From Streptomyces sp. CA-210063 (GTDB lineage Bacteria > Actinomycetota > Actinomycetes > Streptomycetales > Streptomycetaceae): 64,000 bases of DNA. Position 1 is the first letter of the stretch; every line of letters begins with the position of its first letter. This document shows, piece after piece, positions 1-64,000 of the stretch. Location of the stretch: the NCBI RefSeq assembly GCF_024612015.1, contig NZ_CP102512.1, forward strand, positions 5,456,001-5,520,000, in the 5' to 3' direction. The translations under genes and the position numbers were made by a program. The notes below the pieces were generated by a model. It ran no database searches and was not told where the DNA came from. It was given only the letters and a program-made list of their open reading frames with translations.

Positions 1-1
1 C

Positions 2-3000
2 CTCGCCACCCGTGGGGTCGACGCGCTCGACGACTACTTCTCGCGCTATCTGCCGCAGCTGGGCCTTGCCGTCGTCGTACCTGTGGCGGTCCTCGCGCGG
101 ATCGTCACCGAGGACTGGGTGTCGGCGGCGATCATCGTCGGCACGCTGCCACTGATCCCGGTCTTCATGGTGCTCATCGGCTGGGCCACACGCTCGCAGA
201 TGGATCGTCAATGGCGGCTGCTGGCACAGCTGTCGGGGCACTTTCTGGACGTCGTCGCCGGGCTGCCGACACTCAAGGTGTTCGGCCGGGCCAAGGCGCA
301 GGCCGAGTCGATCAAGCGGATCACCGGCGAGTACCGGCAGGCGACCATGCGGACGCTGCGGATCGCGTTCCTGTCGTCCTTCGCGCTGGAACTGCTCGCG
401 ACGATCTCGGTCGCGCTGGTCGCGGTCACCATCGGCATGCGGCTCGTGCACGGCGAGATGGATCTGTACATCGGGCTGGTCATCCTCGTCCTCGCTCCCG
501 AGGCGTATCTGCCGGTCCGGCAGGTGGGTGCCCAGTTCCACGCGGCCGCCGAGGGGCTCGCGGCGGCCGAGGAGATCTTCGCGGTCCTGGAGACGCCGGT
601 TCCGGCGTCCGGGACCGTGGCTGTACCGCCTGCCGGTGACATCCGCTTCGAAGGGGTGACGGTTCGGTACCCCGGGCGGTCGTACGACGCCGTCTCGGAC
701 GTCTCCTTCACGGTCGCCTCCGGGGAGACGGTGGCCCTCGTCGGGCCGAGCGGTGTGGGCAAGTCGACGCTGCTGAGCGTCCTGCTCGGGTTCACGGAGG
801 CCATGGCGGGCGGAGTGCGGGTCGGGGGAGCCGATCTCGCCTCGCTCGACATGGCCGCCTGGCGTTCGCGCATCGCCTGGGTGCCGCAGCGGCCGCACCT
901 GTACGCCGGGTCGATCGCCGAGAACGTACGGCTGGCCCGTCCGGACGCGGATGACGCGGCGGTGCGGCGAGCGCTCACCGACGCGGGGGCGCTGGAGTTC
1001 GTGGACGCGCTGCCCGCCGGGGCCGAGACCGTCCTCGGTGAGGACGGCGCCGGTCTCTCCGCCGGACAGCGGCAACGGCTCGCCCTCGCCCGGGCGTTCC
1101 TCGCCGACCGGCCCGTACTGCTCCTCGACGAGCCGACGGCCTCGCTGGACGGCGAGACCGAGGCGGAGGTCGTGGAGGCGGTACGGCGGCTGGCGGTGGG
1201 CCGGACCGTGCTGCTGGTGGTGCACCGGCCGGCGCTGCTGGGGGTGGCGGACCGGGTGGTGCGGCTTGAGGAGGTCACGACGCCCGCAGCGGCACCGGCC
1301 TCCGAGCGCGACGGGGAGGCCGCCTTGAGCCGCCGTGCCGTGCATGTGGAAACCCTGCCCGCGTCGCAGGGGGAAGACCTGCCGCTGGAACAGCGTGGAG
1401 GCGTACTGACCCGTGTCCGCCGGATGGCCGCACCCCGCCGGGGCCGGCTCCTCCTCGCCCTGTTGCTCGGCAGCCTCGCGCTGGGCAGTGCCGTCGGACT
1501 GATGGCGACGTCCGGGTGGTTGATCTCGCGGGCCTCGCAGCAGCCCCCGGTGCTGTATCTGATGGTCGCGGTGACGGCGACGCGGGCGTTCGGGATCGGG
1601 CGGGCGGTGTTCCGGTACGCGGAGCGGCTGGTGTCGCACGACACCGTGCTGCGGATGCTGGCCGATACGAGGGTGGCGGTCTACCGGCGGCTGGAACGGC
1701 TGGCGCCCGCCGGGCTCCGGACAACCCGGCGGGGCGACCTGCTGTCGCGGCTGGTCGCCGATGTGGACGCCCTGCAGGACTACTGGGTGCGCTGGCTGCT
1801 GCCCGCCGGGGCCGCGGTGGCCGTGTCCAGCGCCTCCATCGGGTTCACCGCCTGGCTGCTGCCGGAGGCCGGCGCCGCCCTCGCCGTCGGGCTGCTCGCC
1901 GCCGGGGCCGGAGTGCCCCTCGTGACCGGGGCCGTGGCTCGGCGGGCGGAGCACCGGCTGGCACCGGCCCGCGGAGTGCTGGCCACTCGCGTGGCCGATC
2001 TGCTCACCGGCACCGCCGAGTTGACGGTCGCGGGTGCCCTGCCCGCCCGTACCGCCGAGACGCGCCAGGCCGACCGGGATCTCACCCGGATCGCCTCCCG
2101 GGCCGCCACCGCCACCGCGCTCGGCGACGGGCTCACCGCGCTCGTCTCCGGGCTCACCGTCACCGCCACCGCGCTGTTCGGCGCCCAGGCCGTCGTCGAC
2201 GGGCGGCTGAGCGGGGTGGCCATGGCCGTCGTCGTACTCACCCCGCTGGCCGCGTTCGAGGCGGTGCTCGGGATGCCGCTTGCCGCCCAGTTCCGCCAGC
2301 GGGTGCGCAGGAGCGCGGAGCGCGTGTACGAGGTGCTGGACGCCCCCGCCCCCGTACGCGAACCGGAGGAGCCGGCCGAAGCGCCGGTGTCGCCGTTCCC
2401 GCTGCGGCTGGAAGGGCTCGGAGCGCGGTACGCCGGGCAGGACCGGGACGCGCTCGCCGGGCTGGACCTCACCCTCGAAGAGGGGCGCAGGATCGCCGTG
2501 GTCGGTGTCTCGGGGGCGGGCAAGACCACGCTCGCGCAGGTGCTGCTGCGGTTCCTGGACGCGCGCGAGGGAACGTACACGCTGGGGGGCGTCGACGCGT
2601 ACGCGCTCGACGGGGACGACGTACGTCGGCTCGTGGGACTGTGTGCCCAGGACGCGCACCTCTTCGACAGCTCGGTGCGCGAGAACCTGCTGCTCGCCCG
2701 GAAGGACGCGGACGAGGCGGAGCTTCGGGACGCGCTCGCGCGGGCACGGCTGCTCGACTGGGTCGACGGACTGCCCGACGGGCTGGACACCCTGATCGGC
2801 GAGCACGGGGCGCGGCTGTCCGGCGGCCAGCGTCAGCGGCTCGCCCTCGCCCGTGCGCTGCTGGCCGACTTCCCGGTCCTCGTCCTCGACGAGCCCGCGG
2901 AGCACCTGGACCTGCCGACCGCCGACGCGCTCACCGCGGATCTGCTGGCCGCGACCGAGGGCCGGACGACCGTGCTGATCACCCATCGGCTGGCCGGGCT

Positions 3001-3142
3001 CGACGCCGTGGACGAGGTGGTCGTGCTGGCGGAGGGACGCGTCGCACAGCGCGGCACCTACGCGGAACTGGCCGCGCTGGACGGTCCCTTGCGGACGATG
3101 GTGGAGCGGGAAGCGGCGGGGGAGCTGCTGGTGGAGGTCTGA
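2..3142 (+). CDS. cydCD: Fused thiol-reductant ABC exporter CydD-CydC (5' end outside window)
   Basis: This is a heterodimeric-type ABC exporter made as one chain. In other bacteria CydD and CydC export cysteine/glutathione to the periplasm for assembly of cytochrome bd; here both halves are fused, as is usual in Streptomyces. The frame is open from the first bases of the window, so the N-terminus is missing. The CydD half keeps part of its membrane domain, Walker A GPSGVGKST, and the signature LSAGQRQRLALARA. The CydC half has a six-helix membrane domain from about nt 1430, Walker A GVSGAGKTT and the signature LSGGQRQRLALARA. The B-motifs LLLDEP and LVLDEP are present in both. The D-loop after the second Walker B reads AEHLD. 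About 1046 residues are visible. cydAB is expected just upstream but not seen. Confidence 0.95.
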   Translation, partial: LATRGVDALDDYFSRYLPQLGLAVVVPVAVLARIVTEDWVSAAIIVGTLPLIPVFMVLIGWATRSQMDRQWRLLAQLSGHFLDVVAGLPTLKVFGRAKAQAESIKRITGEYRQATMRTLRIAFLSSFALELLATISVALVAVTIGMRLVHGEMDLYIGLVILVLAPEAYLPVRQVGAQFHAAAEGLAAAEEIFAVLETPVPASGTVAVPPAGDIRFEGVTVRYPGRSYDAVSDVSFTVASGETVALVGPSGVGKSTLLSVLLGFTEAMAGGVRVGGADLASLDMAAWRSRIAWVPQRPHLYAGSIAENVRLARPDADDAAVRRALTDAGALEFVDALPAGAETVLGEDGAGLSAGQRQRLALARAFLADRPVLLLDEPTASLDGETEAEVVEAVRRLAVGRTVLLVVHRPALLGVADRVVRLEEVTTPAAAPASERDGEAALSRRAVHVETLPASQGEDLPLEQRGGVLTRVRRMAAPRRGRLLLALLLGSLALGSAVGLMATSGWLISRASQQPPVLYLMVAVTATRAFGIGRAVFRYAERLVSHDTVLRMLADTRVAVYRRLERLAPAGLRTTRRGDLLSRLVADVDALQDYWVRWLLPAGAAVAVSSASIGFTAWLLPEAGAALAVGLLAAGAGVPLVTGAVARRAEHRLAPARGVLATRVADLLTGTAELTVAGALPARTAETRQADRDLTRIASRAATATALGDGLTALVSGLTVTATALFGAQAVVDGRLSGVAMAVVVLTPLAAFEAVLGMPLAAQFRQRVRRSAERVYEVLDAPAPVREPEEPAEAPVSPFPLRLEGLGARYAGQDRDALAGLDLTLEEGRRIAVVGVSGAGKTTLAQVLLRFLDAREGTYTLGGVDAYALDGDDVRRLVGLCAQDAHLFDSSVRENLLLARKDADEAELRDALARARLLDWVDGLPDGLDTLIGEHGARLSGGQRQRLALARALLADFPVLVLDEPAEHLDLPTADALTADLLAATEGRTTVLITHRLAGLDAVDEVVVLAEGRVAQRGTYAELAALDGPLRTMVEREAAGELLVEV

Positions 3143-3354
3143 GCGGCCGTCCTCACTGGGCAGGCGCCTCACTGAGCGCCGCGCTGCCGGGGCCGCTGCC
3201 GTGTGACGCGCCTCTCGTCCGCAAGCCTCCCCGCCGAACACCGTGCGGTCAGGCCCCTGTTCGGCGCAGTGCCGTGACCCGTCCGGGGCACTCCGTCCCC
3301 CAGACGTATGACTCGAAGAGGACTGCGGCGTCGGACCGGGTCACGATCGCTGAC

Positions 3355-4416
3355 ATGCGCTTCTCTCGCCGACGCCCGCTGTTCGTCGCCGTGGTGCTGT
3401 GCGCCGCGGCGGTATTCGTGGCCCGGCCCACGGCGGCCGAGAGTGACGGCGGGGCCTCGGGCGGCCCTGGTGAGGCCGGCCCAAGCGCCCAGGTGACGCG
3501 GTTGTTCGAGGAAGCGGCGGTGGCGACGCAGCGGTACGAGGCGGGGCGGCGGGCGGCGGAGTCGCAGAAGGCGAAGGCGGAGCGGTTGGAGAGGCTGCTC
3601 GTGCGGGAGCGGAAGCAGATCGCGGTACTGAACGCCGACCTCGGCCGGATCGCGCGCGCCCAGTACCGTCAGGGCGGCGGGGTGCCGTACACCGCGCAGA
3701 TGCTTCTCGCGGAGGACCCCGAGCAGCTGATGCGGGGTCAGCGGGCCGTCTGGCAGGCGGATCTTGCGGTCAACAACGCCGTGGACAAGAGCCGCCGAGC
3801 GGAGGCGAGGCTCGCCGCGGACGAGGCGAAGGCCGCGACGGCGTGGCAGACGCTGGAACGGCGGAACACCGAACTCGCCGAGATCAAGCAGGCGATCCAG
3901 GAAAAGCTCGAAGAGGCGCAGTGGACACTCCAGGGGCAGGCCGACGAGGCGGCCGCGGCCGGGGCCTGCCGGGGTGCCGTCCGGCTGGACCAGCCGACCG
4001 GCGGCCGCACGAGGTCGTGGGTCGCGCCCGTGGAGACGTACGAGCTTTCCGCGGGCTACGGCAGCGGCGGTGAACGCTGGGCCCGTCGCCACACCGGGCA
4101 GGACTTCGCCGTGCCGATCGGCACGCCTGTGCGGGCGGTCGGGGCGGGACGCGTGGTGAAGGTGTCGTGTGGGGGCGCCTTCGGCATCGAGATCGTCGTC
4201 CAGCACGCGGACGGCTACTACACGCAGTACGCGCACCTCGCCGCCGTCACCGTCGACCAGGGCGAACGCGTGGCCGCGGGGCAGTGGATCGGCCAGGCGG
4301 GCACCACGGGCAACTCCACCGGGCCGCATCTGCACTTCGAGGTACGGGTCACGCCGGAGCTGGGGTCGGGCGTGGACCCCGTGCCGTGGCTGCGGAGACA
4401 CGGGGTGGAGTTGTAG
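3355..4416 (+). CDS. Secreted M23 peptidoglycan DD-metallopeptidase
   Basis: Predicted secreted zinc endopeptidase of the LytM/peptidase M23 family, acting on cell-wall cross-links. The start is ATG at 3355, which gives an Arg-rich N-region (MRFSRRRP) and a hydrophobic signal core ending near PTAAES. Residues about 45-205 are Glu/Lys/Arg/Ala-rich and likely coiled coil, as in NlpD/EnvC-like M23 proteins. The C-terminal M23 domain has the metal-binding HTGQD and HLHFEV motifs, so it looks catalytically competent. It follows cydCD by 212 bp and converges with the HAD gene 28 bp downstream. The 212-bp spacer shows no gene. The frame is open far upstream, but that is a GC-rich shadow of cydCD. 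Confidence 0.9.
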   Translation: MRFSRRRPLFVAVVLCAAAVFVARPTAAESDGGASGGPGEAGPSAQVTRLFEEAAVATQRYEAGRRAAESQKAKAERLERLLVRERKQIAVLNADLGRIARAQYRQGGGVPYTAQMLLAEDPEQLMRGQRAVWQADLAVNNAVDKSRRAEARLAADEAKAATAWQTLERRNTELAEIKQAIQEKLEEAQWTLQGQADEAAAAGACRGAVRLDQPTGGRTRSWVAPVETYELSAGYGSGGERWARRHTGQDFAVPIGTPVRAVGAGRVVKVSCGGAFGIEIVVQHADGYYTQYAHLAAVTVDQGERVAAGQWIGQAGTTGNSTGPHLHFEVRVTPELGSGVDPVPWLRRHGVEL

Positions 4417-4444
4417 CCGCTCCGATACGGATTTCCGGTACGGC

Positions 4445-5323
4445 TTACAGCCGTTCCGCGAGAAGCCGCTCGATCACGACCGCGACGCCGTCCTCGTTGT
4501 TGGCGACGGTCCGTCCGGAGGCCGCCGCGAGGACGTCCGGGTGTGCGTTGCCCATGGCGTACGACTGGCCCGCCCAGGTGAGCATCTCGACGTCGTTCGG
4601 CATGTCGCCGAAGGCGACGACCTCCTCGTGGGAGATACCGCGCTCGGCGCAGCACAGAGCGAGGGTGCTGGCCTTGGAGACGCCCGGGCCGCTGATCTCC
4701 AGCAGGGCGCTGGGGCTGGAGCGGGTGATGGTGGCCCGGTCGCCGACGGCGATGCGGGCGGTGGTGAGGAAGTCGTCGGGGTCGATCGTGGGGTGGTACG
4801 CGAGGATCTTCAGCACCGGCTCGTCGTCGGCGACACCGCCCGGGGCCAGCAGTTTCTCGGCGGGCGCGAGGGTGTCGGGGATCTCCATGTGGAGCTTCGG
4901 GTACTCGGGCTCCTGGTTGAAGCCGTACGTCTGCTCGACCGCGTACACGGTGCCGGGTGCGGCCTCGCGCAGCAGCCGTACGGCGTCGAGCGCGTTCTCC
5001 CGGGCCAGCTCGCGGACCTTGACGAAGCGGTGGGTGCCGGGGCCGCCGTGGAGGTCGACCACGGCGGCGCCGTTGCCGCAGATCGCGAGGCCGTGGCCGT
5101 GGACGTGTTCGCTGACGACGTCCATCCAGCGGGCCGGGCGGCCGGTCACGAAGAAGACCTCGATGCCGGCCTCCTCGGCGGCCGCGAGGGCGGCGACGGT
5201 ACGGGGGGAGACCGACTTGTCGTCGCGGAGCAGGGTGCCGTCGAGATCCGTGGCTATCAGCCGGGGCGGGACGGTCGGGGCCGGGGTCTCGGGCTGTCTC
5301 GTCGCTGAGGTCACGGGTCCCAT
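4445..5323 (-). CDS. Cof-type HAD phosphatase
   Basis: Haloacid dehalogenase superfamily hydrolase of the Cof subfamily, probably a cytoplasmic sugar-phosphate or nucleotide phosphatase of unknown substrate. The DLDGTLL nucleophile motif comes about 24 residues from the chosen ATG at 5323. The FVTGR motif II and the C-terminal FGDMPNDVEML metal-binding motif are intact. The start follows an open but unlikely 53-codon extension. 292 residues, normal for Cof proteins. A clear paralogue lies 11 kb away (16548-17429). It sits 155 bp downstream of the LLM oxidoreductase on the same strand. Confidence 0.9.
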   Translation of the reverse strand: MGPVTSATRQPETPAPTVPPRLIATDLDGTLLRDDKSVSPRTVAALAAAEEAGIEVFFVTGRPARWMDVVSEHVHGHGLAICGNGAAVVDLHGGPGTHRFVKVRELARENALDAVRLLREAAPGTVYAVEQTYGFNQEPEYPKLHMEIPDTLAPAEKLLAPGGVADDEPVLKILAYHPTIDPDDFLTTARIAVGDRATITRSSPSALLEISGPGVSKASTLALCCAERGISHEEVVAFGDMPNDVEMLTWAGQSYAMGNAHPDVLAAASGRTVANNEDGVAVVIERLLAERL

Positions 5324-5478
5324 TGTCGCGTATGTGCGCGCACGGTCGTGCGGGCGCCCGCACAGGTGAGTGATTACCGTCCTTGTCCGCGCTCCTGCTG
5401 CGCTGTTACGACCGGCTGTCCTCGCGCCTCTATGACCCGCCGCGCACGCCCTCGGCCCGCGACTGCTCCGGGGCGCTC

Positions 5479-6381
5479 TCACGCCAGCTGGGCCGGTGCC
5501 TCCATGGCGATCCGCTCGAACACCTTCTCGTCCGCGGCGAAGTCCGAGTCCGGGATCGGCCAGTGGATCACGATGTCGGTGAAGCCCAGCTCGGCGTGGC
5601 GGCCCGCGAAGTCCACGAACGCGTCCAGTGACTCCAGAGGTCGGCCGCGGTCCGGGGTGAAACCGGTGAGCAGCACCTTGTCGAGCCGGGCCGCGTCACG
5701 GCCGAGCGCGGCGGCCGTGTCGGCCAGCCTCTCGACCTGCCCGCGAATGGCTTGAACCGACTGTTCGGGGGTGCCCGTCTCGTACAGCTTGGGGTCCCCG
5801 GTGGTCACCCATGCCTGCCCGTACCGTGCGGCCAGCCGCATCCCGCGCGGTCCGGTGGCGGCCACCGCGAAGGGCAGCCGGGGGCGCTGGACACAGCCGG
5901 GGATGTTGCGCGCCTCGTGGGCCGCGTAGTGGTCGCCCTGGTAAGAGACGGAGTCCTCGGTGAGCAGCCGGTCGAGCAGAGGGACGAACTCGGCGAGCCG
6001 GTCGGCGCGCTCGCGCGGGCTCCACGGCTCCTGGCCGAGCGCGGTGGCGTCGAAACCGGTGCCGCCCGCTCCGACGCCGAGGGTGAACCGACCGCCGGAG
6101 ATGTCGTCGAGGGAGATCAGTTCCTTGGCGAGAGTCACCGGGTGCCGGAAGTTCGGCGAGGTCACGAGCGTGCCGAGGCGCAGCTGGTCGGTGACGGCGG
6201 CCGCCGCGGTCAGGGTCGGCACGGCGCCGAACCACGGCCCGTCCCGGAAGGTCCGCCACGACAGGTGGTCGTACGTGAACGCGGTGTGGAACCCGAGCTG
6301 TTCGGCCCGCTGCCATGTGGCACGGCCGCCCTCGTGCCAGCGGACGTACGGCAGGATCACGGTGCTCAGACGCAGACTCAT
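5479..6381 (-). CDS. LLM-class F420-dependent oxidoreductase
   Basis: Luciferase-like monooxygenase family protein, 300 residues. The start [15 protein letters not shown] at ATG 6381 gives the usual family N-terminus. The segment [39 protein letters not shown] is the typical TIM-barrel core of actinobacterial F420-dependent LLM enzymes, although FMN use cannot be excluded from sequence alone. The substrate is unknown. It is followed by the HAD phosphatase and preceded by kptA, all on the minus strand with gaps above 100 bp, so a shared transcript is possible but not required. Confidence 0.88.
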
Positions 6382-6495
6382 ACGTCGAGCGTAAGCGCAG
6401 TCACCGGATGGCCCGACCGGTCCGGACAGCAGCGAATGATCAGGATCGGGCAGGTCCGGTCGGGTCTGGGCAGGCCGGATCACGGCCGGTCCCGC

Positions 6496-7044
6496 TCAGG
6501 ACGATTCGGGGAACCGCAGGTACTCGGGCGGCACGGCCTCGGTCAGCCACACCCCGTTGGCGCTGACACGGAAGACATGGCCGTCGCGGTGCATCGCGCC
6601 GGCGTCCACGGAGAGCACGACGGGGCGACCGCGGCGGGCACCGACGCGGGTGGCGGTCTCACGGTCGGGCGAGAGGTGTACGTCGTGCCGGTTCATGGCG
6701 CGCAGGCCCTCGGCCCGGATCGCGCCCAGGTAAGCCGCCACGGTCCCGTGGTAGAGGTACGGCGGCGGGGTCGCCGAGGGGAGGCCGAGATCGACCTCGA
6801 CGGTGTGGCCCTGGCTGGCGCGGATCCGGTCGCCCTCGACCGCGAACCGCTTCTTGTCGTTGGCCTCGACCACGTGGTCGAGCTCCGCCCTCGTGAAGCG
6901 GAAGCCATGGGCGGCGGCCGCCTCGATGAGCGTGTCGATCCGGACCCAGCCACCCTCGTCGAGCGTGAGCCCGATCCGCTCCGGCTGGTGTCTCAGGTGC
7001 TTGGAGAGATACTTCGACACCCTCACGGTACGTCGTTCGTTCAT
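6496..7044 (-). CDS. kptA: RNA 2'-phosphotransferase (Tpt1/KptA family)
   Basis: In yeast the homologue transfers the splice-junction 2'-phosphate of tRNA to NAD+. Bacterial KptA proteins catalyse the same chemistry although bacteria lack that splicing pathway, so the physiological substrate here is unknown. The chosen ATG at 7044 gives [26 protein letters not shown], the family N-terminus. Conserved YHGT and RHDVHLSPD segments follow. 182 residues, normal length. Upstream (7045-7167) lies a short A+T-richer spacer holding three DnaA boxes. Confidence 0.9.
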
Positions 7045-7100
7045 CCCGCCAGCGTGCATGGAGAGACCCGCGTCACGCACTTGATTTTGATCCGGATGTT

Positions 7101-7154
7101 TGATCCACAACCAAGTGTAGTTATCCACAGGGGAATTGAAGAATCTGTGGACAA
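7101..7154. promoter_or_regulatory. Cluster of three DnaA-box-like sites
   Basis: Within 54 bp lie TGATCCACA (7101-7109, one mismatch), TTATCCACA (7121-7129, perfect) and, on the other strand, TTGTCCACA (7146-7154, perfect Streptomyces DnaA box). They sit in the short spacer between kptA and the MerR gene. The match to the consensus is direct; binding is inferred. Confidence 0.6.
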
Positions 7155-7167
7155 CTCCCCATCCCAT

Positions 7168-8115
7168 TCATGACGATTGGCCAAGTTTGTTGCTTTCGCG
7201 CATATTTGCAGCAAGCGTGTCCAAGGTGCGTGACTGTACCTCCCGTTCGGTGGCCGCCGTGATGAAGGCCGAGGCCTGCTCCGGGCCAACCAGCTTCTCC
7301 ACGGCCCGCATTGTGGACGCCGGGATCCGTAGGGAACACGACCCGTCGGCGGACTCGGCGGGAGCGTCCGCATCGAGGTGACGGCGCAGCTGTCGGGTCG
7401 CGAACAGCCGCATCGCGCGTGCGAGTTCGGCATCCACCGTCTGCTGGGCGAGCGGCCGCAGCCGTCGTACGAGCGTCGCCGCCTCGACCGCGTCGGCCTC
7501 GTTCGGCGGCTGGTGCTGCCCGAGGTAGCGAGCGAACACATGCTCGGTGGTGAACTCCAGGAAACGGGTGGCGATGTGCTCGACCTGCCCCCTCAACTCC
7601 CTGAGATGGTCCGCGATCGCGGACAACGGCACTCCCGCCTCGTGCAGCTCGGCCGCCACAGCCAGCTCTTGGGGGCTCGGTACGAGGAACAGGTCCTCCT
7701 CGCCGGGTAGAAGCTCCAACACGCCCAGCTCGACCGCGTCCGCCACCGCCGCCTCGTCCGGAGCACCGCCGAACCGCTCCACCAGCTCGGCCCGCGAGAT
7801 GCGTACGGCCTCTTCGTCCGTCCACGGTCCGTCGACCTCCGCGACCAGGCCGAGCACCCCGCCGAGGCCGCGGCCCGCGTCCCAGGCCTCCAGGAGTTCC
7901 TTGATGGAGGCCAGGGTGTAGCCGCGGTCGAGGAGGTCGGCGATCTGGCGCAGCCGGGTGAGATGGGCGTCCGAGTACACGTTGGCCCGGCCGCGCCGCT
8001 CGGGGCGGGGGAGCAGTCCGCGGTCCTGGTAGGCGCGGATCGTCCGGACCGTCGCACCGCTGTGGTGCGCCAGATCCTCGATGCGGTACGCGGCCCCGGC
8101 TGGTTCGTCGTTCAC
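7168..8115 (-). CDS. MerR-family transcriptional regulator
   Basis: 315-residue DNA-binding regulator. The N-terminal winged-helix region ([20 protein letters not shown], then DRGLLPRP and [12 protein letters not shown]) is a textbook MerR HTH. The C-terminal two thirds are long, helical and acidic, without an obvious metal-binding cysteine set, so this is a MerR-like regulator of unknown ligand rather than a metal sensor. Start GTG at 8115, with a GGGAGG about 9 nt upstream. It begins 44 bp after the broken hydrolase gene and may be the last gene of that operon. Confidence 0.9.
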
Positions 8116-8159
8116 GGTTGTCGTGCCTCCCTGTGTTTCCCCGCGCTGTCCGTCGGCGG

Positions 8160-9080
8160 TTACGCCGACGCGCCCGCGCGCTCGCGCCCGCCCCGGTGCG
8201 TGCCGCGGGCGACTTCGCCAGATACTCGACCGCCCTGCGCAGCGAGCCTTCCTGCGGCGGATGGTAGGAGCGGCGCAGATAGCGGGGGACGGCCGCGCCG
8301 AGCTCCTTCCATGTGGGCAACAGGCCCTTGCGTACGGCCCTGTTGTGCGCGGCGAGCGAGTGGCGCAGGCGTCCGGCGAGCTTCGGGTCGTGCCGTATGA
8401 GGTACGCGGCGCCCCACGCCCACATGTAGAGCATCACCGGCGCCGTGACCGCCATGCCCGCGACCCGTCGGGCGTAGCGCTGCCGGCCCCGGCCGCCGCA
8501 GTGCCGGAACATGTCGAAGGCGACCGCGCGGTGTTCGACCTCCTCCGCGCCGTGCCGGCGCAACAGGTCGAGCATGACCTCGTCCGACCCGGCCCGGTCC
8601 CTCGGCGGCCAGCACCCAGTCGCCGAGCACTGCCGTGAACTGCTCGATCGCGGCGATCACCGACAGCCGGAAGCGCAGCCACTCCCGGGCTGGAACCGGC
8701 GCCCCCAGGGGAGGTGCCTCACCGAGCAGCTTCTCGAAGAGGAAATCGACGTGCCTCGTGAAGTCCGCGGTGTCGAGCCGCTGCGCCGCGAGATGGTTCA
8801 GCACATACGCGTGCTGCACGCTGGGCGTCGCCTCCTGCCCCATGAAGCCCTTGACCTCCTTGAGGAGTTCGGCGTCCCTGACCAACGGCAGCCCCTCCTT
8901 GAAGACCTTCACGAACCACCGCTCCCCCGCCGGCAGCGGCAGATGCAGCACATTGATGACGTGGGTGGCGGTGGGCTCGCCGGGGATCCAGTGCAGCGCG
9001 GTCTTCTCCCAGCCGAAGGAGACCCTGCGCGGGGCGCTCGTGCAGTGCCCGCTCTTGTGCCGCTCGTCCTGGGGGCTCAC
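8160..9080 (-). pseudogene. Metal-dependent hydrolase (PF10118-like), frameshifted
   Basis: The reading frame from GTG 9080 gives a recognisable N-terminal half (VSFGWEKTALHWIPGEPTA... to AVLGDWVLAAE). The conserved C-terminal half (MLDLLRRHGAEEVEHRAVAFDMFRHCGG...SLRRAVEYLAKSPAA) is in another frame. Removing one base from the CCC run at 8599-8601 joins them as LAAEDRAGSDEVMLDLL, which reads naturally. The family stop is also uncertain: the second frame runs past, while the original frame ends with TAA at 8160, so a second compensating shift near the C-terminus is possible. GTGA overlap with the upstream EphD-like gene shows operon coupling. Either a true pseudogene or a homopolymer sequencing error. 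Confidence 0.75.
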
Positions 9081-10852
9081 AGCGGCGGCTCCAGCCGGGC
9101 GAGCGCGCGCAACGCTCTCGGGGCGAAGCGGGACAGGAAACGGCCGCCGTGGGCCTCCGGGGTGACGGGGACGACGGCCTGGTTGCGCACGACCGCGCGC
9201 AGGACGGCGTCCGCGACCTTCTCCGGCGGGTAGTTCCGCAGCCCGTACAGCCGTGCGGTCCTCCGCTGCCGGCGCTTCTCCTCCTCCGCGTCGACGCCGG
9301 CGAAGCGCGCGGTCGAGGTGATGTTGGTGTTGACGATGCCCGGGCAGATCGCCGACACCCCGATGCCCTGCCCGGCCAGCTCGGCGCGCAGGCACTCGCT
9401 CAGCATCAGCACGGCCGCCTTGGAGGTGCTGTACGCGGGCAGCGTCCTGGAAGGCAGATACGCGGCGGCCGAGGCGGTGTTGACGATGTGGCCGCCCTGC
9501 CCGCGCTCGGCCATCTGCTTCCCGAAGAGCCGGCAGCCGTGGATCACACCCCACAGATTGACGTCGAGGACCTTCCGCCAGTCCTCCGCGGTGGTGTCGA
9601 GGAAGGACCCCGAGAGCCCGATCCCCGCGTTGTTCACCAGCACGTCCACCACGCCGTACTCGGCGGCGACCTTCTCGGCGAGCTTCTCCATGGCCTGCTC
9701 GTCCGAGACGTCGACCGCCTCCGCCCAGGCCTCGGGAGCGCCGATCAGCCGGGACAATTCCGCGGTGCGGGCCGCTCCTTCGGCGTCCAGGTCGACGGCG
9801 ATCACGCGCGCGCCGGCCTCGGCGAACGCGAAGGCGGTGGCCCGGCCGATTCCGCCGGCCGCGCCGGTGACCAGGACCAACTGCCCGCCGAACCGGTCCG
9901 TGTACTTCCCGGTGGCCATCGGCGCGGGCCGTCCGCCCTCGGTGGCCATGACGAACTCGGTGATCCAGGCGGTCAGTTGGTCGGGCCGTGTGCGCGGGAT
10001 CCAGTGCTTGGCGGGCAGGGTGCGCCGGGTCAGCTGCGGAGCCCACGACTCCAGGTCGTCGTAGAGCTGTTCGGAGATGAACTTGTCTCCCAGGGGCGTG
10101 ATGAGCTGCACGGGCGCGTGCGCGTACGCGTCGTCACGGGGGTGAGCCAGACGGGCTCGCATGTTGTCCCTGTACAGCCACGCCCCGTGCGCGGCGTCCG
10201 TGGGCAGCGAAGGGCTGGGGTAGTCGCCCCGCGGCAGCTTCTCGGCCCGCCGGACCAGGCCGGGCCACCACTTGCCGAGGGGGCCGCGCCAGGCGAGCTC
10301 GGGCAGCACGGGCGTGTGCAGGACGTAGACGTACCACGACTTGGCGCCCTGGCCGAGGAGTTGACCGATCCGGCGCGGGGTCGGGCGCTTCACCCGCCGC
10401 TTGATCCAGTGCCCCAAGTGGTCGAGGGACGGTCCGGACATCGAGGTGAACGACGCGACGCGTCCCTCGGTGCGCTCGACCGTCACGAACTCCCAGCCCT
10501 GCACCGACCCCCAGTCGTGCCCCACCAGGTGCACGGGCCGGTCGGGGCTGACGGCGTCCACGACCGCCAGGAAGTCGTCCGTCAGCTTCTCCAGGGTGAA
10601 CCCGCCGCGCAACGGTTTCGGCGCCGTCGACCCGCCGTGGCCGCGCACGTCGTACAGCACCACGTGGAAGCGCTCCGCGAGCCGTACGGCGACCTCTGAC
10701 CAGACCTCCTTGGTGTCGGGGTAGCCGTGCACGAGCAGGACCGTCGGCTGCCCGGGGTCACCCAGCTCGGCGACGCACAACTCGACTCCGTCCGCCCGCA
10801 CCAGGCGCTCCCGCGCGCCATCGAGCCCTGTCACATGTCCCCCTTCGCTCAT
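9077..10852 (-). CDS. EphD-like alpha/beta hydrolase-SDR fusion
   Basis: 591-residue two-domain protein. Residues about 15-300 form an alpha/beta hydrolase of the epoxide-hydrolase type: HGYPD oxyanion region, GHDWGS nucleophile elbow (Asp) and a C-terminal catalytic His in AKHW. Residues about 315-591 form a short-chain dehydrogenase with the GAAGGIG cofactor loop, NNAG and the YSTSK catalytic pair. The same fusion occurs in mycobacterial EphD and in many Streptomyces. The natural substrate is unknown, perhaps lipid epoxides. ATG 10852 overlaps the stop of the upstream M24 remnant (ATGA), and the stop overlaps the start of the hydrolase (GTGA). Confidence 0.9.
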   Translation of the reverse strand: MSEGGHVTGLDGARERLVRADGVELCVAELGDPGQPTVLLVHGYPDTKEVWSEVAVRLAERFHVVLYDVRGHGGSTAPKPLRGGFTLEKLTDDFLAVVDAVSPDRPVHLVGHDWGSVQGWEFVTVERTEGRVASFTSMSGPSLDHLGHWIKRRVKRPTPRRIGQLLGQGAKSWYVYVLHTPVLPELAWRGPLGKWWPGLVRRAEKLPRGDYPSPSLPTDAAHGAWLYRDNMRARLAHPRDDAYAHAPVQLITPLGDKFISEQLYDDLESWAPQLTRRTLPAKHWIPRTRPDQLTAWITEFVMATEGGRPAPMATGKYTDRFGGQLVLVTGAAGGIGRATAFAFAEAGARVIAVDLDAEGAARTAELSRLIGAPEAWAEAVDVSDEQAMEKLAEKVAAEYGVVDVLVNNAGIGLSGSFLDTTAEDWRKVLDVNLWGVIHGCRLFGKQMAERGQGGHIVNTASAAAYLPSRTLPAYSTSKAAVLMLSECLRAELAGQGIGVSAICPGIVNTNITSTARFAGVDAEEEKRRQRRTARLYGLRNYPPEKVADAVLRAVVRNQAVVPVTPEAHGGRFLSRFAPRALRALARLEPPL

Positions 10853-11223
10853 CGGTATTTCTCCTCCACCCACCGCCGGACACGCGGCAGGTCGTCGTCC
10901 AGCCGGAACGCGCTCTCCCGGGGATCCGCGGAGTCGGTGACGGCCAGGATCTCCTCTCGCTTCGAGGCGGCGATCGGTGGGGAAGAACTGCAGCGGAAGT
11001 TCACGAACGCCGTGCGGTCGCCGAACCAGGCGAAGCGCAGGTGGAACCAGTCCCGCACCCCGCGCTCGCGCAGCCGGCGGCGCTGCATCCGCGCCGCCTC
11101 GCGCTCGGTCACACCCGGCTTCAGCTGGGCCGCGACCTCTTCCCCGCACTCGTACGCGAGGGTCTGCACCTGCCTGAACTCCCGGAGCTCCGCAGCGAGT
11201 CCGCCCGTCCGTGGCGACGTCAT
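10849..11223 (-). pseudogene. Remnant of an M24-family aminopeptidase with internal deletion
   Basis: From ATG 11223 the protein begins like intact Streptomyces M24 peptidases (MTSPRTGGLAAELREFRQ...GVRDWFHLRFAWFGDRTAFVNFR) and ends like them (EEILAVTDSADPRESAFRLDDDLPRVRRW), but the catalytic core between them, roughly 160 residues in relatives as I remember them, is gone. Just after VNFR the bases still encode PLQFFPTDRRLE in a neighbouring frame, showing a few-base deletion, then the large deletion brings the frame back. All metal ligands are lost, so the 124-residue product cannot be a peptidase. It is the first gene of the operon with the EphD-like gene (ATGA overlap). Confidence 0.75.
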
Positions 11224-11269
11224 GTCACTGGCCCACCTGTCTCCATCGACTACGGTCCGTGTTCGCAAG

Positions 11270-11295
11270 GTGACACTGATGAATGTGACAGTGAT
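11270..11295. promoter_or_regulatory. Tandem GTGACA(C/G)TGAT operator-like repeats
   Basis: GTGACACTGAT (11270-11280) and GTGACAGTGAT (11285-11295) are direct repeats with a 15-bp period, 47 bp upstream of the start of the M24 remnant operon. Position and spacing suggest a regulator site or paired promoter element. The rest of the 344-bp divergent spacer (11224-11567) shows no gene. A TAATGT at 11557 lies just ahead of the ABC gene, which may be leaderless. Confidence 0.35.
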
Positions 11296-11567
11296 TGGTG
11301 GCTGCGTCAATAGGAGGGTGCGAGGCCCCTGGAAAACCGGCGGAACGAAGGCAGGGGCGGAGGCGGGCACGAAACGGCGACGTCGGTCGTTCCTCCTCAT
11401 GGCGGCCACTGCCGCGCGGCTCGGGCCCGTCGGTTGTTCGACCTCAGGGTGACCCCTAGGGGGACCGGCGGCTGACGCCCCCTACGGCCCCGTACGACTC
11501 GAGAGTGAGACGCAGACAGCTCTGCGGGGTGACGACTGCGGCGACCCGCGCCCCTAATGTCTAAATC

Positions 11568-12563
11568 GTGACTGTGATCGCGACCGAAAGCCTGAGCAAG
11601 CGGTTCCCGAGGGTGACCGCTCTTGACCGGCTCTCCGTGGACATCGGACCCGGTGTGACGGGACTCGTCGGTGCCAATGGCGCCGGCAAGTCCACACTGA
11701 TCAAGATCCTGCTGGGTCTGTCCCCCGCCTCGGAGGGGCGTGCCGAGGTGCTCGGCCTCGACGTCGCCACCAAAGGCGGCGCCATCCGCGAGCGGGTGGG
11801 GTACATGCCGGAGCACGACTGCCTGCCACCCGACGTCTCGGCCACCGAGTTCGTCGTGCACATGGCCCGCATGTCCGGCCTCCCGCCGACCGCTGCGCGC
11901 GAGCGCACCGCGGACACCCTGCGCCATGTCGGTCTGTACGAGGAGCGGTACCGCCCCATAGGCGGCTACTCCACGGGCATGAAACAGCGGGTGAAGCTCG
12001 CCCAGGCCCTGGTGCACGACCCGCAGCTGGTCTTCCTGGACGAGCCGACCAACGGCCTGGACCCGGTCGGCCGGGACGAGATGCTGGGCCTCATCCGCCG
12101 CATCCACACCGACTTCGGCATCTCGGTCCTGGTCACCTCCCATCTGCTCGGTGAGCTGGAGCGCACCTGCGACCACGTCGTCGTGGTCGACGGCGGCAAG
12201 CTTCTGCGGTCCAGCTCCACCAGGGACTTCACCCAGAGCACGGCGACCCTCGCCGTCGAAGTCACCGACAGTGACGAACATCCCGACGGCACCGGCGCGC
12301 TGCGCGAGGCCCTCCACGCGCGCGGCGTGACCGTCTCCGACGGCAGCGGCCTCCCGGGCGCCGGGCACATCCTGCTCCTCACCGCCCAGGGCGAGGAGAC
12401 CTACGACCTGGTCCGCGACCTCGTCGCCGACCTGGGCCTCGGCCTGGTCCGCATGGAGCAGCGCAGGCACCACATCGCCGAGGTCTTCACGGACAACGAC
12501 GAACAGACGGGCACCCGGAGCGCCCAGGACGCACGGAAGGAGGCGGTCGGCCATGGCGGTTGA
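11568..12563 (+). CDS. ABC transporter ATP-binding protein (first pair)
   Basis: Cytoplasmic ATPase subunit of an ABC-2-type exporter, 331 residues. Walker A GANGAGKST, signature YSTGMKQRVKLAQALVHDP, Walker B LVFLDEPTNGLDP and the H-loop region are intact. The C-terminal ~100 residues are a regulatory tail. GTG start at 11568 has no ribosome-binding site and follows TAATGT closely, consistent with leaderless translation. It overlaps the permease gene by 11 bp. With the next three genes it forms a four-gene operon encoding two ATPase-permease pairs. The substrate is unknown. Confidence 0.92.
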   Translation: MTVIATESLSKRFPRVTALDRLSVDIGPGVTGLVGANGAGKSTLIKILLGLSPASEGRAEVLGLDVATKGGAIRERVGYMPEHDCLPPDVSATEFVVHMARMSGLPPTAARERTADTLRHVGLYEERYRPIGGYSTGMKQRVKLAQALVHDPQLVFLDEPTNGLDPVGRDEMLGLIRRIHTDFGISVLVTSHLLGELERTCDHVVVVDGGKLLRSSSTRDFTQSTATLAVEVTDSDEHPDGTGALREALHARGVTVSDGSGLPGAGHILLLTAQGEETYDLVRDLVADLGLGLVRMEQRRHHIAEVFTDNDEQTGTRSAQDARKEAVGHGG

Positions 12564-13491
12564 GCAGCACGGTGCACAGGCATCGGCCCTCACCGGTGGA
12601 CAGCCCGCACGCGCGGGCGAACAGAGCCGCATCCACAACATCGGATACCGCTCCTACGACGGCCCCCGCCTGGGCCGTGCATATGCCCGCCGTTCCCTGT
12701 ACTCGCAGTCCCTGCGTGGCGCGTACGGGCTGGGCCGCTCGGCCAAGTCCAAGGTGCTGCCCATGCTGCTCTTCGCGGTGATGTGCGTACCGGCGGCCAT
12801 CATGGTGGCGGTCTCGGTCGCCACCCAGGCCAACGACCTGCCCATCAAGTACACCGACTACGCGGTCATCATGCAGGCTGTCATCGGCCTCTACGTCGCC
12901 TCCCAGGCACCGCAGTCCGTCTCGCGCGACCTGCGCTTCAAGACGGTCCCGCTGTACTTCTCGCGACCGATCGAGACCGCCGACTACGTCCGCGCGAAGT
13001 TCGCGGCGCTGACCTCGGCGCTCTTCGTCCTCACCGCGGTCCCCCTGCTCGTGCTCTATGTGGGCGCGCTGCTGGCCAAGCTCGACTTCACCGACCAGAC
13101 CAAGGGATTCGCGCAGGGACTGGTGTCCGTGGCACTGCTGTCGCTCCTCTTCGCCGGCATCGGCCTGGTGATCTCGGCGGTCACCCCGCGCCGCGGCTTC
13201 GGCATCGCGGCCGTCATCGCCGTGCTGACCATCTCCTACGGGGCCGTGTCCGTCGTCCAGGCCATCGCCGATGTGCAGTCCAGCACCGAAGCGGTGCCCT
13301 GGCTCGGCCTCTTCTCGCCGATCACGCTGATAGACGGTGTACAGACCGCCTTCCTGGGCGCCACCTCCGCCTTTCCCGGCGGACACGGCCCCTCCAGCGG
13401 GCAGGGAGTCGTCTATCTCCTCGTCGTCCTGGGTCTCATCGCCGGCTCCTACGGCCTGCTGATGCGCCGCTACCGAAAGGTCGGGCTGTGA
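12553..13491 (+). CDS. ABC-2 type permease (first pair)
   Basis: 312-residue membrane component partnered with the ATPase immediately upstream. Several hydrophobic segments are visible, for example around VLPMLLFAVMCVPAAIMVAVSV, a long segment in SALFVLTAVPLLVLYVGALL, and LLSLLFAGIGLVISAV. The N-terminus is hydrophilic (about 60 residues, including IHNIGYRSYDGPRLG, a conserved entry motif of this family). Start overlaps the preceding gene by 11 bp and the stop overlaps the next start (GTGA), showing translational coupling. Confidence 0.88.
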   Translation: MAVEQHGAQASALTGGQPARAGEQSRIHNIGYRSYDGPRLGRAYARRSLYSQSLRGAYGLGRSAKSKVLPMLLFAVMCVPAAIMVAVSVATQANDLPIKYTDYAVIMQAVIGLYVASQAPQSVSRDLRFKTVPLYFSRPIETADYVRAKFAALTSALFVLTAVPLLVLYVGALLAKLDFTDQTKGFAQGLVSVALLSLLFAGIGLVISAVTPRRGFGIAAVIAVLTISYGAVSVVQAIADVQSSTEAVPWLGLFSPITLIDGVQTAFLGATSAFPGGHGPSSGQGVVYLLVVLGLIAGSYGLLMRRYRKVGL

Positions 13492-14399
13492 CCACGCTCA
13501 ACATCGACCACGTCTCACGCTGGTTCGGCAACGTGGTGGCGGTCAACGACGTCACGATGACGATCGGCCCCGGCGTCACCGGCCTCCTCGGCCCGAACGG
13601 CGCCGGCAAGTCCACCCTCATCAACATGATGGGCGGCTTCCTCGCCCCCTCAACGGGCTCCGTCACGCTCGACGGCAAACCGGTGTGGCGCAACGAGCAG
13701 ATCTACAAGCACATCGGCATCGTCCCCGAGCGCGAGGCGATGTACGACTTCCTCACGGGCCGCGAATTCGTCGTCGCCAACGCCGAGTTGCACGGCCTCG
13801 GGGCGAAGGCCGCCCAGCGGGCGCTCGCCACGGTGGAGATGGAGTACGCGCAGGACCGCAAGATCTCGACGTACTCCAAGGGCATGCGCCAGCGCGTGAA
13901 GATGGCGTCCGCCCTGGTCCACGAACCGTCCCTGCTCCTGCTGGACGAGCCGTTCAACGGCATGGACCCGCGCCAGCGCATGCAGCTCATGGATCTGCTG
14001 CGGCGCATGGGCGACGAGGGCCGCACGGTTCTGTTCTCGTCCCACATCCTCGAAGAGGTCGAGCAGTTGGCGGCCCACATCGAGGTGATCGTCGCCGGAC
14101 GGCACGCGGCGAGCGGCGACTTCCGGCGCATCCGCCGCCTGATGACCGACCGCCCGCACCGCTACCTGGTGCGCTCCAGCGACGACCGTGCCCTGGCCGC
14201 CGCGCTGATCGCCGACCCGTCGACCGCCGGGATCGAAGTGGACCTGGCCGAGGGCGCGTTGCGCGTCCAGGCCGTCGACTTCGGCCGGTTCACGACCCTG
14301 TTGCCGAGGGTGGCCCGGGACCATGGCATCCGTCTGTTGACGGTCTCGCCGTCGGACGAGTCCCTCGAGTCCGTCTTCTCGTATCTCGTCGCGGCGTAG
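13488..14399 (+). CDS. ABC transporter ATP-binding protein (second pair)
   Basis: Second ATPase subunit of the quartet, 303 residues, clearly related to the first. Walker A GPNGAGKST, signature YSKGMRQRVKMASALVHEP and Walker B LLLDEPFNGMDP are intact. Start GTG 13488 overlaps the stop of the first permease by four bases. The second permease starts 10 bp downstream. The parallel arrangement suggests duplication of an ATPase-permease pair followed by specialisation, perhaps forming one heteromeric exporter. Confidence 0.92.
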   Translation: MTTLNIDHVSRWFGNVVAVNDVTMTIGPGVTGLLGPNGAGKSTLINMMGGFLAPSTGSVTLDGKPVWRNEQIYKHIGIVPEREAMYDFLTGREFVVANAELHGLGAKAAQRALATVEMEYAQDRKISTYSKGMRQRVKMASALVHEPSLLLLDEPFNGMDPRQRMQLMDLLRRMGDEGRTVLFSSHILEEVEQLAAHIEVIVAGRHAASGDFRRIRRLMTDRPHRYLVRSSDDRALAAALIADPSTAGIEVDLAEGALRVQAVDFGRFTTLLPRVARDHGIRLLTVSPSDESLESVFSYLVAA

Positions 14400-14409
14400 G
14401 AGGCCGAAG

Positions 14410-15129
14410 ATGTACGACCCCACAGTCGCCCGGCTCACCTACCGGGCTCTGCTCGGCCGCCGTCGGGCCCTCATCCTCAGCGCGCTGCCCGCCCTGCTGA
14501 TCGTGCTGTCCGTGGCCGTGCGCGTCCTGAGCGGCGCCGACGACCAAGTGGCCGCGGACCTGCTCGGCGGATTCGCCCTCGCCACGATGGTGCCGATCAT
14601 CGGCGTCATCGCGGGAACGGGCGCGATCGGGCCGGAGATCGACGACGGCTCGGTGGTGTATCTGCTGGCCAAGCCGGTGAAGCGGTCGACGATCATCTGC
14701 ACGAAGCTGATCGTGGCGATCGCCGTGACCATGGCGTTCTCGGCCATACCGACACTGCTCGCGGGCCTGATCCTGAACGGCAACGGACAGCAGATCGCGG
14801 TCGCCTACACGGTGGCGGCGCTGGTCGCCTCGATCGCGTACGCGGCGATGTTCCTGCTCCTCGGGACGGTCACCCGGCACGCGGTCGTCTTCGGGCTCGT
14901 CTACGCGCTCGTCTGGGAGACGCTCTTCGGGTCCCTGGTGGACGGCGCGCGCACGCTCAGCGTCCAGCAGTGGGCGCTCGCCGTCGCCCAGAAGGTCACC
15001 GACGGCGGCCTCGTGACGTCCGATGTGGGGCTGCCGACCGCGGTGGTCCTGCTGACGGTCGTCACCGCGGGTGCGACCTGGTACGCGGGGCAGAAGCTGC
15101 GGACGCTGAAGCTGGCCGGCGAGGAGTGA
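14410..15129 (+). CDS. ABC-2 type permease (second pair)
   Basis: 239-residue polytopic membrane protein. Hydrophobic segments are evident near ALILSALPALLIVLSVAV, FALATMVPIIGVIAGTGAIG, AIAVTMAFSAIPTLLAGLIL, VAALVASIAYAAMFLLLG and TAVVLLTVVTAGATW. The IGPEIDDGSVVYLLAKPVKRS loop is typical of ABC-2 permeases that resemble NosY/YhaP proteins. An AGGAGG-like site precedes the ATG at 14410. It is the last gene of the operon, followed by a terminator-like hairpin. Confidence 0.88.
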   Translation: MYDPTVARLTYRALLGRRRALILSALPALLIVLSVAVRVLSGADDQVAADLLGGFALATMVPIIGVIAGTGAIGPEIDDGSVVYLLAKPVKRSTIICTKLIVAIAVTMAFSAIPTLLAGLILNGNGQQIAVAYTVAALVASIAYAAMFLLLGTVTRHAVVFGLVYALVWETLFGSLVDGARTLSVQQWALAVAQKVTDGGLVTSDVGLPTAVVLLTVVTAGATWYAGQKLRTLKLAGEE

Positions 15130-15135
15130 CGGAAC

Positions 15136-15160
15136 CCTCCGGGGCGGCCCGCCCTGGAGG
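15136..15160 (+). terminator. Hairpin terminator after ABC operon
   Basis: CCTCC plus GGGCG at 15136-15146 pair with CGCCC and GGAGG at 15150-15160, with one G-T pair and a tiny loop. It lies 7 bp past the last permease stop. No T-run, as usual in Streptomyces. Confidence 0.45.
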
Positions 15161-15274
15161 ACCACCCCTCTTGATCTTGACCGGGGCTTCACGCCCGTCC
15201 AAGCACACTGGGCGAGGCGAAACGACCGGGCATACACGGCCATGAAGGGCGGCCAGGAGGCGGGAGGAACGGGG

Positions 15275-15739
15275 ATGGCAGCGGAGGTGTCGCCCGACGG
15301 CGGCGAGGCGCAGGGCAGGGTGACGGAGGGTACGGCCGAGGCCGGAGCGCACCCCAGGCCTGGCCTGGCCGCCGGGGCCGGAGTCGGGGCAGGCTCCGGG
15401 ACGGGGTTGGGCGCCGGGGCCGGAGTCGGAGTGGGCTCCGGGGCCGTATCGGGTGCCGGGGGTGGACCGGCTGACGAGGCCGGAGCCGGATCCATGTCGG
15501 GGCCCGGGCCCGAGCCCGCGGCCGGTGACGGGGGCGCGGGCGGGGATGGCTGGGACGGCCTCGTCCTGGACGATGACTTCATACGGTCCGCCGAGACGGC
15601 TGAGCCGTCGGCGCGGGCGCGGATGCTCGCGGCGCGCTGGCGGCAGCAGGCACCCGATCCCCAGCCCTGGCGGTCGGACGAGCCGCCCGCCGGGTGGTTC
15701 TTCAGCAAGGCTCGACGACGCAGGTGGCGCCGCCGGTGA
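15275..15739 (+). CDS. Conserved hypothetical protein with Gly/Ala-rich N-terminus
   Basis: No function recognised. The ATG at 15275 is preferred over the one at 15242 because GGGAGG lies 7 nt ahead of it. The first ~95 residues are low-complexity Gly/Ala/Ser/Pro, encoded by GCCGGGGCCGGAGTCGG-like near-repeats. The C-terminal ~55 residues are the conserved-looking part: LVLDDDFIRSAETAEPSARARMLAARW followed by an Arg-rich basic end. No membrane helix or signal peptide. A short helical, basic tail might bind nucleic acid, but that is only a guess. It lies between the ABC operon and tRNA-Ser. Confidence 0.65.
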   Translation: MAAEVSPDGGEAQGRVTEGTAEAGAHPRPGLAAGAGVGAGSGTGLGAGAGVGVGSGAVSGAGGGPADEAGAGSMSGPGPEPAAGDGGAGGDGWDGLVLDDDFIRSAETAEPSARARMLAARWRQQAPDPQPWRSDEPPAGWFFSKARRRRWRRR

Positions 15740-16023
15740 CCGCGTCGCGCGGCGGACAGTCGTGCGGTGGATATTCGGTGGCGTGCAACTCGGCTGCCGG
15801 GCACAGTGGTTGATGTCCGGGCCGCCGGGTCGAGCCGGCGCCATGTTCTGGGAGAGGAGCCAGGCGATGCTGTCCTTCAGGCGCAGTACGTCGAGTTCCC
15901 GACAGGGCAGCGCACGGCGGGCTCCGGAGTAGTTACCCCTCCGTCGAGTCCGTCCCCCCAGCGGGGAGTTGCCCGGGGCGGCCGCTTCGAGCGCGCGAAT
16001 CGCTTCGCGTGGGCCGCCCACCC

Positions 16024-16107
<84 letters not shown>

Positions 16108-16275
16108 CCGTTTCGCTGTCGCTGTGACTTGGCCGGATTCTTGGGCTGGGGGTACGTGTACGGAGGCTCACAGGGCTGTGCTGGGCCTCGGGGGCGTTCT
16201 TGAGGGTCCCCGGCGGTGGTGTGTCGGCCGGGGAGGGGTTTCGCTCACCGGCGCCGGCAGGGCGCCGCCTGCGCC

Positions 16276-16327
16276 CACCCGTGCCCGCCACCCGTGCCCG
16301 CCACCCGTACCCGCCACCCGTACCCGC
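16276..16327. repeat. Four 13-bp tandem repeats
   Basis: CACCCGTGCCCGC twice followed by CACCCGTACCCGC twice, head to tail. They lie in the 440-bp spacer 16108-16547 between tRNA-Ser and the HAD gene, which otherwise shows no convincing gene; a 121-codon minus-strand frame across it contains the repeats and has no recognisable domain. Confidence 0.7.
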
Positions 16328-16547
16328 CCACCCCTGCCGCCCCAGCGGCACGACTGCCCGCAGATGGGGGGCGGCCAAGTGGAGAGCCACCCCGCGGCTG
16401 AGCCGCTGGTTCCGGTTCCGCCCGCTACGGCGCCTCTCGGAGTCGTCGGCTCCCACCAGATCGGTAGCCCGTGGATGAACTCCCTGTAGTGCCGGCCGAC
16501 CTCCGGCCGACGTCGTTTCGCCGGGTCGCACACCGTTCGCCCGGCTT

Positions 16548-17429
16548 CTAGTTGAGCAAGCGGTCCAGTACCTCGGCGATGCCGTCGTCCTCGTTGGAGG
16601 AGGTCACTTCGTCGGCGATCGCCTTGAGGGCGGGGTGGGCGTTGGCCATGGCCACGCTGTGGGTGGACCAGGTGAACATGGGGATGTCGTTGGGCATGTC
16701 GCCGAAGGCGATGGTGTCGGTGCGTTTCGCGCCGAGGCGGCGGGCGGCGAGGGAGAGACCGGTGGCCTTGGTGAGGCCGAGGGGGAGCAGTTCGACGATC
16801 CCCTCGCCGGCCATGGCGACGGTGACGAAGCCGCCGGCGGCCTGACGGGCGGCTTCGGCGAGTTCGTCGGAGGTCAGGGTGGGGTGCTGTATGTAGATCT
16901 TGTTCAGCGGGGCCGCCCAGAGGTCGGACACGTCCGTGAGCGGAATGGTGGGGAGCGAGCCGTGCAGGGCGTACCCGGCGCCGACGAGTATCTCGCCCTC
17001 CAGTCCCGCGCGGCTGGCAGCCAGGCGCAGTGGGCCGGTCTCCGCCTCGATCTTGGCGAGGGCCACGGCGGCGAGCTGCCGGTCCAGGGTGACGGCGGTG
17101 AGCAGACGGTGCTCTGCGGCGTCGTAGACCTGTGCGCCCTGGCCGCAGACGGCCAGTCCCCGGTAGCCGAGATCGTCGAGGATGTGGCGGGTCCAGGGGA
17201 CGGCCCGGCCGGTGACGACGATGTGGGCGGCGCCCGCCGCGGTGGCCGCGGCGAGCGCCTCACGGGTGCGCCGGGAGACCGACTCGTCGGAGCGCAGGAG
17301 CGTTCCGTCGAGGTCGGTCGCGATCAGCTTGTACGGGAAGCCCGAGGCAACCTCGGACGACTCCGACACCTTGGGTTTCCCGGAGTCGGGGGAGTCGGCG
17401 GGGTCCCCGGCGGCAGCCGCTGCGCTCAC
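16548..17429 (-). CDS. Cof-type HAD phosphatase (paralogue)
   Basis: HAD superfamily hydrolase, 293 residues, parallel to the one at 4445-5323: DLDGTLL nucleophile motif near residue 38, IVVTGR motif II and [11 protein letters not shown] motif IV are all present. A Ser/Pro/Asp-rich N-terminal leader of about 30 residues precedes the domain. Substrate unknown. ATG 17429 overlaps the serS stop by four bases (ATGA), so it is translationally coupled to serS, an arrangement that I recall is conserved in Streptomyces. Confidence 0.9.
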
Positions 17430-18703
17430 TTGGCTACCGGCTCCAGCACCTCGCGGCCGCCCAGGTACGGGCGCAGGACCTCGGGGACGCGGACGGAGCC
17501 GTCGGCCTGCTGGTGGTTCTCCAGGATCGCCACGATCGTGCGCGGGACGGCGCAGAGGGTGCCGTTGAGCGTCGCCAGCGGCTTGACCTGCTTGCCGTCA
17601 CGGACGCGGATCGACAGGCGGCGCGACTGGAACTCCGTGCAGTCGGAGGTCGAGGTCAGCTCGCGGTACTTGCCCTGGGTCGGGATCCACGCCTCGCAGT
17701 CGAACTTGCGCGAGGCCGAGGAGCCGAGGTCGGCGGAGGCGACGTCGATGACCCGGAACGGCAGTTCCAGCGACGTGAGCCACTGCTTCTCCCAGTCCAG
17801 CAGGCGCTGGTGCTCGGCCTGCGAGTCCTCCGGCGCGACGTACGAGAACATCTCGACCTTGTCGAACTGGTGGACGCGGAAGATGCCGCGGGTGTCCTTG
17901 CCGTGCGAACCGGCCTCGCGGCGGAAGCAGGGGGAGAAGCCCGCGTAGCGCAGGGGGAGGCGGTCGGCGTCGAGGATCTCGTCCATGTGGTACGCCGCCA
18001 GCGCGACCTCGGAGGTGCCGACCAGGTACAGGTCGTCCTTGTCGAGGTGGTAGACGTCCTGGGCGGCCTGGCCGAGGAAGCCGGTGCCGGCCATCGACTG
18101 CGGGCGGACCAGCGCCGGGGTCAGCATCGGGGTGAATCCGGCCGCGGTGGCCTGGGCGATCGCCGCGTTGACCAGGGCGAGTTCGAGGAGGGCGCCGACG
18201 CCCGTCAGGAAGTAGAAGCGCGAGCCGGAGACCTTGGCGCCGCGCTCGGTGTCGATGGCGCCGAGGATCGTGCCGAGCTCCAGGTGGTCCTTCGGCTCGA
18301 AGCCCTCGGCCGTGAAGTCGCGGATCTCGCCGTGCGTCTCCAGCGTGACGAAGTCCTCCTCGCCGCCGACGGGGACGTCGGGGTGCACGAGGTTGCCGAG
18401 CTGGAGGAGGAGCTCCTGGGTCTCGGCGGCGGCCGCGTCGCGCTCGGCGTCGGCGACCTTAACGTCGGCCGCGAGCTGGCTCGCCTTCTTCAGCAGCTCG
18501 GCCTTCTCGTCAGCCGAGGCCTTGGGGATCAGCTTGCCGAGCGACTTCTGCTCGGCGCGGAGCTCGTCGAAGCGGACGCCGGAGGACCTGCGCCGCTCGT
18601 CGGCGGACAGGAGGGAGTCGACGAGCGCGACGTCCTCTCCACGGGCGCGCTGGGACGCGCGCACACGGTCGGGGTCCTCACGGAGCAGGCGAAGGTCAAT
18701 CAC
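17426..18703 (-). CDS. serS: Seryl-tRNA synthetase
   Basis: Class II aminoacyl-tRNA synthetase charging tRNA-Ser, 425 residues, normal length. The N-terminal ~110 residues are the long antiparallel coiled-coil arm that grips the tRNA-Ser variable arm ([16 protein letters not shown]... [17 protein letters not shown]). Class II motifs: motif 2 [21 protein letters not shown] and motif 3 [18 protein letters not shown]. Two serine tRNAs are in the same window (16024 and 51830). It is preceded by a long spacer rich in DnaA boxes. Confidence 0.98.
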
Positions 18704-18916
18704 CCCTCAAGGCTACCGGTGCGTGGTTCCGGCCCACGACTTGAATTCGTTGTACGCCGCTTCTATGGCGATGTGAACCAAATGTCGACGGTGGTGGCAG
18801 ATGCCCGTGGGCGTCGAGGAAAGTCAACGAATTGGGGTCAGACACCCTGAAAGGGGACACGGATGTGGCGCCTGATTGACTCGACTCCCTTGTGGCATAA
18901 GGGACTTGGGGATCGG

Positions 18917-19237
18917 CTGTCCACAGAAATCCACAGCGCCGGAAAGTTATCCACAGGCTGTGCGAAAGATCTGTGGAAACCGGAGGAGATCGTCGGGAAG
19001 GCGGGCGTCGGCTCGATGATTCCCGACTCAAACCACCCTCATGCCCACTTTCGAGTGGATTCGCGCAGGGATGGGTCGCTCTAATGGATTGACTGGAGGA
19101 GACGCGTGGACGAAGGGTGACCTACGGGGTTGTGGACGCAGAGGGACCCACGAAGGTGATTTGTCGACTGAGTGGCGCGATGGTGTCGACTTGTCCCCAG
19201 GTCGAGAAGCCCACCTGTGGATAACTTCTGTGGACAA
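18917..19237. promoter_or_regulatory. DnaA-box cluster in the serS-pheA spacer
   Basis: The 570-bp gene-free spacer 18704-19273 is A+T-richer than its surroundings. Perfect boxes: TTATCCACA at 18947-18955, its reverse complement at 19216-19224, and TTGTCCACA reversed at 19229-19237. CTGTCCACA at 18917-18925 fits the relaxed Streptomyces consensus. Weaker copies: AAATCCACA (18927-18935), GTTTCCACA reversed (18972-18980), GCGTCCACA reversed (19131-19139), TTGTCCCCA (19191-19199). The spacing and both orientations resemble a titration or control site for DnaA rather than an ordinary promoter. Confidence 0.65.
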
Positions 19238-19273
19238 AGAAAATAAGCAGGTAGGACCGGCGGCAGGGCTGTC

Positions 19274-20209
19274 CTAGAACCGGCCGTCCTGGCAGCGCGC
19301 CACCCAGTCCGACGCGGCCACGAACTCGGTGTCGGAGGTCCCCGGCAGCGTGGGCCGGATCTTCGCCGTCGTGGCGTCCGCACGCGGGTACGAACCGAGG
19401 AAGCGCACCTGGAGGCAGACGCGCTTCAGACCCATCAGGGCCTCGGCCACCCGGCGGTCGGAGATGTGGCCCTCGGCGTCGATGGCGAAGCAGTAGTTGC
19501 CGATGCCCTCGCCGGTGGGGCGGGACTGCAGCAGCATGAGGTTGACACCGCGGACGGCGAACTCGCCGAGCAGGTCGCGCAGTCCGCCGGGGTGGTCGTC
19601 GCGCTGCCAGATGACGACGGAGGTCTTGTCGGCGCCGGTCGGGGCGGCGGGCCGGGCGGGGCGGCCGACCAGGACGAACCGCGTCTGGGCGTTCTCCGCG
19701 TCGTGGATCTCGGTCTCCAGGGCCTCCAGGCCGTACCGCGAGGCCGCGAACTCACCGGCGAAGGCGGCGTCGTAACGGCCCTCCTGGACGAGGCGGGCAC
19801 CGTCCGCGTTCGAGGCGGCGGACTCCCAGACGACGTCGGACGGGAGGTTGGCCTTCATCCAGTTGCGGACCTGCGGCTGGGCTGCCGGGTGCGCGGTGAC
19901 CGTCTTGATGTCCGAGAGTTTGGTGCCCGGGCGGACCAGCAGCGCGAAGGTGATCGAGAGGAGCACCTCGCGGTAGATCATCAGCGGTGCGCCGGCGACC
20001 AGCTCGTCGAGCGTGGTCGTGATGCCGCCCTCCACGGAGTTCTCGATCGGGACGAACGCGGCCTCGGCCTCGCCGTTGCGGACGGCGTCGAGGGCGGCGG
20101 GGACGGACACCATCGGGATGAGCTCGCGGGTCGCGGACTCCGGCAGGGTGCGCAGGGCGACCTCGGTGAAGGTGCCTTCGGGGCCGAGGTACACGTAGCT
20201 GGCTGGCAT
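19274..20209 (-). CDS. pheA: Prephenate dehydratase
   Basis: Converts prephenate to phenylpyruvate in phenylalanine biosynthesis, cytoplasmic. 311 residues. N-terminal PDT domain starts YLGPEGTFTEVAL; VPIENSVEGGITTTLDEL is the conserved catalytic/substrate segment. The C-terminal ACT domain (about residues 195-290) carries GGLRDLLGEFAVRGVNLMLLQSRPTGEGIGNYCFAIDAEGH with the GALxxLL- and ESRP-like features that bind Phe for feedback control. Start ATG 20209 with GGGTGAG upstream. A 154-bp spacer, then a MITE-like element, separate it from dtpA. Confidence 0.96.
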   Translation of the reverse strand: MPASYVYLGPEGTFTEVALRTLPESATRELIPMVSVPAALDAVRNGEAEAAFVPIENSVEGGITTTLDELVAGAPLMIYREVLLSITFALLVRPGTKLSDIKTVTAHPAAQPQVRNWMKANLPSDVVWESAASNADGARLVQEGRYDAAFAGEFAASRYGLEALETEIHDAENAQTRFVLVGRPARPAAPTGADKTSVVIWQRDDHPGGLRDLLGEFAVRGVNLMLLQSRPTGEGIGNYCFAIDAEGHISDRRVAEALMGLKRVCLQVRFLGSYPRADATTAKIRPTLPGTSDTEFVAASDWVARCQDGRF

Positions 20210-20367
20210 GGACTCACCCTAATGGGCCTGGCAGGGCCCAGGCGCACGGATCCCGCCCCACCACCCCTGAGAGAGACGTACGGCCCTGGGGGCGCCCTCA
20301 CGCCTCCCCGACATCCCGACGCCCCGCGCCCCGGCACCCGGCCGGCGGCCGACGAACGAGTGGCTAG

Positions 20368-20570
20368 TGCCGCGTCAGCCAAGGTTCGCCCCGTCGCGAC
20401 GCCCGGCACGCTCCCCCATTCTCGGCTTCGCTCGAACGGGAGGGGCCCCCACCGCCGCACCGGCCGAAAGCCCAAGTACGTCCGGTCCATCGACGAGGAC
20501 TTCCGGCCGGCACGCCGAGAGCACGCACCGGACGCCGCTCCTTGACGGGCAAACCTTGGCTGACGCGGCA
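20368..20570. mobile_element. MITE-like element with 24-bp inverted ends and CTAG target repeats
   Basis: The left end TGCCGCGTCAGCCAAGGTT (20368-20391 for all 24 bp) is matched by the inverted right end at 20547-20570 with one mismatch. The element is flanked by CTAG at 20364-20367 and 20571-20574, a likely 4-bp target duplication. 203 bp, no transposase frame; short frames starting MPRQPRFA at both ends arise from the symmetry. The inner part holds a second repeated module (20411-20450). The right CTAG supplies the TAG stop codon of dtpA. The gene-free stretch is 20210-20570. Confidence 0.7.
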
Positions 20571-22016
20571 CTAGCTCTCCAGCAGCCTCTGCCCCACGTA
20601 CTCCCCCTCAGCCGCGCCCCCAGGTACCGCGAAGAGGCCGCTCGACTCGTGGCGGATGAACTTCGACAGGGCGTCGCCGCGGTCGAGTTTGCGTTGGACG
20701 GTGACGAAGCCGCGGAGGGGGTCGGCCTGCCAGCAGACGAAGAGGAGACCCGCGTCGGGGGTGCCGTCCGCGTCGATTCCGTCGTGGAAGGAGAAGGGGC
20801 GGCGGAGCATGGCCGCGCCGCCGTTCTGGTCGGGGCGGGTGATGCGGGCGTGCGCGTTGATCGGGACGAGGAGGTTGCCCTGGGAGTCGGTCTTCTCCAG
20901 GTCCATCGCGGTCGTCTCCGTCGCCTTCGTGCCCCCGCTCAGCGGCGCCCCGTCGGACTTACGGCGCCCGATGACGTCCTCCTGCTGCTTGAGCGAGAGC
21001 TGCTCCCAGTCGTCGAGGAGCATGCGGATGCGGCGTACGACGGCGTAGGAGCCGTTCGCCATCCACGCCGGGTCGCCGGAGGTGTCCGGTGAGGCGGACG
21101 CCGGCACGAAGATCCGCTCGTCGAAGTCGGACTCGGTCGGCTTCGGGTTGCGGGTGCCGTCGATCTGGCCCATCAGGTTGCGTGCCGTCATGGGGTGGGC
21201 CGTGGCGCCCGGCGAACGGTTGAAGCCGTTCATCTGCCAGCGCACCCGGGCCGCACTGCCCGCGTCCTTCTGGATCGCGCGCAGGGCGTGGAAGGCGACG
21301 AGCGCGTCGTCGGCGCCGATCTGCACCCACAGGTCGCCGTTGCTGCGTGTCTTGTCGAGATGGTCCGAGGAGAAGTCGGGCAGCGGGTCCAGGGCGTCCG
21401 GGCGCTGTTTCTCCAGACCGGTGCGGGCGAAGAAGCTGTGCCCGAAGCCGAAGGTGACCGTCAACGACGACGGTCCCGCGTCACGGGCGATGCCCGTGTC
21501 GTCCTGGGCCGCGGCCTCGCCCGCCATCAGTCGCCGGGCCGTGTCCGACCAGCGGCGCAGCAGGGCGGCCGCCTCCTTGCGCCCCGCCCCGGCGGCCAGA
21601 TCGAACGCGACGAGGTGGCCACGGGCCTGGAGGGGCGTGGTGATCCCCGGCTGATGTTTCACGTGAAACATCACCTCCCCCGCGCCGAGGGAGGACAGGG
21701 GGGTCGCCTTCTCGGAGGAGGAAGCGGAGGAGGAGGCTGCCGCGTATCCGGCGGCGCCGCCTGCCGCGCCCAGTGCGAGGCCGGTCGCGCCGGCGGTGCC
21801 GAGCAGGCGGCGCCGGGTGATCGTTCCGTTCGCGGGGATCCCGGGCGGGATGTCGCTCTCTCGCCGTAGTTCCGCGTGGCCGGACGGCGACTGCGGGTCG
21901 TTCGTGGTTGCTCGCGCAGCTCCCCGCGCCCCTGGGGAGGTGGAGCCTGGCTCGACAGTGCTGTTTCCGGTGGTGTCGTTCCCCTCGGAAGGGACCGTCG
22001 TGGACTGGTCAGCCAT
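20571..22016 (-). CDS. dtpA: Tat-exported DyP-type haem peroxidase (DtpA/EfeB family)
   Basis: Dye-decolourising peroxidase, 481 residues, secreted by the Tat system. In S. lividans, from the literature as I recall it, DtpA is needed with Sco and ECuC for maturation of the copper oxidase GlxA and for development. The TRRRLLGTAGATGLALGAA signal begins near residue 67, after an unusually long ~65-residue leader. GQIDG (D286) is the distal GxxDG motif; INAHARI (H389) and MLRR (R406) fit the proximal His and distal Arg. ATG 22016 lies 8 bp after copCD. Residues 115-121 (VMFHVKH) are encoded by a perfect parS site, and part of the leader by a dispersed intergenic repeat. The stop codon lies in the MITE target repeat. 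Confidence 0.92.
   Translation of the reverse strand: MADQSTTVPSEGNDTTGNSTVEPGSTSPGARGAARATTNDPQSPSGHAELRRESDIPPGIPANGTITRRRLLGTAGATGLALGAAGGAAGYAAASSSASSSEKATPLSSLGAGEVMFHVKHQPGITTPLQARGHLVAFDLAAGAGRKEAAALLRRWSDTARRLMAGEAAAQDDTGIARDAGPSSLTVTFGFGHSFFARTGLEKQRPDALDPLPDFSSDHLDKTRSNGDLWVQIGADDALVAFHALRAIQKDAGSAARVRWQMNGFNRSPGATAHPMTARNLMGQIDGTRNPKPTESDFDERIFVPASASPDTSGDPAWMANGSYAVVRRIRMLLDDWEQLSLKQQEDVIGRRKSDGAPLSGGTKATETTAMDLEKTDSQGNLLVPINAHARITRPDQNGGAAMLRRPFSFHDGIDADGTPDAGLLFVCWQADPLRGFVTVQRKLDRGDALSKFIRHESSGLFAVPGGAAEGEYVGQRLLES
21653..21672. promoter_or_regulatory. parS site (ParB binding) inside dtpA
   Basis: GATGTTTCACGTGAAACATC is a perfect 20-bp palindrome containing the canonical parS core TGTTTCACGTGAAACA (21655-21670). 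Streptomyces parS sites cluster around oriC and load ParB for chromosome segregation. Unusually, this one lies in a coding region. Confidence 0.92.
21903..21933. repeat. Copy of a dispersed GC-rich repeat within dtpA
   Basis: A 31-bp stretch (CGTGGTTGCTCGCGCAG, one variant base, then TCCCCGCGCCCCTG) is repeated at 38460-38490, where it forms one arm of a long hairpin. Here it encodes part of the pre-Tat leader of the peroxidase (PGARGAARATTN). Confidence 0.75.
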
Positions 22017-22024
22017 GGTGTGTT

Positions 22025-24043
22025 TCAGCCGATCTTCGCGTTCTTGCTGACGGTCACCTGGTCGATGTCAGATGTCCGTACGGTGATCTCGATCTTCCAG
22101 TCGCCCGCCATGGGGATCTGTACGCCGTCCGCCGTCCAGTGGCCCGCGGTGATGCGGTCGGGGACGACGGGCAGGGGGCCGATCTTCTTCTCCTCCAGGG
22201 TGAAGGCGACCTTCACCTCGGGGACGTCGAAGGGCTTGCCGTCGGGGCTCTGGACGTAGACGTGCATCTCGTTGGCGCCCACGCGCGCGGGGTCGATCTC
22301 CAGCCGGGCCACGCCCTGGCCGTTCTTGCCGCCCGTGTCGAACGACATGTCCAGCGCCAGCGCCCCGGCCTGCTCGGCCTCCTGCGTCACGGCCGCGTTG
22401 GCCGCCTTGGCCTCCTCCACCGTGCGCCCCGGCTCGGTGGCCGTCAGGACCGTTGTGACGGCCAGGAGTACTACGGCGACGCCCGCCTCCGCCAGCACGG
22501 ACCGACGCAGACCCGTACGGCCCGGGTCGGCGTTCCGTATCCGCTTCTCACGCGCGCTCGCCATCGCCGCCTGCTGCCGGGCGAGCTGGACGGCCCGCTC
22601 GGAACCGCCGGCGGCGACATGCGCGGCCGCCGGCTCCTTCTCCGGTACGGCTTCCGCTTCCACCACGGCCGGCGCCTCCGCCAACTGGGCGGTCCACCGG
22701 CGGGAGATCCACGCGATCCCGACGAGTACGGCGACCAGGCCGATCTTCACGAGGAGCAGCTGCCCGTACGACGTGCCGGTCAGCGCCGACCAGGTGCCGA
22801 CCTGGCGCCACGACTGGTAGATACCGGTCGCGGTCAGGACGAGCACGCTGCCGAACGCGACCCGCGAGAACCGTCGTACGGCCGCCGTCTCGATCTGCGC
22901 GTCGACGGGCGCTCGGAACAGGGCCACGAACAGGGTCGCCAGGCCGCCCAGCCAGGTGGCGACGGCCAGCAGATGCAGGACGTCCAGGGGCATCGAGATG
23001 CCCGTCTGGATGCCGGTCGAGGCGTGCTCGGCCATCGCCCAGCTCGCGGCGAGACCGGCGGAGACCACGCCCCCGCCGATGGCGAGCCCGAAGGTGAGGT
23101 CCCGATGGTGGGAGTCGTCGTCCTCGGAGTCCTCTGCGGTGTCCTCGGAGGTGTCCTTCTTGGAGGCGCCCTTCCCAGAGGTGTCATCGGCCGCGGGCGT
23201 ACGACCCCGAGGCGCCTCCGCGGCGCCACCGGCACCCTCGGCGGTCTCCCCGTCGAGGGCCTCGACCTCCTCGTCCCGCCGCGCGTACGCCCCGAAGAGC
23301 ACCGCGATGAACAGCGCGGCCGCGGCGAGCAGCAGGAGCCGGGAGACCAGGGCCGCGCCCGTCTTCGTCTGGAGGACCTGGCCGAGGAGATCCAGGTCGA
23401 AGATGTCGCCGAGCTTGCCGGAGCCGGTGTAGGAGCCGCGCAGGAGCAGCATCGCGAGGGTGGCGGTGGTCAGCGCGAGCCAGCCGGAGACCACGAGCCG
23501 CTGCACGGGCCGTACCCCGGCACCCCGCTGCCAGCAGGCCAGCACGAAGGCGGCGCCGCCGACCAGCAGGATGAAACCGGCGTACGAGAGGTAGCGCGCG
23601 AACCCGTAGAGGCCGCCGACGACCCCGCCGCCGACCGCCTGTTCGGGTACGGCGACCGTCGTCTTGGAGGGCGCCCCCACGGAGAAGGTGAAGGCGCCGG
23701 AGACGGGGTGGCTGTCCGCCGAGACGACCTGGTACGTGACGGTGAACGTGCCGTCGGGCAGCCCCGAGTGCAGCTCGACGCCGTAGCTGTTGCCGCCCAG
23801 GTCGGTGACGTCGCCGGTGTCGGCCTGCTTGCCCTTGGGGTCGTACACCCGCACCGAGCCGTCGGACATCGCGACTTTCTCGGAGAACGTGAGCGACACC
23901 TGCCCCGGCGCCTCCTGGACCACCGAACCCTGCTGTGGGTCGCTGCCGGTCAGCGCGGCGTGCGCGGAGACGGGCACGGCACCGGCGAGCAGCGCTCCGA
24001 GGGTGGCGAACAACAGCAACAGCAACGGCCTCAACCGGCTCAA
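22025..24043 (-). CDS. CopC-CopD fusion copper transport protein
   Basis: 672 residues. A signal peptide ends at AHA, giving the His-initiated CopC domain (HAALTGSDPQQGSV... residues about 28-125) that binds Cu(II). A CopD-type membrane domain with about eight hydrophobic segments follows (residues about 140-540), interrupted by an acidic Ser/Asp/Lys cytoplasmic loop near residues 255-320. The C-terminus (about 560-672) is an extracytoplasmic FixH/YtkA-like domain. Start is TTG at 24043, with TGAGGGAGG placed about 9 nt upstream; no ATG fits. It sits 14 bp after ecuC and 8 bp before dtpA, so it is an integral operon member in copper supply. Confidence 0.92.
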   Translation of the reverse strand: MSRLRPLLLLLFATLGALLAGAVPVSAHAALTGSDPQQGSVVQEAPGQVSLTFSEKVAMSDGSVRVYDPKGKQADTGDVTDLGGNSYGVELHSGLPDGTFTVTYQVVSADSHPVSGAFTFSVGAPSKTTVAVPEQAVGGGVVGGLYGFARYLSYAGFILLVGGAAFVLACWQRGAGVRPVQRLVVSGWLALTTATLAMLLLRGSYTGSGKLGDIFDLDLLGQVLQTKTGAALVSRLLLLAAAALFIAVLFGAYARRDEEVEALDGETAEGAGGAAEAPRGRTPAADDTSGKGASKKDTSEDTAEDSEDDDSHHRDLTFGLAIGGGVVSAGLAASWAMAEHASTGIQTGISMPLDVLHLLAVATWLGGLATLFVALFRAPVDAQIETAAVRRFSRVAFGSVLVLTATGIYQSWRQVGTWSALTGTSYGQLLLVKIGLVAVLVGIAWISRRWTAQLAEAPAVVEAEAVPEKEPAAAHVAAGGSERAVQLARQQAAMASAREKRIRNADPGRTGLRRSVLAEAGVAVVLLAVTTVLTATEPGRTVEEAKAANAAVTQEAEQAGALALDMSFDTGGKNGQGVARLEIDPARVGANEMHVYVQSPDGKPFDVPEVKVAFTLEEKKIGPLPVVPDRITAGHWTADGVQIPMAGDWKIEITVRTSDIDQVTVSKNAKIG

Positions 24044-24057
24044 CGGTGCTACCTCCC

Positions 24058-24555
24058 TCAGTGGCCGCTGGTCGGCTGGTACGTCGCCGACTTCACGGGC
24101 ATCTCGACCGTGATGGCCTTGGACTTGGTGAAGTTCAACCGCAGAGACACCGTCTCGCCTTCCTTCGGCTTGCGCTTCAGGTTCTCGAACATCAGGTGGT
24201 TTCCGCCGCTCTTGAGCACGAGTTCGCCGTCGGCGGGGACCTTCAGGCCCGCGACCTCCTGCATCGACTGCCCGGTCGTCTCGTGGACGGTGACGTCCTG
24301 GGCGATGTCGCTGGTGACGGAGGTGAGCTCGTCCGCCGTACCGCCGTCGTTCTCGATGACGAGATAGCCGGCGGCCATGGAGTCCGTGACGGGCTGCGGC
24401 ATGTAGGCGGCCTTCACGGACAGTTTCGCGGCGGACGAACCGGAGGAATCAGCGGAACCGGAGGAGTCGGAGGAACCGCAGCCGGTCAGGACGAGCGCGG
24501 CGGCGGCGACCAGGCCGGTGGCGGCCACCCCACGTCCGGCGAGCCGACGCCTCAC
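24058..24555 (-). CDS. ecuC: PCu(A)C-type extracytoplasmic copper chaperone
   Basis: Lipoprotein-type copper chaperone, 165 residues, of the PCu(A)C/ECuC family. The LVLTGCGSS lipobox follows a basic N-region. The ligand pattern MPQPVTDSMAAGYLVIEN ... VHETT ... NHLMFENLKR provides the His and Met residues that bind Cu(I). GTG 24555 overlaps the stop of sco (GTGA). In S. lividans, ECuC passes copper to Sco. A Ser/Asp-rich linker of about 20 residues tethers the domain to the lipid anchor. Confidence 0.92.
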   Translation of the reverse strand: MRRRLAGRGVAATGLVAAAALVLTGCGSSDSSGSADSSGSSAAKLSVKAAYMPQPVTDSMAAGYLVIENDGGTADELTSVTSDIAQDVTVHETTGQSMQEVAGLKVPADGELVLKSGGNHLMFENLKRKPKEGETVSLRLNFTKSKAITVEMPVKSATYQPTSGH

Positions 24556-25226
24556 GGGTTCTCGCCCTTGAGCAGCTTCGGCAGGTCCTTCTCGTAGTCC
24601 TGCACGGTCGCGTCCTCGCCGTACAGCACATAGCCCCCGTCGGTCTTCGGCGAGAACGCGATGACCTGGGTGCCGTGCTCGGAGACGGTCTTGCCGTTCT
24701 TGTCCTTGGTCGGCGGGTTGATGGAGATGCCGAGGGTGCGGGCGCCGGCCTGGATCTCGTCGAAGTCGCCGGTCAGGCCGACGATCTCGGAGTCGATGCC
24801 CTTGAGCCACTTGCCGAGCTCCGCCGGGGTGTCCCGTTCGGGGTCGGTGGTGACGAAGACGAGCCGGAGGTTCGCCAGCTCCGACTTCGACAGCTTCTTC
24901 GACACCTCCTTCTTCGCGACCGCGAGGTTGTTCATGGTCAGCGGGCAGATGTCGGGGCAGTTGGTGTAGCCGAAGTAGATCAGCGTCGGCTTGCCCTCGG
25001 TCTCCTTGCGGAGGTCGTACGACGTGCCGTTGGTGTCGGTGAGGACCAGGTCCGGCTTGGTGAACGGCTGGTCGAGGACCGTGGCCGCCTTGCGCGGGCC
25101 GGTGTCGGAGACCTCGGCGACCGACGTCGTGGAGTCGTCGCCCGTGCCGCAGCCGGAGAGGGTGAGGACGGCCGCGACGAGCAGGGCGCCGGCCGCGAAC
25201 GTCTTCTTCTTCGTGTTCGTGCGCAT
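24552..25226 (-). CDS. sco: SCO1/SenC-type copper metallochaperone
   Basis: Thioredoxin-fold lipoprotein, 224 residues, delivering copper to cytochrome oxidase CuA and, in Streptomyces, to GlxA. Chosen ATG 25226 gives a Lys-rich N-region and the lipobox LTLSGCGTG. The copper-binding CPDICP (CxxxC) motif is in TNCPDICPLTMNNL and the distal His is in SEHGTQVIAFSP. The upstream frame to 25412 has no start signal and would bury the lipoprotein signal. Followed by ecuC with a 4-base overlap. Confidence 0.95.
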   Translation of the reverse strand: MRTNTKKKTFAAGALLVAAVLTLSGCGTGDDSTTSVAEVSDTGPRKAATVLDQPFTKPDLVLTDTNGTSYDLRKETEGKPTLIYFGYTNCPDICPLTMNNLAVAKKEVSKKLSKSELANLRLVFVTTDPERDTPAELGKWLKGIDSEIVGLTGDFDEIQAGARTLGISINPPTKDKNGKTVSEHGTQVIAFSPKTDGGYVLYGEDATVQDYEKDLPKLLKGENP

Positions 25227-25326
25227 AGAAAAATGTCCCAGATGTTCGAGCCCCGGCGCGCACGGGGGCGTACGACGTCCGCGTGCGCGCCGAGGGAAGG
25301 AGGAAGAAGGCCGGAGGGCCCGAGCC

Positions 25327-26079
25327 TCAGGCGTTCGTGCGCCGACGGCCGGCCAGGACGCCGTACGCCACACCCGCGGCGCCGACGACGATGCCGACGA
25401 TGCCGAGCACACGGGCGGTGGTGTCGCTGGTGTCGGCGGGCGCGGCGGTCTCGTTCGACGCGGCCTCGGCGTCCGCGGCGTCCTCCGACGTGTCCGAGGC
25501 GGTGGAGGAGTCGGAAGAGCCGGCCGAGCCGTGGTGGTCCTCGGTCGCGGCGGACAGCGCGAGCACCGGCGCCGGGTTCTCGGGCTCCTCCTGGCCCTCC
25601 TGCGGGACCTCGATCCAGCGGGCGACGTCCTTGTTGGAGTACGTCTGGACGGCCTTGAAGACCAGTTCGTCGGTGTCCTCGGGGAGCTGGCCGATGGAGA
25701 CCGGGAACTTCTGGAAGAAGCCCTTCCCGATGCCGTCGCCGGTGGCGGTCCAGGTGATCTTGGAGACGGCCTCGTCGATCTGCTCGCCGTGCAGTTCGAC
25801 CGGCTTGTCGAGCTTGGCGCTGGTGACCTCGATCTTCCAGCCGGGAATGGCCTCCGGCTGGGCCGAGGCGAGCGGGTGGTCGGTCGGGAAGTTCACTTCC
25901 AGCTTGGTGGTCGTGGCGTTGTCGCGCTCGTTGGGGACCTTGAAGTTGACGGTCGCGTAGCCGCCCTTGGCCGCCGTGCCCTCCGCCGCGACGCTGACGT
26001 GTGCGAACGCGGGGCCGGACAGGATGAGGACGGCCGAACCGGCGAGGGCGCCGACGGCGGCGATACGAGAAGTCTTCAT
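25327..26079 (-). CDS. YcnI-family copper-associated membrane protein
   Basis: DUF1775/YcnI protein, 250 residues. The signal peptide is cleaved at FAHVSV so that a His is at or near the mature N-terminus, as in Cu(II)-binding YcnI. The domain body (NFKVPNERDNATTTKLEVNFP ... WTATGDGIGKGFFQKFPVSIGQLP) is followed by an Asp/Ser/Ala-rich stalk and a C-terminal membrane anchor (VLGIVGIVVGAAGVAYGVLAGRRR). ATG 26079. It is the first clear gene of the copper operon and lies 100 bp ahead of sco. Confidence 0.92.
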   Translation of the reverse strand: MKTSRIAAVGALAGSAVLILSGPAFAHVSVAAEGTAAKGGYATVNFKVPNERDNATTTKLEVNFPTDHPLASAQPEAIPGWKIEVTSAKLDKPVELHGEQIDEAVSKITWTATGDGIGKGFFQKFPVSIGQLPEDTDELVFKAVQTYSNKDVARWIEVPQEGQEEPENPAPVLALSAATEDHHGSAGSSDSSTASDTSEDAADAEAASNETAAPADTSDTTARVLGIVGIVVGAAGVAYGVLAGRRRTNA

Positions 26080-26224
26080 GACTGGTGACACTCCACAGTG
26101 AATGAGGGAGAAGCGAGGGAGAGGAGCGGCGCGCGCCGAGAGCCGGGAGCGGAACCGGTGCGCGCGTGCCGACGCCGTACGACGGCGTCCCCCCAGGTGC
26201 TGTGTGGAGTGAGTGCGCGTCGTG

Positions 26225-27049
26225 TCAGGCGGCGAGGGCGAAGGTGGGCGCGGCGGTCGGCGGGCCGCGCCGGACGACCGTGTGCTGGAGGGCGGTCGTC
26301 CGCAGGGCCGCCGGTGCCGCGTACGTGGCGGCGCGTGGGGCGCGCGACAGGGCTTCCGGCGCACCCGGGAGCCCGGATCGCAGGGCCCGCGCCAGCGCGA
26401 GTGCCCCGCGCAGGGACCGTACGAGCGGTTCCTGGGCCGACAGCCGGACGAGGCGGAGCAGCGCCAGGTCGCCGTGGCGGAGCACCCATCCGGCGGCGAC
26501 GGCCGCGAGCACATGGCCGAGCAGCATGGGCAGCGACGGCAGGACGGCGGCGGAGGAGCCCGCCGCGGTCGTCATGGCGTCCGCCGGGTCGTGCACGGCG
26601 TGCGTGCCGCCGACCCCGGCGTCGATGAGGATCCGCCGGGCCTCGGTAGGGCTCAGGGCCGCCGCGGTCGTGCCGCACACGAACCGGGCGGCGCGCTCGA
26701 CGAGCTGCGCGTCCAGGGTCTCGGCGGTCCTTGACGCGGCCGCCGTCCCCGTGCCGTGCTGGCCCAGCCCGAACAAGGTGTGCAGCACGGTCTGGCCCAC
26801 CGCCAGCATTCCCGCGATCCCCGCCAGCGAGCGTTCCCGTCCGGCCAGCGCGGCCGCGACGGCGAAGACGCCGGCGAATCCGACGCCCAGGCTCCACAGC
26901 GGGATCGTCGCGCACGAGGCGAGCGCGTGCCCGGCTCCGGCCAGCACGACGCAGACCGCGGCGAACACCGCGGCCCGCAGAAGCCGGAGATCACCTCCGG
27001 CGCGTGATCGGCGCGGGGTGCCTTGCCGGTGGGGGTGGGGGGCAGTCAT
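26225..27049 (-). CDS. Hypothetical polytopic membrane protein
   Basis: No domain recognised. 274 residues with at least four hydrophobic stretches: LLRAAVFAAVCVVLAGAGHALA, TIPLWSLGVGFAGVFAVAAALAG, LAGIAGMLAVGQTVLHTLFGLGQ and LPMLLGHVLAAVAAGWVLRHGDLALL, the last two His-containing. The C-terminal ~60 residues are cytoplasmic, Ala/Arg-rich. It precedes ycnI on the same strand (145-bp gap), and such a protein often accompanies this copper cluster in Streptomyces, so a role in copper handling is plausible but unproven. Confidence 0.75.
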   Translation of the reverse strand: MTAPHPHRQGTPRRSRAGGDLRLLRAAVFAAVCVVLAGAGHALASCATIPLWSLGVGFAGVFAVAAALAGRERSLAGIAGMLAVGQTVLHTLFGLGQHGTGTAAASRTAETLDAQLVERAARFVCGTTAAALSPTEARRILIDAGVGGTHAVHDPADAMTTAAGSSAAVLPSLPMLLGHVLAAVAAGWVLRHGDLALLRLVRLSAQEPLVRSLRGALALARALRSGLPGAPEALSRAPRAATYAAPAALRTTALQHTVVRRGPPTAAPTFALAA

Positions 27050-27185
27050 GGCGGGCTCATCATCGCATCGGGGTGCTCCGCTGGGGTTGCCGGGTCATGA
27101 CGGGAGGTACGGGGGGAACTGAGCCGGTGTTCAGGTGTGGGGGTTTGTGCGCGGTAGGGGGTGGGGTGTGCGGTGGGTGTGGCTT

Positions 27186-27362
27186 GTCGCGCAGTTCCCT
27201 GCGCACCAAGAGCGTGGGTCCCGGCGGTCCTAAGTGCGCGGAGTTCCCTGCGCCCCCAAGGACGCGCCTTCCCTGCGCCCCCAAGGACGCGCCTTCCCTG
27301 CGCCCCCAAGGACGCGCCTTCCCCGCGTCCCCACAGGACGCACAATTCCCCGCGCCCCAAAA
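27186..27362. repeat. Array of degenerate 26-bp GC-rich repeats
   Basis: Five to six tandem, imperfect copies of GCGCCTTCCCTGCGCCCCC followed by AAGGAC, for example at 27243, 27269, 27295 and 27321. They resemble the GCAGTTCCCCGCGCCCC arm of the repeat at 38469. They fill part of the 537-bp gene-free spacer 27050-27586 between two divergent genes. Confidence 0.7.
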
Positions 27363-27586
27363 ACCCGCGTCGTCCGTGTCTCGTCAGGACGTGCCGTCGC
27401 CGCGTCCCTGAAGGTGGGTCGGAGGGTCGAAAGTGACGGGTGATTCGGAAGGGTTCGGTCCGCATACACCGATTGTGAGGTGGGCGCATCCGCCGTATGG
27501 GCGGAGAGACGGGTTCCGGGCGATTGCGCGGGGGCGTTGGCGGCAATACGTAACGGTATGTCGAGCCGCGGCCAGGAGGCTGGAGC

Positions 27587-28033
27587 ATGAGCATCTGGTG
27601 GTCACTCCATTTGCGGCGTGAGGCTGCGAGCGTGCCGCTCGCCCGGCGGCTGCTGATGGGCACGATGGAGACGGCGGGCGTCGACCCGGACGTCTCCTAC
27701 GACCTCTCCGTCGCCCTCAGCGAGGCCTGTGCCAACGCCGTCGAGCACGGGGGCGCGGTCGCTGCGGGCGGTACGTCCGAGGCGTACCGGGTCACCGCCT
27801 ACCTCGACGGCGAGAAATGCCGTATCGAGGTCGCCGACTCCGGACCCGGGTTCCCCCACCGCCACCCGGTCCGCCCGGCCCACACCGACGACGAGAACGG
27901 CCGGGGCCTCGGCCTCATCCGTGAACTCGCCGACCACGTCCACATCGGCAACAAGCCGGGCCGCGGCGGCGCGGTGGTCAGCTTCGACAAGATCCTCAAG
28001 TGGCGCGAGGGCGCGCCGTTGGTGGCGGTGTAG
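27587..28033 (+). CDS. Anti-sigma-type ATP-binding protein (HATPase, SpoIIAB/RsbW-like)
   Basis: 148-residue single-domain GHKL ATPase. N box LSEACANAVEHG, G1 box VADSGPGFP and G2 box ENGRGLGLIRELADHV are intact. Proteins of this type in Streptomyces inhibit sigma factors or phosphorylate anti-anti-sigma factors. Start ATG 27587 follows AGGAGG with good spacing. It faces the end of the Fxs operon across a 220-bp C-rich spacer (28034-28253) with no visible gene, so a functional tie to that operon is uncertain. Confidence 0.9.
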   Translation: MSIWWSLHLRREAASVPLARRLLMGTMETAGVDPDVSYDLSVALSEACANAVEHGGAVAAGGTSEAYRVTAYLDGEKCRIEVADSGPGFPHRHPVRPAHTDDENGRGLGLIRELADHVHIGNKPGRGGAVVSFDKILKWREGAPLVAV

Positions 28034-28253
28034 CCCGCCCGCTCCGGCACGACGGCCGTGCCCGCGCTCTCTCTGGCCACGCCCCTCCGCCCGCCCCGGC
28101 GCGGCGACGGCCCCGCCCCACCCCGGCACACGCCCGCACCCGGCCCCACACCCCGCGGCGCGCGACGGCCCCTTCTCCGCCCCGGCACGCGACCGCACCC
28201 GCCCCACACACCCCCCCGGCACCCACCCCACCCCGCCGCCCCCTCCACGCCCC

Positions 28254-31200
28254 TCAGATCTGATGCGGCTCCAAGTCCCGCCCCACCCGCTGCCAGGAGC
28301 GGACCAGCGCTGTGACCTGGTGGGTGGTGCCCAGGAGTTGGGAGAGCCGGGTCACCATCTTCTTGTGGAGCCGGTCAGCCTCCTCCGTGCGGCCGGTGTC
28401 CCGGAGGGTGATCGCGAGGTTGGCCGTGCCGACCAGCACATCGGGGTGGTCGGGGCCGAAACGCTCGCGGAGCCCCTCCACGGCCTGGCGTTCCCCGTGC
28501 TCGGCGCGCTCGTGCAGGCCCAGGTCCCCGTAGGCGTTGGCCAGGTTGAGGGCGGCGGACAGGACGGCCGGATGGTCGTCGCCGAGGGTCGCCGCCAGGC
28601 CGTCGTGGGCGTGGCGGCTCAGCTCCTGCGCCTTCTCCGCGTTCCCCAGGACCCGGTGGTACATGGCGAGGTTGTTGAAGCAGTACATGGTGAACGGATG
28701 CTCGGCGCCGAACGAGTCCCGATACCCGTCCAGCACCTCTTCGACCTGCCGTACCGCCCGCGCGGGACCGTCCTCGGGGTCCGTGACGAAGTAGTCCGCG
28801 GCGAGGTTGAGCCCGCAGGCCAGGACCTCGGGGATGGTGCTGCCGTAGCGGTCGTGATAGCGGGCGTACGTCTTCCAGGTCTCCTCCGTGATCCGCAGTG
28901 CCTCGGCGATACGGCCCGCCTTGCGCAGCGAGACGGCGAGGCTCTTGTCGGCCTGCAGCACCTCCGGCACACCCGGGTTGAACACCTGCTCGAACCCTTC
29001 ACGCACCTCGCGCAGCAGCTCGGCGGAGGTCCGGTAGTCGCCGAGGTCGCGCAGGTCGCGTGCGTGGTGACCCTTGGTGGCGAGGGTGTAGGGATGCGTC
29101 GGGCCCAGCAGGGCGGTACGGCGGCGGACCGTGTCCTCGGTGAGGCGGCGGGCGGTCTCGCTGTCGCCGCCCAGCCGGAAGTCGATGGCCAGGTTGTTGG
29201 CGGCGGACAGCGTGCGCCCGTGGTCCTCGCCGAAGATCTCCTTGAAGCCAAGATGGATCCGCAGGTCCAGTTCCAGGGCCTCCTTGTAGCGGCCCAGCGC
29301 CCTGTAGTCGGCGGCGAGGCTGCCCGAGGCGATGAGGATGCTCGGGTGCCCCTCTCCGAAGAGCCGTCGTCGGCCGTCCAGGGTGCTTTCGTCCATGGCC
29401 CTCGCGGCCTGGTACTCACCCTGGGCGCGCAGCACGTTGGCCAACTGGAAGCGGAGGTTGAGAATCTGCTCGTCGTCCGCCTCCGCGAACTCGGTCCATT
29501 TTTCGTCGAGTTGGGTGGCCAGGGTCCGCGCGGCGTGCAGTTCGCCACGCCTGCCCAGGTAGCGGACGCGGTCGACCATCAGCTGGCGCGGCCCCTCCTC
29601 CGCGCACTCGCGGATCTTCGAGGGCGTCAGATGCGGCCAGATCACCTCGAACCCGAGCCACTGTGCGGGATCGTCCACGGCACCCTCGCGCGGCCGGGCG
29701 GCGGCGAGAATGCGGTGCACCTCGTGCATGGTCTGCATGTACCGCTGGTCGTCCAGGCTGTCCCGTACCGCCGCCTGGACCAGGCGGTGCACCTGGATCG
29801 AGTTGTCGGCCGAGTCGACCTTGGCGAGGGCGAAGCGGTTCAGGGCCTGGGTGACGCGGCCGAGCATGTAGCGGGCGCGCAGGTCCCGGTCGTACGGGAG
29901 CAGGGCGTCGATCATCGCGTCGCTGCTGATCAGGGACATCGAGATGGGCTCGGCCGAGAAGAAGGCGCACAGTTCGAGCAGCCGGGCCGCCGCCGGGGAC
30001 TCCTCGCGCAGCCGGGTGATGGAGATGTTCCAGGTGACGCCGACGGAGGACGGGTACTCGACGGCGTCCACGGCCTCCTGCACGGACAGCACCCGGGTGG
30101 ACTGCTCCCGCAGCTGCTCGATGTACTCGTGCACCGGGGTGGCCGTCGCCTCCAGCCAGGCCGCCGCGACCTCCACGGCGAGCGGCAGGTCGCCCAGCGC
30201 GTCGGCGACCCGGTCCGCGTCGGCCTCGCGCAGCCCGGGCACCCGGCGGCACAGATGCTCCACGCTCTCCTCGCGGGTGAAGACCTCCATCTCCAGCGAC
30301 TGGACCAGGGTCGAGCCGGGCCGGGCGCGGGTGGTGACCAGGATGTGGCCGTAGACGTGGTCCTGCGGGGCCCCGGTCTGATCCGGGAACAGGTGCGGCG
30401 CCCGGTCCAGGTCCGGGACGTTGTCGAAGATCAGCAGCCAGCGCGCGCACGGATTCCCCTGCCGGAGGGCGGTCATGGCCGCCTCGGCCGCCTCGGAGAC
30501 GTCGTCGCCGACGGGCAGGCCCAGTTCCCGGGCGAGCGCTGCCACCTTCGGCGGGACCAGGTCCGGCTGTTCGGCGTCGATCCACCACACCAGGTCGTAG
30601 TCCGCCTTGAACCGATGGGCGTACTCGCGGGCCAGCTGGGACTTGCCCACCCCGCCCAGGCCGTGCAGCACCTGCGGCAGCCGCTGCCCGGAGCGGTCGC
30701 TGACCAGGCGCTCGCGCAGCCGGTCCAGGATCGGGGAGCGGCCGGTGAACCACGGGTAGCGGGGCTGGACGTTGGAGATCCGCGTCCCGGTGTTGGGGAA
30801 GCGCGCGGCGCCGCCGGGCGGTGCGGGCAGGACGTCCGGGTGGTCGAGGCCGGTGAGCAGCGTGGTGTACGCCCGCTCCTCGTCCAGCCGGCTGAGGTCG
30901 AGCGCGCCCCGGCCGGACTGCGGCAGGCTGAGCCGGACGTCGTCGACGCGCACCGCCACCGGCCGGTTCCGCGGCCCCCGCCCCCGGACGCGTACGGCGT
31001 CGTCCCAGGCCCGGCGCGCACGGCGGGAGTTGAGGAAGGCGTGGGAGACCACGGCGAGCAGCCGTTCCGAGCCGTCGGACGTGTCCTCGCCGTCGGCCCC
31101 GTCCCGGTCGTCGTCCCGAGGCAGCGCGTCGGCGTCCTGAGGCAGCGCCCGGACGTCCATGGGCGCCACCTCGAACCCGGCGTCCCGCAGCACCGACTCC

Positions 31201-32249
31201 AGCCAGTCCACCCACATCCGGTCCTCGGAGACGTAGTACAGGACCAGCCGGGAGACCGGCAGCGGCCGCCGCCGGGTGTAGGCGGCCTTGTACCGGGCCC
31301 GCTTCTCCTCGCCGATCAGGGGCAGCCCGGTGACCCGGCCCTCGGTGACGACGGAGGTGACCCGTTCGCAGGCGCTCAGCATCGAGTTGGCCGTCTTCGG
31401 CGGGTCGCCGAAGGCCGCCAGGATCTCCTCGTAGGCGTAGTACGGCTGGTAGAGGATCTCCATCGACGACCAGTAGTCGGTGAGCCGCTCGCCGTCCAGG
31501 CCGGCCGGCAGCCCGGCGAAGCGCTCCCGGGCCAGCGCGCGCCCCGCGTCGAGCTTGTCCTTCTCGCCGAGGTCGATGCGCATGGCCAGCGGCAGGATGC
31601 GAATGCCCTTGTGGCCGAACCGCTCCCGGATGTCCTGGGCGACGGCGGCGGCGCCCTCGATGCTCTGGCCGCTGAGGGTGTAGCAGACGACCAGCGTGTT
31701 GGGCATCTGCACGGTGCAGATGTCCGCGAGGTCGCTGAGGCCGGTGCGGCTGTCGATCAGGGTGTAGTCGTAGTGGCGTCGCATGTCGGAGCGCATCGCG
31801 TCGAAGAACTGGCCGCCGCCGTAACTGGCGTAGAAGAGCTCCCAGTCCAGGTTGCCGACCAGCGGGTAGTCGTCGTGGCGCCGCCCGGCGGACAGGAAGT
31901 CCAGGCTGCCGCCCTCGGGGAACGCCCAGTCGAGGGTGAGCGCGTGGGGCCGGACCCGGGCGTGCCTGCGGTGCCAGTCGGGGGCGCGGTCGGGCAGGTC
32001 GAGCAGGGCCTGCCGCCGGTAGTCGTCGATGATGTTGATCAGCCCGGGTGTGGCCCGGAGCATGGCGGGGTTCAGGAACGGGTGGAAGAACTTGTGCAGG
32101 CCCGGCGCCTCCAGGTCCCAGTCGACGACCAGGACGCGGTGTCCGTTCGCGGCCAGGATCCATGCCACGTTGGCGAGCGTCATGGTCCGCCCGGTGCCGC
32201 CCTTGTACGAGTAGAACGTGATCACCGTGCCGTTGCGGTTCTCCGTCAT
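28254..32249 (-). CDS. fxsT: FxsT: MinD-like/TIR-like/NB-ARC/TPR protein of the FxSxx-COOH system
   Basis: 1331-residue multidomain protein. Residues 1-~300: MinD/ParA-like P-loop ATPase with the deviant Walker A YSYKGGTGRT (K16) and VVDWDLEAPGL. About 335-450: TIR-like segment (LVLYYVSEDRMWVDWLESVL ... VVSHAFLNSRRARRAW); the position expected for a catalytic Glu is not Glu. About 510-800: NB-ARC/STAND NTPase with HGLGGVGKSQLAREYA and LLIFDNV. About 880-1331: ten or so tetratricopeptide repeats (FAEADDEQILNLRFQLANVLRAQGEYQAAR and successors). The plan resembles NLR-type sensors, where ligand sensing by repeats releases an effector. Last gene of fxsA-B-C-T, 93 bp after fxsC. The role is unknown. 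Confidence 0.9.
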   Translation of the reverse strand: MTENRNGTVITFYSYKGGTGRTMTLANVAWILAANGHRVLVVDWDLEAPGLHKFFHPFLNPAMLRATPGLINIIDDYRRQALLDLPDRAPDWHRRHARVRPHALTLDWAFPEGGSLDFLSAGRRHDDYPLVGNLDWELFYASYGGGQFFDAMRSDMRRHYDYTLIDSRTGLSDLADICTVQMPNTLVVCYTLSGQSIEGAAAVAQDIRERFGHKGIRILPLAMRIDLGEKDKLDAGRALARERFAGLPAGLDGERLTDYWSSMEILYQPYYAYEEILAAFGDPPKTANSMLSACERVTSVVTEGRVTGLPLIGEEKRARYKAAYTRRRPLPVSRLVLYYVSEDRMWVDWLESVLRDAGFEVAPMDVRALPQDADALPRDDDRDGADGEDTSDGSERLLAVVSHAFLNSRRARRAWDDAVRVRGRGPRNRPVAVRVDDVRLSLPQSGRGALDLSRLDEERAYTTLLTGLDHPDVLPAPPGGAARFPNTGTRISNVQPRYPWFTGRSPILDRLRERLVSDRSGQRLPQVLHGLGGVGKSQLAREYAHRFKADYDLVWWIDAEQPDLVPPKVAALARELGLPVGDDVSEAAEAAMTALRQGNPCARWLLIFDNVPDLDRAPHLFPDQTGAPQDHVYGHILVTTRARPGSTLVQSLEMEVFTREESVEHLCRRVPGLREADADRVADALGDLPLAVEVAAAWLEATATPVHEYIEQLREQSTRVLSVQEAVDAVEYPSSVGVTWNISITRLREESPAAARLLELCAFFSAEPISMSLISSDAMIDALLPYDRDLRARYMLGRVTQALNRFALAKVDSADNSIQVHRLVQAAVRDSLDDQRYMQTMHEVHRILAAARPREGAVDDPAQWLGFEVIWPHLTPSKIRECAEEGPRQLMVDRVRYLGRRGELHAARTLATQLDEKWTEFAEADDEQILNLRFQLANVLRAQGEYQAARAMDESTLDGRRRLFGEGHPSILIASGSLAADYRALGRYKEALELDLRIHLGFKEIFGEDHGRTLSAANNLAIDFRLGGDSETARRLTEDTVRRRTALLGPTHPYTLATKGHHARDLRDLGDYRTSAELLREVREGFEQVFNPGVPEVLQADKSLAVSLRKAGRIAEALRITEETWKTYARYHDRYGSTIPEVLACGLNLAADYFVTDPEDGPARAVRQVEEVLDGYRDSFGAEHPFTMYCFNNLAMYHRVLGNAEKAQELSRHAHDGLAATLGDDHPAVLSAALNLANAYGDLGLHERAEHGERQAVEGLRERFGPDHPDVLVGTANLAITLRDTGRTEEADRLHKKMVTRLSQLLGTTHQVTALVRSWQRVGRDLEPHQI

Positions 32250-32342
32250 GCGCCTGCCGTCCTCCGCCCGTCCGACCTGCCCTTGCCGTACGCCCGTTCC
32301 CCACCTGCGCCCGTACGCCCGTACGTCCCGGTGACACCGGGC

Positions 32343-33593
32343 CTAGCCGCTCAGATCCGCCGGGCCCCTCAGCCGTGGAGGTCCGGTGCGGGGTCCCAAC
32401 GGCGGAAAGGTCCGCGCGTGTGCCTCGTAGGAGGCGACGGCCTGCTTCACGGCCGTCTGCAGTTCGTTCCCGAAGGCGTCCAGGGTGCGGATGCCGCCGT
32501 TGAGGGTCCGGTGCCCGCTGCCCTCCGTCGTCCGCGTGGCCAGGGCCTTCTCCGTGAGCGCGGTCAGTCTCTTGTCCCGCGCCGACCCGGCGTCGTCGTC
32601 GCACCTGGGGATCATCACGCTGATCCACGGCCGCTGTTCCTCGCACAGCCGTTCCATCAGCTCCCGGCCCCGGGCGGAGCCCAGTGCCCACCGGTCGAGC
32701 AGCAGCAGTCCGGGCGCCCGGGGCGGTCCCGGGCCGAGCAGACGGTCGGCGTCCTTCTCGAAGTCCCCGATGTTCACCTTGTAGTCCATGGTGCGCACCA
32801 GGTCGGCCGCGTGTTCGCCGAGCGGCCGGGCCGACGCCGGGTGGTACGGGTTCCAGTCGCGCGGCAGTGGACCGTAGCAGTCGGGCGCGCGGCCCGGCGG
32901 CAGATCGGCGCGGGTGCAGGCCAGGACCGAGATGTCGAACTCCGGGGGATGGCCCAGGGCCCCGAACGCGCTGGGCAGCGACTCGTACTCGTCGTACACC
33001 TGCCCCTCGTCCAGCTCGGTCGTCTTGGCCACCTGCACGATCTGCTTGGCCAGCCGGTACAGGGCCCGCTCGTACTCGTCGCGGAGGTAGCGGAGTTTGG
33101 TCAGCCCGTAGAAGCCCTCCTCCGCGTAGTCCTGGCCGAAGGACACGTGGTTGAACTGGAGGTCCCTGGCCGCGTGCGGCAGCTGGGCGAGTTCCACGGG
33201 CACCCATAACGCGGGGATGATCGCGTGCCCCCGGGCCTCACCGCCGCGCGCCCGGTGGCTGATCTGCCGCTGGGTGAAGGCCCACCACTCCCGGCCGCAC
33301 TGCTCGCTGCGGAAGTAGCGCGGCGAGTACAGCGGCACGAACACCTTGCAGCGCGCGAGGTTCTCCGACAGCTCGTCCGTCCAGCGGGTGCCGACCGCCA
33401 TGCCCTGGTCCAGGAAGCCGGCCTTCGCGCCCCGCGGCAGATCGGTCATCTGCATGATGTGGGCGCACAGCCCGTCGTACAGCTTTTTCACCCAGACGTC
33501 CGGATCGAGGTCACCGGCGTCATTTCGCGGCGTGTGCGCATAACTGAGGAAGAAATAAGGGCTTCCGCCGCCCCTGGCCGCATCTCCTCGCAC
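32343..33593 (-). CDS. fxsC: FxsC: TIR-like protein of the FxSxx-COOH system
   Basis: 416 residues. N-terminal ~200 residues are a TIR/SEFIR-like domain: YFFLSYAHTPRND, WTDELSENLARCKVFVPLYSPRYFRSEQCGREWWAF, with Glu in CGREWW at the place of the catalytic Glu of TIR NADases (inference). The C-terminal half is the family-specific FxsC region (FDISVLACTRADLPPGR, WNPYHPASARPLGEHAADLV, LLLLDRWALGSARGRELMERL). Start GTG 33593 with GGGGGG upstream. Codon 129 (33207-33209) is TTA in ALWVP, making translation dependent on bldA tRNA. Lies 75 bp after fxsB. Confidence 0.9.
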   Translation of the reverse strand: MRGDAARGGGSPYFFLSYAHTPRNDAGDLDPDVWVKKLYDGLCAHIMQMTDLPRGAKAGFLDQGMAVGTRWTDELSENLARCKVFVPLYSPRYFRSEQCGREWWAFTQRQISHRARGGEARGHAIIPALWVPVELAQLPHAARDLQFNHVSFGQDYAEEGFYGLTKLRYLRDEYERALYRLAKQIVQVAKTTELDEGQVYDEYESLPSAFGALGHPPEFDISVLACTRADLPPGRAPDCYGPLPRDWNPYHPASARPLGEHAADLVRTMDYKVNIGDFEKDADRLLGPGPPRAPGLLLLDRWALGSARGRELMERLCEEQRPWISVMIPRCDDDAGSARDKRLTALTEKALATRTTEGSGHRTLNGGIRTLDAFGNELQTAVKQAVASYEAHARTFPPLGPRTGPPRLRGPADLSG

Positions 33594-33668
33594 CCGTGCC
33601 CCCCGATGCCCGGTGACTTTCCTCAGTGTAGGAAGAGCGCGGCGGCCCGTGGAATATGCCGAACCGGC

Positions 33669-36062
33669 TCAATGTCCCGGCGGCCGAACAGTCCGCCGGT
33701 GCTCCTCCGCCGCCCGTCGGGCCGCCCGCAGTGCGTCCACGCTCACCGCGTCCCCGGCCAGCGCCTCCCGGAGCCCGGCGACGAACCGCTCCCCGTCCTC
33801 CGTCAGCGCCTTCGATGTCGCCAGTGTCTCCACCGCCTGAGCCGTCTGGTCCCGCCACCGTGAGAACCGCACCTCCGCGTCACGGCCGCCCCCGCCCCGC
33901 CATCGTGCCCGCCAGAAGTCGACCACCGCCAGATGCGCGTACGTCCCCTGCAACAGCCCCTCCAGAGGGCGCGGGTCGGCCCGCCAGGGCGCGTAGAACA
34001 GCGTCTCGCAGGCCGGATCGTGGAGGTCCACCAGATCCAGTACGGCGCCCAGCTTCACATGCTGGAACTCATGGACGAGCAGCAGCGCCAGCGTCTCCGG
34101 TGTGCCCGGGCGGGCGATGGCCACCGCGCCGAAGGCGTCGCGGGCCGCCGAGCTGAGGTCGGCGTTCTCGGGCGAGGGCAGCAGCGGGGTGATCACGCGG
34201 AGCCCGGCGGCGATTCCCGGGGCGTACTCGGGCAGTTCGCGGCGGATCCAGGCCCAGGCCGCCGTCAGGCCGGCCCGCCACGCCTCGGCCTCGCCCTCGG
34301 TGAGCCGGGGGTGTGCCGGGTGGCCGTGGCAGTCCCGCCAGGGGTCGGTGTCCTCCAGGGCGACGGACCAGCCGTCCAGGTCGAACCGCCGAGTCCCCTG
34401 CCAGGCGGGGTCCTTGGCGCCCGTCCGGCCCACCGTGTACGTCCGGCCGCCCGCGTGGACCGTGCAGCCGTCGGCGTCCGTGCGGACCTCGGCCTGTTCG
34501 ATGCCCGCCTCCAGCGTCAGCGTCCCGAGCGTGGGCAGACGCAGCAGGCCGTCGCGGACCGGGACGACGACCGTTTCCGCGCGCCCGGCGCGCAGCGCGG
34601 CGGCCGCGGTGATCTCCGCGATCCCGTGTACGGCCGTCGCGGCCGCCTCCGCGTCGCCGCCGAGGCAGCGCAGGGCCCAGGTCCGTACATAGGGGTGGGC
34701 CAGGACCCGGTCCACCGACTCGGGTGCCTCGCCGTCGAGGACGGTCAGCGTCCGCCAGGCGTCCTCGCCCTGCGGGGTGTGCGTCGTCTCGTGCCACACA
34801 TGCCCCAGCAACTCGCGGACCAGGGAGAGTTGGTGGCGGGCCAGCAGATCCACGGTGGCGGCCGTGCCACGACCGGTGGCGAGTTCGGCGAGGTGGTGCT
34901 CGGCGAGCGCCGGCCGGACGGACTGGTCGGTCATATGACGGTCCCGGAGGTCGGTGATGAGGGACAGCAGATCGGAGCAGTACACGGAAGGGTTGCGGAA
35001 TCCGCTGCCGTCGGACCGGTACCGGTGGGCGTAGAGGCCGCCGCCGCAGGAGCGCACGACCGGACAGGCGCGGCACTGCTCGGCCAGCCCGTCGAGGCCC
35101 TGCTGCCGGGCCACGATGCCCGGATGCGCGGCCACCTCGTCCAGGGAGTGGGCGAACACGTCCAGGCCGGTGGCGGGGGCGCCGTCGTGCGCGGTCTTCA
35201 GGGAGTCGGCCTGTTCGAAGGTCCCGTCGGTCTCGATCACGGCGAGGTCGGCCGGGGCCAGCCCCAGGGACTCGGTCAGGCTGCTGTCGCCGCGCAGGGT
35301 CCGCAGGACGGAGTCGAAGACACGGACGTCCATGGTGCGGCCGGTCGCGGTCCAGCGGTCGTGGACGGCCAGCAGCCAGCGCGCGTACGCCGTGCCGTCG
35401 GTGTCCTCGGCCGGGCGCGGCGGCGGCTCGTCCCAGGTGGCGTGCGGGAGGAGGAAGTCGACGCGCGGCGGGGCGAGTTCGGCGAGCGCGTCATAAACGG
35501 CGACGGGGTCGTTGCGCAGGTCGATGGTGCACAGGATGCCCGCGAAGAGGTGCCGGTAGCGGGGCTGGTTGAGCAGGGCGATGCCTCTGAGGACCCGGTC
35601 GTGGCTGCTGCGTCCGTCGGCGTAGCGGCGGTGCAGGTCGTTCGCGGCCCGGTCGCCGTCCAGCGAGACGCCCACCTTGATCCCGAACTCCGCGAACAGG
35701 TCCAGGAACCGCTCGTCGAGGGTGACGGCGTTGGTGTGGATCCGCAGGTCCAGCTCGCACACGCCGTCGAGGGCGGCGGTCAGTTCGGCGGCGGCCCCGC
35801 GCAGCCGGGTCCGGCCGGCGAGGAGGGGTTCGCCGCCGTGCAGCACGACGTGCACGGCGTCCAGTTGATGGGTCTTCGCGTGCTCGGAGATACGTTCCGC
35901 CGTGGCGCGCAGGACCTCGTCCGACACCACCGGGGGCCGACCGCGCCAGCTCTGGTCCGCGTGTTCGTACACATAGCAGTGGTCGCAGGCGAGATCGCAG
36001 CGACTGTGCATCTTCAGCACGAACTGGCGCAACGGCAGGTGCGGTCGGCCCATGACGGTCAT
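33669..36062 (-). CDS. fxsB: FxsB: radical SAM/SPASM cyclophane-forming maturase with HEXXH module
   Basis: 797 residues. C22, C26 and C29 (CDLACDHCY) bind the radical SAM [4Fe-4S] cluster; HGGEPLL and the GVSLDG strand are standard. The SPASM-type auxiliary cysteines are in CRACPVVRSCGGGLYAHRY and YCSDLL (about residues 340-380). The C-terminal half (about 430-797) contains HEFQH near residue 662, a zinc-protease-like motif fused to FxsB proteins. FxsB enzymes install a three-residue cyclophane between the Phe ring and a later side chain in FxSxx peptides. Two in-frame ATGs (36062, 36053) lack a strong ribosome site. It starts 27 bp after fxsA. Confidence 0.93.
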   Translation of the reverse strand: MTVMGRPHLPLRQFVLKMHSRCDLACDHCYVYEHADQSWRGRPPVVSDEVLRATAERISEHAKTHQLDAVHVVLHGGEPLLAGRTRLRGAAAELTAALDGVCELDLRIHTNAVTLDERFLDLFAEFGIKVGVSLDGDRAANDLHRRYADGRSSHDRVLRGIALLNQPRYRHLFAGILCTIDLRNDPVAVYDALAELAPPRVDFLLPHATWDEPPPRPAEDTDGTAYARWLLAVHDRWTATGRTMDVRVFDSVLRTLRGDSSLTESLGLAPADLAVIETDGTFEQADSLKTAHDGAPATGLDVFAHSLDEVAAHPGIVARQQGLDGLAEQCRACPVVRSCGGGLYAHRYRSDGSGFRNPSVYCSDLLSLITDLRDRHMTDQSVRPALAEHHLAELATGRGTAATVDLLARHQLSLVRELLGHVWHETTHTPQGEDAWRTLTVLDGEAPESVDRVLAHPYVRTWALRCLGGDAEAAATAVHGIAEITAAAALRAGRAETVVVPVRDGLLRLPTLGTLTLEAGIEQAEVRTDADGCTVHAGGRTYTVGRTGAKDPAWQGTRRFDLDGWSVALEDTDPWRDCHGHPAHPRLTEGEAEAWRAGLTAAWAWIRRELPEYAPGIAAGLRVITPLLPSPENADLSSAARDAFGAVAIARPGTPETLALLLVHEFQHVKLGAVLDLVDLHDPACETLFYAPWRADPRPLEGLLQGTYAHLAVVDFWRARWRGGGGRDAEVRFSRWRDQTAQAVETLATSKALTEDGERFVAGLREALAGDAVSVDALRAARRAAEEHRRTVRPPGH

Positions 36063-36089
36063 GCGGGTGTCGTCGCGTTTCGGCGGCTG

Positions 36090-36287
36090 TCAGACGGAGG
36101 ACTGGAAAGCCGCCACCGCGACCCTTCCCGGACCCCTCCGTTCGACGCCGTTCGATACGGCGCGGGTCAGAGCGGGCGACAGCGCGCCGCTGCTCTGCGC
36201 CGCCAACCGCACCAAGGACACCCGCTCGGGACCGTCGGCGGCCGTAGTCCCTGACTCTGCGGCCGTGGGGTCGAGGGATGCGTTCAT
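36090..36287 (-). CDS. fxsA: FxsA: FxSxx-COOH RiPP precursor peptide
   Basis: 65 residues ending AFQSSV, i.e. F-Q-S-S-V at the carboxyl end, exactly the FxSxx-COOH signature of this RiPP family. The rest is the leader, with a hydrophobic recognition-like segment VSLVRLAAQSSGALSPALTRAV in the middle and no signal peptide. ATG 36287 with GAGG upstream. It is directly followed by fxsB. The predicted modification is a cyclophane formed on F61 with the Ser at 63 by FxsB. Whether the C-terminal tail is cleaved and exported is not known. Confidence 0.93.
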   Translation of the reverse strand: MNASLDPTAAESGTTAADGPERVSLVRLAAQSSGALSPALTRAVSNGVERRGPGRVAVAAFQSSV

Positions 36288-36382
36288 GGGGACCTCATCA
36301 ATCTGTGCGTGGAAACTGACGGGGTTGCGGAGTCTTGCGGCTCAATGAAGCAGATGCCGACAGGAATTGCTCACTCATGCAC

Positions 36383-36407
36383 CGACCGCAGAAGAAGTTA
36401 GCGGTCG
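36383..36407. promoter_or_regulatory. Inverted repeat upstream of fxsA
   Basis: CGACCGC and GCGGTCG, 7-bp arms with an 11-bp A-rich spacer, centred about 108 bp upstream of the fxsA start. It could be an operator. The gene-free stretch 36288-36669 between fxsA and the divergent dioxygenase shows no other clear element. Confidence 0.3.
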
Positions 36408-36669
36408 ACGGGGCGAACGGTGCCGAATATTCGGTCGTCCACTGATCGCGACCAGAACATAGCCGACGCCGAGGAGTGCTTCGGACGGCACCACAAGCCT
36501 CGTCCGCATGCGGGTCGGCAAACGTGAGAACCGTCTCACCGCCTGCCGGGGAGTACGGCGGTTGGGGGCAGAGGTGACATTCCGGGCGGCTTCAGTGTTC
36601 TCAGCACTCTCAGTCCCCGCACAGCCACGGCCAAACCCGCTGACGGACTGCGTCCCTAACTTCACTGCC

Positions 36670-37606
36670 ATGACGGGAAACCACAAAAGCAAAACGATCA
36701 CCCGGCGCCGCGCTCTCGCGGTGACCGGAGGGACGGTCGCGGCCGGCGGGCTCGCGGTCGCCGGCTACCGGTCCGCGTTCGCCGACGAGGCGACGACCAC
36801 CACCGAGGCGACGGCCACGGCGGAGGCCACGAGCACCAGCGACGCGTGCATGACGCTGATGTCGAGCGTCACCGAGGGGCCGTACTACCTCGAACGCCCT
36901 GGTCCGGAAGGACATCACCGAAGGCAAGAGCGGTGTCCCGCTGACGCTGCGCCTCACGGTCGTGGACGCCACCGACGGCTGCACCCCGGTCCCCGGCGCG
37001 GCCGTGGAGATCTGGCACTGCGACGCCTGGGGCTACTACTCGGGCTACACCACCGCGAACCCCGGCGGTTCGGCGCCCGCCGAGAGCGAGGACGGCTCGA
37101 CCGCCGACGACGCCACCTACCTCCGTGGCTACCAGATCGCGAACGCGAACGGGGTCGTCAAGTTCGAGACCATCTTCCCCGGTTGGTACACCCCGCGCAC
37201 CTGCCACATCCACGTGAAGGTGCACACGGGCGGCGAGAAGGAGGACGGCACGTACGAGGGCGGCAAGGTCAACCACACCGGCCAGTTCTTCTTCGACGAC
37301 GAGATCGCCCAGGAGATCTTCACGCTCGAGCCGTACTCCCAGCACAGCGGCAGCTACACCACCCTCGACAACGACATGGTCTACGACGGTGGCGGCGCCT
37401 CCAGCGGCCTGCTCACCCTCAAGCCCGTGAAGAAGGCCGACCCGGCTCGCGGCTACAAGGGCTTCCTCACCCTCGGCATCGACCCCGACGCCGAGAACAC
37501 CGGCGCCGGCAGCGGCGGTGGCGGCGAGGGCGGTACGCCCCCCTCCGGCGAGCCCCCGACGGACGCCCCGACCGACGGCGCCACGGCCTCCGAGTCGGCC
37601 TCGTAG
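36670..37606 (+). pseudogene. Tat-exported intradiol ring-cleavage dioxygenase, frameshifted
   Basis: Starts ATG 36670 with a twin-arginine signal (TITRRRALAVTGGTVAAGGLAVAG), then the Thr/Ala-rich linker and the conserved TEGPYYLE at nt ~36890. Here the frame breaks: the continuation ALVRKDITEGKSGVPLTLRLTVVDATDGCTPVPGAAVEIWHCDAWGYYSGY is in the next frame (open to TAG 37606). The shift lies in CGAACGCC, 36891-36898, a net gain of one or loss of two bases, outside a homopolymer. Iron ligands of intradiol dioxygenases (Tyr/Tyr/His/His) lie in WGYYSG, GWYTPRTCHIHVK and neighbours and are preserved. Likely a secreted catechol dioxygenase if repaired. A Gly/Pro/Ser tail ends it. Confidence 0.8.
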
Positions 37607-37614
37607 GTACGCCC

Positions 37615-38433
37615 ATGAGCAGCCGCGAGGACGAGACGCTGGCGCAGGCCGCGGTGACCGCGCTGACCTGGCAGTTGGAACTGTCGCCCAAGCCCGGACT
37701 GCCCGACCCGCGCGACCTCGGTGCCCGGGTCACCCGGCAGGACCACCGTGCCCTGCGCTGGTCGGCGAAGGCACTGGTGCCCGGCCTCGCGGCGATGGCG
37801 GCCTGTGCCCGCCGCAACGGTGCGGCGACGCCCGAACTCCGGGCCGAGCTCGGCGCGATCGGGCGCTGCACCGAACACTCCGTGCAACGCGCCGGGGGCG
37901 GGCATCGCGGTGCCACCTGGGTGCTCGGGCTGCTGGTCGCCGCGGCGGCCATGGAGCCCGGCGCCCGGGGGCGCGAACTGGCCGCCACCGCGAAGAAGAT
38001 CGCCGCGCATCCCGACCGCCGGGCGCCGCGGCGGCCCTCCCGGGGGTCGTCCGTCTCCGCCCAGTACGGGGCGGCCGGGGCCCGGGGCGAGGCCCGGGCG
38101 GGCTTTCCCCATGTGCGGCGGGCGCTGGACGTGCTGGCCGAGGCCCGCACGGCGGGGACGCCGGAGCCGTATGCCCGCCTCGACGCGCTCCTGACGGTCA
38201 TGTCGACCCTCCAGGACACCGAGTTGCTCTACACCGCCGGGCCCCACGGTCTTCGCCACGTCCAGGCGGGTGCGCGGGCCGTCATCGATGCGGGGGGTAC
38301 GACGACTGACGCCGGTCATGAGGCCCTGACCACCCTCGACACGGACCTTCAGGGGCGGGGATGGAGTCCGCGTGGGAGCGGGTCGCTGCTGGCGGGCGCG
38401 CTGTTCGTGGACGCGATAGCGCTCGGGCGGTGA
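37615..38433 (+). CDS. CitG/MdcB-like triphosphoribosyl-dephospho-CoA synthase family protein
   Basis: 272 residues. Family motifs are recognisable: SPKPGLPD (SPKPGLVD in relatives), the TEHSVQRAGGGHRGATWVLGLL segment corresponding to the NTHKGA region, and AQYGAAGARGEARAGFPHVRRAL. These enzymes make the prosthetic-group precursor of citrate lyase or malonate decarboxylase. No lyase or decarboxylase genes are nearby, and two motif positions differ from the norm, so its substrate may be different. Starts 8 bp after the dioxygenase, so they are probably cotranscribed. ATG 37615. Confidence 0.8.
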   Translation: MSSREDETLAQAAVTALTWQLELSPKPGLPDPRDLGARVTRQDHRALRWSAKALVPGLAAMAACARRNGAATPELRAELGAIGRCTEHSVQRAGGGHRGATWVLGLLVAAAAMEPGARGRELAATAKKIAAHPDRRAPRRPSRGSSVSAQYGAAGARGEARAGFPHVRRALDVLAEARTAGTPEPYARLDALLTVMSTLQDTELLYTAGPHGLRHVQAGARAVIDAGGTTTDAGHEALTTLDTDLQGRGWSPRGSGSLLAGALFVDAIALGR

Positions 38434-38468
38434 GGGCTCGTGGGCGGGTGCGGGTGAGTCGTGGTTGC

Positions 38469-38542
38469 TCGCGCAGTTCCCCGCGCCCCTGAAAGACCCC
38501 GGGCGCGACCCATGCCGCTGAGGGGCGCGGGGAACTGCGCGA
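38469..38542. repeat. Long perfect hairpin of the dispersed GCGCAGTTCCCCGCGCC repeat
   Basis: Arms 38469-38490 (TCGCGCAGTTCCCCGCGCC plus CCT) and 38521-38542 are perfectly complementary over 22 bp with a 30-nt loop. It lies between the convergent CitG-like gene and pepP and probably acts as a bidirectional terminator. Copies of one arm occur at 21903 and, degenerate, at 27186. Confidence 0.8.
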
Positions 38543-38578
38543 CCAGCCCCACTCACCCGCAGACGACAACGGGCGCCG

Positions 38579-40051
38579 TCAGCTCTTCAGCGACGCCATC
38601 CACGCCTCGACCTCGTCGGAGCGGCGCGGCAACCCCGCGGACAGATTCCGGTTGCCGGTCTCCGTCACCAGGATGTCGTCCTCGATACGGACGCCGATGC
38701 CCCGGTACTCCTCGGGCACGGTCAGGTCGTCCGCCTGGAAGTACAGGCCGGGTTCGACGGTGAGGACCATCCCGGGCTCCAGGGTCCCGTCGACATATGA
38801 CTCGGCGCGCGCGACGGCGCAGTCGTGGACGTCCATGCCGAGCATGTGCCCGGTGCCGTGCAGCGTCCACCGGCGCTGCAGCCCCAGCTCCAGGACCCGC
38901 TCCACCGGCCCCTCGACGATCCCCCACTCGACCAGCCGTTCGGCCAGCACGCGCTGCGCGGCCTCGTGGAAGTCGCGGTACTTGCCGCCCGGCTGCACGG
39001 CGGCGATACCGGCCTCCTGGGCGTCGTACACGGCGTCGTAGATCTTCTTCTGGATCTCGCTGAACGTGCCGTTGACCGGCAGGGTGCGCGTGACGTCGGC
39101 GGTGTAGTACGTGTGCGTCTCGACGCCCGCGTCCAGCAGGAGGAGGTCGCCGGAGCGGACCGGGCCGTCGTTGCGGACCCAGTGCAGCGTGGTGGCGTGC
39201 GGGCCGGCGGCGCAGATGGAGCCGTAGCCGACATCGTTGCCCTCGACCCGGGCACGCAAGAAGAACGTTCCCTCGATGTAGCGCTCCGACGTGGCCTCGG
39301 CCTTGTCCAGCACGCGGACGACGTCCTCGAAGCCGCGCACGGTCGAGTCGACCGCCTTCTGCAGCTCGCCGATCTCGAAGGCGTCCTTGACCAGCCGCGC
39401 CTCGGACAGGAAGATCCGCAGTTCCTCGTCGCGCTCGGCGGTGACCTTGTCGGTGAGCGCCGCCTCGATGCCGGCGTCATGGCCGCGCACGACCCGGACC
39501 GGGCCCGTGGCCTTGCGCAGCGTGTCGGCGAGTTCGCGCACGTCGGCGGCGGGGATGCCGTACAGCTCCTCCGACTCGGTGAGCGAGTGCCGGCGCCCGA
39601 CCCACAGCTCGCCCTGGCCGGAGAGCCAGAACTCGCCGTTCTCGCGGTCGGAGCGCGGCAGGAGGTAGATCGTCGCCTCGTGGCCCTCGCCCACCGGCTC
39701 CAGGACCAGGACACCGTCCTCGGTCTGGTTGCCGGTGAGGTACGCGTACTCCACCGACGCCCGGAAGGGGTAGTCGGTGTCGTTCGAGCGGACCTTCAGA
39801 TTGCCCGAGGGGACGACCAGGCGCTCGCCCGGGAAGCGCGCGGAGAGCGCGGCGCGGCGGGCGGCGGTCTCGGCGGCTTGGGCGATCGGCTCCAGCCCGT
39901 GCAGCTCCGTGTCGGCCCAGCCCGACTTCATGTTCTCGGCCAGCTCGTCCGAGACGCCCGCGTACAGGCCGTTCTTCCGCTGCTTGATCGGCTCCTCGGC
40001 CTCGGCTCCGGCCTCGGTTTCCGGGGTCTGCGGTACGAGCTCGTCCGCCAC
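38579..40051 (-). CDS. pepP: Xaa-Pro aminopeptidase (aminopeptidase P, M24B)
   Basis: Cytoplasmic metallopeptidase removing N-terminal residues ahead of proline. 490 residues. Metal ligands: LLLDAGVETHTYYTADVTRTLP (two Asp), HGTGHMLGMDVHD (His), GMVLTVEPGLYF (Glu) and GIGVRIEDDILVTE (Glu). Start: an AGGAGG abuts the ATG at 40057 with no spacing, whereas the GTG two codons further in (40051) has six bases, so MADELVPQTPE is preferred. Convergent with the CitG-like gene across the hairpin. A second, broken M24 gene is at 10849. Confidence 0.93.
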   Translation of the reverse strand: MADELVPQTPETEAGAEAEEPIKQRKNGLYAGVSDELAENMKSGWADTELHGLEPIAQAAETAARRAALSARFPGERLVVPSGNLKVRSNDTDYPFRASVEYAYLTGNQTEDGVLVLEPVGEGHEATIYLLPRSDRENGEFWLSGQGELWVGRRHSLTESEELYGIPAADVRELADTLRKATGPVRVVRGHDAGIEAALTDKVTAERDEELRIFLSEARLVKDAFEIGELQKAVDSTVRGFEDVVRVLDKAEATSERYIEGTFFLRARVEGNDVGYGSICAAGPHATTLHWVRNDGPVRSGDLLLLDAGVETHTYYTADVTRTLPVNGTFSEIQKKIYDAVYDAQEAGIAAVQPGGKYRDFHEAAQRVLAERLVEWGIVEGPVERVLELGLQRRWTLHGTGHMLGMDVHDCAVARAESYVDGTLEPGMVLTVEPGLYFQADDLTVPEEYRGIGVRIEDDILVTETGNRNLSAGLPRRSDEVEAWMASLKS

Positions 40052-40231
40052 GGTCATCCTCCTAGATACGGCACTGGACCTCGTCCATCGTACGGTCGCA
40101 CCGAAGGGGGCCCAGGGCCGAAGCACCTCTTACCGCTGGTCACCGAATGCTCACGCGAAGCAGCCGAAAAGGCTCGGCGTGCCTGGCCCGAGGCGACCGC
40201 GCAGGCACGACCGGAGGTCCTCCAGGAGGGC

Positions 40232-41791
40232 CTACTCGAACCGTGCCGCCAGCAGCACCACGTCCTCCGCGCCGCCCTCCCCCGCTCCCGGCTTCGCTCG
40301 ACCGGGAGATGCCCCCTCGTCGAGCCCGTGCGGCAGGACGGTCCGCAGCACGTGGTCGGCGATCGCGCCGGGGTCCGTGCGCAGGGCCCGGGGGACGCCT
40401 GCCGCGGCCGCGTGGAGGCGGGCGAAGGCGCGGTCGACGGGCTCGCCGGTGCGCTGGAGGAGGCCGTCGGTGTACAGCAGGACGGTTTCTCCTTGCTGGG
40501 CGGTCAGCTCGACGCTGGGCGCCTCCCAGCAGGCGAGCATGCCGAGAGGCGCCGACAGGGACGTCTCCACGTACTCGGTGCGCCGCTCGCCGATCACCAG
40601 CGGCGGGCTGTGCCCGGCCCCGGCCAGCGTGATCTTGCGCAGCGCCGGCTCGACGTAGGCGAAGAGCGCGGTGGCGGAGCGGGCGGGCTCGGTGAGGCGC
40701 AGCAGCAGCTCCAGGTCGGAGAGGACGGCGACGGGGTCCTCGCCCTCCATCACGGCGTACGCGCGCAGCGAGGCCCGCAGCCGGCCCATCGCGGCGATCG
40801 CGCTGGGCCCGGACCCGGTCACCGAGCCGACCGCGAGGCCGAGCGCGGCGTCGGGCAGCGGCAGCGCGTCGTACCAGTCGCCGCCGCCGCGCGGCACGGT
40901 GCGGTGCCGGGCGGCGAGCTGGACGCCGGGGACGCGGGGCAGCCGGGAGGGGAGCAGTTCCTCGGCGATCGTCGCCATGCACGCGCGCGTGCGCTCGACC
41001 TCGACGAGCCGCGCCAGGTGCTCGGCGGCGTACCGCGAGTAGAGCCCGGCGAGGTGCCGCTGCCGCTCGACCGGCTCCGCGGGCTCGTCGTACAGCCAGA
41101 CGGCGGCGCCGCGGCGGCCGGCCGCCTCGGTGGACAGGGGGAGCGCGTAGCTCGCCGCGTATCCGAGCCGGGCGGCCACCTCGCGGTGGCGGGGGTGGAG
41201 CCCGTCCTCGGCGAACAGGTCGGGCTGGGCGATCTCGCCGTCGCCGCCCGGCAGTCCGTCGAGGATGCGGCCGTACGGCAGGGAGCTGCGCGGCACGGTC
41301 TCGATGTGCCCGAGATCGGCGCGGCCGAGGCCGAGTCCGATGGTGGTGTCCGGGCCGAGTCCGTCGCCCGGTTCCAGGACGACGAGACCGCGTCGGGCGC
41401 CGACGAGGGCGGCTCCGGCGTGCAGGGTTTCCTTCAGGGCGCTGTCGAGTGAGTTCGTGCGGGTCAGACGTTCGGTGAGTTCGTGCAGCGTCGTGAGGTC
41501 CGAGACCCAGCCCGCGAGTCTGTCCTGCAGAACGGCGCCCGGAGCGGTGCCCGGTTCTGTGGCGGGAGTGGCCGAGGGGGTGCCCGGGGCCACGGGCGTG
41601 GGCGCGACAGTGTGTGCGGGGGAGGGAACCGTTGAATCGATTCCAGCCACTTTCGGAGGGTGAGGGGCGTTCATGGTGTCCGGCTTTCCGACCGGTGCGT
41701 ATTGCTCAAAAGCATCGCAAACCCCCATGTCATTCTGCGCCGCTAGCAGTGTCTCCACATGTACACGCACTCGTGAGGGGATGTCCAGCAT
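40232..41791 (-). CDS. GAF-domain PP2C (SpoIIE-type) serine/threonine phosphatase
   Basis: 519 residues. Residues ~40-90 are Pro/Ala/Thr-rich; ~95-270 form a GAF-type sensor (LHELTERLTRTNSLDSALKETLHAGAALVGARRGLVVL); ~285-515 are the SpoIIE/RsbU PP2C domain with GGDWYDALPL, AVGSVTGSGPSAIAAMGRLR, AGAGHSPPLVI and VLLYTDGLLQR metal-binding motifs. In VTGSGP the usual VxGHG His is Ser, a small deviation. Such proteins dephosphorylate anti-anti-sigma factors. ATG 41791. The C-terminal LDEGASPGRAKPGAGEGGAEDVV includes a dispersed repeat that replaces family sequence. Confidence 0.88.
   Translation of the reverse strand: MLDIPSRVRVHVETLLAAQNDMGVCDAFEQYAPVGKPDTMNAPHPPKVAGIDSTVPSPAHTVAPTPVAPGTPSATPATEPGTAPGAVLQDRLAGWVSDLTTLHELTERLTRTNSLDSALKETLHAGAALVGARRGLVVLEPGDGLGPDTTIGLGLGRADLGHIETVPRSSLPYGRILDGLPGGDGEIAQPDLFAEDGLHPRHREVAARLGYAASYALPLSTEAAGRRGAAVWLYDEPAEPVERQRHLAGLYSRYAAEHLARLVEVERTRACMATIAEELLPSRLPRVPGVQLAARHRTVPRGGGDWYDALPLPDAALGLAVGSVTGSGPSAIAAMGRLRASLRAYAVMEGEDPVAVLSDLELLLRLTEPARSATALFAYVEPALRKITLAGAGHSPPLVIGERRTEYVETSLSAPLGMLACWEAPSVELTAQQGETVLLYTDGLLQRTGEPVDRAFARLHAAAAGVPRALRTDPGAIADHVLRTVLPHGLDEGASPGRAKPGAGEGGAEDVVLLAARFE
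40277..40317. repeat. Dispersed CGGCTTCGCTCG repeat within the PP2C gene
   Basis: About 40 bp with the layout CTCCCCC-NNN-CYCGGCTTCGCTCGA-N-CGGGAG-NN-GCCCCC, also present in the MITE-like element at 20411-20450. Here it encodes GASPGRAKPGAGEGG near the C-terminus of the phosphatase. Confidence 0.65.
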
Positions 41792-42304
41792 TGTCCTGCT
41801 GGGATATCTGGTGTCCGTGAGACACCGTTGGACTCCTGTCCCCTTCTTGTCCAGTCCTCTGGAAAATGCGAAGTTGGCTAAAAAGTGTTGTGGTGAACGG
41901 TGTATTGAGGTCGACTGGCCTTGTTCAACAGAGCGTCACAGCGGTCGTGATGGGTACGTACTCGGTGAAGACCAGGGGTGGCGGAGGCCACCCGGAACCT
42001 GGCGACGGAACCGGGCGTCCTATCCACCGACGACCGAGCCCCATCCTCCCGTGGCGGAGGCGGCGAGCACACGCGGGACAGCAAAACGCCAGGCGCCGCC
42101 ACCCCTGCGCCATGGCCATGCTTTTGACAGACGCAAGTCGACGCAAGCGATGGACGCGGACGTAACCGAGCTCGGCCCGCAGGAGTTCCCCTTGTCCGCG
42201 ACAGGGGTGTGACGCGCCGACAGGTACGCACAGTGAAGTGAACGACACATGTTGTGAGTGACCCCACGGTGTTGCCATGCGTGCAACGGAAAGGACGAGC
42301 GCTC
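41792..42304. other. 513-bp gene-free divergent spacer with small hairpins
   Basis: No convincing gene. It holds GGTGGC-GGAG-GCCACC at 41977-41992, CCCGG/CCGGG arms at 41991-41995 and 42011-42015, and GTTGC/GCAAC arms at about 42272-42288 just before the next gene. The cluster could be a structured leader or small RNA, but I recognise no known family. Some A+T-richer bases near 41860-41935 may hold promoters. Confidence 0.3.
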
Positions 42305-42970
42305 ATGCGCGAGATCCCCGGAAAGCGACGCAGGCTCCTGTCCAGGCGCAACGGCGGGAGGCCCGAGCTTCTTGAGCAGGCCCTGACGTTCGCGACGGAA
42401 TGGCAGTGGCCCGTACTCCCGGGGGTGGCGCCGGACCCGCAGGGGCGTGCCCGCTGCGGCTGCCCGGACCCGGAGTGCGTGGTGCCCGGCGCTCACCCCT
42501 TCGATCCCGGCCTGCTGGCCGCCACCACCGATGAGCGCATGGTCCGCTGGTGGTGGAACAACCGGCCGACGGCGCCGATCGTGCTGGCCACCGGGGGCAG
42601 CGCCCCCTGCGCGGTGAGCCTGCCGGCCCTGGCCGCCTCCCGTGCCCTCGCCGCGCTCGACCGCACGGGGATGCGCCTCGGCCCCGTGGTCGCGGCCCCG
42701 CACCGCTGGGCGATCCTGGTGGCGCCGTACTCGATGGAGCAGCTGGGCGAGCTGCTCTACGCCAAGGACTTCGTGCCCGGTTCCCTCCGTTTCCACGGCG
42801 AGGGCGGCTATCTGGCCCTGCCCCCCTCCGAGACCGGCCACGGCTCGATCCGCTGGGAGCGCGCACCGCTGCCCGGTTCGGCCGCGCCCTGGGTGCCCGA
42901 CGTCGAGGCGGTCGTGGACGCGGTCGTCGACGCCCTCACTCGTACGGGTGTGAGCGCGCCCGAGTTCTGA
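42305..42970 (+). CDS. Small bifunctional DNA primase/polymerase (prim-pol)-domain protein
   Basis: 221 residues with N-terminal prim-pol-like features: LEQALTFATEWQWPVLPGVAPD, the Cys-rich CGCPDPECVVPGAHPFDP, then WWWNNRPTAPIVLATG. The catalytic Asp-x-Asp expected of active prim-pols is not evident (the strand reads CAVSLPAL), so it may be a catalytically dead relative; this conserved chromosomal protein is common in Streptomyces. ATG 42305 follows GGAAAGGA. A longer upstream frame to 42254 lacks such a site. Confidence 0.75.
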   Translation: MREIPGKRRRLLSRRNGGRPELLEQALTFATEWQWPVLPGVAPDPQGRARCGCPDPECVVPGAHPFDPGLLAATTDERMVRWWWNNRPTAPIVLATGGSAPCAVSLPALAASRALAALDRTGMRLGPVVAAPHRWAILVAPYSMEQLGELLYAKDFVPGSLRFHGEGGYLALPPSETGHGSIRWERAPLPGSAAPWVPDVEAVVDAVVDALTRTGVSAPEF

Positions 42971-43025
42971 GCCCGCCCGGCGCGCGGGGGACCGGGCGCC
43001 CCCGGTCGGTCGTTATCTTCCGCAC

Positions 43026-43832
43026 ATGCAGCGTCTTCCCGGGGGCCAAGGGGCTCCGTCGTCGCGCGGTCGCCACAGCGCTCCCCCGCTCCGGAGCCAC
43101 CGAGCACCGAAGCCGGCGGACGGCGGGCCGGATCCGCGCCGACTCCGCCTCGCGGGACTGACCGCGGCGGTCGCGGTCGCGCTGGGCCTGCCGCTCGCCG
43201 CCTCCGCCGGCCCGCTCGGCGACGTACGTACGTCCGAACGCGCCCTCACCTCCGAGCCCGCTCTCCCCTCCGCACTCGATCGTGCCGCCGGGCGCGTCGG
43301 TGCTGCCGCCGGACTCGGGGCCGGGGGCGGCAGCGGTGCCGACGGAAGCGCGGACGGGCCCGGCGGGGATGTCCAGGAGTCCTCCGGGCGCGTGGATCCG
43401 AAGGAGGGCGGGGCGGACGAGAAGGCGGCGGACGGGGTCGACGCGGCGGACGGCCCCGAGCGGTCCTCGCGCGAGCCGCTCGGCCTCGGACTCGCCACCG
43501 CCGCCCGCTGCGGCCCCGAACTCACCTCCCCCGACGGCATCGAGGCGCAGACGTGTGTCCTCACTCAGGGTGAGGAGACATGGGCCCGCACCTACTACCG
43601 CAACGCGACCGGGCGGGAGCTGAGTTCGGTCCTCAGCCTGATGGCGCCCGGCGGGCGCACCGTACGCATGCACTGCGCCGTGGGCGCGCACGACGAGCCG
43701 GGGGCGTGCGAGACGCCGAGGGAGCGCACGCGGGGCGGTACGGGGGCGTACACGGCCGTGGCGGAGTTCGCGGCACCCGACGGCAGTGGGCCGCTGTTGC
43801 TGCGCTCAGGGAGCAACTCGGGCCGCTCGTAA
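43026..43832 (+). CDS. Predicted secreted or membrane-anchored hypothetical protein
   Basis: 268 residues. A long basic N-region (about 42 residues, Arg/Pro-rich) precedes one hydrophobic stretch LAGLTAAVAVALGLPLAASAG, a signal peptide or anchor. Residues ~70-155 are a disordered Gly/Ala/Asp/Ser linker. The C-terminal ~110 residues are a small folded domain with four Cys (ARCGPELTSPDGIEAQTCVLTQGEETWARTYYRN ... RMHCAVGAHDEPGACETPR), which could form two disulphides outside the cell. No family name recognised. The start ATG 43026 is the only ATG before the signal. Confidence 0.7.
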   Translation: MQRLPGGQGAPSSRGRHSAPPLRSHRAPKPADGGPDPRRLRLAGLTAAVAVALGLPLAASAGPLGDVRTSERALTSEPALPSALDRAAGRVGAAAGLGAGGGSGADGSADGPGGDVQESSGRVDPKEGGADEKAADGVDAADGPERSSREPLGLGLATAARCGPELTSPDGIEAQTCVLTQGEETWARTYYRNATGRELSSVLSLMAPGGRTVRMHCAVGAHDEPGACETPRERTRGGTGAYTAVAEFAAPDGSGPLLLRSGSNSGRS

Positions 43833-43886
43833 GGGGGTTGACGCCCAGAGGGGTTCCGTACAGCGGAGGCGCTCCGGAGCCCGGGC

Positions 43887-43937
43887 ATGAAAAGACCCGG
43901 TTGCTGGCGACGGGGGATGCACCAGCAACCGGGCTAA
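43887..43937 (+). CDS. Possible 16-residue small ORF overlapping a hairpin
   Basis: ATG AAA AGA ... TAA encodes MKRPGCWRRGMHQQPG, with GGAG seven bases upstream. The codons for RPGCW and HQQPG form the two arms of a 12-bp perfect stem (43896-43907 with 43922-43933). It could be a leader peptide whose translation alters RNA folding, or chance. Confidence 0.3.
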   Translation: MKRPGCWRRGMHQQPG

Positions 43938-44027
43938 TGGAACCGTAACAAGAGATCGGCGCTTCGCAAATTCGGTCTTGGCTATTCGGACACGAATTTG
44001 CCTGTCACGTAGGGGAGTTGTGACAGG
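43896..44027 (+). ncRNA. Candidate structured RNA with three consecutive stem-loops
   Basis: Three inverted repeats follow each other: CCCGGTTGCTGG/CCAGCAACCGGG (43896-43907, 43922-43933), GCAAATTCG/CGAATTTGC (43966-43974, 43993-44001) and CCTGTCAC/GTGACAGG (44001-44008, 44020-44027). The region is markedly A+T-richer than its neighbours, as many Streptomyces small RNAs or attenuators are. Strand and function are unknown; the last loops could also terminate the convergent DUF5926 gene. Confidence 0.4.
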
Positions 44028-44087
44028 AGTCACCACACTTCGAACGCACTCGATCAGCCGGCCGCGCGGTCGGCCCGGGAGCGAATG

Positions 44088-45077
44088 TCAGCTGAGCGTG
44101 ACCTGTCGGTTGGTGAGTCCGCCGCGTGCCCGGCGCTCGTCCGCGGTGAGCGGGGACTCGTCGGCCAGGGCGGCGGCGAGCCGCTCGGCGAACTCGGCCG
44201 CTGGCTTCTCGATGTCGTCCGCGCCGACCCCGCTCGGCAGGTCCCAGACCGGCACGGTGAGGCCGTGAGCACGGAAGGAGCCCACCAGCCGGGTGCCCTC
44301 GCCGAGGCCGGAGCGCCCGGCCGCGTGCAGCCGCGCGAGAGCGTCCAGAAGCCGCTCCTCGGCGTGCGGCATGACCCAGCGCAGGTGGTTCTTCTCGGGG
44401 GTCTCGCACCAGTACGCCGAGTCGACGCCCGCGAGCTTCACGGTCGGGATGGCCGCGGAGTTGGCGCGCTCCAGGGAGGCGGTCACCTCCGGGGTCGCGT
44501 TCTCCGTGTCCGGGACCCAGAACTCGAAGCCCGAGTGCACAACTGGCTCGAACTCACCTTCGGGGTCGAGCAGGTCCTGCAGGCGCGGACCGTCGGCCGG
44601 GGCGCGTCGGCCCGGAACCGGAGTGCCCGGCTCTGCGACCAGGGCGCGCTGGAGGGTGTCGGCGAGGTCGCGGCTGATGTCGCCCGACGCCGTGTCGTTC
44701 TGCAGGCCGAGCAGCACCGTGCCGTCGTCGCGGCGCAGCGCGGGCCAGGCCATCGGCAGGACGGTGGCGAGCGTGACCGAGGGGACGCCCTCGGGGAGCG
44801 CGTCCTTCAGCTTCAGCTCGACGGTGGCGGCGGGCACCAGCTCGCGCAGCGCGACCCAGTCGCACTCGCCCGGCAGGTCCTCGAAGGGTCGCCGCACCAG
44901 CTCGGTCACCGCCTGGGCGGCGGCCCGGCCGTGACAGGCCTTGTAACGGCGGCCGCTGCCGCAGGGGCATTGCTCGCGCGCGCCGACAACCGGAACCTGC
45001 CCATCAGCGCCTACGGCGCCGACTCCGCCGGTGTCCTGTGGGCGCTTGGCCTTCGTGTGGGGTCGCTTCTTGGCCAT
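44088..45077 (-). CDS. DUF5926 family protein with N-terminal SEC-C zinc motif
   Basis: 329 residues. After a basic tail (MAKKRPHTKAKRP) comes EQCPCGSGRRYKACHG, the SEC-C motif (CxCx8CH) that binds zinc and occurs in SecA and many nucleic-acid-associated proteins. The remainder (VALRELVPAATVELKLKDALPEGVPSVTLATVLPMAWPALRRDDGTVLLGLQ... HLRWVMPHAEERLLDALARLHA) is a conserved actinobacterial domain of unknown function. ATG 45077 preferred over the longer frame. A perfect DnaA box lies upstream at 45153. No function can be assigned. Confidence 0.85.
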   Translation of the reverse strand: MAKKRPHTKAKRPQDTGGVGAVGADGQVPVVGAREQCPCGSGRRYKACHGRAAAQAVTELVRRPFEDLPGECDWVALRELVPAATVELKLKDALPEGVPSVTLATVLPMAWPALRRDDGTVLLGLQNDTASGDISRDLADTLQRALVAEPGTPVPGRRAPADGPRLQDLLDPEGEFEPVVHSGFEFWVPDTENATPEVTASLERANSAAIPTVKLAGVDSAYWCETPEKNHLRWVMPHAEERLLDALARLHAAGRSGLGEGTRLVGSFRAHGLTVPVWDLPSGVGADDIEKPAAEFAERLAAALADESPLTADERRARGGLTNRQVTLS

Positions 45078-45152
45078 CGTGGGTGTCTCCCGATCACGGC
45101 TCGTCTCGTACTGGCGCGAGCCTAGCCGCTCGTACGACGCCCGACGGGACCC

Positions 45153-45161
45153 TGTGGACAA
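45153..45161 (-). promoter_or_regulatory. Single perfect DnaA box
   Basis: TGTGGACAA on the plus strand, TTGTCCACA on the minus strand, in the 153-bp spacer between the DUF5926 gene and the ATP-binding protein gene. An isolated perfect box. Confidence 0.45.
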
Positions 45162-45230
45162 CGCACCGAGTCGTCCCGGAACCGGTGGTTCAAGCCGGGT
45201 CGTTCAGGCCGGGTCGCGCCCGACCGGCGG

Positions 45231-45773
45231 TCAGTCCATGTCGTCGAACGCGTCCGCGAAGTCCAGGTCGGGGAGGGCGGAGACCGACGGGGCCGCCACG
45301 CGGGTGGCGAAGTCGTCCCGGCGGTGGGCGCGGAGGACGTCGTGCTGGACGACGACCCACACGGTGACCTCGCCGCGGGCGTCGTCGCGCACGCCCCAGT
45401 CGTCGGCCAGTGCCGTCACGATGTTCAGCCCGCGGCCGCCGTGTGCGGTGACCGAGGGCGTGGACGGAACCGGACGGGTCGGACCACCGCCGTCCGTCAC
45501 CTCGACCGTGAGCCGCCCCGAGGGGTCCACGCGCCAGGCGCAGCGCACATCGCCGTCACCGGCCAGGGCGTCGCCGAGCGGCCTGCCGTGTTTGCAGGCA
45601 TTGCTGAGTAGTTCGGAAAGGATCAGCAGGGCGTCGTCGATGACCGATTCCGCCACACCACCGTCGCGCAACTGATCGCGCATCCGGTGCCTCGCTTCCC
45701 CCACGCCCGCAGGGCCATGGGGTACGGCCATGCTCGACGACGTGGGCACCTCCTGTGCCACCACCAACGCCAC
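45231..45773 (-). CDS. Anti-sigma-type ATP-binding protein (HATPase)
   Basis: 180 residues, GHKL ATPase: N box LILSELLSNACKHG, G1 box EVTDGGGP, G2 box GGRGLNIVTALADDW. Likely a regulator of a sigma/anti-anti-sigma partner. The start GTG 45773 has GGAGG at good distance; a longer version from GTG 45860 (VRQSTCVGRFPVQSNGAF) is open and may be the real N-terminus in relatives. The C-terminus is acidic (DLDFADAFDDMD). The adjacent gene is the glycerophosphodiesterase. Confidence 0.85.
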   Translation of the reverse strand: MALVVAQEVPTSSSMAVPHGPAGVGEARHRMRDQLRDGGVAESVIDDALLILSELLSNACKHGRPLGDALAGDGDVRCAWRVDPSGRLTVEVTDGGGPTRPVPSTPSVTAHGGRGLNIVTALADDWGVRDDARGEVTVWVVVQHDVLRAHRRDDFATRVAAPSVSALPDLDFADAFDDMD

Positions 45774-46151
45774 CCCCGAGACCTCCTTCGCCCCACGCCA
45801 CGGTGTGAATGCCCCATTGGACTGGACTGGAAACCGGCCAACACACGTGCTCTGACGCACTCGTAACGATCGAATACGGACCGAACGCGCCGGTGCACTC
45901 CCCGTAGCCGTCTGGCTGAATTTCGCCCCCGATGTGCCGACTTGTCCTCGGGTGTGGTCCGGCCGTCTTGGCGGAATTCTTACCTCCGTCAAGAGCGGTC
46001 GGCGGCGGTGGCAGGGCTCGGCGGAGTGCTCGCAGATGTGAACAGAAGCGTGTTCGAAGCCGTCGGGGAGGTCGTGTGCGGAGTTGTCGATATCGGGGTG
46101 TTCGGAGTTGTTGGAGCCCGTTCGCTCGGTGGTGACCTGGAGGGGGTGCGG

Positions 46152-46961
46152 TCAGCGGCCGAGTTGGTGGAGGACCGCGCGTGGACGGTTGGTGATGATG
46201 GCGTCGACGCCCAGCTCGACACAGAGGTCGACGTCCTGGGGCTCGTTCACGGTCCACACGTGCACCTGGTGGCCGGTTTTCTTCAGGCGCTCGATGAACG
46301 CGGGGTGGTTGCGCACGATCCGGATCGAGGGGCCGGCGATCCCGACACCGGCGGGCAGTCGCCCGTCGCGCAGCCGGGGTGAGACGAACTGCATCAGATA
46401 GACCGTCGGCAGCGTCGGGGACGCGGCCCGGACGCGGTGCAGGGAGCGCGCCGAGAAACTCATGATCCGTACCGCCGACTCGGCGGCCGGCTCCGGCGCG
46501 TCCAGACCGAACCGCTTCAGCAGGACCAGCAGCCGCTCCTCCACCTGACCGGCCCAGCGCGTGGGGTGCTTGGTCTCGATGGCCAGCTCCACCCGGCGTC
46601 CGGCGTCGGCCACGAGTTCGAGCAGGCGTTCAAGGGTGAGGACGGAGGTGTCCGCCCGGTCCTCGGGGGTGACCTCCCAGTCGGGGGCCTCGTCGCCGTT
46701 CCGCCAGGAGCCGAAGTCCAGGGCGGCCAGGTCGGCGAGTTCCAGGGCGGAGACCGCGCCGCGACCGTTCGACGTACGGTTGACGCGTCGGTCGTGGACA
46801 CAGACGAGGTGGCCGTCCGCCGTCAGCCGGACATCGCATTCGAGGGCGTCCGCCCCGTCCTCGATCGCCTTCTTGTACGCGGCCAGGGTGTGCTCGGGGG
46901 CAGCCTCGGAGGCCCCCCGGTGGGCGACGACCTGAATCGGGAGCTGTGGTGCGTGGGTCAC
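46152..46961 (-). CDS. Glycerophosphodiester phosphodiesterase
   Basis: Cytoplasmic GDPD-type enzyme releasing glycerol-3-phosphate from deacylated phospholipids. 269 residues, TIM-barrel: VAHRGASEAAPEHTLAAY (catalytic His), ALECDVRLTADGHLVCVHD (metal ligands and second His), LAIETKHPTRW, and VHVWTVNEPQD near the C-terminus. No signal peptide. GTG 46961; the nearest upstream ATG runs straight into a stop. A 254-bp spacer to the divergent htrA follows, with a TATATAAAGG-like stretch at about 47057. Confidence 0.93.
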   Translation of the reverse strand: MTHAPQLPIQVVAHRGASEAAPEHTLAAYKKAIEDGADALECDVRLTADGHLVCVHDRRVNRTSNGRGAVSALELADLAALDFGSWRNGDEAPDWEVTPEDRADTSVLTLERLLELVADAGRRVELAIETKHPTRWAGQVEERLLVLLKRFGLDAPEPAAESAVRIMSFSARSLHRVRAASPTLPTVYLMQFVSPRLRDGRLPAGVGIAGPSIRIVRNHPAFIERLKKTGHQVHVWTVNEPQDVDLCVELGVDAIITNRPRAVLHQLGR

Positions 46962-47215
46962 CGCGTCATGGTGCCACCGTGGCGGGGTACGCGTGGGGGT
47001 GGTGACGGTGGACGACCTGGTCTGTACGCACAGTACACGCCATTAGTCCGATAGATCCTATATAAAGGAAGGTCCCGGACCCACAGAAACCGCTTATGGT
47101 GCCCTGACGGCTCGTGGGAAAAGCTGACCGCATACAACGGTCACGCACAGCCTCATGTGCGACCAAGAACAGTCGACCGCCGACAAGCTGAAGCCGTGGA
47201 TCGAGGAGAAAAGCT

Positions 47216-49024
<1,809 letters not shown>

Positions 49025-49048
49025 CCCGTTCTCCGTCGTCACACCCTT

Positions 49049-49084
49049 GCGCCGCGGCACTCCTGATCACGGGTGCTGCGGCGC
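49049..49084 (+). terminator. Hairpin terminator after htrA-like gene
   Basis: GCGCCGCGGCACTC pairs with GGGTGCTGCGGCGC, 14-bp imperfect stem, 8-nt loop, 25 bp after the stop codon. No T-run. Confidence 0.55.
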
Positions 49085-49261
49085 GGTGTTGCGGGCAGCG
49101 GACCGCGCCGACAGCGACCGCGTTCTCCAGTCAGTCGTGTTCCTCCAGGGCGCGTTGACGACCTGAATCCCCGTAGGCGGCCCGGATCGCGATCGTGAAC
49201 TACATCGCATCCCCGGGGTTCAGGTTGCGGGCGGGGGTGGTGCGCGTGTTCGGATGAATCG

Positions 49262-50551
49262 ATGCGCAACCCCCACCGCATGGATCCGCGTCACCGTCCC
49301 CACGACCGCTCCGAAGCGCCACCCCACGACCGCTCGGAAGCGCCCCGCAACCCCTACGACGAACTCGGCGCCCTCGACGACGGCCCCCTGGAGGACACCT
49401 CTCTGGAGGTCTTCTTCGGCGAGGGCACCACCGGTCAGTGGGCCGAACAGGAGCGGGAACCGGAGCCGGAGCGGGAACCGGAGTGGACCCCTCCCGTCCA
49501 CCGGCGGGGCGGCCGGCGTCGGCGGGGCCGTTTCGCCGGGCTGCCGTTCGCGGTGAAGGCGGTGGTGGGCCTGGTCGTGCTCGCCGCATTCGTCACCCTC
49601 GGCGACCGCTGGGCACTGCTGTACGCCGAGCACAGGACCGCGGAGACCCTCAAGGACCGGCTGGACCTGGCCGCGGCGCCCGAGGTGGAGATCGGCGGCT
49701 TCCCCTTCCTCACCCAACTCGCCGACCAGCGGCTGGACTCGGTGCGGCTGACCGTGCCGGACGTGGCGGCCGACCGGGTGTCGCTGGCGAAGGTGTCGGC
49801 CACGGCCCATGACATACGGCTGGACGCCGACGGCCTCACCTCCGTGCGCGGCGCCCGCGTCCCCCGGCTCGACGGCGACGTCCTGCTGTCCTTCGCCGAC
49901 CTCAATCGCGAACTCGGCGCGTCCCAGGTGACGTTCACCGGAGACGGCCGTGACCGGGTCCGGGCCCGCGGTACCCTGCCGGTCGCCGGGCACGACCTGA
50001 GGCTGCGCGCCGAGGCCACGATCCAGCGGCAGGGCGAGCGGGGCATCGCCACGGAGATCGGCGGTATGCGCCTGGACATCGGGGACCTGGCCACCTACCG
50101 CCCCGGCACGCGCGCCTCGGAGGGCCTGCACCTGACGCCGAAGGCATCCGCCGACCTCGCCCGGGAGACCCGTAAGGCGAAGGCGCTGCTGTCGGTCCCG
50201 GCGATCGTGCGGCGGCTGGGGATGTCCCGGCCGGCCGTGCGCGAGGCCCTGAACGACGACGGCAAGCTCGCCGAACTGACCGGCTCCCCGCGCTTCACCC
50301 GCCAGGCCCAGGGCCTCAACCTCATCGACCTGGCCCTGGACAACCCCGAGGTGCTCCGCGGCCTGGGCCTCGACCCGGCGCTCCTCGACGCCCTGTCCCG
50401 GCTCACCCGCCCGGTCCTCGCCGAACGGCTGTCGCTGTCCTTCGAGTTGCCGGAGCCGGAGCACGGGGACGTACGGCTGCGGGACGTCCGCGTGGAGGAG
50501 GACGGCGTCCGGGTACGGCTGACGGGTTCGGGGCTGGCCGTGGGCAGTTAG
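49262..50551 (+). CDS. LmeA-family (DUF2993) lipid-binding membrane-anchored protein
   Basis: 429 residues. N-terminal ~95 residues are charged and disordered (Arg/Pro/Glu-rich, with REPEPEREPEW), followed by a transmembrane helix near residues 97-115 (FAVKAVVGLVVLAAFVTLG). The extracytoplasmic remainder is the DUF2993/LmeA type (VEIGGFPFLTQLADQRLDSVRLTVPDVAADRVSL), related to a mycobacterial phospholipid-binding protein involved in lipomannan elongation. Function here unknown. ATG 49262 has no obvious ribosome site; a second in-frame ATG six codons later is an alternative. Confidence 0.88.
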   Translation: MRNPHRMDPRHRPHDRSEAPPHDRSEAPRNPYDELGALDDGPLEDTSLEVFFGEGTTGQWAEQEREPEPEREPEWTPPVHRRGGRRRRGRFAGLPFAVKAVVGLVVLAAFVTLGDRWALLYAEHRTAETLKDRLDLAAAPEVEIGGFPFLTQLADQRLDSVRLTVPDVAADRVSLAKVSATAHDIRLDADGLTSVRGARVPRLDGDVLLSFADLNRELGASQVTFTGDGRDRVRARGTLPVAGHDLRLRAEATIQRQGERGIATEIGGMRLDIGDLATYRPGTRASEGLHLTPKASADLARETRKAKALLSVPAIVRRLGMSRPAVREALNDDGKLAELTGSPRFTRQAQGLNLIDLALDNPEVLRGLGLDPALLDALSRLTRPVLAERLSLSFELPEPEHGDVRLRDVRVEEDGVRVRLTGSGLAVGS

Positions 50552-50702
50552 CGGGCCTGCATCCGTGACCCTGGGTTCTTGATGAAATTTGGTGTGCAGA
50601 TGTGTTGACCTCTGTTCGGGATCTCTTCTACTTTGCGGGAGCCACAGAGCCGCCGACCTGCAGTCGAGGTTTCGCGGACGCAACTGCCCAGAAGGGGATG
50701 TC

Positions 50703-51734
50703 GTGTCACGAAAGAGCCATCGCGGGACAGCTTGCCTGGGGGCGTTCCTGGCCGGCGTCACGGCATTCGGCGGGGCCCTCGCCTCCCCCGCGTCCGCAGC
50801 CGCCTCCCGCCACGCCTCGCCGCCGCCCGTCAGTGACTTCCAAGGGGTCAACTGGGCCGATCCGCGCGACAACTACGCCGACGACGCGGTCGTACCCTCG
50901 GGCCTGTCCACCTCCGACAGCTACGCCACGACGTACGCCAAGTCCAGGGCGATCATCGGCGGGTTCGCCGAGCTCGGCGCCAACACGGTCCGTCTGCCCG
51001 TCAATCCCACCTCCGTGAACGGCTCCTTCTGGAAGTCGTACCGGGGCGCGATCGACGCGGCCACCGCCAAGGGCTTCAAGGTCGTCCTGGGCTACTGGGA
51101 GGCCGACAACGCCAAGGACGGCAAGATCGACGACCAGGCCTCGTGGGACCGGATGTGGGCGCGGATCACCTCCGCCTACGCCGGCAACCCCAAGGTGTAC
51201 TTCGAGCCGATGAACGAGCCGTTCGGCTACACCTCCCAGGAGTGGCGCGACGTGGCCGCGAACTGGCTGACCAGGCACCGCTTCATCCCCCGCGACCGGG
51301 TCCTCGTCGGCGGCATCAAGTACAGCGAGGACGTCAAGCCCGTGTGCGCCGACAGCCGGCTCGACGGCACCCGGATCGCCCTGCACAACTACGGCTTCTG
51401 GCACACCGACTGGACCAGCGTCGACCAGTGGAAGGCAGACTTCAAGGAACGCATCGGCGACTGCGCCTCCCGCACGATCCTGGACGAGTTCGGCGCTTCC
51501 ATGACGACCGGCCTGGACTACAACGGCCCGGTCAACGGCTCCAACGAAGTCGCCTACATCCAGGCCGCGACCGACACCATCCGGGAGCTGGGCCTGGGCT
51601 CGGTCTACTGGCCCGGCCTGCGCAACGGCGACACCTACTCCCTCACCACCCTCCAGGGCACAGGCACCCGCCTCACCCTGAAGCTCAACAACCAGAGCGG
51701 CCTCGACCGCCTGCACTGGGCCTGGAAGCAGTAA
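50703..51734 (+). CDS. Secreted GH5-type glycoside hydrolase (cellulase-like)
   Basis: 343 residues, starting GTG 50703 after GGGGATGTC. A signal peptide (RKSHRGTACLGAFLAGVTAFGGALASPASAAA) is followed by a (beta/alpha)8 barrel: GVNWADPRDN, FAELGANTVRLPVNP, ITSAYAGNPKVYFEPMNEPFG (acid/base Glu in NEP), IALHNYGFWHTD and TILDEFGASM (nucleophile Glu). It should cut a beta-1,4-type or related polysaccharide outside the cell; exact specificity cannot be read. Ends with LHWAWKQ. A strong hairpin follows. The longer upstream frame would hide the signal peptide. Confidence 0.9.
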   Translation: MSRKSHRGTACLGAFLAGVTAFGGALASPASAAASRHASPPPVSDFQGVNWADPRDNYADDAVVPSGLSTSDSYATTYAKSRAIIGGFAELGANTVRLPVNPTSVNGSFWKSYRGAIDAATAKGFKVVLGYWEADNAKDGKIDDQASWDRMWARITSAYAGNPKVYFEPMNEPFGYTSQEWRDVAANWLTRHRFIPRDRVLVGGIKYSEDVKPVCADSRLDGTRIALHNYGFWHTDWTSVDQWKADFKERIGDCASRTILDEFGASMTTGLDYNGPVNGSNEVAYIQAATDTIRELGLGSVYWPGLRNGDTYSLTTLQGTGTRLTLKLNNQSGLDRLHWAWKQ

Positions 51735-51738
51735 CGCG

Positions 51739-51774
51739 GCGGGGGCGCGGCCCCGATGTGGACCACGCCCCCGC
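51739..51774 (+). terminator. Hairpin terminator after the GH5 gene
   Basis: GCGGGGGCG pairs with CGCCCCCGC, 9-bp stem, 4 bp after the stop codon, with an 18-nt loop. Confidence 0.6.
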
Positions 51775-51829
51775 GAAACGCTCGGTGCCGGTACGCTGTA
51801 CCCGCTCCGTCCCAGGTGGCCGGGGCGTA

Positions 51830-51916
51830 GGTGGGTTGCCCGAGCGGCCTAAGGGAACGGTCTTGAAAACCGTCGTGGCAGCGATGTCACCGTGGGTTCA
51901 AATCCCACACCCACCG
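51830..51916 (+). tRNA. tRNA-Ser (anticodon UGA)
   Basis: Acceptor GGTGGGT pairs with ACCCACC, discriminator G. D-arm with CCGAGCGGCCTAAGGG, anticodon loop CTTGAAA (anticodon TGA), long variable arm, T-arm GTTCAAATC. 87 nt. CCA not encoded. Confidence 0.96.
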
Positions 51917-51945
51917 CCGTAGGTGAGTGAAACTTGCTGGTCAGA

Positions 51946-51975
51946 AGGGGCGTCCCGGTTACGGGGCGCCCCTTC
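51946..51975 (+). terminator. Terminator hairpin after tRNA-Ser(UGA)
   Basis: AAGGGGCGTCCC pairs with GGGGCGCCCCTT (one G-T), 6-nt loop, 30 bp past the tRNA. Confidence 0.6.
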
Positions 51976-52050
51976 GGCGTGTGTACGGGATGCGGCCTGT
52001 GGGAGGGGTGCTGATTCTGGAGGGGATGGCGAACGGCGGAAGGAGCCGTG

Positions 52051-52278
52051 ATGTCTGTGATGGACAAGCTCAAGCAGATGCTGAAGGGCCACGAGGAGCA
52101 GGCCGGGAAGGGCGTCGACAAGGCCGGCGACTACGTCGACGAGCGGACGCAGGGGAAGTACAGCGGCCAGGTCGACACGGCTCAGGACAGGCTCAGGCGG
52201 CAGATGGGCTCCGAGCAGACAGGGCAGACAGGGCAGACGGGGCAGACAGAGCCCGGCCGCGAGGATCCGCCGCGGTAG
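52051..52278 (+). CDS. MT0933-like antitoxin-type small protein
   Basis: 75 residues. DKLKQMLKGHEEQAGKGVDKAGDYVDERTQGKYSGQVDTAQDRL is the conserved core of the MT0933-like antitoxin family, mostly helical and highly charged. The C-terminus contains QTGQTGQTGQT from a 9-bp tandem repeat (about 52216-52251). No toxin gene is adjacent, which is usual for Streptomyces members, so it may not act as an antitoxin. ATG 52051 has GGAG five bases upstream. A convergent terminator follows. Confidence 0.8.
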   Translation: MSVMDKLKQMLKGHEEQAGKGVDKAGDYVDERTQGKYSGQVDTAQDRLRRQMGSEQTGQTGQTGQTEPGREDPPR

Positions 52279-52335
52279 TGGGGTCGTCGCCCGGGGGGTT
52301 CCGTGGTGACGGGGGTCGTAGGCCCAGTTCTTCCA

Positions 52336-52368
52336 ACGACCGGCGCCTGTGACATGGGCGCCGGTCGT
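52336..52368. terminator. Bidirectional hairpin terminator
   Basis: ACGACCGGCGCC pairs perfectly with GGCGCCGGTCGT, 9-nt loop, between the convergent antitoxin-like and prim-pol genes. Confidence 0.65.
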
Positions 52369-52399
52369 CTGTGTGAGGGGGCAGTTCGGTTGATCCGCA

Positions 52400-53272
52400 T
52401 CACACCCCCCGCCCCGACATCCGCGCCGCCGAAGCGATCGTCGACCTCGCCTCCCGTTCCGTGAGCCCCGTGTGGACGGCCGCCTCGACCAGCGCGTTCG
52501 TCAGGTCGGGGCCGAGGCCGTTCTCGTACGCGCGGCAGGCGGCCCAGAAGAGGCGGGTGTTGCGTTGGCCCTCCTGGGCGGTCCGGACGAAGTGGATCAG
52601 GCCGTGGCCGTGGCCGCCGGCCCTGTGGGAGGTGTTCGGGCGCGGCGGTGGGAGGAGCAGGCGGAGCAGCTCCGGGGGGCAGGCGGCCGGGGGCAGGTGG
52701 GCCGTGCCGGGGGCCGTGCCGTAGACGCCGTGGTCGGTGCGGGAGCCGGGGCCGACGAGGTAGCCGCCGGCGCCGCGGATGTCGATGCCGGGGGCGAGAC
52801 GGCTCGCGGAGTTGGGGACGACGACGTCGGGCGGGCCGGTGAGCCAGAGGTGGCGGCCGCCGCTGGGGGTCAGGACGACGACCGTCTCCGGGATGGTGAA
52901 CAGGTGGCGGAGGGCCAGTTCTCGCAGGGCGGTCGAGGAGTCCGTACCGGATTTGGTGTCGAGGTCGATGCCGATCAGGTGGTGGGGACCGACGCCGCAG
53001 GCGATGCCGTAGCCGGTGGCCCAGGGGGCGGCGGCGAAGAGTTCGCGGACGCGGTGGGGGTCGGTGGAGGCGTCGTGGACGCCGTGGCCGAAGCGGCCGC
53101 ATTCGCCGTGGCAGGGAGAGGGAGAAGGAGAGGGGGCGGGGTCGTCCCGGTGGGGGGAGCGTAGGGCCGGGAGTTTTGAGCGGGACAGGGGGATCACCGC
53201 CAGTCCGCGTTCGGCGGCGGAGAGGGCGTGCGCCAGGGCCAGGGTGGTGGCCTGCCGGTCCATGGTGGCCAT
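52400..53272 (-). CDS. Bifunctional DNA primase/polymerase (prim-pol) domain protein
   Basis: 290 residues. A prim-pol (AEP-superfamily) domain: ALSAAERGLAVIPLSRSKLPAL at the N-terminus, HLIGIDLDTKSG containing the catalytic Asp-x-Asp, and PSGGRHLWLTG and GIDIRGAGGYLVGPGS, typical of archaeo-eukaryotic-primase-like enzymes. The C-terminal ~90 residues (FVRTAQEGQRNTRLFWAACRAYENGL...) match the helical region common in replication-related prim-pol proteins. Start at ATG 53272 (second ATG at 53263). No phage genes are seen nearby. The 352-bp upstream spacer to 53624 has no visible gene. Confidence 0.85.
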   Translation of the reverse strand: MATMDRQATTLALAHALSAAERGLAVIPLSRSKLPALRSPHRDDPAPSPSPSPCHGECGRFGHGVHDASTDPHRVRELFAAAPWATGYGIACGVGPHHLIGIDLDTKSGTDSSTALRELALRHLFTIPETVVVLTPSGGRHLWLTGPPDVVVPNSASRLAPGIDIRGAGGYLVGPGSRTDHGVYGTAPGTAHLPPAACPPELLRLLLPPPRPNTSHRAGGHGHGLIHFVRTAQEGQRNTRLFWAACRAYENGLGPDLTNALVEAAVHTGLTEREARSTIASAARMSGRGV

Positions 53273-53624
53273 GCTTCTATGTTCGTACGCATGTTCGATA
53301 AAGGGAAGGGGGGTTCGGGGGTTCCTTTCGGTCGTGGGGGTCCGTGCGTGGATTGGCTGGAAAGGTGTCGGAACGCAACTCCCCTTGTTCCGCTCGACCT
53401 TGTTGCCGTTCGGCGGGCTTATCGCGCCTGAGCTGCGAGTTCCTTGATCCAAGAGGGTTTATCGACTTGTCATCACGCTTCAGGGGGAATCAGGGCTTCC
53501 GGGATGGTTCGCCGGGGATTCGGTGGGCAATTCTGGATTCGCGACGTCGAAGACCAGTACCGAGGCGGTCGGCCAACTGCCTTGGGGCAACCCGTACTTG
53601 TGGAAAGCCCTGGAGGAAACACAC

Positions 53625-53930
53625 ATGGCAAGCATCCGTACAGCCCGCGTTCTGGCCGCCGTCTCGGCGCTTCCGCTCGCCGCCGCCCTGTTCACCGGCG
53701 TCGCGACGGCCGACAACGGCGCCATCGCGGACAACGGATCGAACGCGGGCGTGGCGAACCTCGTCGGCAGCGGTGTCGGTCACGACAACAACGGCAACTC
53801 GTCGACCTCGCAGCAGCAGGCGAACGGCTCCGGCGCCTCGAACCAGAACAACACCGCCCAGGTCAACGGCTCCGGCCTCACGGCGATCGACCAGAAGAAC
53901 GCCGTCGTCAGCTTCACCAACCTCTGGTGA
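53625..53930 (+). CDS. Small secreted Asn/Gln/Ser-rich protein
   Basis: 101 residues with a clear signal peptide (MASIRTARVLAAVSALPLAAALFTGVATA) and a mature ~72-residue chain rich in Asn, Gly, Ser and Gln (NGAIADNGSNAGVANLVGSGVGHDNNGNSSTSQQQANGSGASNQNNTAQVNGSG), no Cys. Composition and size resemble aerial-hypha surface amyloid proteins (chaplins, rodlins), but the chaplin domain is not present. GGAGG precedes ATG 53625 by 9 bp. A very strong terminator follows at 54043. Confidence 0.8.
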   Translation: MASIRTARVLAAVSALPLAAALFTGVATADNGAIADNGSNAGVANLVGSGVGHDNNGNSSTSQQQANGSGASNQNNTAQVNGSGLTAIDQKNAVVSFTNLW

Positions 53931-54042
53931 GGCGACCGGGGGCGGTTCGGGGGACCGGGGGTGGGGACGGATGAGGTCACCCCGGTCCTGAGGTCCCGCC
54001 CCTCGGACGCAGGACGTGTGGGACATGTTTGTGGGGTGTGAC

Positions 54043-54082
54043 ACGCCTGTGCGGCGGTGCTTCGGCACCGCCGCACAGGCGT
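54043..54082 (+). terminator. Strong 18-bp hairpin terminator with TTCG tetraloop
   Basis: A perfect 18-bp stem (54043-54060 with 54065-54082), ACGCCTGTGCGGCGGTGC and its complement, closed by TTCG. It lies 112 bp after the secreted protein gene. Confidence 0.8.
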
Positions 54083-54119
54083 TTCGGCGACCTTGACAGT
54101 TGGGGCGACAGTTCCTTCA

Positions 54120-54138
54120 ATCTGACGGACAGTCAGAT
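54120..54138. promoter_or_regulatory. Palindromic operator upstream of the Chs/Ltp2-like operon
   Basis: ATCTGAC-GGACA-GTCAGAT, perfect 7-bp arms, ending 23 bp before the ATG of the first gene. Shape and place suggest a TetR-family repressor site for acyl-CoA metabolism (inference). Confidence 0.55.
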
Positions 54139-54161
54139 ACTTCGGAGGGGGCTGCGGCACG

Positions 54162-55259
54162 ATGGTCGAGGACCTGTCCGTACGACTCAAGGCCTATGAG
54201 GGGCGTGCGGCCGTCCTCGGCGGCCGTGGCAAGGATCCCGTCAACTCGCCCATGATCCGGCACTGGTGCGAGGCCATGGGGGACACCAACCCCGCCTACA
54301 CCGGCCCGGACGCCATCGCCCCGCCCACCATGCTCCAGGTGTGGACGATGGGCGGGCTGAGCGGGCACGAGACCCGCGCGCCGGCGTACGACGAACTCCT
54401 CGCGCTGCTGGACCGCGCCGGGTGCACCTCCGTCGTCGCCACCGACTGCGAACAGGAGTATCTGCGGGCGCTGCGGCCGGGGGACGAGATCATTTTCGAC
54501 GCGGTCATCGAGTCGGTGTCGGAGCGGAAGACCACGAAGCTCGGCACCGGGTATTTCGTCACGAGCCGGATGGATGTGCGCGTGGGCGACGAACTCGTCG
54601 GCACCCACCGCTTCCGGATCCTCAAGTACGCGCCGACCGCCGCACCCGAGAAGCCCCAACCCCCGCCCGCACAGCCCCAGCCCCAGCCCCAGCAGCCCCA
54701 GCCCCAGTCCGAACAGCCCCAGCCCCAGCCCGAGCAGCCCCAGCCCCAGTCCGAACAGCCCCAGCCCCAGCTTGAGCAACCACAGCCCCGGCGTCCCCGC
54801 CCCGTCGTCAACCGCGACAACGCCGGGTTCTGGGAAGGCGTCGCACGCCACCGTCTCCTCATCCAGCGCTGCGCCGACTGCGCCACGCTCCGTCTCCCCT
54901 GGCTGCCGGGCTGCAACGCGTGCGGTTCGCCCGCGTGGGACACGGTCGAGGCGAGCGGCGACGGCACGGTCTATTCGTACGTCGTCATGCACCACCCGCC
55001 CTTCCCGGCCTTCGATCCGCCGTACGCGGTCGGGCTGATCGAGCTGGCGGAAGGGGTCCGGATCGTGAGCGACGTCATCGGGGTGCCGTACGACAAGGTG
55101 CGGATCGGGATGCCCGTACGGCTCGAATTCGTGCGCTACGACGAGGAGCTGGAGCTGCCGGTGTTCCGCGCGGAGGAGTCGGCGGAAGCGGTGGAAGCGG
55201 TGGAAGTGGCGGAAGCGGTGGGAGCGGTGGGAGCAGCGGACGAGGGAGCGCGGGCGTGA
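54162..55259 (+). CDS. ChsH2-like: MaoC-type dehydratase plus DUF35 Zn-ribbon/OB domain
   Basis: 365 residues, two domains. Residues 1-~155: MaoC-type hot-dog domain (MIRHWCEAMGDTNPAYTGPDAIAPPTMLQVW). Residues ~215-340: DUF35 with the rubredoxin-like zinc site CADCATLRLPWLPGCNACG (four Cys) and an OB-fold (DGTVYSYVVMHHPPFPAF). Mycobacterial ChsH2 has this plan; it works with ChsH1 as an enoyl-CoA hydratase and with Ltp2 as an aldolase in steroid side-chain removal. Here the domains are separated by a ~45-residue Pro-Gln repeat linker, and the C-terminus is an EAVEAVEVAEAVGAV repeat. Start ATG 54162. GTGA overlap with the next gene. Confidence 0.88.
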   Translation: MVEDLSVRLKAYEGRAAVLGGRGKDPVNSPMIRHWCEAMGDTNPAYTGPDAIAPPTMLQVWTMGGLSGHETRAPAYDELLALLDRAGCTSVVATDCEQEYLRALRPGDEIIFDAVIESVSERKTTKLGTGYFVTSRMDVRVGDELVGTHRFRILKYAPTAAPEKPQPPPAQPQPQPQQPQPQSEQPQPQPEQPQPQSEQPQPQLEQPQPRRPRPVVNRDNAGFWEGVARHRLLIQRCADCATLRLPWLPGCNACGSPAWDTVEASGDGTVYSYVVMHHPPFPAFDPPYAVGLIELAEGVRIVSDVIGVPYDKVRIGMPVRLEFVRYDEELELPVFRAEESAEAVEAVEVAEAVGAVGAADEGARA

Positions 55260-55741
55260 GGGCCAGGGCCGGGGAGGCGCTTCCGCCGCTGGAGATCGCG
55301 ATCACCCGCACGCTCGTCGTCGCGGGGGCCATCGCCTCGCGCGACTACCAGGACGTGCACCACGACCCGGAGTTGGCGCGGCGGCGCGGGTCGCCGGACG
55401 TCTTCATGAACATCCTGACGACGAACGGGCTGGTGGGACGCTATGTCACCGACCACTTCGGGCCGACTGCCGTCCTTCGCAAGGTGGCGATCCGGCTCGG
55501 CGCCCCCAACTACCCCGGCGACACGATGGTGTTGACCGGCACGATCGAGGCGACCGACGGCCACACGGCCACGGTCAGGGTCATCGGCGACAACGGTATC
55601 GGCAGACACGTCACCGGCACGGTCACCGTCACGGTCCCGAGCCCGAGCCTGGGACCGAGCCTGGGACCGAGCCCGAGCCCGAGCCCGGGACCGGTCACAG
55701 TCCGGGGCACGCTTCCGGTCACGACGGAGGACGTCGAATGA
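55256..55741 (+). CDS. ChsH1-like MaoC-family enoyl-CoA hydratase
   Basis: 161 residues, a small hot-dog hydratase. SRDYQDVHHDPELARRRGSPDVFMNILTTNGLVGRYVTDHFGP holds the catalytic Asp/His pair of the hydratase 2 family. It probably pairs with ChsH2. GTG 55256 overlaps the ChsH2 stop (GTGA), and its own stop overlaps the Ltp2 start (ATGA). The C-terminal ~35 residues are a Pro/Ser/Gly repeat (PSPSLGPSLGPSPSPSPGP) not seen in typical hydratases. Confidence 0.87.
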   Translation: MRARAGEALPPLEIAITRTLVVAGAIASRDYQDVHHDPELARRRGSPDVFMNILTTNGLVGRYVTDHFGPTAVLRKVAIRLGAPNYPGDTMVLTGTIEATDGHTATVRVIGDNGIGRHVTGTVTVTVPSPSLGPSLGPSPSPSPGPVTVRGTLPVTTEDVE

Positions 55742-56904
55742 GTGTACGGACCAAGGACCGGCTCGGCGGACAGGCGGCGATCGTCGGGATCGGCGCGACC
55801 GACTTCTCCAAGGACTCGGGGCGCAGCGAGCTGCGGCTGGCCGTGGAGGCGGTGCGGGCGGCGCTCGACGACGCGGGGCTGGCGCCGGCGGACGTGGACG
55901 GGATGGTGACGTTCACGATGGACACGAGCCCGGAGATCACGGTCGCGCAGGCGGCCGGAATCGGCGAGCTGTCCTTCTTCTCCCGCGTCCACTACGGCGG
56001 CGGCGCCGCGTGCGCGACCGTCCAGCAGGCGGCGCTCGCCGTGGCGACGGGCGTGGCGGAGGTCGTGGTCTGCTACCGGGCGTTCAACGAGCGGTCGGGG
56101 CGGCGGTTCGGGTCGGGCGTACGGCACCGGGAGCCGTCGGCGGAGGGTGTGGCGCTCGGCTGGACCCTGCCGTTCGGGCTGCTCACGCCCGCGTCCTGGG
56201 TGGCGATGGCGGCCCAGCGGTACCTGTACGCGTACGGGCTGACCCCCGAGGCGTTCGGGCACGTGGCCGTGGTGGACCGCAGGCACGCGGCGACGAACCC
56301 GGCGGCGTACTTCCACGGCCGCCCCATCACCCTCGCCGAGCACGCCGCCTCCCGCTGGATCGTCGAGCCGCTGCGGCTGCTGGACTGCTGCCAGGAGACG
56401 GACGGCGGCCAGGCGCTCGTCGTGACCTCCCTGGAACGGGCCCGGGACCTGCCCCGGCCGCCGGCCGTGGTCGTGGCGGCCGCCCAGGGCGCGGGCCGGG
56501 CGCAGCAGCAGATGACCGGCTTCTACGACAGCGACCTCACCGGGCTGCCGGAGATGGGCGTCGTCGCCCGCCAGCTCCGGCGGACCTCGGGGCTCACCCC
56601 GGACGACATCGACGTGGGCATCCTCTACGACCACTTCACGCCGTTCGTGCTGATGCAGCTGGAGGAGTTCGGGTTCTGCGGGCCGGGGGAGGCGGCGGAC
56701 TTCGTGGCGGAGGAGCGGCTGCCGCTCAACACCCACGGCGGGCAGCTCGGCGAGGCGTATCTGCACGGCATGAACGGCATCGCGGAGGCGGTACGGCAGC
56801 TGCGCGGCACCGCGGTGAACCAGGTCCCGGGGGCGGAACGGGTATTGGTCACGGCGGGTACGGGCGTGCCGACCTCGGGGTTGGTGCTGGGAACGGACGG
56901 GTGA
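55738..56904 (+). CDS. Ltp2-like lipid-transfer/thiolase-fold aldolase
   Basis: 388 residues, thiolase-fold protein (QAAIVGIGATDFSKDSGRSELRLAVEAVRAALDDAGLAPADVDG). In steroid degraders Ltp2 with ChsH2-DUF35 cleaves the steroid side-chain intermediate by retro-aldol reaction; the catalytic Tyr/Cys pattern of thiolases is changed as in that group. The C-terminal HGGQLGEAYLHGMNGIAEAVRQLRG with the active-site His is intact. Third gene of the module; no steroid ring-degradation genes appear in the window. Confidence 0.87.
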   Translation: MSVRTKDRLGGQAAIVGIGATDFSKDSGRSELRLAVEAVRAALDDAGLAPADVDGMVTFTMDTSPEITVAQAAGIGELSFFSRVHYGGGAACATVQQAALAVATGVAEVVVCYRAFNERSGRRFGSGVRHREPSAEGVALGWTLPFGLLTPASWVAMAAQRYLYAYGLTPEAFGHVAVVDRRHAATNPAAYFHGRPITLAEHAASRWIVEPLRLLDCCQETDGGQALVVTSLERARDLPRPPAVVVAAAQGAGRAQQQMTGFYDSDLTGLPEMGVVARQLRRTSGLTPDDIDVGILYDHFTPFVLMQLEEFGFCGPGEAADFVAEERLPLNTHGGQLGEAYLHGMNGIAEAVRQLRGTAVNQVPGAERVLVTAGTGVPTSGLVLGTDG

Positions 56905-57121
56905 GCGGTCGGGGTGCGGCGGCTGAGGGGAGCATCAGGTACCCCGGGCCCGGTGCCGTACAACCCGGGCAGGTGCTTCTCAGGGGTACACCCTCAGTAC
57001 ATGGGGGCCGTTCATCCACCTTCAGTAGGTGGGGCCTGCCCCACTCCTACAACCTGAGGGGGATTCGTCTTCGGGACCTGCGGCCGATCCGCCGGGCGGG
57101 GCCCGCTCCTAGCGTGGAGCC

Positions 57122-57763
57122 ATGACCACACCCGTCTGCACCAGCGCTTCGAAGGCCGCTGCACCCGTGACGCGGACTCTCTCGACCCCGGCCCGAGCGA
57201 CCTCGACCCGGCCGACCTCGGCCCGATCGACCTCGACCCGGCCGGCCCTGTCGAGCCTGACGAACCTGTCGTACCCGTCGTTCGCGGCGTACGTGAAGGC
57301 CCGCCAGCCGGTGCTGCTGCGCACCGCCAGGTCGCTGACCGCGAACCCGAGCGACGCCGAGGACCTGCTGCAGACCGCGCTGGCCAAGACGTACGTCGCC
57401 TGGGAGCGCATCGAGGACCACCGGGCCCTCGACGGCTATGTGCGCCGGGCGCTGCTGAACACGCGCACGTCGCAGTGGCGCAAGCGCAAGGTGGACGAGT
57501 TCGCGTGCGACGAGCTGCCCGAGCCCGAGGGGGTCCAGAGCGCGGACCCGGCCGAACAGCAGGCGCTGCACGACGCGATGTGGCGGGCGATCATGAAGCT
57601 GCCGGCGCGGCAGCGGGCGATGGTCGTCCTCAGGTATTACGAGGACCTGAGCGAGGTACAGACGGCCGAGGTCCTCGGCGTCTCGGTCGGCACGGTGAAG
57701 TCGGCGGTGTCGCGCGCGCTGGGGAAGCTGCGCGAGGACCCCGAGCTGGAACCCGTGCGGTAG
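57122..57763 (+). CDS. SigE-family ECF RNA polymerase sigma factor
   Basis: 213 residues. Sigma-70 region 2: FAAYVKARQPVLLRTARSLTANPSDAEDLLQTALAKTYVAWERI; region 4: MKLPARQRAMVVLRYYEDLSEVQTAEVLGVSVGTVKSAVSRALGKLRE. This is the SigE-like ECF (ECF40-41-like) sub-group found in many copies in Streptomyces. The N-terminal ~45 residues are Thr/Ser/Arg/Pro-rich, encoded by near 12-bp repeats (CTCGACCCGGCC), not part of the fold. No anti-sigma gene is adjacent. An inverted repeat GTGGGGC/GCCCCAC lies about 80 bp upstream (57029-57044). Confidence 0.9.
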   Translation: MTTPVCTSASKAAAPVTRTLSTPARATSTRPTSARSTSTRPALSSLTNLSYPSFAAYVKARQPVLLRTARSLTANPSDAEDLLQTALAKTYVAWERIEDHRALDGYVRRALLNTRTSQWRKRKVDEFACDELPEPEGVQSADPAEQQALHDAMWRAIMKLPARQRAMVVLRYYEDLSEVQTAEVLGVSVGTVKSAVSRALGKLREDPELEPVR

Positions 57764-57846
57764 CTCGTTCGTTGGCCGGTCAGGCGGCTTCACGCAACCG
57801 GCTCGCCGGATGACTCTCTCTGATCGATCATCCTGTGACCTAGTGA

Positions 57847-57862
57847 CATACCGCTCGGTATG
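57847..57862. promoter_or_regulatory. Palindromic operator upstream of the acyl-CoA ligase
   Basis: CATACCG-CT-CGGTATG, a perfect 16-bp inverted repeat, 60 bp upstream of the ligase start. Typical of TetR-family repressors of fatty-acid-type catabolism (inference). Confidence 0.55.
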
Positions 57863-57921
57863 CGAGCAGAATCAGCGCGACCGTTACCACCGCGTTGGCA
57901 GAGCCGCCCCGGGAGGACGCC

Positions 57922-59580
57922 GTGCTGAGCACCATGCAGGACGTACCGCTGTTGATCTCCAGGATCCTGACCCACGGACAGGTCATCCACGGGACGTCGC
58001 AGGTGATCACCTGGACCGGCGAGGCTGAGCCTCATCGCCGCTCCTTCGCCGAGATCGGCGCCCGCGCCGCGCAGCTGGCACACGCCCTGCGCGACGACCT
58101 CGGAGTCGACGGCGACGAACGGGTCGCGACTCTCATGTGGAACAACTCGGAGCATGTCGAGGCATACTTCGCGATCCCCTCCATGGGGGCCGTCCTCCAC
58201 ACCCTGAATCTGCGGCTGCCCCCCGAGCAGCTCGCCTGGATCGTCCACCACGCCGCCGACCGGGTAATCATCGCCAACGGTTCGCTGCTCCCCCTCCTCG
58301 CGCCGCTCCTCCCGCACCTCAAGCCGGTGGAGCACGTCGTCGTCTCCGGGCCCGGCGACCGGTCGCTGCTCGCCGGAGCGAGCGTCCAGGTGCACGAGTA
58401 CGAGGACCTGATCGCCGGCAAGCCGACCACGTACGACTGGCCCGAGCTGGACGAACGCACGGCCGCGGCCATGTGTTACACCTCCGGCACCACCGGCGAC
58501 CCCAAGGGCGTCGTCTACTCCCACCGCTCGATCTATCTGCACTCCATGCAGATCAACATGGCCCAGTCCATGGGCCTGACGGACGCGGACCTCTCCCTCG
58601 TCGTCGTCCCGCAGTTCCACGTCAACGCCTGGGGTGTGCCGCACGCGACCTTCATGACCGGCGTCAACATGCTGATGCCGGACCGGTTCCTGCAGCCCGG
58701 CCCGCTCGCCGAGATGATCGAGACGCAGAAGCCGACGCACGCCGCCGCCGTCCCGACCATCTGGCAGGGCCTGCTCGCCGAGCTGGCCGCCCGCCCGCGT
58801 GAGGTCTCCTCGCTCACCCAGGTCACCATCGGCGGCTCGGCCTGTCCGCCCTCCCTCATGGAGGCCTTCGACAAGCTGGGCATGCGCGTCTGCCACGCCT
58901 GGGGCATGACGGAGACCTCCCCCCTGGGCACGATCGCCCGGCCGCCGGCCCATATCGAGGCCGGCTCGGAGGAGGAGTTCGCGTACCGCCTCACCCAGGG
59001 CCGCTTCCCCGCCTCCGTCGAGGCCCGCCTCACCGGTCCCGGCGGCGAACGCATCCCCTGGGACGGCGAATCCGCCGGTGAGCTGGAGGTGCGCGGTCCC
59101 TGGATCGCGGGCGCGTACTACGGCGGTCAGGGCGCCGAACCCGTCCGCCCGGACGACAAGTTCAGCGAGGACGGCTGGCTGAAGACGGGCGACGTCGGCA
59201 CGATCAGCCCCGACGGCTTCCTCACCCTCACCGACCGTGCCAAGGACGTCATCAAGTCGGGCGGCGAGTGGATCTCCTCCGTCGAGCTGGAGAACGCGCT
59301 CATGGCCCACCCGGACGTCGCCGAGGCCGCCGTCGTGGCCGTACCGGACGAGAAGTGGGGCGAACGTCCCCTCGCCACCGTCGTGCTGAAGGAGGGCTCG
59401 ACCGCCGACTTCGCCGCCCTCCGTTCTTTCCTCGCCGACGAAGGCCACATCGCCAAGTGGCAGCTGCCCGAGCGCTGGACGATCATCGAGGCCGTGCCGA
59501 AGACGAGCGTGGGCAAGTTCGACAAGAAGGTGCTGCGGAGGCAGTACGCCGAGGGCGCGTTGGACGTGACGCAGATCTAG
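57922..59580 (+). CDS. Long-chain fatty acyl-CoA ligase
   Basis: 552 residues, AMP-forming ANL enzyme. [13 protein letters not shown] (A3 motif), [19 protein letters not shown] (A5), GWLKTGDVG (A7), [21 protein letters not shown] (A8) and the catalytic Lys in [13 protein letters not shown] (A10) are all present. It activates a medium- or long-chain acid, substrate unknown. GTG 57922 has GGGAGG five bases upstream, better than the earlier in-frame TTG. The palindromic operator upstream implies substrate-controlled expression. Confidence 0.93.
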
Positions 59581-59601
59581 GGCTGACGTAGGGCTTGCGC
59601 A

Positions 59602-59651
59602 CAGGGCAGTGGGGGCGGTGTTTCACGTGAAACACCGCCCCCACTGCCCTG
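59602..59651. terminator. 50-bp perfect palindrome (terminator-like hairpin) with parS at its core
   Basis: The 25-bp arms 59602-59626 and 59627-59651 match without a single error or spacer. It begins 21 bp after the acyl-CoA ligase stop codon and so would also form a terminator-like RNA hairpin. The centre is the parS sequence. Confidence 0.85.
59619..59634. promoter_or_regulatory. parS site (ParB binding)
   Basis: TGTTTCACGTGAAACA, identical to the canonical parS core and to the one in dtpA, at the centre of the 50-bp palindrome. Confidence 0.93.
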
Positions 59652-59658
59652 ACACGAG

Positions 59659-59722
59659 GACTCAGTTCCTACCTGACTCAGTTCATACCTGACTCAGTTC
59701 GTACCTGACTCAGTTCGTACCT
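59659..59722. repeat. Four 16-bp tandem repeats across the stop codon of the sensor kinase gene
   Basis: GACTCAGTTCNTACCT four times (N = C, A, G, G). The last copy overlaps the terminal codons of the kinase gene (RVGTN-stop); each copy carries a TGA stop in that direction. Confidence 0.9.
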
Positions 59723-62700
59723 ACTCGTGACAGCAGGTCCACGATCCGGGTCTGCACCTCGGGGCTCGTCGAGCGCTCCGCGAGGAAGAGGACCGTCTCC
59801 CCCGAGGCCAGGCGCGGGAGTTCGGACGGGTCGACGGCGGCGGTGTAGACGACGAGCGGGGTGCGGTTCAACTGGCCGTTCGTCCGCAGCCAGTCGATGA
59901 TTCCGGCCTGGCGGCGGTGCACCTGGAGCAGATCCATCACCACGAGGTTCGGCCGCATCTGCGCGGCCAGCGTGACGGCGTCCGCGTCGGACGCGGCTCG
60001 CGCGACCTGCATGCCACGCCGTTCCAGCGTCGCGGTCAGGGCGAGCGCGATCTCCGCGTGCTCCTCGATGAGCAGGACACGCGGCGGATGCTGCTCGGAG
60101 TCGCGCGGCGCGAGCGCCTTCAGCAGGATGGCCGGGTCGGCCCCGTACGCCGCCTCCCGTGTCGCCTGGCCGAGCCCCGCCGTCACGAGGACAGGCACCT
60201 CGGCAGCCACGGCGGCCTGACGCAGCGACTGGAGTGCCGTACGGGTGATGGGCCCGGTCAGCGGGTCGACGAACAGGGCGGCCGGGTAGGCGGCGATCTG
60301 GGCGTCGACGTCCTCGCGGGAGTTCACGATGACGGGCCGGTAGCCGCGGTCGCTCAGCGCCTGGTGGGTCGACACGTCCGGCGCGGGCCACACCAGCAGC
60401 CGGCGCGGGTTGTCCAGCGGCTCCGGCGGCAACTCGTCGTCCATCGGCTGCGGATGCGGCTGGTCGGGCACCTCCACCGCGCCCCCGGGACCGTCCAGCG
60501 GCTCCGGCCCTTCGTCCGCGTTCTCGTCGGGGGCCCCTATGGCGTACGACCGCCCGGCACCCTCCGTACGACCCGTCAGCCGCGACTGCCCGGCGAGTGA
60601 GGGCTGCTGCGGCGGGAGCGGGACCTGCCCGGCGAGTGAGGGCTGCTGGGGCAGCGGAACCTGTCCGGCCAGGGAGGGCTGCGGCGCCTGAGCCGCCGTC
60701 TGCTGCGGTTGGGCCGCCTGGGCGGGGGGCGGGGTCTGGCCGGTGCCTACGCCGGTGCCGTTGGACGGGGTGGACTGCGGGTGCGGGCGCGCGCCCGACT
60801 CCGGGCGGTCGGCCGTCGGCTGGGGCCGCGTCCCGAGCTTGCGACGTCTGCCGGACCCACCGGGCTGGTTCGGCGCGGGAGTGCCTCCGGTCTGAGGCTG
60901 CGCCTGGGCCTGCGCCTGGGCCTGGGCCTGGGCTTGTGCCTGAGGGCCGCCGTGGCGGGCGAACGGTACGCCCTGGCCGAGCGTCCGCACGCTGATCGCC
61001 CGTCCCTGGGTCGAGTTGGGGTCGAAGGGGGTGGGAGCGGGAGCGGGTGCTGAGGGGGTGGCGGAGGCGGCCGGAGTCGCGGGCGTAGCCGGGGCCGAGG
61101 CTTCGGCGGGCAACGGCTGCGCGGCGCGCGGCTGCTGCTGTACGGCGACCTCCGGCGGCAGGGGAGTGCCCGAGGAAGGGGTGGACTGCGGGGGCAGCGC
61201 CGCCTGCGGAGCGGCTACGGGGATGCCGGCGCCGGAAGTCCCCTGGTGGGCGTCCGGCCAGGACTGGGGCTGAGGCTGCGGTTGGGGAGAGCCGACCGTG
61301 CCCTGAGCGGGGACGGCCTGCGGGGCACCGGGCACACCTTGGGCGGGCACGGGCTGGGGGCCGCCTTGCACGGCCGGGCCGCCCTGCACCTCTTGTACGC
61401 CCTGAACGCCCTGAACTCCCGACACGGTGACGGACCGGCCGAGGGCTCCGGCCGGGGCGGGCACCGGTTGCGGACCACCGGGGACCGCCTGGGGCGGTAC
61501 GGCGCCCTGTGCGGCGACTGCCTGTCCAGCGGCGGCCTGGCGTGCGACCACTTGTCCGGGGGCGGCCTGCCCAGGGTGGGCTTGCCCGGCGGCCCCCGGA
61601 ACTCCCTGCGGAGCAACGGGCTGTGCGGCGGTGACCGCACCCGGAACGGGCTGGCCGGGAGCTGCCCGCGTCGGCTGCGGGCCACCCGGAACAACACCCT
61701 GGGCGGGCACGGGCTGCGCGGCGCCCACCGGTACGCCCTGCGCGGGCACCGCCTGACCCGGTCCTCCCTGCGGGGGAACGCCCTGGGCAGGAACCCCCTG
61801 CCCGGGCGCCACGGTGGCGACGCCGTCACCCTGCTGAGGCGCGGGCTGCCGTACCGCCCGGCGGCGACCCGTCGGCGTGGGCACCGGGTGCGGCTGCGGC
61901 GGTGTGTGGTCGTCAGCCGGATTGTGCGGCGCGGCGTCATGCCGACCGTCGTCGACACCACCGGCCGGGGCACCCGGAAGCTGGCCTGCGGCGGGGATTT
62001 GGCCCGCACTGGGCGCCTGAGCGGCGCCGGGGATTTGGCCCGCGGCGGGGACTTGGCCCGCACTGGCGACCTGTCCCGCACCGGGGGCCTGAGCGGGGCC
62101 GGGGATTTGGCCTGCACCGGGGACTTGGCCCGCACTGGGCGCCTGATCGACACCGGGGGCCTGACCGGGTCCGGGGACTTGGCCGGGTCCGGGGACTTGG
62201 CCCGCGACAGGGGCTTGACCGGCAGCGGGCGCCTGACCGCCACTGGCGATCTGACCCGCACCGGGAGCATGAGCGGCGCCGGGGATTTGGCCCGCGCCGG
62301 GTGCTTGACCGGCTCCGGCGACCTGACCCGCACCGTGCGCTTGACCGGCGCCGGGGATTTGGCCCGCGCCGGGTGCTTGACCGGCTCCGGCGACCTGACC
62401 CGCACCGTGCGCTTGACCGGCGCCGGGGATTTGGCCCGCACCGTGCGCCTGACCGGCACCGGCGACCTGACCCGCACCGTGCGCCTGACCGGCACCGGGG
62501 ACTTGGCCCCCACCGTGCGCCTGACCGCCACCCGGCCCGGCGACGACTCCAGGCCCGGCAACGTGTCCCTGCGGGTTAACGCCCCCCGGCCCGGCAACGA
62601 CGCCCGCCGCCCCGGCGCCTTGGCCTACCTGCTGCCCGACACCACCGGCCGGCACAAGCCCTCCGCCCGGCACAGCTCCTCCGCCCGGCACAGCTCCTCC

Positions 62701-64000
62701 GGCGAGCGCGGGCACTCCAGCAGGCGCAGCCCCCTGGGCGGGCGCAGCCCCCTGGGCGGGCACTGGCCCTCCGGCAGGAACCGCCCCTCCGGCAGAAACC
62801 GCCCCACCACCGGCGGCCCCCATCCCCCCAGCCGCAGCAGCCACACCCTGGCCGCCCTCACCCTCGTACCCGTCCTCCCCGCCCTGCGCAGGCGCGGCAG
62901 TTCCAGCGGGCATCGGCATGGGCATGGGCATGGGCATCGGCATGGGCGCGCCCGGCCCCGGGGGCACGGGCACCGGCCCGAGCCCGGCCGACTGCCCGTA
63001 CTCGGGTCCCCGGTCGGCCTCGGCCGGTGGCAGTGCGAAGACGGCTCGCGCGCCCGGTTCGGGTGCGGCGGCACGCTCCTCAGGGCCGGCGAGGGCGCGA
63101 CGACGGCGCCCGGTGGGCTGTTGGGCGCCGCCCGCCTCGCCGGAAGCGGCGTCGGCGGGGCTCGGCCCGGCGGGGAGCGCCGGCGGCAACGCGTTCTGTC
63201 CGGGCTCCCGGCGCGCGCGGCGCCCGCTGGGCGCGGGCACGCCCTGCGGCGGCACCGTCCCGCCCAGCCCGGTGGCGGCGGCAGCGGCACCCGCCGCATG
63301 CTCGGCCGCCGTGACGACCGCACCCTCGGCGGCCACGGACTCACCGGCGGCGTCGGCCGAGGCGGCTTGTCCACGCTGTTGCCCGCCACCCCCGGAGCCC
63401 TCGCCCTCGGCGACCTGCGCGGGCACGGGACCCTCACCGGCAGCGGCCGGGACCTCGCCCGCCGCGTCCGCCGCCCGTCGCCTGCGCCGCCCGGTGGGCG
63501 CGACGGCGGTCTCCGCCTCACGATCCTCGGGAGCGTCCTCGCTGTCCAGGAACGCGTCCACCGACGACCGCCGCGCACGTCGGCGCCCGCCACCACCGCC
63601 GGCCTGCTCGGGGAGGGAGACCTCGGCACCGGTCGCCACAGACCCGGAACCAGCCCCGGAGTCAGGCTCGGTCTCGACAACCGCGGCGGGAAGCGCCTGG
63701 GCGGGCACCGCCCCGGCACCGCCGCCCAGCGGCACCTCCAGCACATAGGCGCTGCCGCTCATCCCCGGCACCTCGACCGTCTGGAGCACACCGCCGTGCG
63801 CCCGCACGATCCCCTGGACGATCGGCTGGTGCACCGGGTCTCCCCCGGCGTACGGCCCGCGCACCTCGATGCGCACGACCTCCCCGCGCTGCGCGGCCGC
63901 CACGACGACGGTGTTGTCCATGTAGCCGCCGCCGGACAGGGGCGCGTTGCCCGTCGCGTCGACACCGGCGACATCCGCGACGAGGTGCGCGAGCGCGGTC
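59710..64000 (-). CDS. Hybrid PAS-type sensor histidine kinase, C-terminal part with receiver-like domains (N-terminus outside window)
   Basis: The frame stays open to the window edge, so the sensory PAS domains lie beyond it (family recall). The visible start, TALAHLVADVAGVDATG...MDNTVVVAAAQRGEVVRIEVRG, looks like the late part of the kinase core, with ATP-lid-like PIVQGIVRAHGG. A ~1000-residue Pro/Gly/Ala/Gln-rich linker follows, including about 30 hexapeptides of the GAGQxx type (nt 61975-62535). The last ~240 residues hold two receiver-like domains: LLVWPAPDVSTHQALSDRGY... and RVLLIEEHAEIALALTATLERRG...NLVVMDLLQVHRR. The second keeps the Asp of VVMDLL, but the conserved Lys is missing (LFLAERS). 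Confidence 0.85.
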   Translation of the reverse strand, partial: TALAHLVADVAGVDATGNAPLSGGGYMDNTVVVAAAQRGEVVRIEVRGPYAGGDPVHQPIVQGIVRAHGGVLQTVEVPGMSGSAYVLEVPLGGGAGAVPAQALPAAVVETEPDSGAGSGSVATGAEVSLPEQAGGGGGRRRARRSSVDAFLDSEDAPEDREAETAVAPTGRRRRRAADAAGEVPAAAGEGPVPAQVAEGEGSGGGGQQRGQAASADAAGESVAAEGAVVTAAEHAAGAAAAATGLGGTVPPQGVPAPSGRRARREPGQNALPPALPAGPSPADAASGEAGGAQQPTGRRRRALAGPEERAAAPEPGARAVFALPPAEADRGPEYGQSAGLGPVPVPPGPGAPMPMPMPMPMPMPAGTAAPAQGGEDGYEGEGGQGVAAAAGGMGAAGGGAVSAGGAVPAGGPVPAQGAAPAQGAAPAGVPALAGGAVPGGGAVPGGGLVPAGGVGQQVGQGAGAAGVVAGPGGVNPQGHVAGPGVVAGPGGGQAHGGGQVPGAGQAHGAGQVAGAGQAHGAGQIPGAGQAHGAGQVAGAGQAPGAGQIPGAGQAHGAGQVAGAGQAPGAGQIPGAAHAPGAGQIASGGQAPAAGQAPVAGQVPGPGQVPGPGQAPGVDQAPSAGQVPGAGQIPGPAQAPGAGQVASAGQVPAAGQIPGAAQAPSAGQIPAAGQLPGAPAGGVDDGRHDAAPHNPADDHTPPQPHPVPTPTGRRRAVRQPAPQQGDGVATVAPGQGVPAQGVPPQGGPGQAVPAQGVPVGAAQPVPAQGVVPGGPQPTRAAPGQPVPGAVTAAQPVAPQGVPGAAGQAHPGQAAPGQVVARQAAAGQAVAAQGAVPPQAVPGGPQPVPAPAGALGRSVTVSGVQGVQGVQEVQGGPAVQGGPQPVPAQGVPGAPQAVPAQGTVGSPQPQPQPQSWPDAHQGTSGAGIPVAAPQAALPPQSTPSSGTPLPPEVAVQQQPRAAQPLPAEASAPATPATPAASATPSAPAPAPTPFDPNSTQGRAISVRTLGQGVPFARHGGPQAQAQAQAQAQAQAQPQTGGTPAPNQPGGSGRRRKLGTRPQPTADRPESGARPHPQSTPSNGTGVGTGQTPPPAQAAQPQQTAAQAPQPSLAGQVPLPQQPSLAGQVPLPPQQPSLAGQSRLTGRTEGAGRSYAIGAPDENADEGPEPLDGPGGAVEVPDQPHPQPMDDELPPEPLDNPRRLLVWPAPDVSTHQALSDRGYRPVIVNSREDVDAQIAAYPAALFVDPLTGPITRTALQSLRQAAVAAEVPVLVTAGLGQATREAAYGADPAILLKALAPRDSEQHPPRVLLIEEHAEIALALTATLERRGMQVARAASDADAVTLAAQMRPNLVVMDLLQVHRRQAGIIDWLRTNGQLNRTPLVVYTAAVDPSELPRLASGETVLFLAERSTSPEVQTRIVDLLSRVGTN
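61975..62535 (-). repeat. Hexapeptide-coding 18-bp repeats within the sensor kinase gene
   Basis: About 30 codon-sextets of the type GAGQ(VP/AH/VA/IP/AP). A 72-bp stretch (four units) is repeated exactly in tandem near 62284-62427, showing recent expansion. Confidence 0.8.

Follow-up and report, generated by a model that had tools for sequence, protein, structure and literature searches.

The window, the whole 64,000-nucleotide stretch analyzed here from Streptomyces sp. CA-210063, encodes a complete FxSxx-COOH system, fxsABCT, which we read with a probability of roughly 0.38 as a self-contained receptor circuit. The modified peptide FxsA would be a self-made ligand of FxsT, and FxsT would control the TIR domain of FxsC. 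The computed basis of this reading consists of the parts themselves, their linkage, the split in the TIR glutamate between the two proteins, the co-occurrence of MinD with FxsC, and the co-variation of protein distances. It further presumes the cross-link and hydroxylation of FxsA, binding of the tail by the TPRs, the direction of switching, NADase activity, and a purpose in defense.

The four genes are adjacent on the minus strand at positions 28254..36287, and each scores above its curated NCBIfam cut-off (given below as bits/cut-off). fxsA (36090..36287) encodes 65 amino acids (aa) and ends in VAAFQSSV (TIGR04268, 38/28); fxsB (33669..36062) encodes 797 aa (TIGR04269, 609/370; TIGR04267, 183/40); fxsC (32343..33593) has a GTG start and encodes 416 aa (NF040588, 241/130; TIGR04276, 223/55); and fxsT (28254..32249) encodes 1331 aa (NF040586, 995/300; NF047398, 132/90). 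Together with the Pfam domains and the HEFQH motif of FxsB described below, these scores bear out the gene assignments of the preliminary description. A single transcript is likely because gaps of only 27, 75, and 93 bases separate the genes in the order fxsA-fxsB-fxsC-fxsT. FxsA has a C-terminal FxSxx, FxsB is a radical SAM (rSAM)/SPASM protein, and fxsC and fxsT follow downstream. With all four families named by NCBIfam, the set is a known FxSxx-COOH system (TIGR04268, TIGR04269, NF040588/TIGR04276, NF040586), sharing all four components and showing no departure from it. The scores rule out chance, as does the recurrence of FxsC with a MinD-bearing NB-ARC-TPR protein across loci.

In the portion consulted, Kaur et al. 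2020 (PMC7159879) describe stand-alone actinobacterial FxSxx systems with an AP-ATPase bearing an ‘inactive MinD’, place FxSxx peptide modules in VMAP ternary systems as well, and suggest that, once processed, the peptide acts as a toxin or signal. As described there, the AP-ATPase is the same MinD-bearing protein as FxsT of the window. Relative to that portion of the paper, the split in the TIR residue, the FxsC-MinD pairing, and the TPR co-variation are new here. The chemistry of the peptide class is published and the gene set is widespread; in the literature searched, which was mostly open-access, we found no function for the system and none published for FxsC or FxsT.

In the proposed circuit, FxsB would join Phe to Ser by a cross-link within the tail (FxSxx) of FxsA, and its αKG-HExxH domain would probably also β-hydroxylate the peptide. 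The modified tail, with its free carboxylate, would be kept in the cell as the private ligand of the FxsT TPR. A trigger would alter the amount, modification, or accessibility of FxsA, and the resulting change in ligand state would lead FxsT to assemble; its MinD and pseudo-TIR domains would then gather FxsC, whose TIR domain would use NAD+, causing killing or signaling. Stated for the receptor, FxsT would be NLR-like, with a TPR that reads the self-made cyclophane tail of FxsA and a swappable MinD/pseudo-TIR module that calls FxsC, a formulation that we hold still more tentatively than the circuit itself.

The window system shares with the triceptides (three-residue cyclophanes) a Phe-x-Ser motif and an rSAM/SPASM maturase. 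Triceptide cross-linking has been characterized for MscB, which we take to be a member of the FxsB family, and is predicted for FxsA of the window, whose FQSSV tail, with its free carboxylate, would carry a Phe-Ser cyclophane. For MscB, the consulted part of a review (PMC11002830) gives a bond between C4 of Phe and Cβ of Ser. FxsB also contains the HEXXH module ascribed to it in the preliminary description, as HEFQH at residues 664–668 (34059..34073, minus strand), placed by translation, by alignment to PDB 22nu, and by the 183-bit TIGR04267 match. Residues 11–378 align with PDB 9gm3 (the ChlB rSAM domain, 262 bits) and residues 373–768 with 22nu (the HExxH part, 312 bits, HEFQH included), and the domain order is identical to that of ChlB and the fused αKG-HExxH rSAM-hydroxylases. 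In the excerpts consulted, a fused relative has been reported since 2020 as an αKG-dependent hydroxylase, and FxsB of the window is likened to such enzymes by its sequence. The HExxH domain resembles a hydroxylase rather than the peptidase assumed in 2020.

This resemblance bears on the alternative that survives best, the published proposal (Kaur et al. 2020, PMC7159879, as set out in the portion consulted) that a C-terminal peptide is cut off FxsA and serves as a toxin or response-amplifying signal. Its premise, that the HExxH domain is a peptidase that cuts FxsA, is weakened because FxsB aligns with 22nu and 9gm3, although a related HEXXH enzyme, in the excerpt consulted, cleaves peptide backbones oxidatively and, without the leader, hydrolytically. 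No exporter or dedicated protease was found among the window neighbors scanned, PepP, CitG, and the copper genes included, and the ORF adjoining fxsT matches no family in NCBIfam or Pfam. We consider a released peptide unlikely.

Degeneration of the HExxH domain is frequent: of 143 distinct fused FxsB accompanied by an exact FxSxx ORF, 83 keep the motif and 60 have lost it (left out of the count were 75 rows without the fused domain, 18 identical rows, and 13 without an exact FxSxx ORF). The residue before the FxSxx Phe is Ala in 75 of the 83 loci with an intact motif versus 2 of the 60 that have lost it, in a count that selected FxsA by pattern and in which at least one pick (L086, ending in FPSES) may be a chance ORF. 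We rejected the idea that, upon loss of HExxH, a Thr or Ser replaces this Ala as a hydroxyl mimic: 11 FxsA of the lost class carry Ile, and the HExxH state changes just five times on the tree, so that significance is unreachable by independent pairs. Across 14 stretches upstream of fxsA, conservation is confined to close relatives, and we claim no regulatory site.

Among fused-type clusters that have fxsC downstream, approximately half (52 of 102) encode an AAC(3)-family acetyltransferase between fxsB and fxsC, at 28 of 71 with HExxH intact versus 24 of 31 with HExxH lost. Carriers include L035, L061, L076, L121, L142, and L146. Six examples score 178 to 263 bits against PF02522, and the four that were scanned fall below the NCBIfam AAC(3) cut-offs. 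The gene is absent from the window cluster; in the same genome, the copy located at 7.39 Mb contains it. The enzyme may acylate FxsA.

FxsC carries a TIR domain (residues about 12–190, minus strand; Pfam TIR_2; model pLDDT 89) in which Glu102 (codon 33288..33290, minus strand) aligns with the catalytic Glu of NADase TIRs. A Glu is kept at this position in 131 of 135 aligned FxsC. Glu102 also aligns, in a weak match (E 0.63), with the Glu of the RUN1 ‘CLDEL’ segment, which we take to be the RUN1 catalytic residue (cf. the E100A entry 7s2z). A TIR fold alone does not single out NADases because adaptor TIRs score nearly as high; FxsC combines the fold with the catalytic Glu and is probably an NAD-cutting enzyme. 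Its C-terminal domain (residues 205–416; 32346..32981, minus strand; model pLDDT 90) is modeled as alternating β and α elements and found no strong fold match in Foldseek searches (best E 1.6e-3 with the predicted model). The domain is remotely flavodoxin- or receiver-like; it may also represent a second TIR-like fold (RUN1 TIR at rank 36, E 0.05).

Pfam finds TIR_2, NB-ARC, DUF7779, and TPRs in FxsT, a STAND NTPase with a MinD-like N-terminal part. On the minus strand, the MinD-like domain (residues 1–325; 31275..32249) contains the P-loop KGGTGRT (residues 16–22) and is followed by the pseudo-TIR (residues 339–464; 30858..31235; TIR_2 E 7e-12), the NB-ARC NTPase (residues 508–719; 30093..30728; PF00931 E 2e-7) with P-loop HGLGGVGKS and Walker B WLLIFDN, and the TPR region (residues 851–1331; 28257..29699; TPR_10/TPR_12), the candidate reader of the FxsA tail. 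Near the C-terminus, the motif RDLEP (residues 1324–1328) is highly conserved. The preliminary description counted two TIR-bearing proteins, which holds for the fold, as TIR_2 is found in both FxsC and FxsT, but not for the catalytic Glu, which is confined to FxsC and occurs in 0 of 134 FxsT (four of them gaps at this position). Judged by this residue, the TIR of FxsT is a pseudo-TIR. In a motif search with a strict pattern for a catalytic TIR of their own in the MinD-less partner receptors, 0 of 37 proteins matched.

In the MinD P-loop, which is KGGTGR[TS] or a close variant of it, Arg replaces the second Lys in 134 of 134 FxsT. Across 59 non-redundant FxsT, MinD is the best conserved domain (mean pairwise identity 0.66), followed by DUF7779 (0.62), NB-ARC (0.59), TPR (0.50), and the pseudo-TIR, the least conserved (0.42). 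This strong conservation suggests that MinD has a working role even if it does not hydrolyze ATP.

Comparison across loci indicates a firm pairing of FxsC with the MinD domain; 111 loci contain both, 46 contain neither, and just three contain one alone. We measured co-variation as correlations of pairwise protein distances over 98 complete loci. FxsC correlates with MinD at 0.74 and the rSAM domain of FxsB with the TPR at 0.81, compared with 0.64 for MinD and TPR, which lie within one polypeptide. The FxsA tail correlates most closely with FxsB-HExxH (0.77), followed by rSAM (0.60), TPR (0.55), NB-ARC (0.32), the FxsC TIR (0.15), and MinD (0.13). The order of the correlations is unchanged in 75 non-redundant loci. 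In all 300 bootstraps over loci, the tail correlated better with the TPR than with MinD, the FxsC TIR, or NB-ARC, and rSAM-TPR exceeded MinD-TPR in 99.3% of 300. Along FxsT, the tail correlation is highest at residues 967–1046 (0.62), inside the TPR region. Holding NB-ARC, MinD, and the FxsC TIR, the partial tail-TPR correlation is 0.48 (p 0.002); it falls to 0.08 with all other parts held, FxsB included, and FxsB-HExxH alone keeps a clear link to the tail (0.55).

The tail signal is largely the difference between the two locus classes, HExxH intact and HExxH lost. Within the intact class (53 loci), the partial correlation of the tail is 0.19 with the TPR (p 0.02) and 0.38 with NB-ARC (p 0.002). 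Within the lost class (22 loci), tail-TPR shows nothing, and the FxsC TIR (0.30) and MinD (0.23) are higher. The partial rSAM-TPR correlation survives in both classes, at 0.63 in the intact (p 0.002) and 0.25 in the lost (p 0.042), where rSAM-MinD is higher (0.46). In likelihood tests, the foreign tree preferred by the FxsB data is that of the TPR; for the TPR data, the FxsB tree gives the worst fit, and every foreign tree is rejected. Our tentative view is that the FxsA tail is most likely read by the FxsT TPR. The same distances, through the pairing of tail and TPR, tentatively suggest a recognition module of FxsA, FxsB, and TPR as opposed to an output module of MinD, pseudo-TIR, and FxsC.

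The preliminary description rested on fxsC and fxsT being consistently linked to fxsA and fxsB in other genomes. Of 104 fused-type FxsB loci that are at least 19 kb long, 100 carry both FxsC and a MinD-bearing NB-ARC-TPR protein, and 101 carry an NB-ARC-TPR protein, as do 49 of 56 short-type loci of that length (83 rows on shorter loci and six identical rows were not counted). The loci are mostly the nearest relatives of the window copy (best 80 of 410), plus further genus- and class-level picks; these counts are silent on FxsT without FxsB because FxsB served to select the loci, many of them closely related to the window's copy. Starting from FxsC, a listed FxsB is found within 10 kb at 35 of 42 class-level places and not at the other seven. 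Of four MinD-bearing FxsT outside the FxsB set, two have no FxsB match in the 6–8 kb upstream. The earlier interpretation therefore stands in its gene assignments and in a linkage that is common but not absolute, and gives way on the TIR of FxsT, which lacks the catalytic Glu.

We fetched 20 FxsT-family places with no nearby FxsB among the matches listed. At 15 of these (L283–L286, L289–L299), an HExxH-domain gene lies near the receptor, with no rSAM match, MinD, or FxsC; here a hydroxylase-like enzyme is paired with an NLR, and no cyclophane maturase was found. Two places (L280, L282) hold a complete system with a divergent rSAM, and one at a contig end (L288) holds the receptor alone. At L281 (a MinD-bearing FxsT) and L287 (an FxsC-FxsT pair), neither enzyme was matched in the fetched 6–8 kb upstream.

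Loci such as the L287 pair and the lone FxsT of L281 are hardly compatible with an obligate antitoxin, and for this reason they count against a reading of FxsA as a license, in which modified FxsA would hold FxsT and FxsC off and its loss during infection or stress would free the TIR. The placement of fxsA-fxsB ahead of fxsC-fxsT does resemble antitoxin-first operons, and the four copies in the host genome carry different tails, as a license might. We find this reading improbable. The host genome encodes four FxsB over cut-off, with FxsA-like tails FQSSV, FNSAL, FQSSL, and FESAL at their loci. Under the receptor circuit, these may be several private ligand-receptor pairs operating side by side in one genome.

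Sampling of the class gave FxsB in 69 of 345 genomes, spread over 19 of 126 genera. In a second sample of 340 genomes, largely shared with the first, FxsC was found in 30, of which 28 are also on the FxsB list. Within the genus, 186 of 199 genomes score above the cut-off for the FxsT family and 123 for FxsB, leaving 76 of 199 without it; the 11 genomes lacking an FxsT match at E 1e-50 carry no FxsB among the matches listed. The window copy is flanked by PepP and DUF1775 (interval 26515–38578). PepP, an Xaa-Pro aminopeptidase, occurs in 41 of 41 genomes of the genus, and in 38 of the 41 (the window's included) it shares a contig with DUF1775, at a distance of 1.5 to 12.4 kb; the spacing is <2.3 kb in 21 genomes, and the window interval is the longest. 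In nine related loci, the same slot likewise holds fxs genes between the two flanks. Given this spread in spacing and the nine shared positions, the slot is one of variable length, and the window copy in it is stable in its clade.

Such a slot between conserved genes is usual for accessory genes, and this, along with the 76 genus genomes without FxsB over cut-off, makes it equally improbable that the system is a developmental or metabolic regulator of filamentous actinomycetes rather than a defense, even though the FxsT family is so common in the genus, FxsB reaches 19 of the 126 genera sampled, and no defense gene was noticed among the window neighbors scanned with Pfam. Copper-handling genes (CopC/CopD, PCu(A)C, DUF1775) occupy 20571–26514 of the window, with a Dyp-type peroxidase adjoining. 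On the other side, a CitG-like ORF (36508–38433) matches Pfam CitG at residues 379–635 only, and its first 370 residues have no match; in relatives, the similarity is often split over several ORFs.

PADLOC matches to the window system are partial or weak. The VMAP ternary (vWA-MoxR) conflict systems have FxsC and the FxSxx peptide module in common with it, but they also have MoxR, vWA, and VMAP genes, none of which was found among the window genes scanned. On Streptomyces and Kitasatospora plasmids, two loci (L248, L249) encode fusions of FxsC with SAV_2336-type proteins, next to genes for VMAP and AAA ATPases. We rejected plasmid carriage of the complete system: FxsC is matched in five of 72,556 plasmid records, and the two examined are VMAP-fused FxsC, not fxsABCT. 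Carriage of FxsB by phages was likewise rejected, as all seven matches cover less than half of FxsB at about 23–27% identity. Plant TIR-NLRs and bacterial TIR-effector systems (SPARTA) resemble the window system in the Glu-bearing TIR fold of FxsC and the NB-ARC switch of FxsT. Unlike these systems, the window system has its Glu-bearing TIR in a protein of its own, and its receptor bears a pseudo-TIR together with MinD.

If the ligand model holds, FxsABCT would provide an NLR-type receptor whose tuning comes from a modified peptide made by the cell itself, and the HExxH part, taken for a protease in 2020, would be recast as a ligand-decorating enzyme. The two-module picture would turn the puzzle of a cyclophane tied to an NLR into a question of whether the TPR binds the tail.
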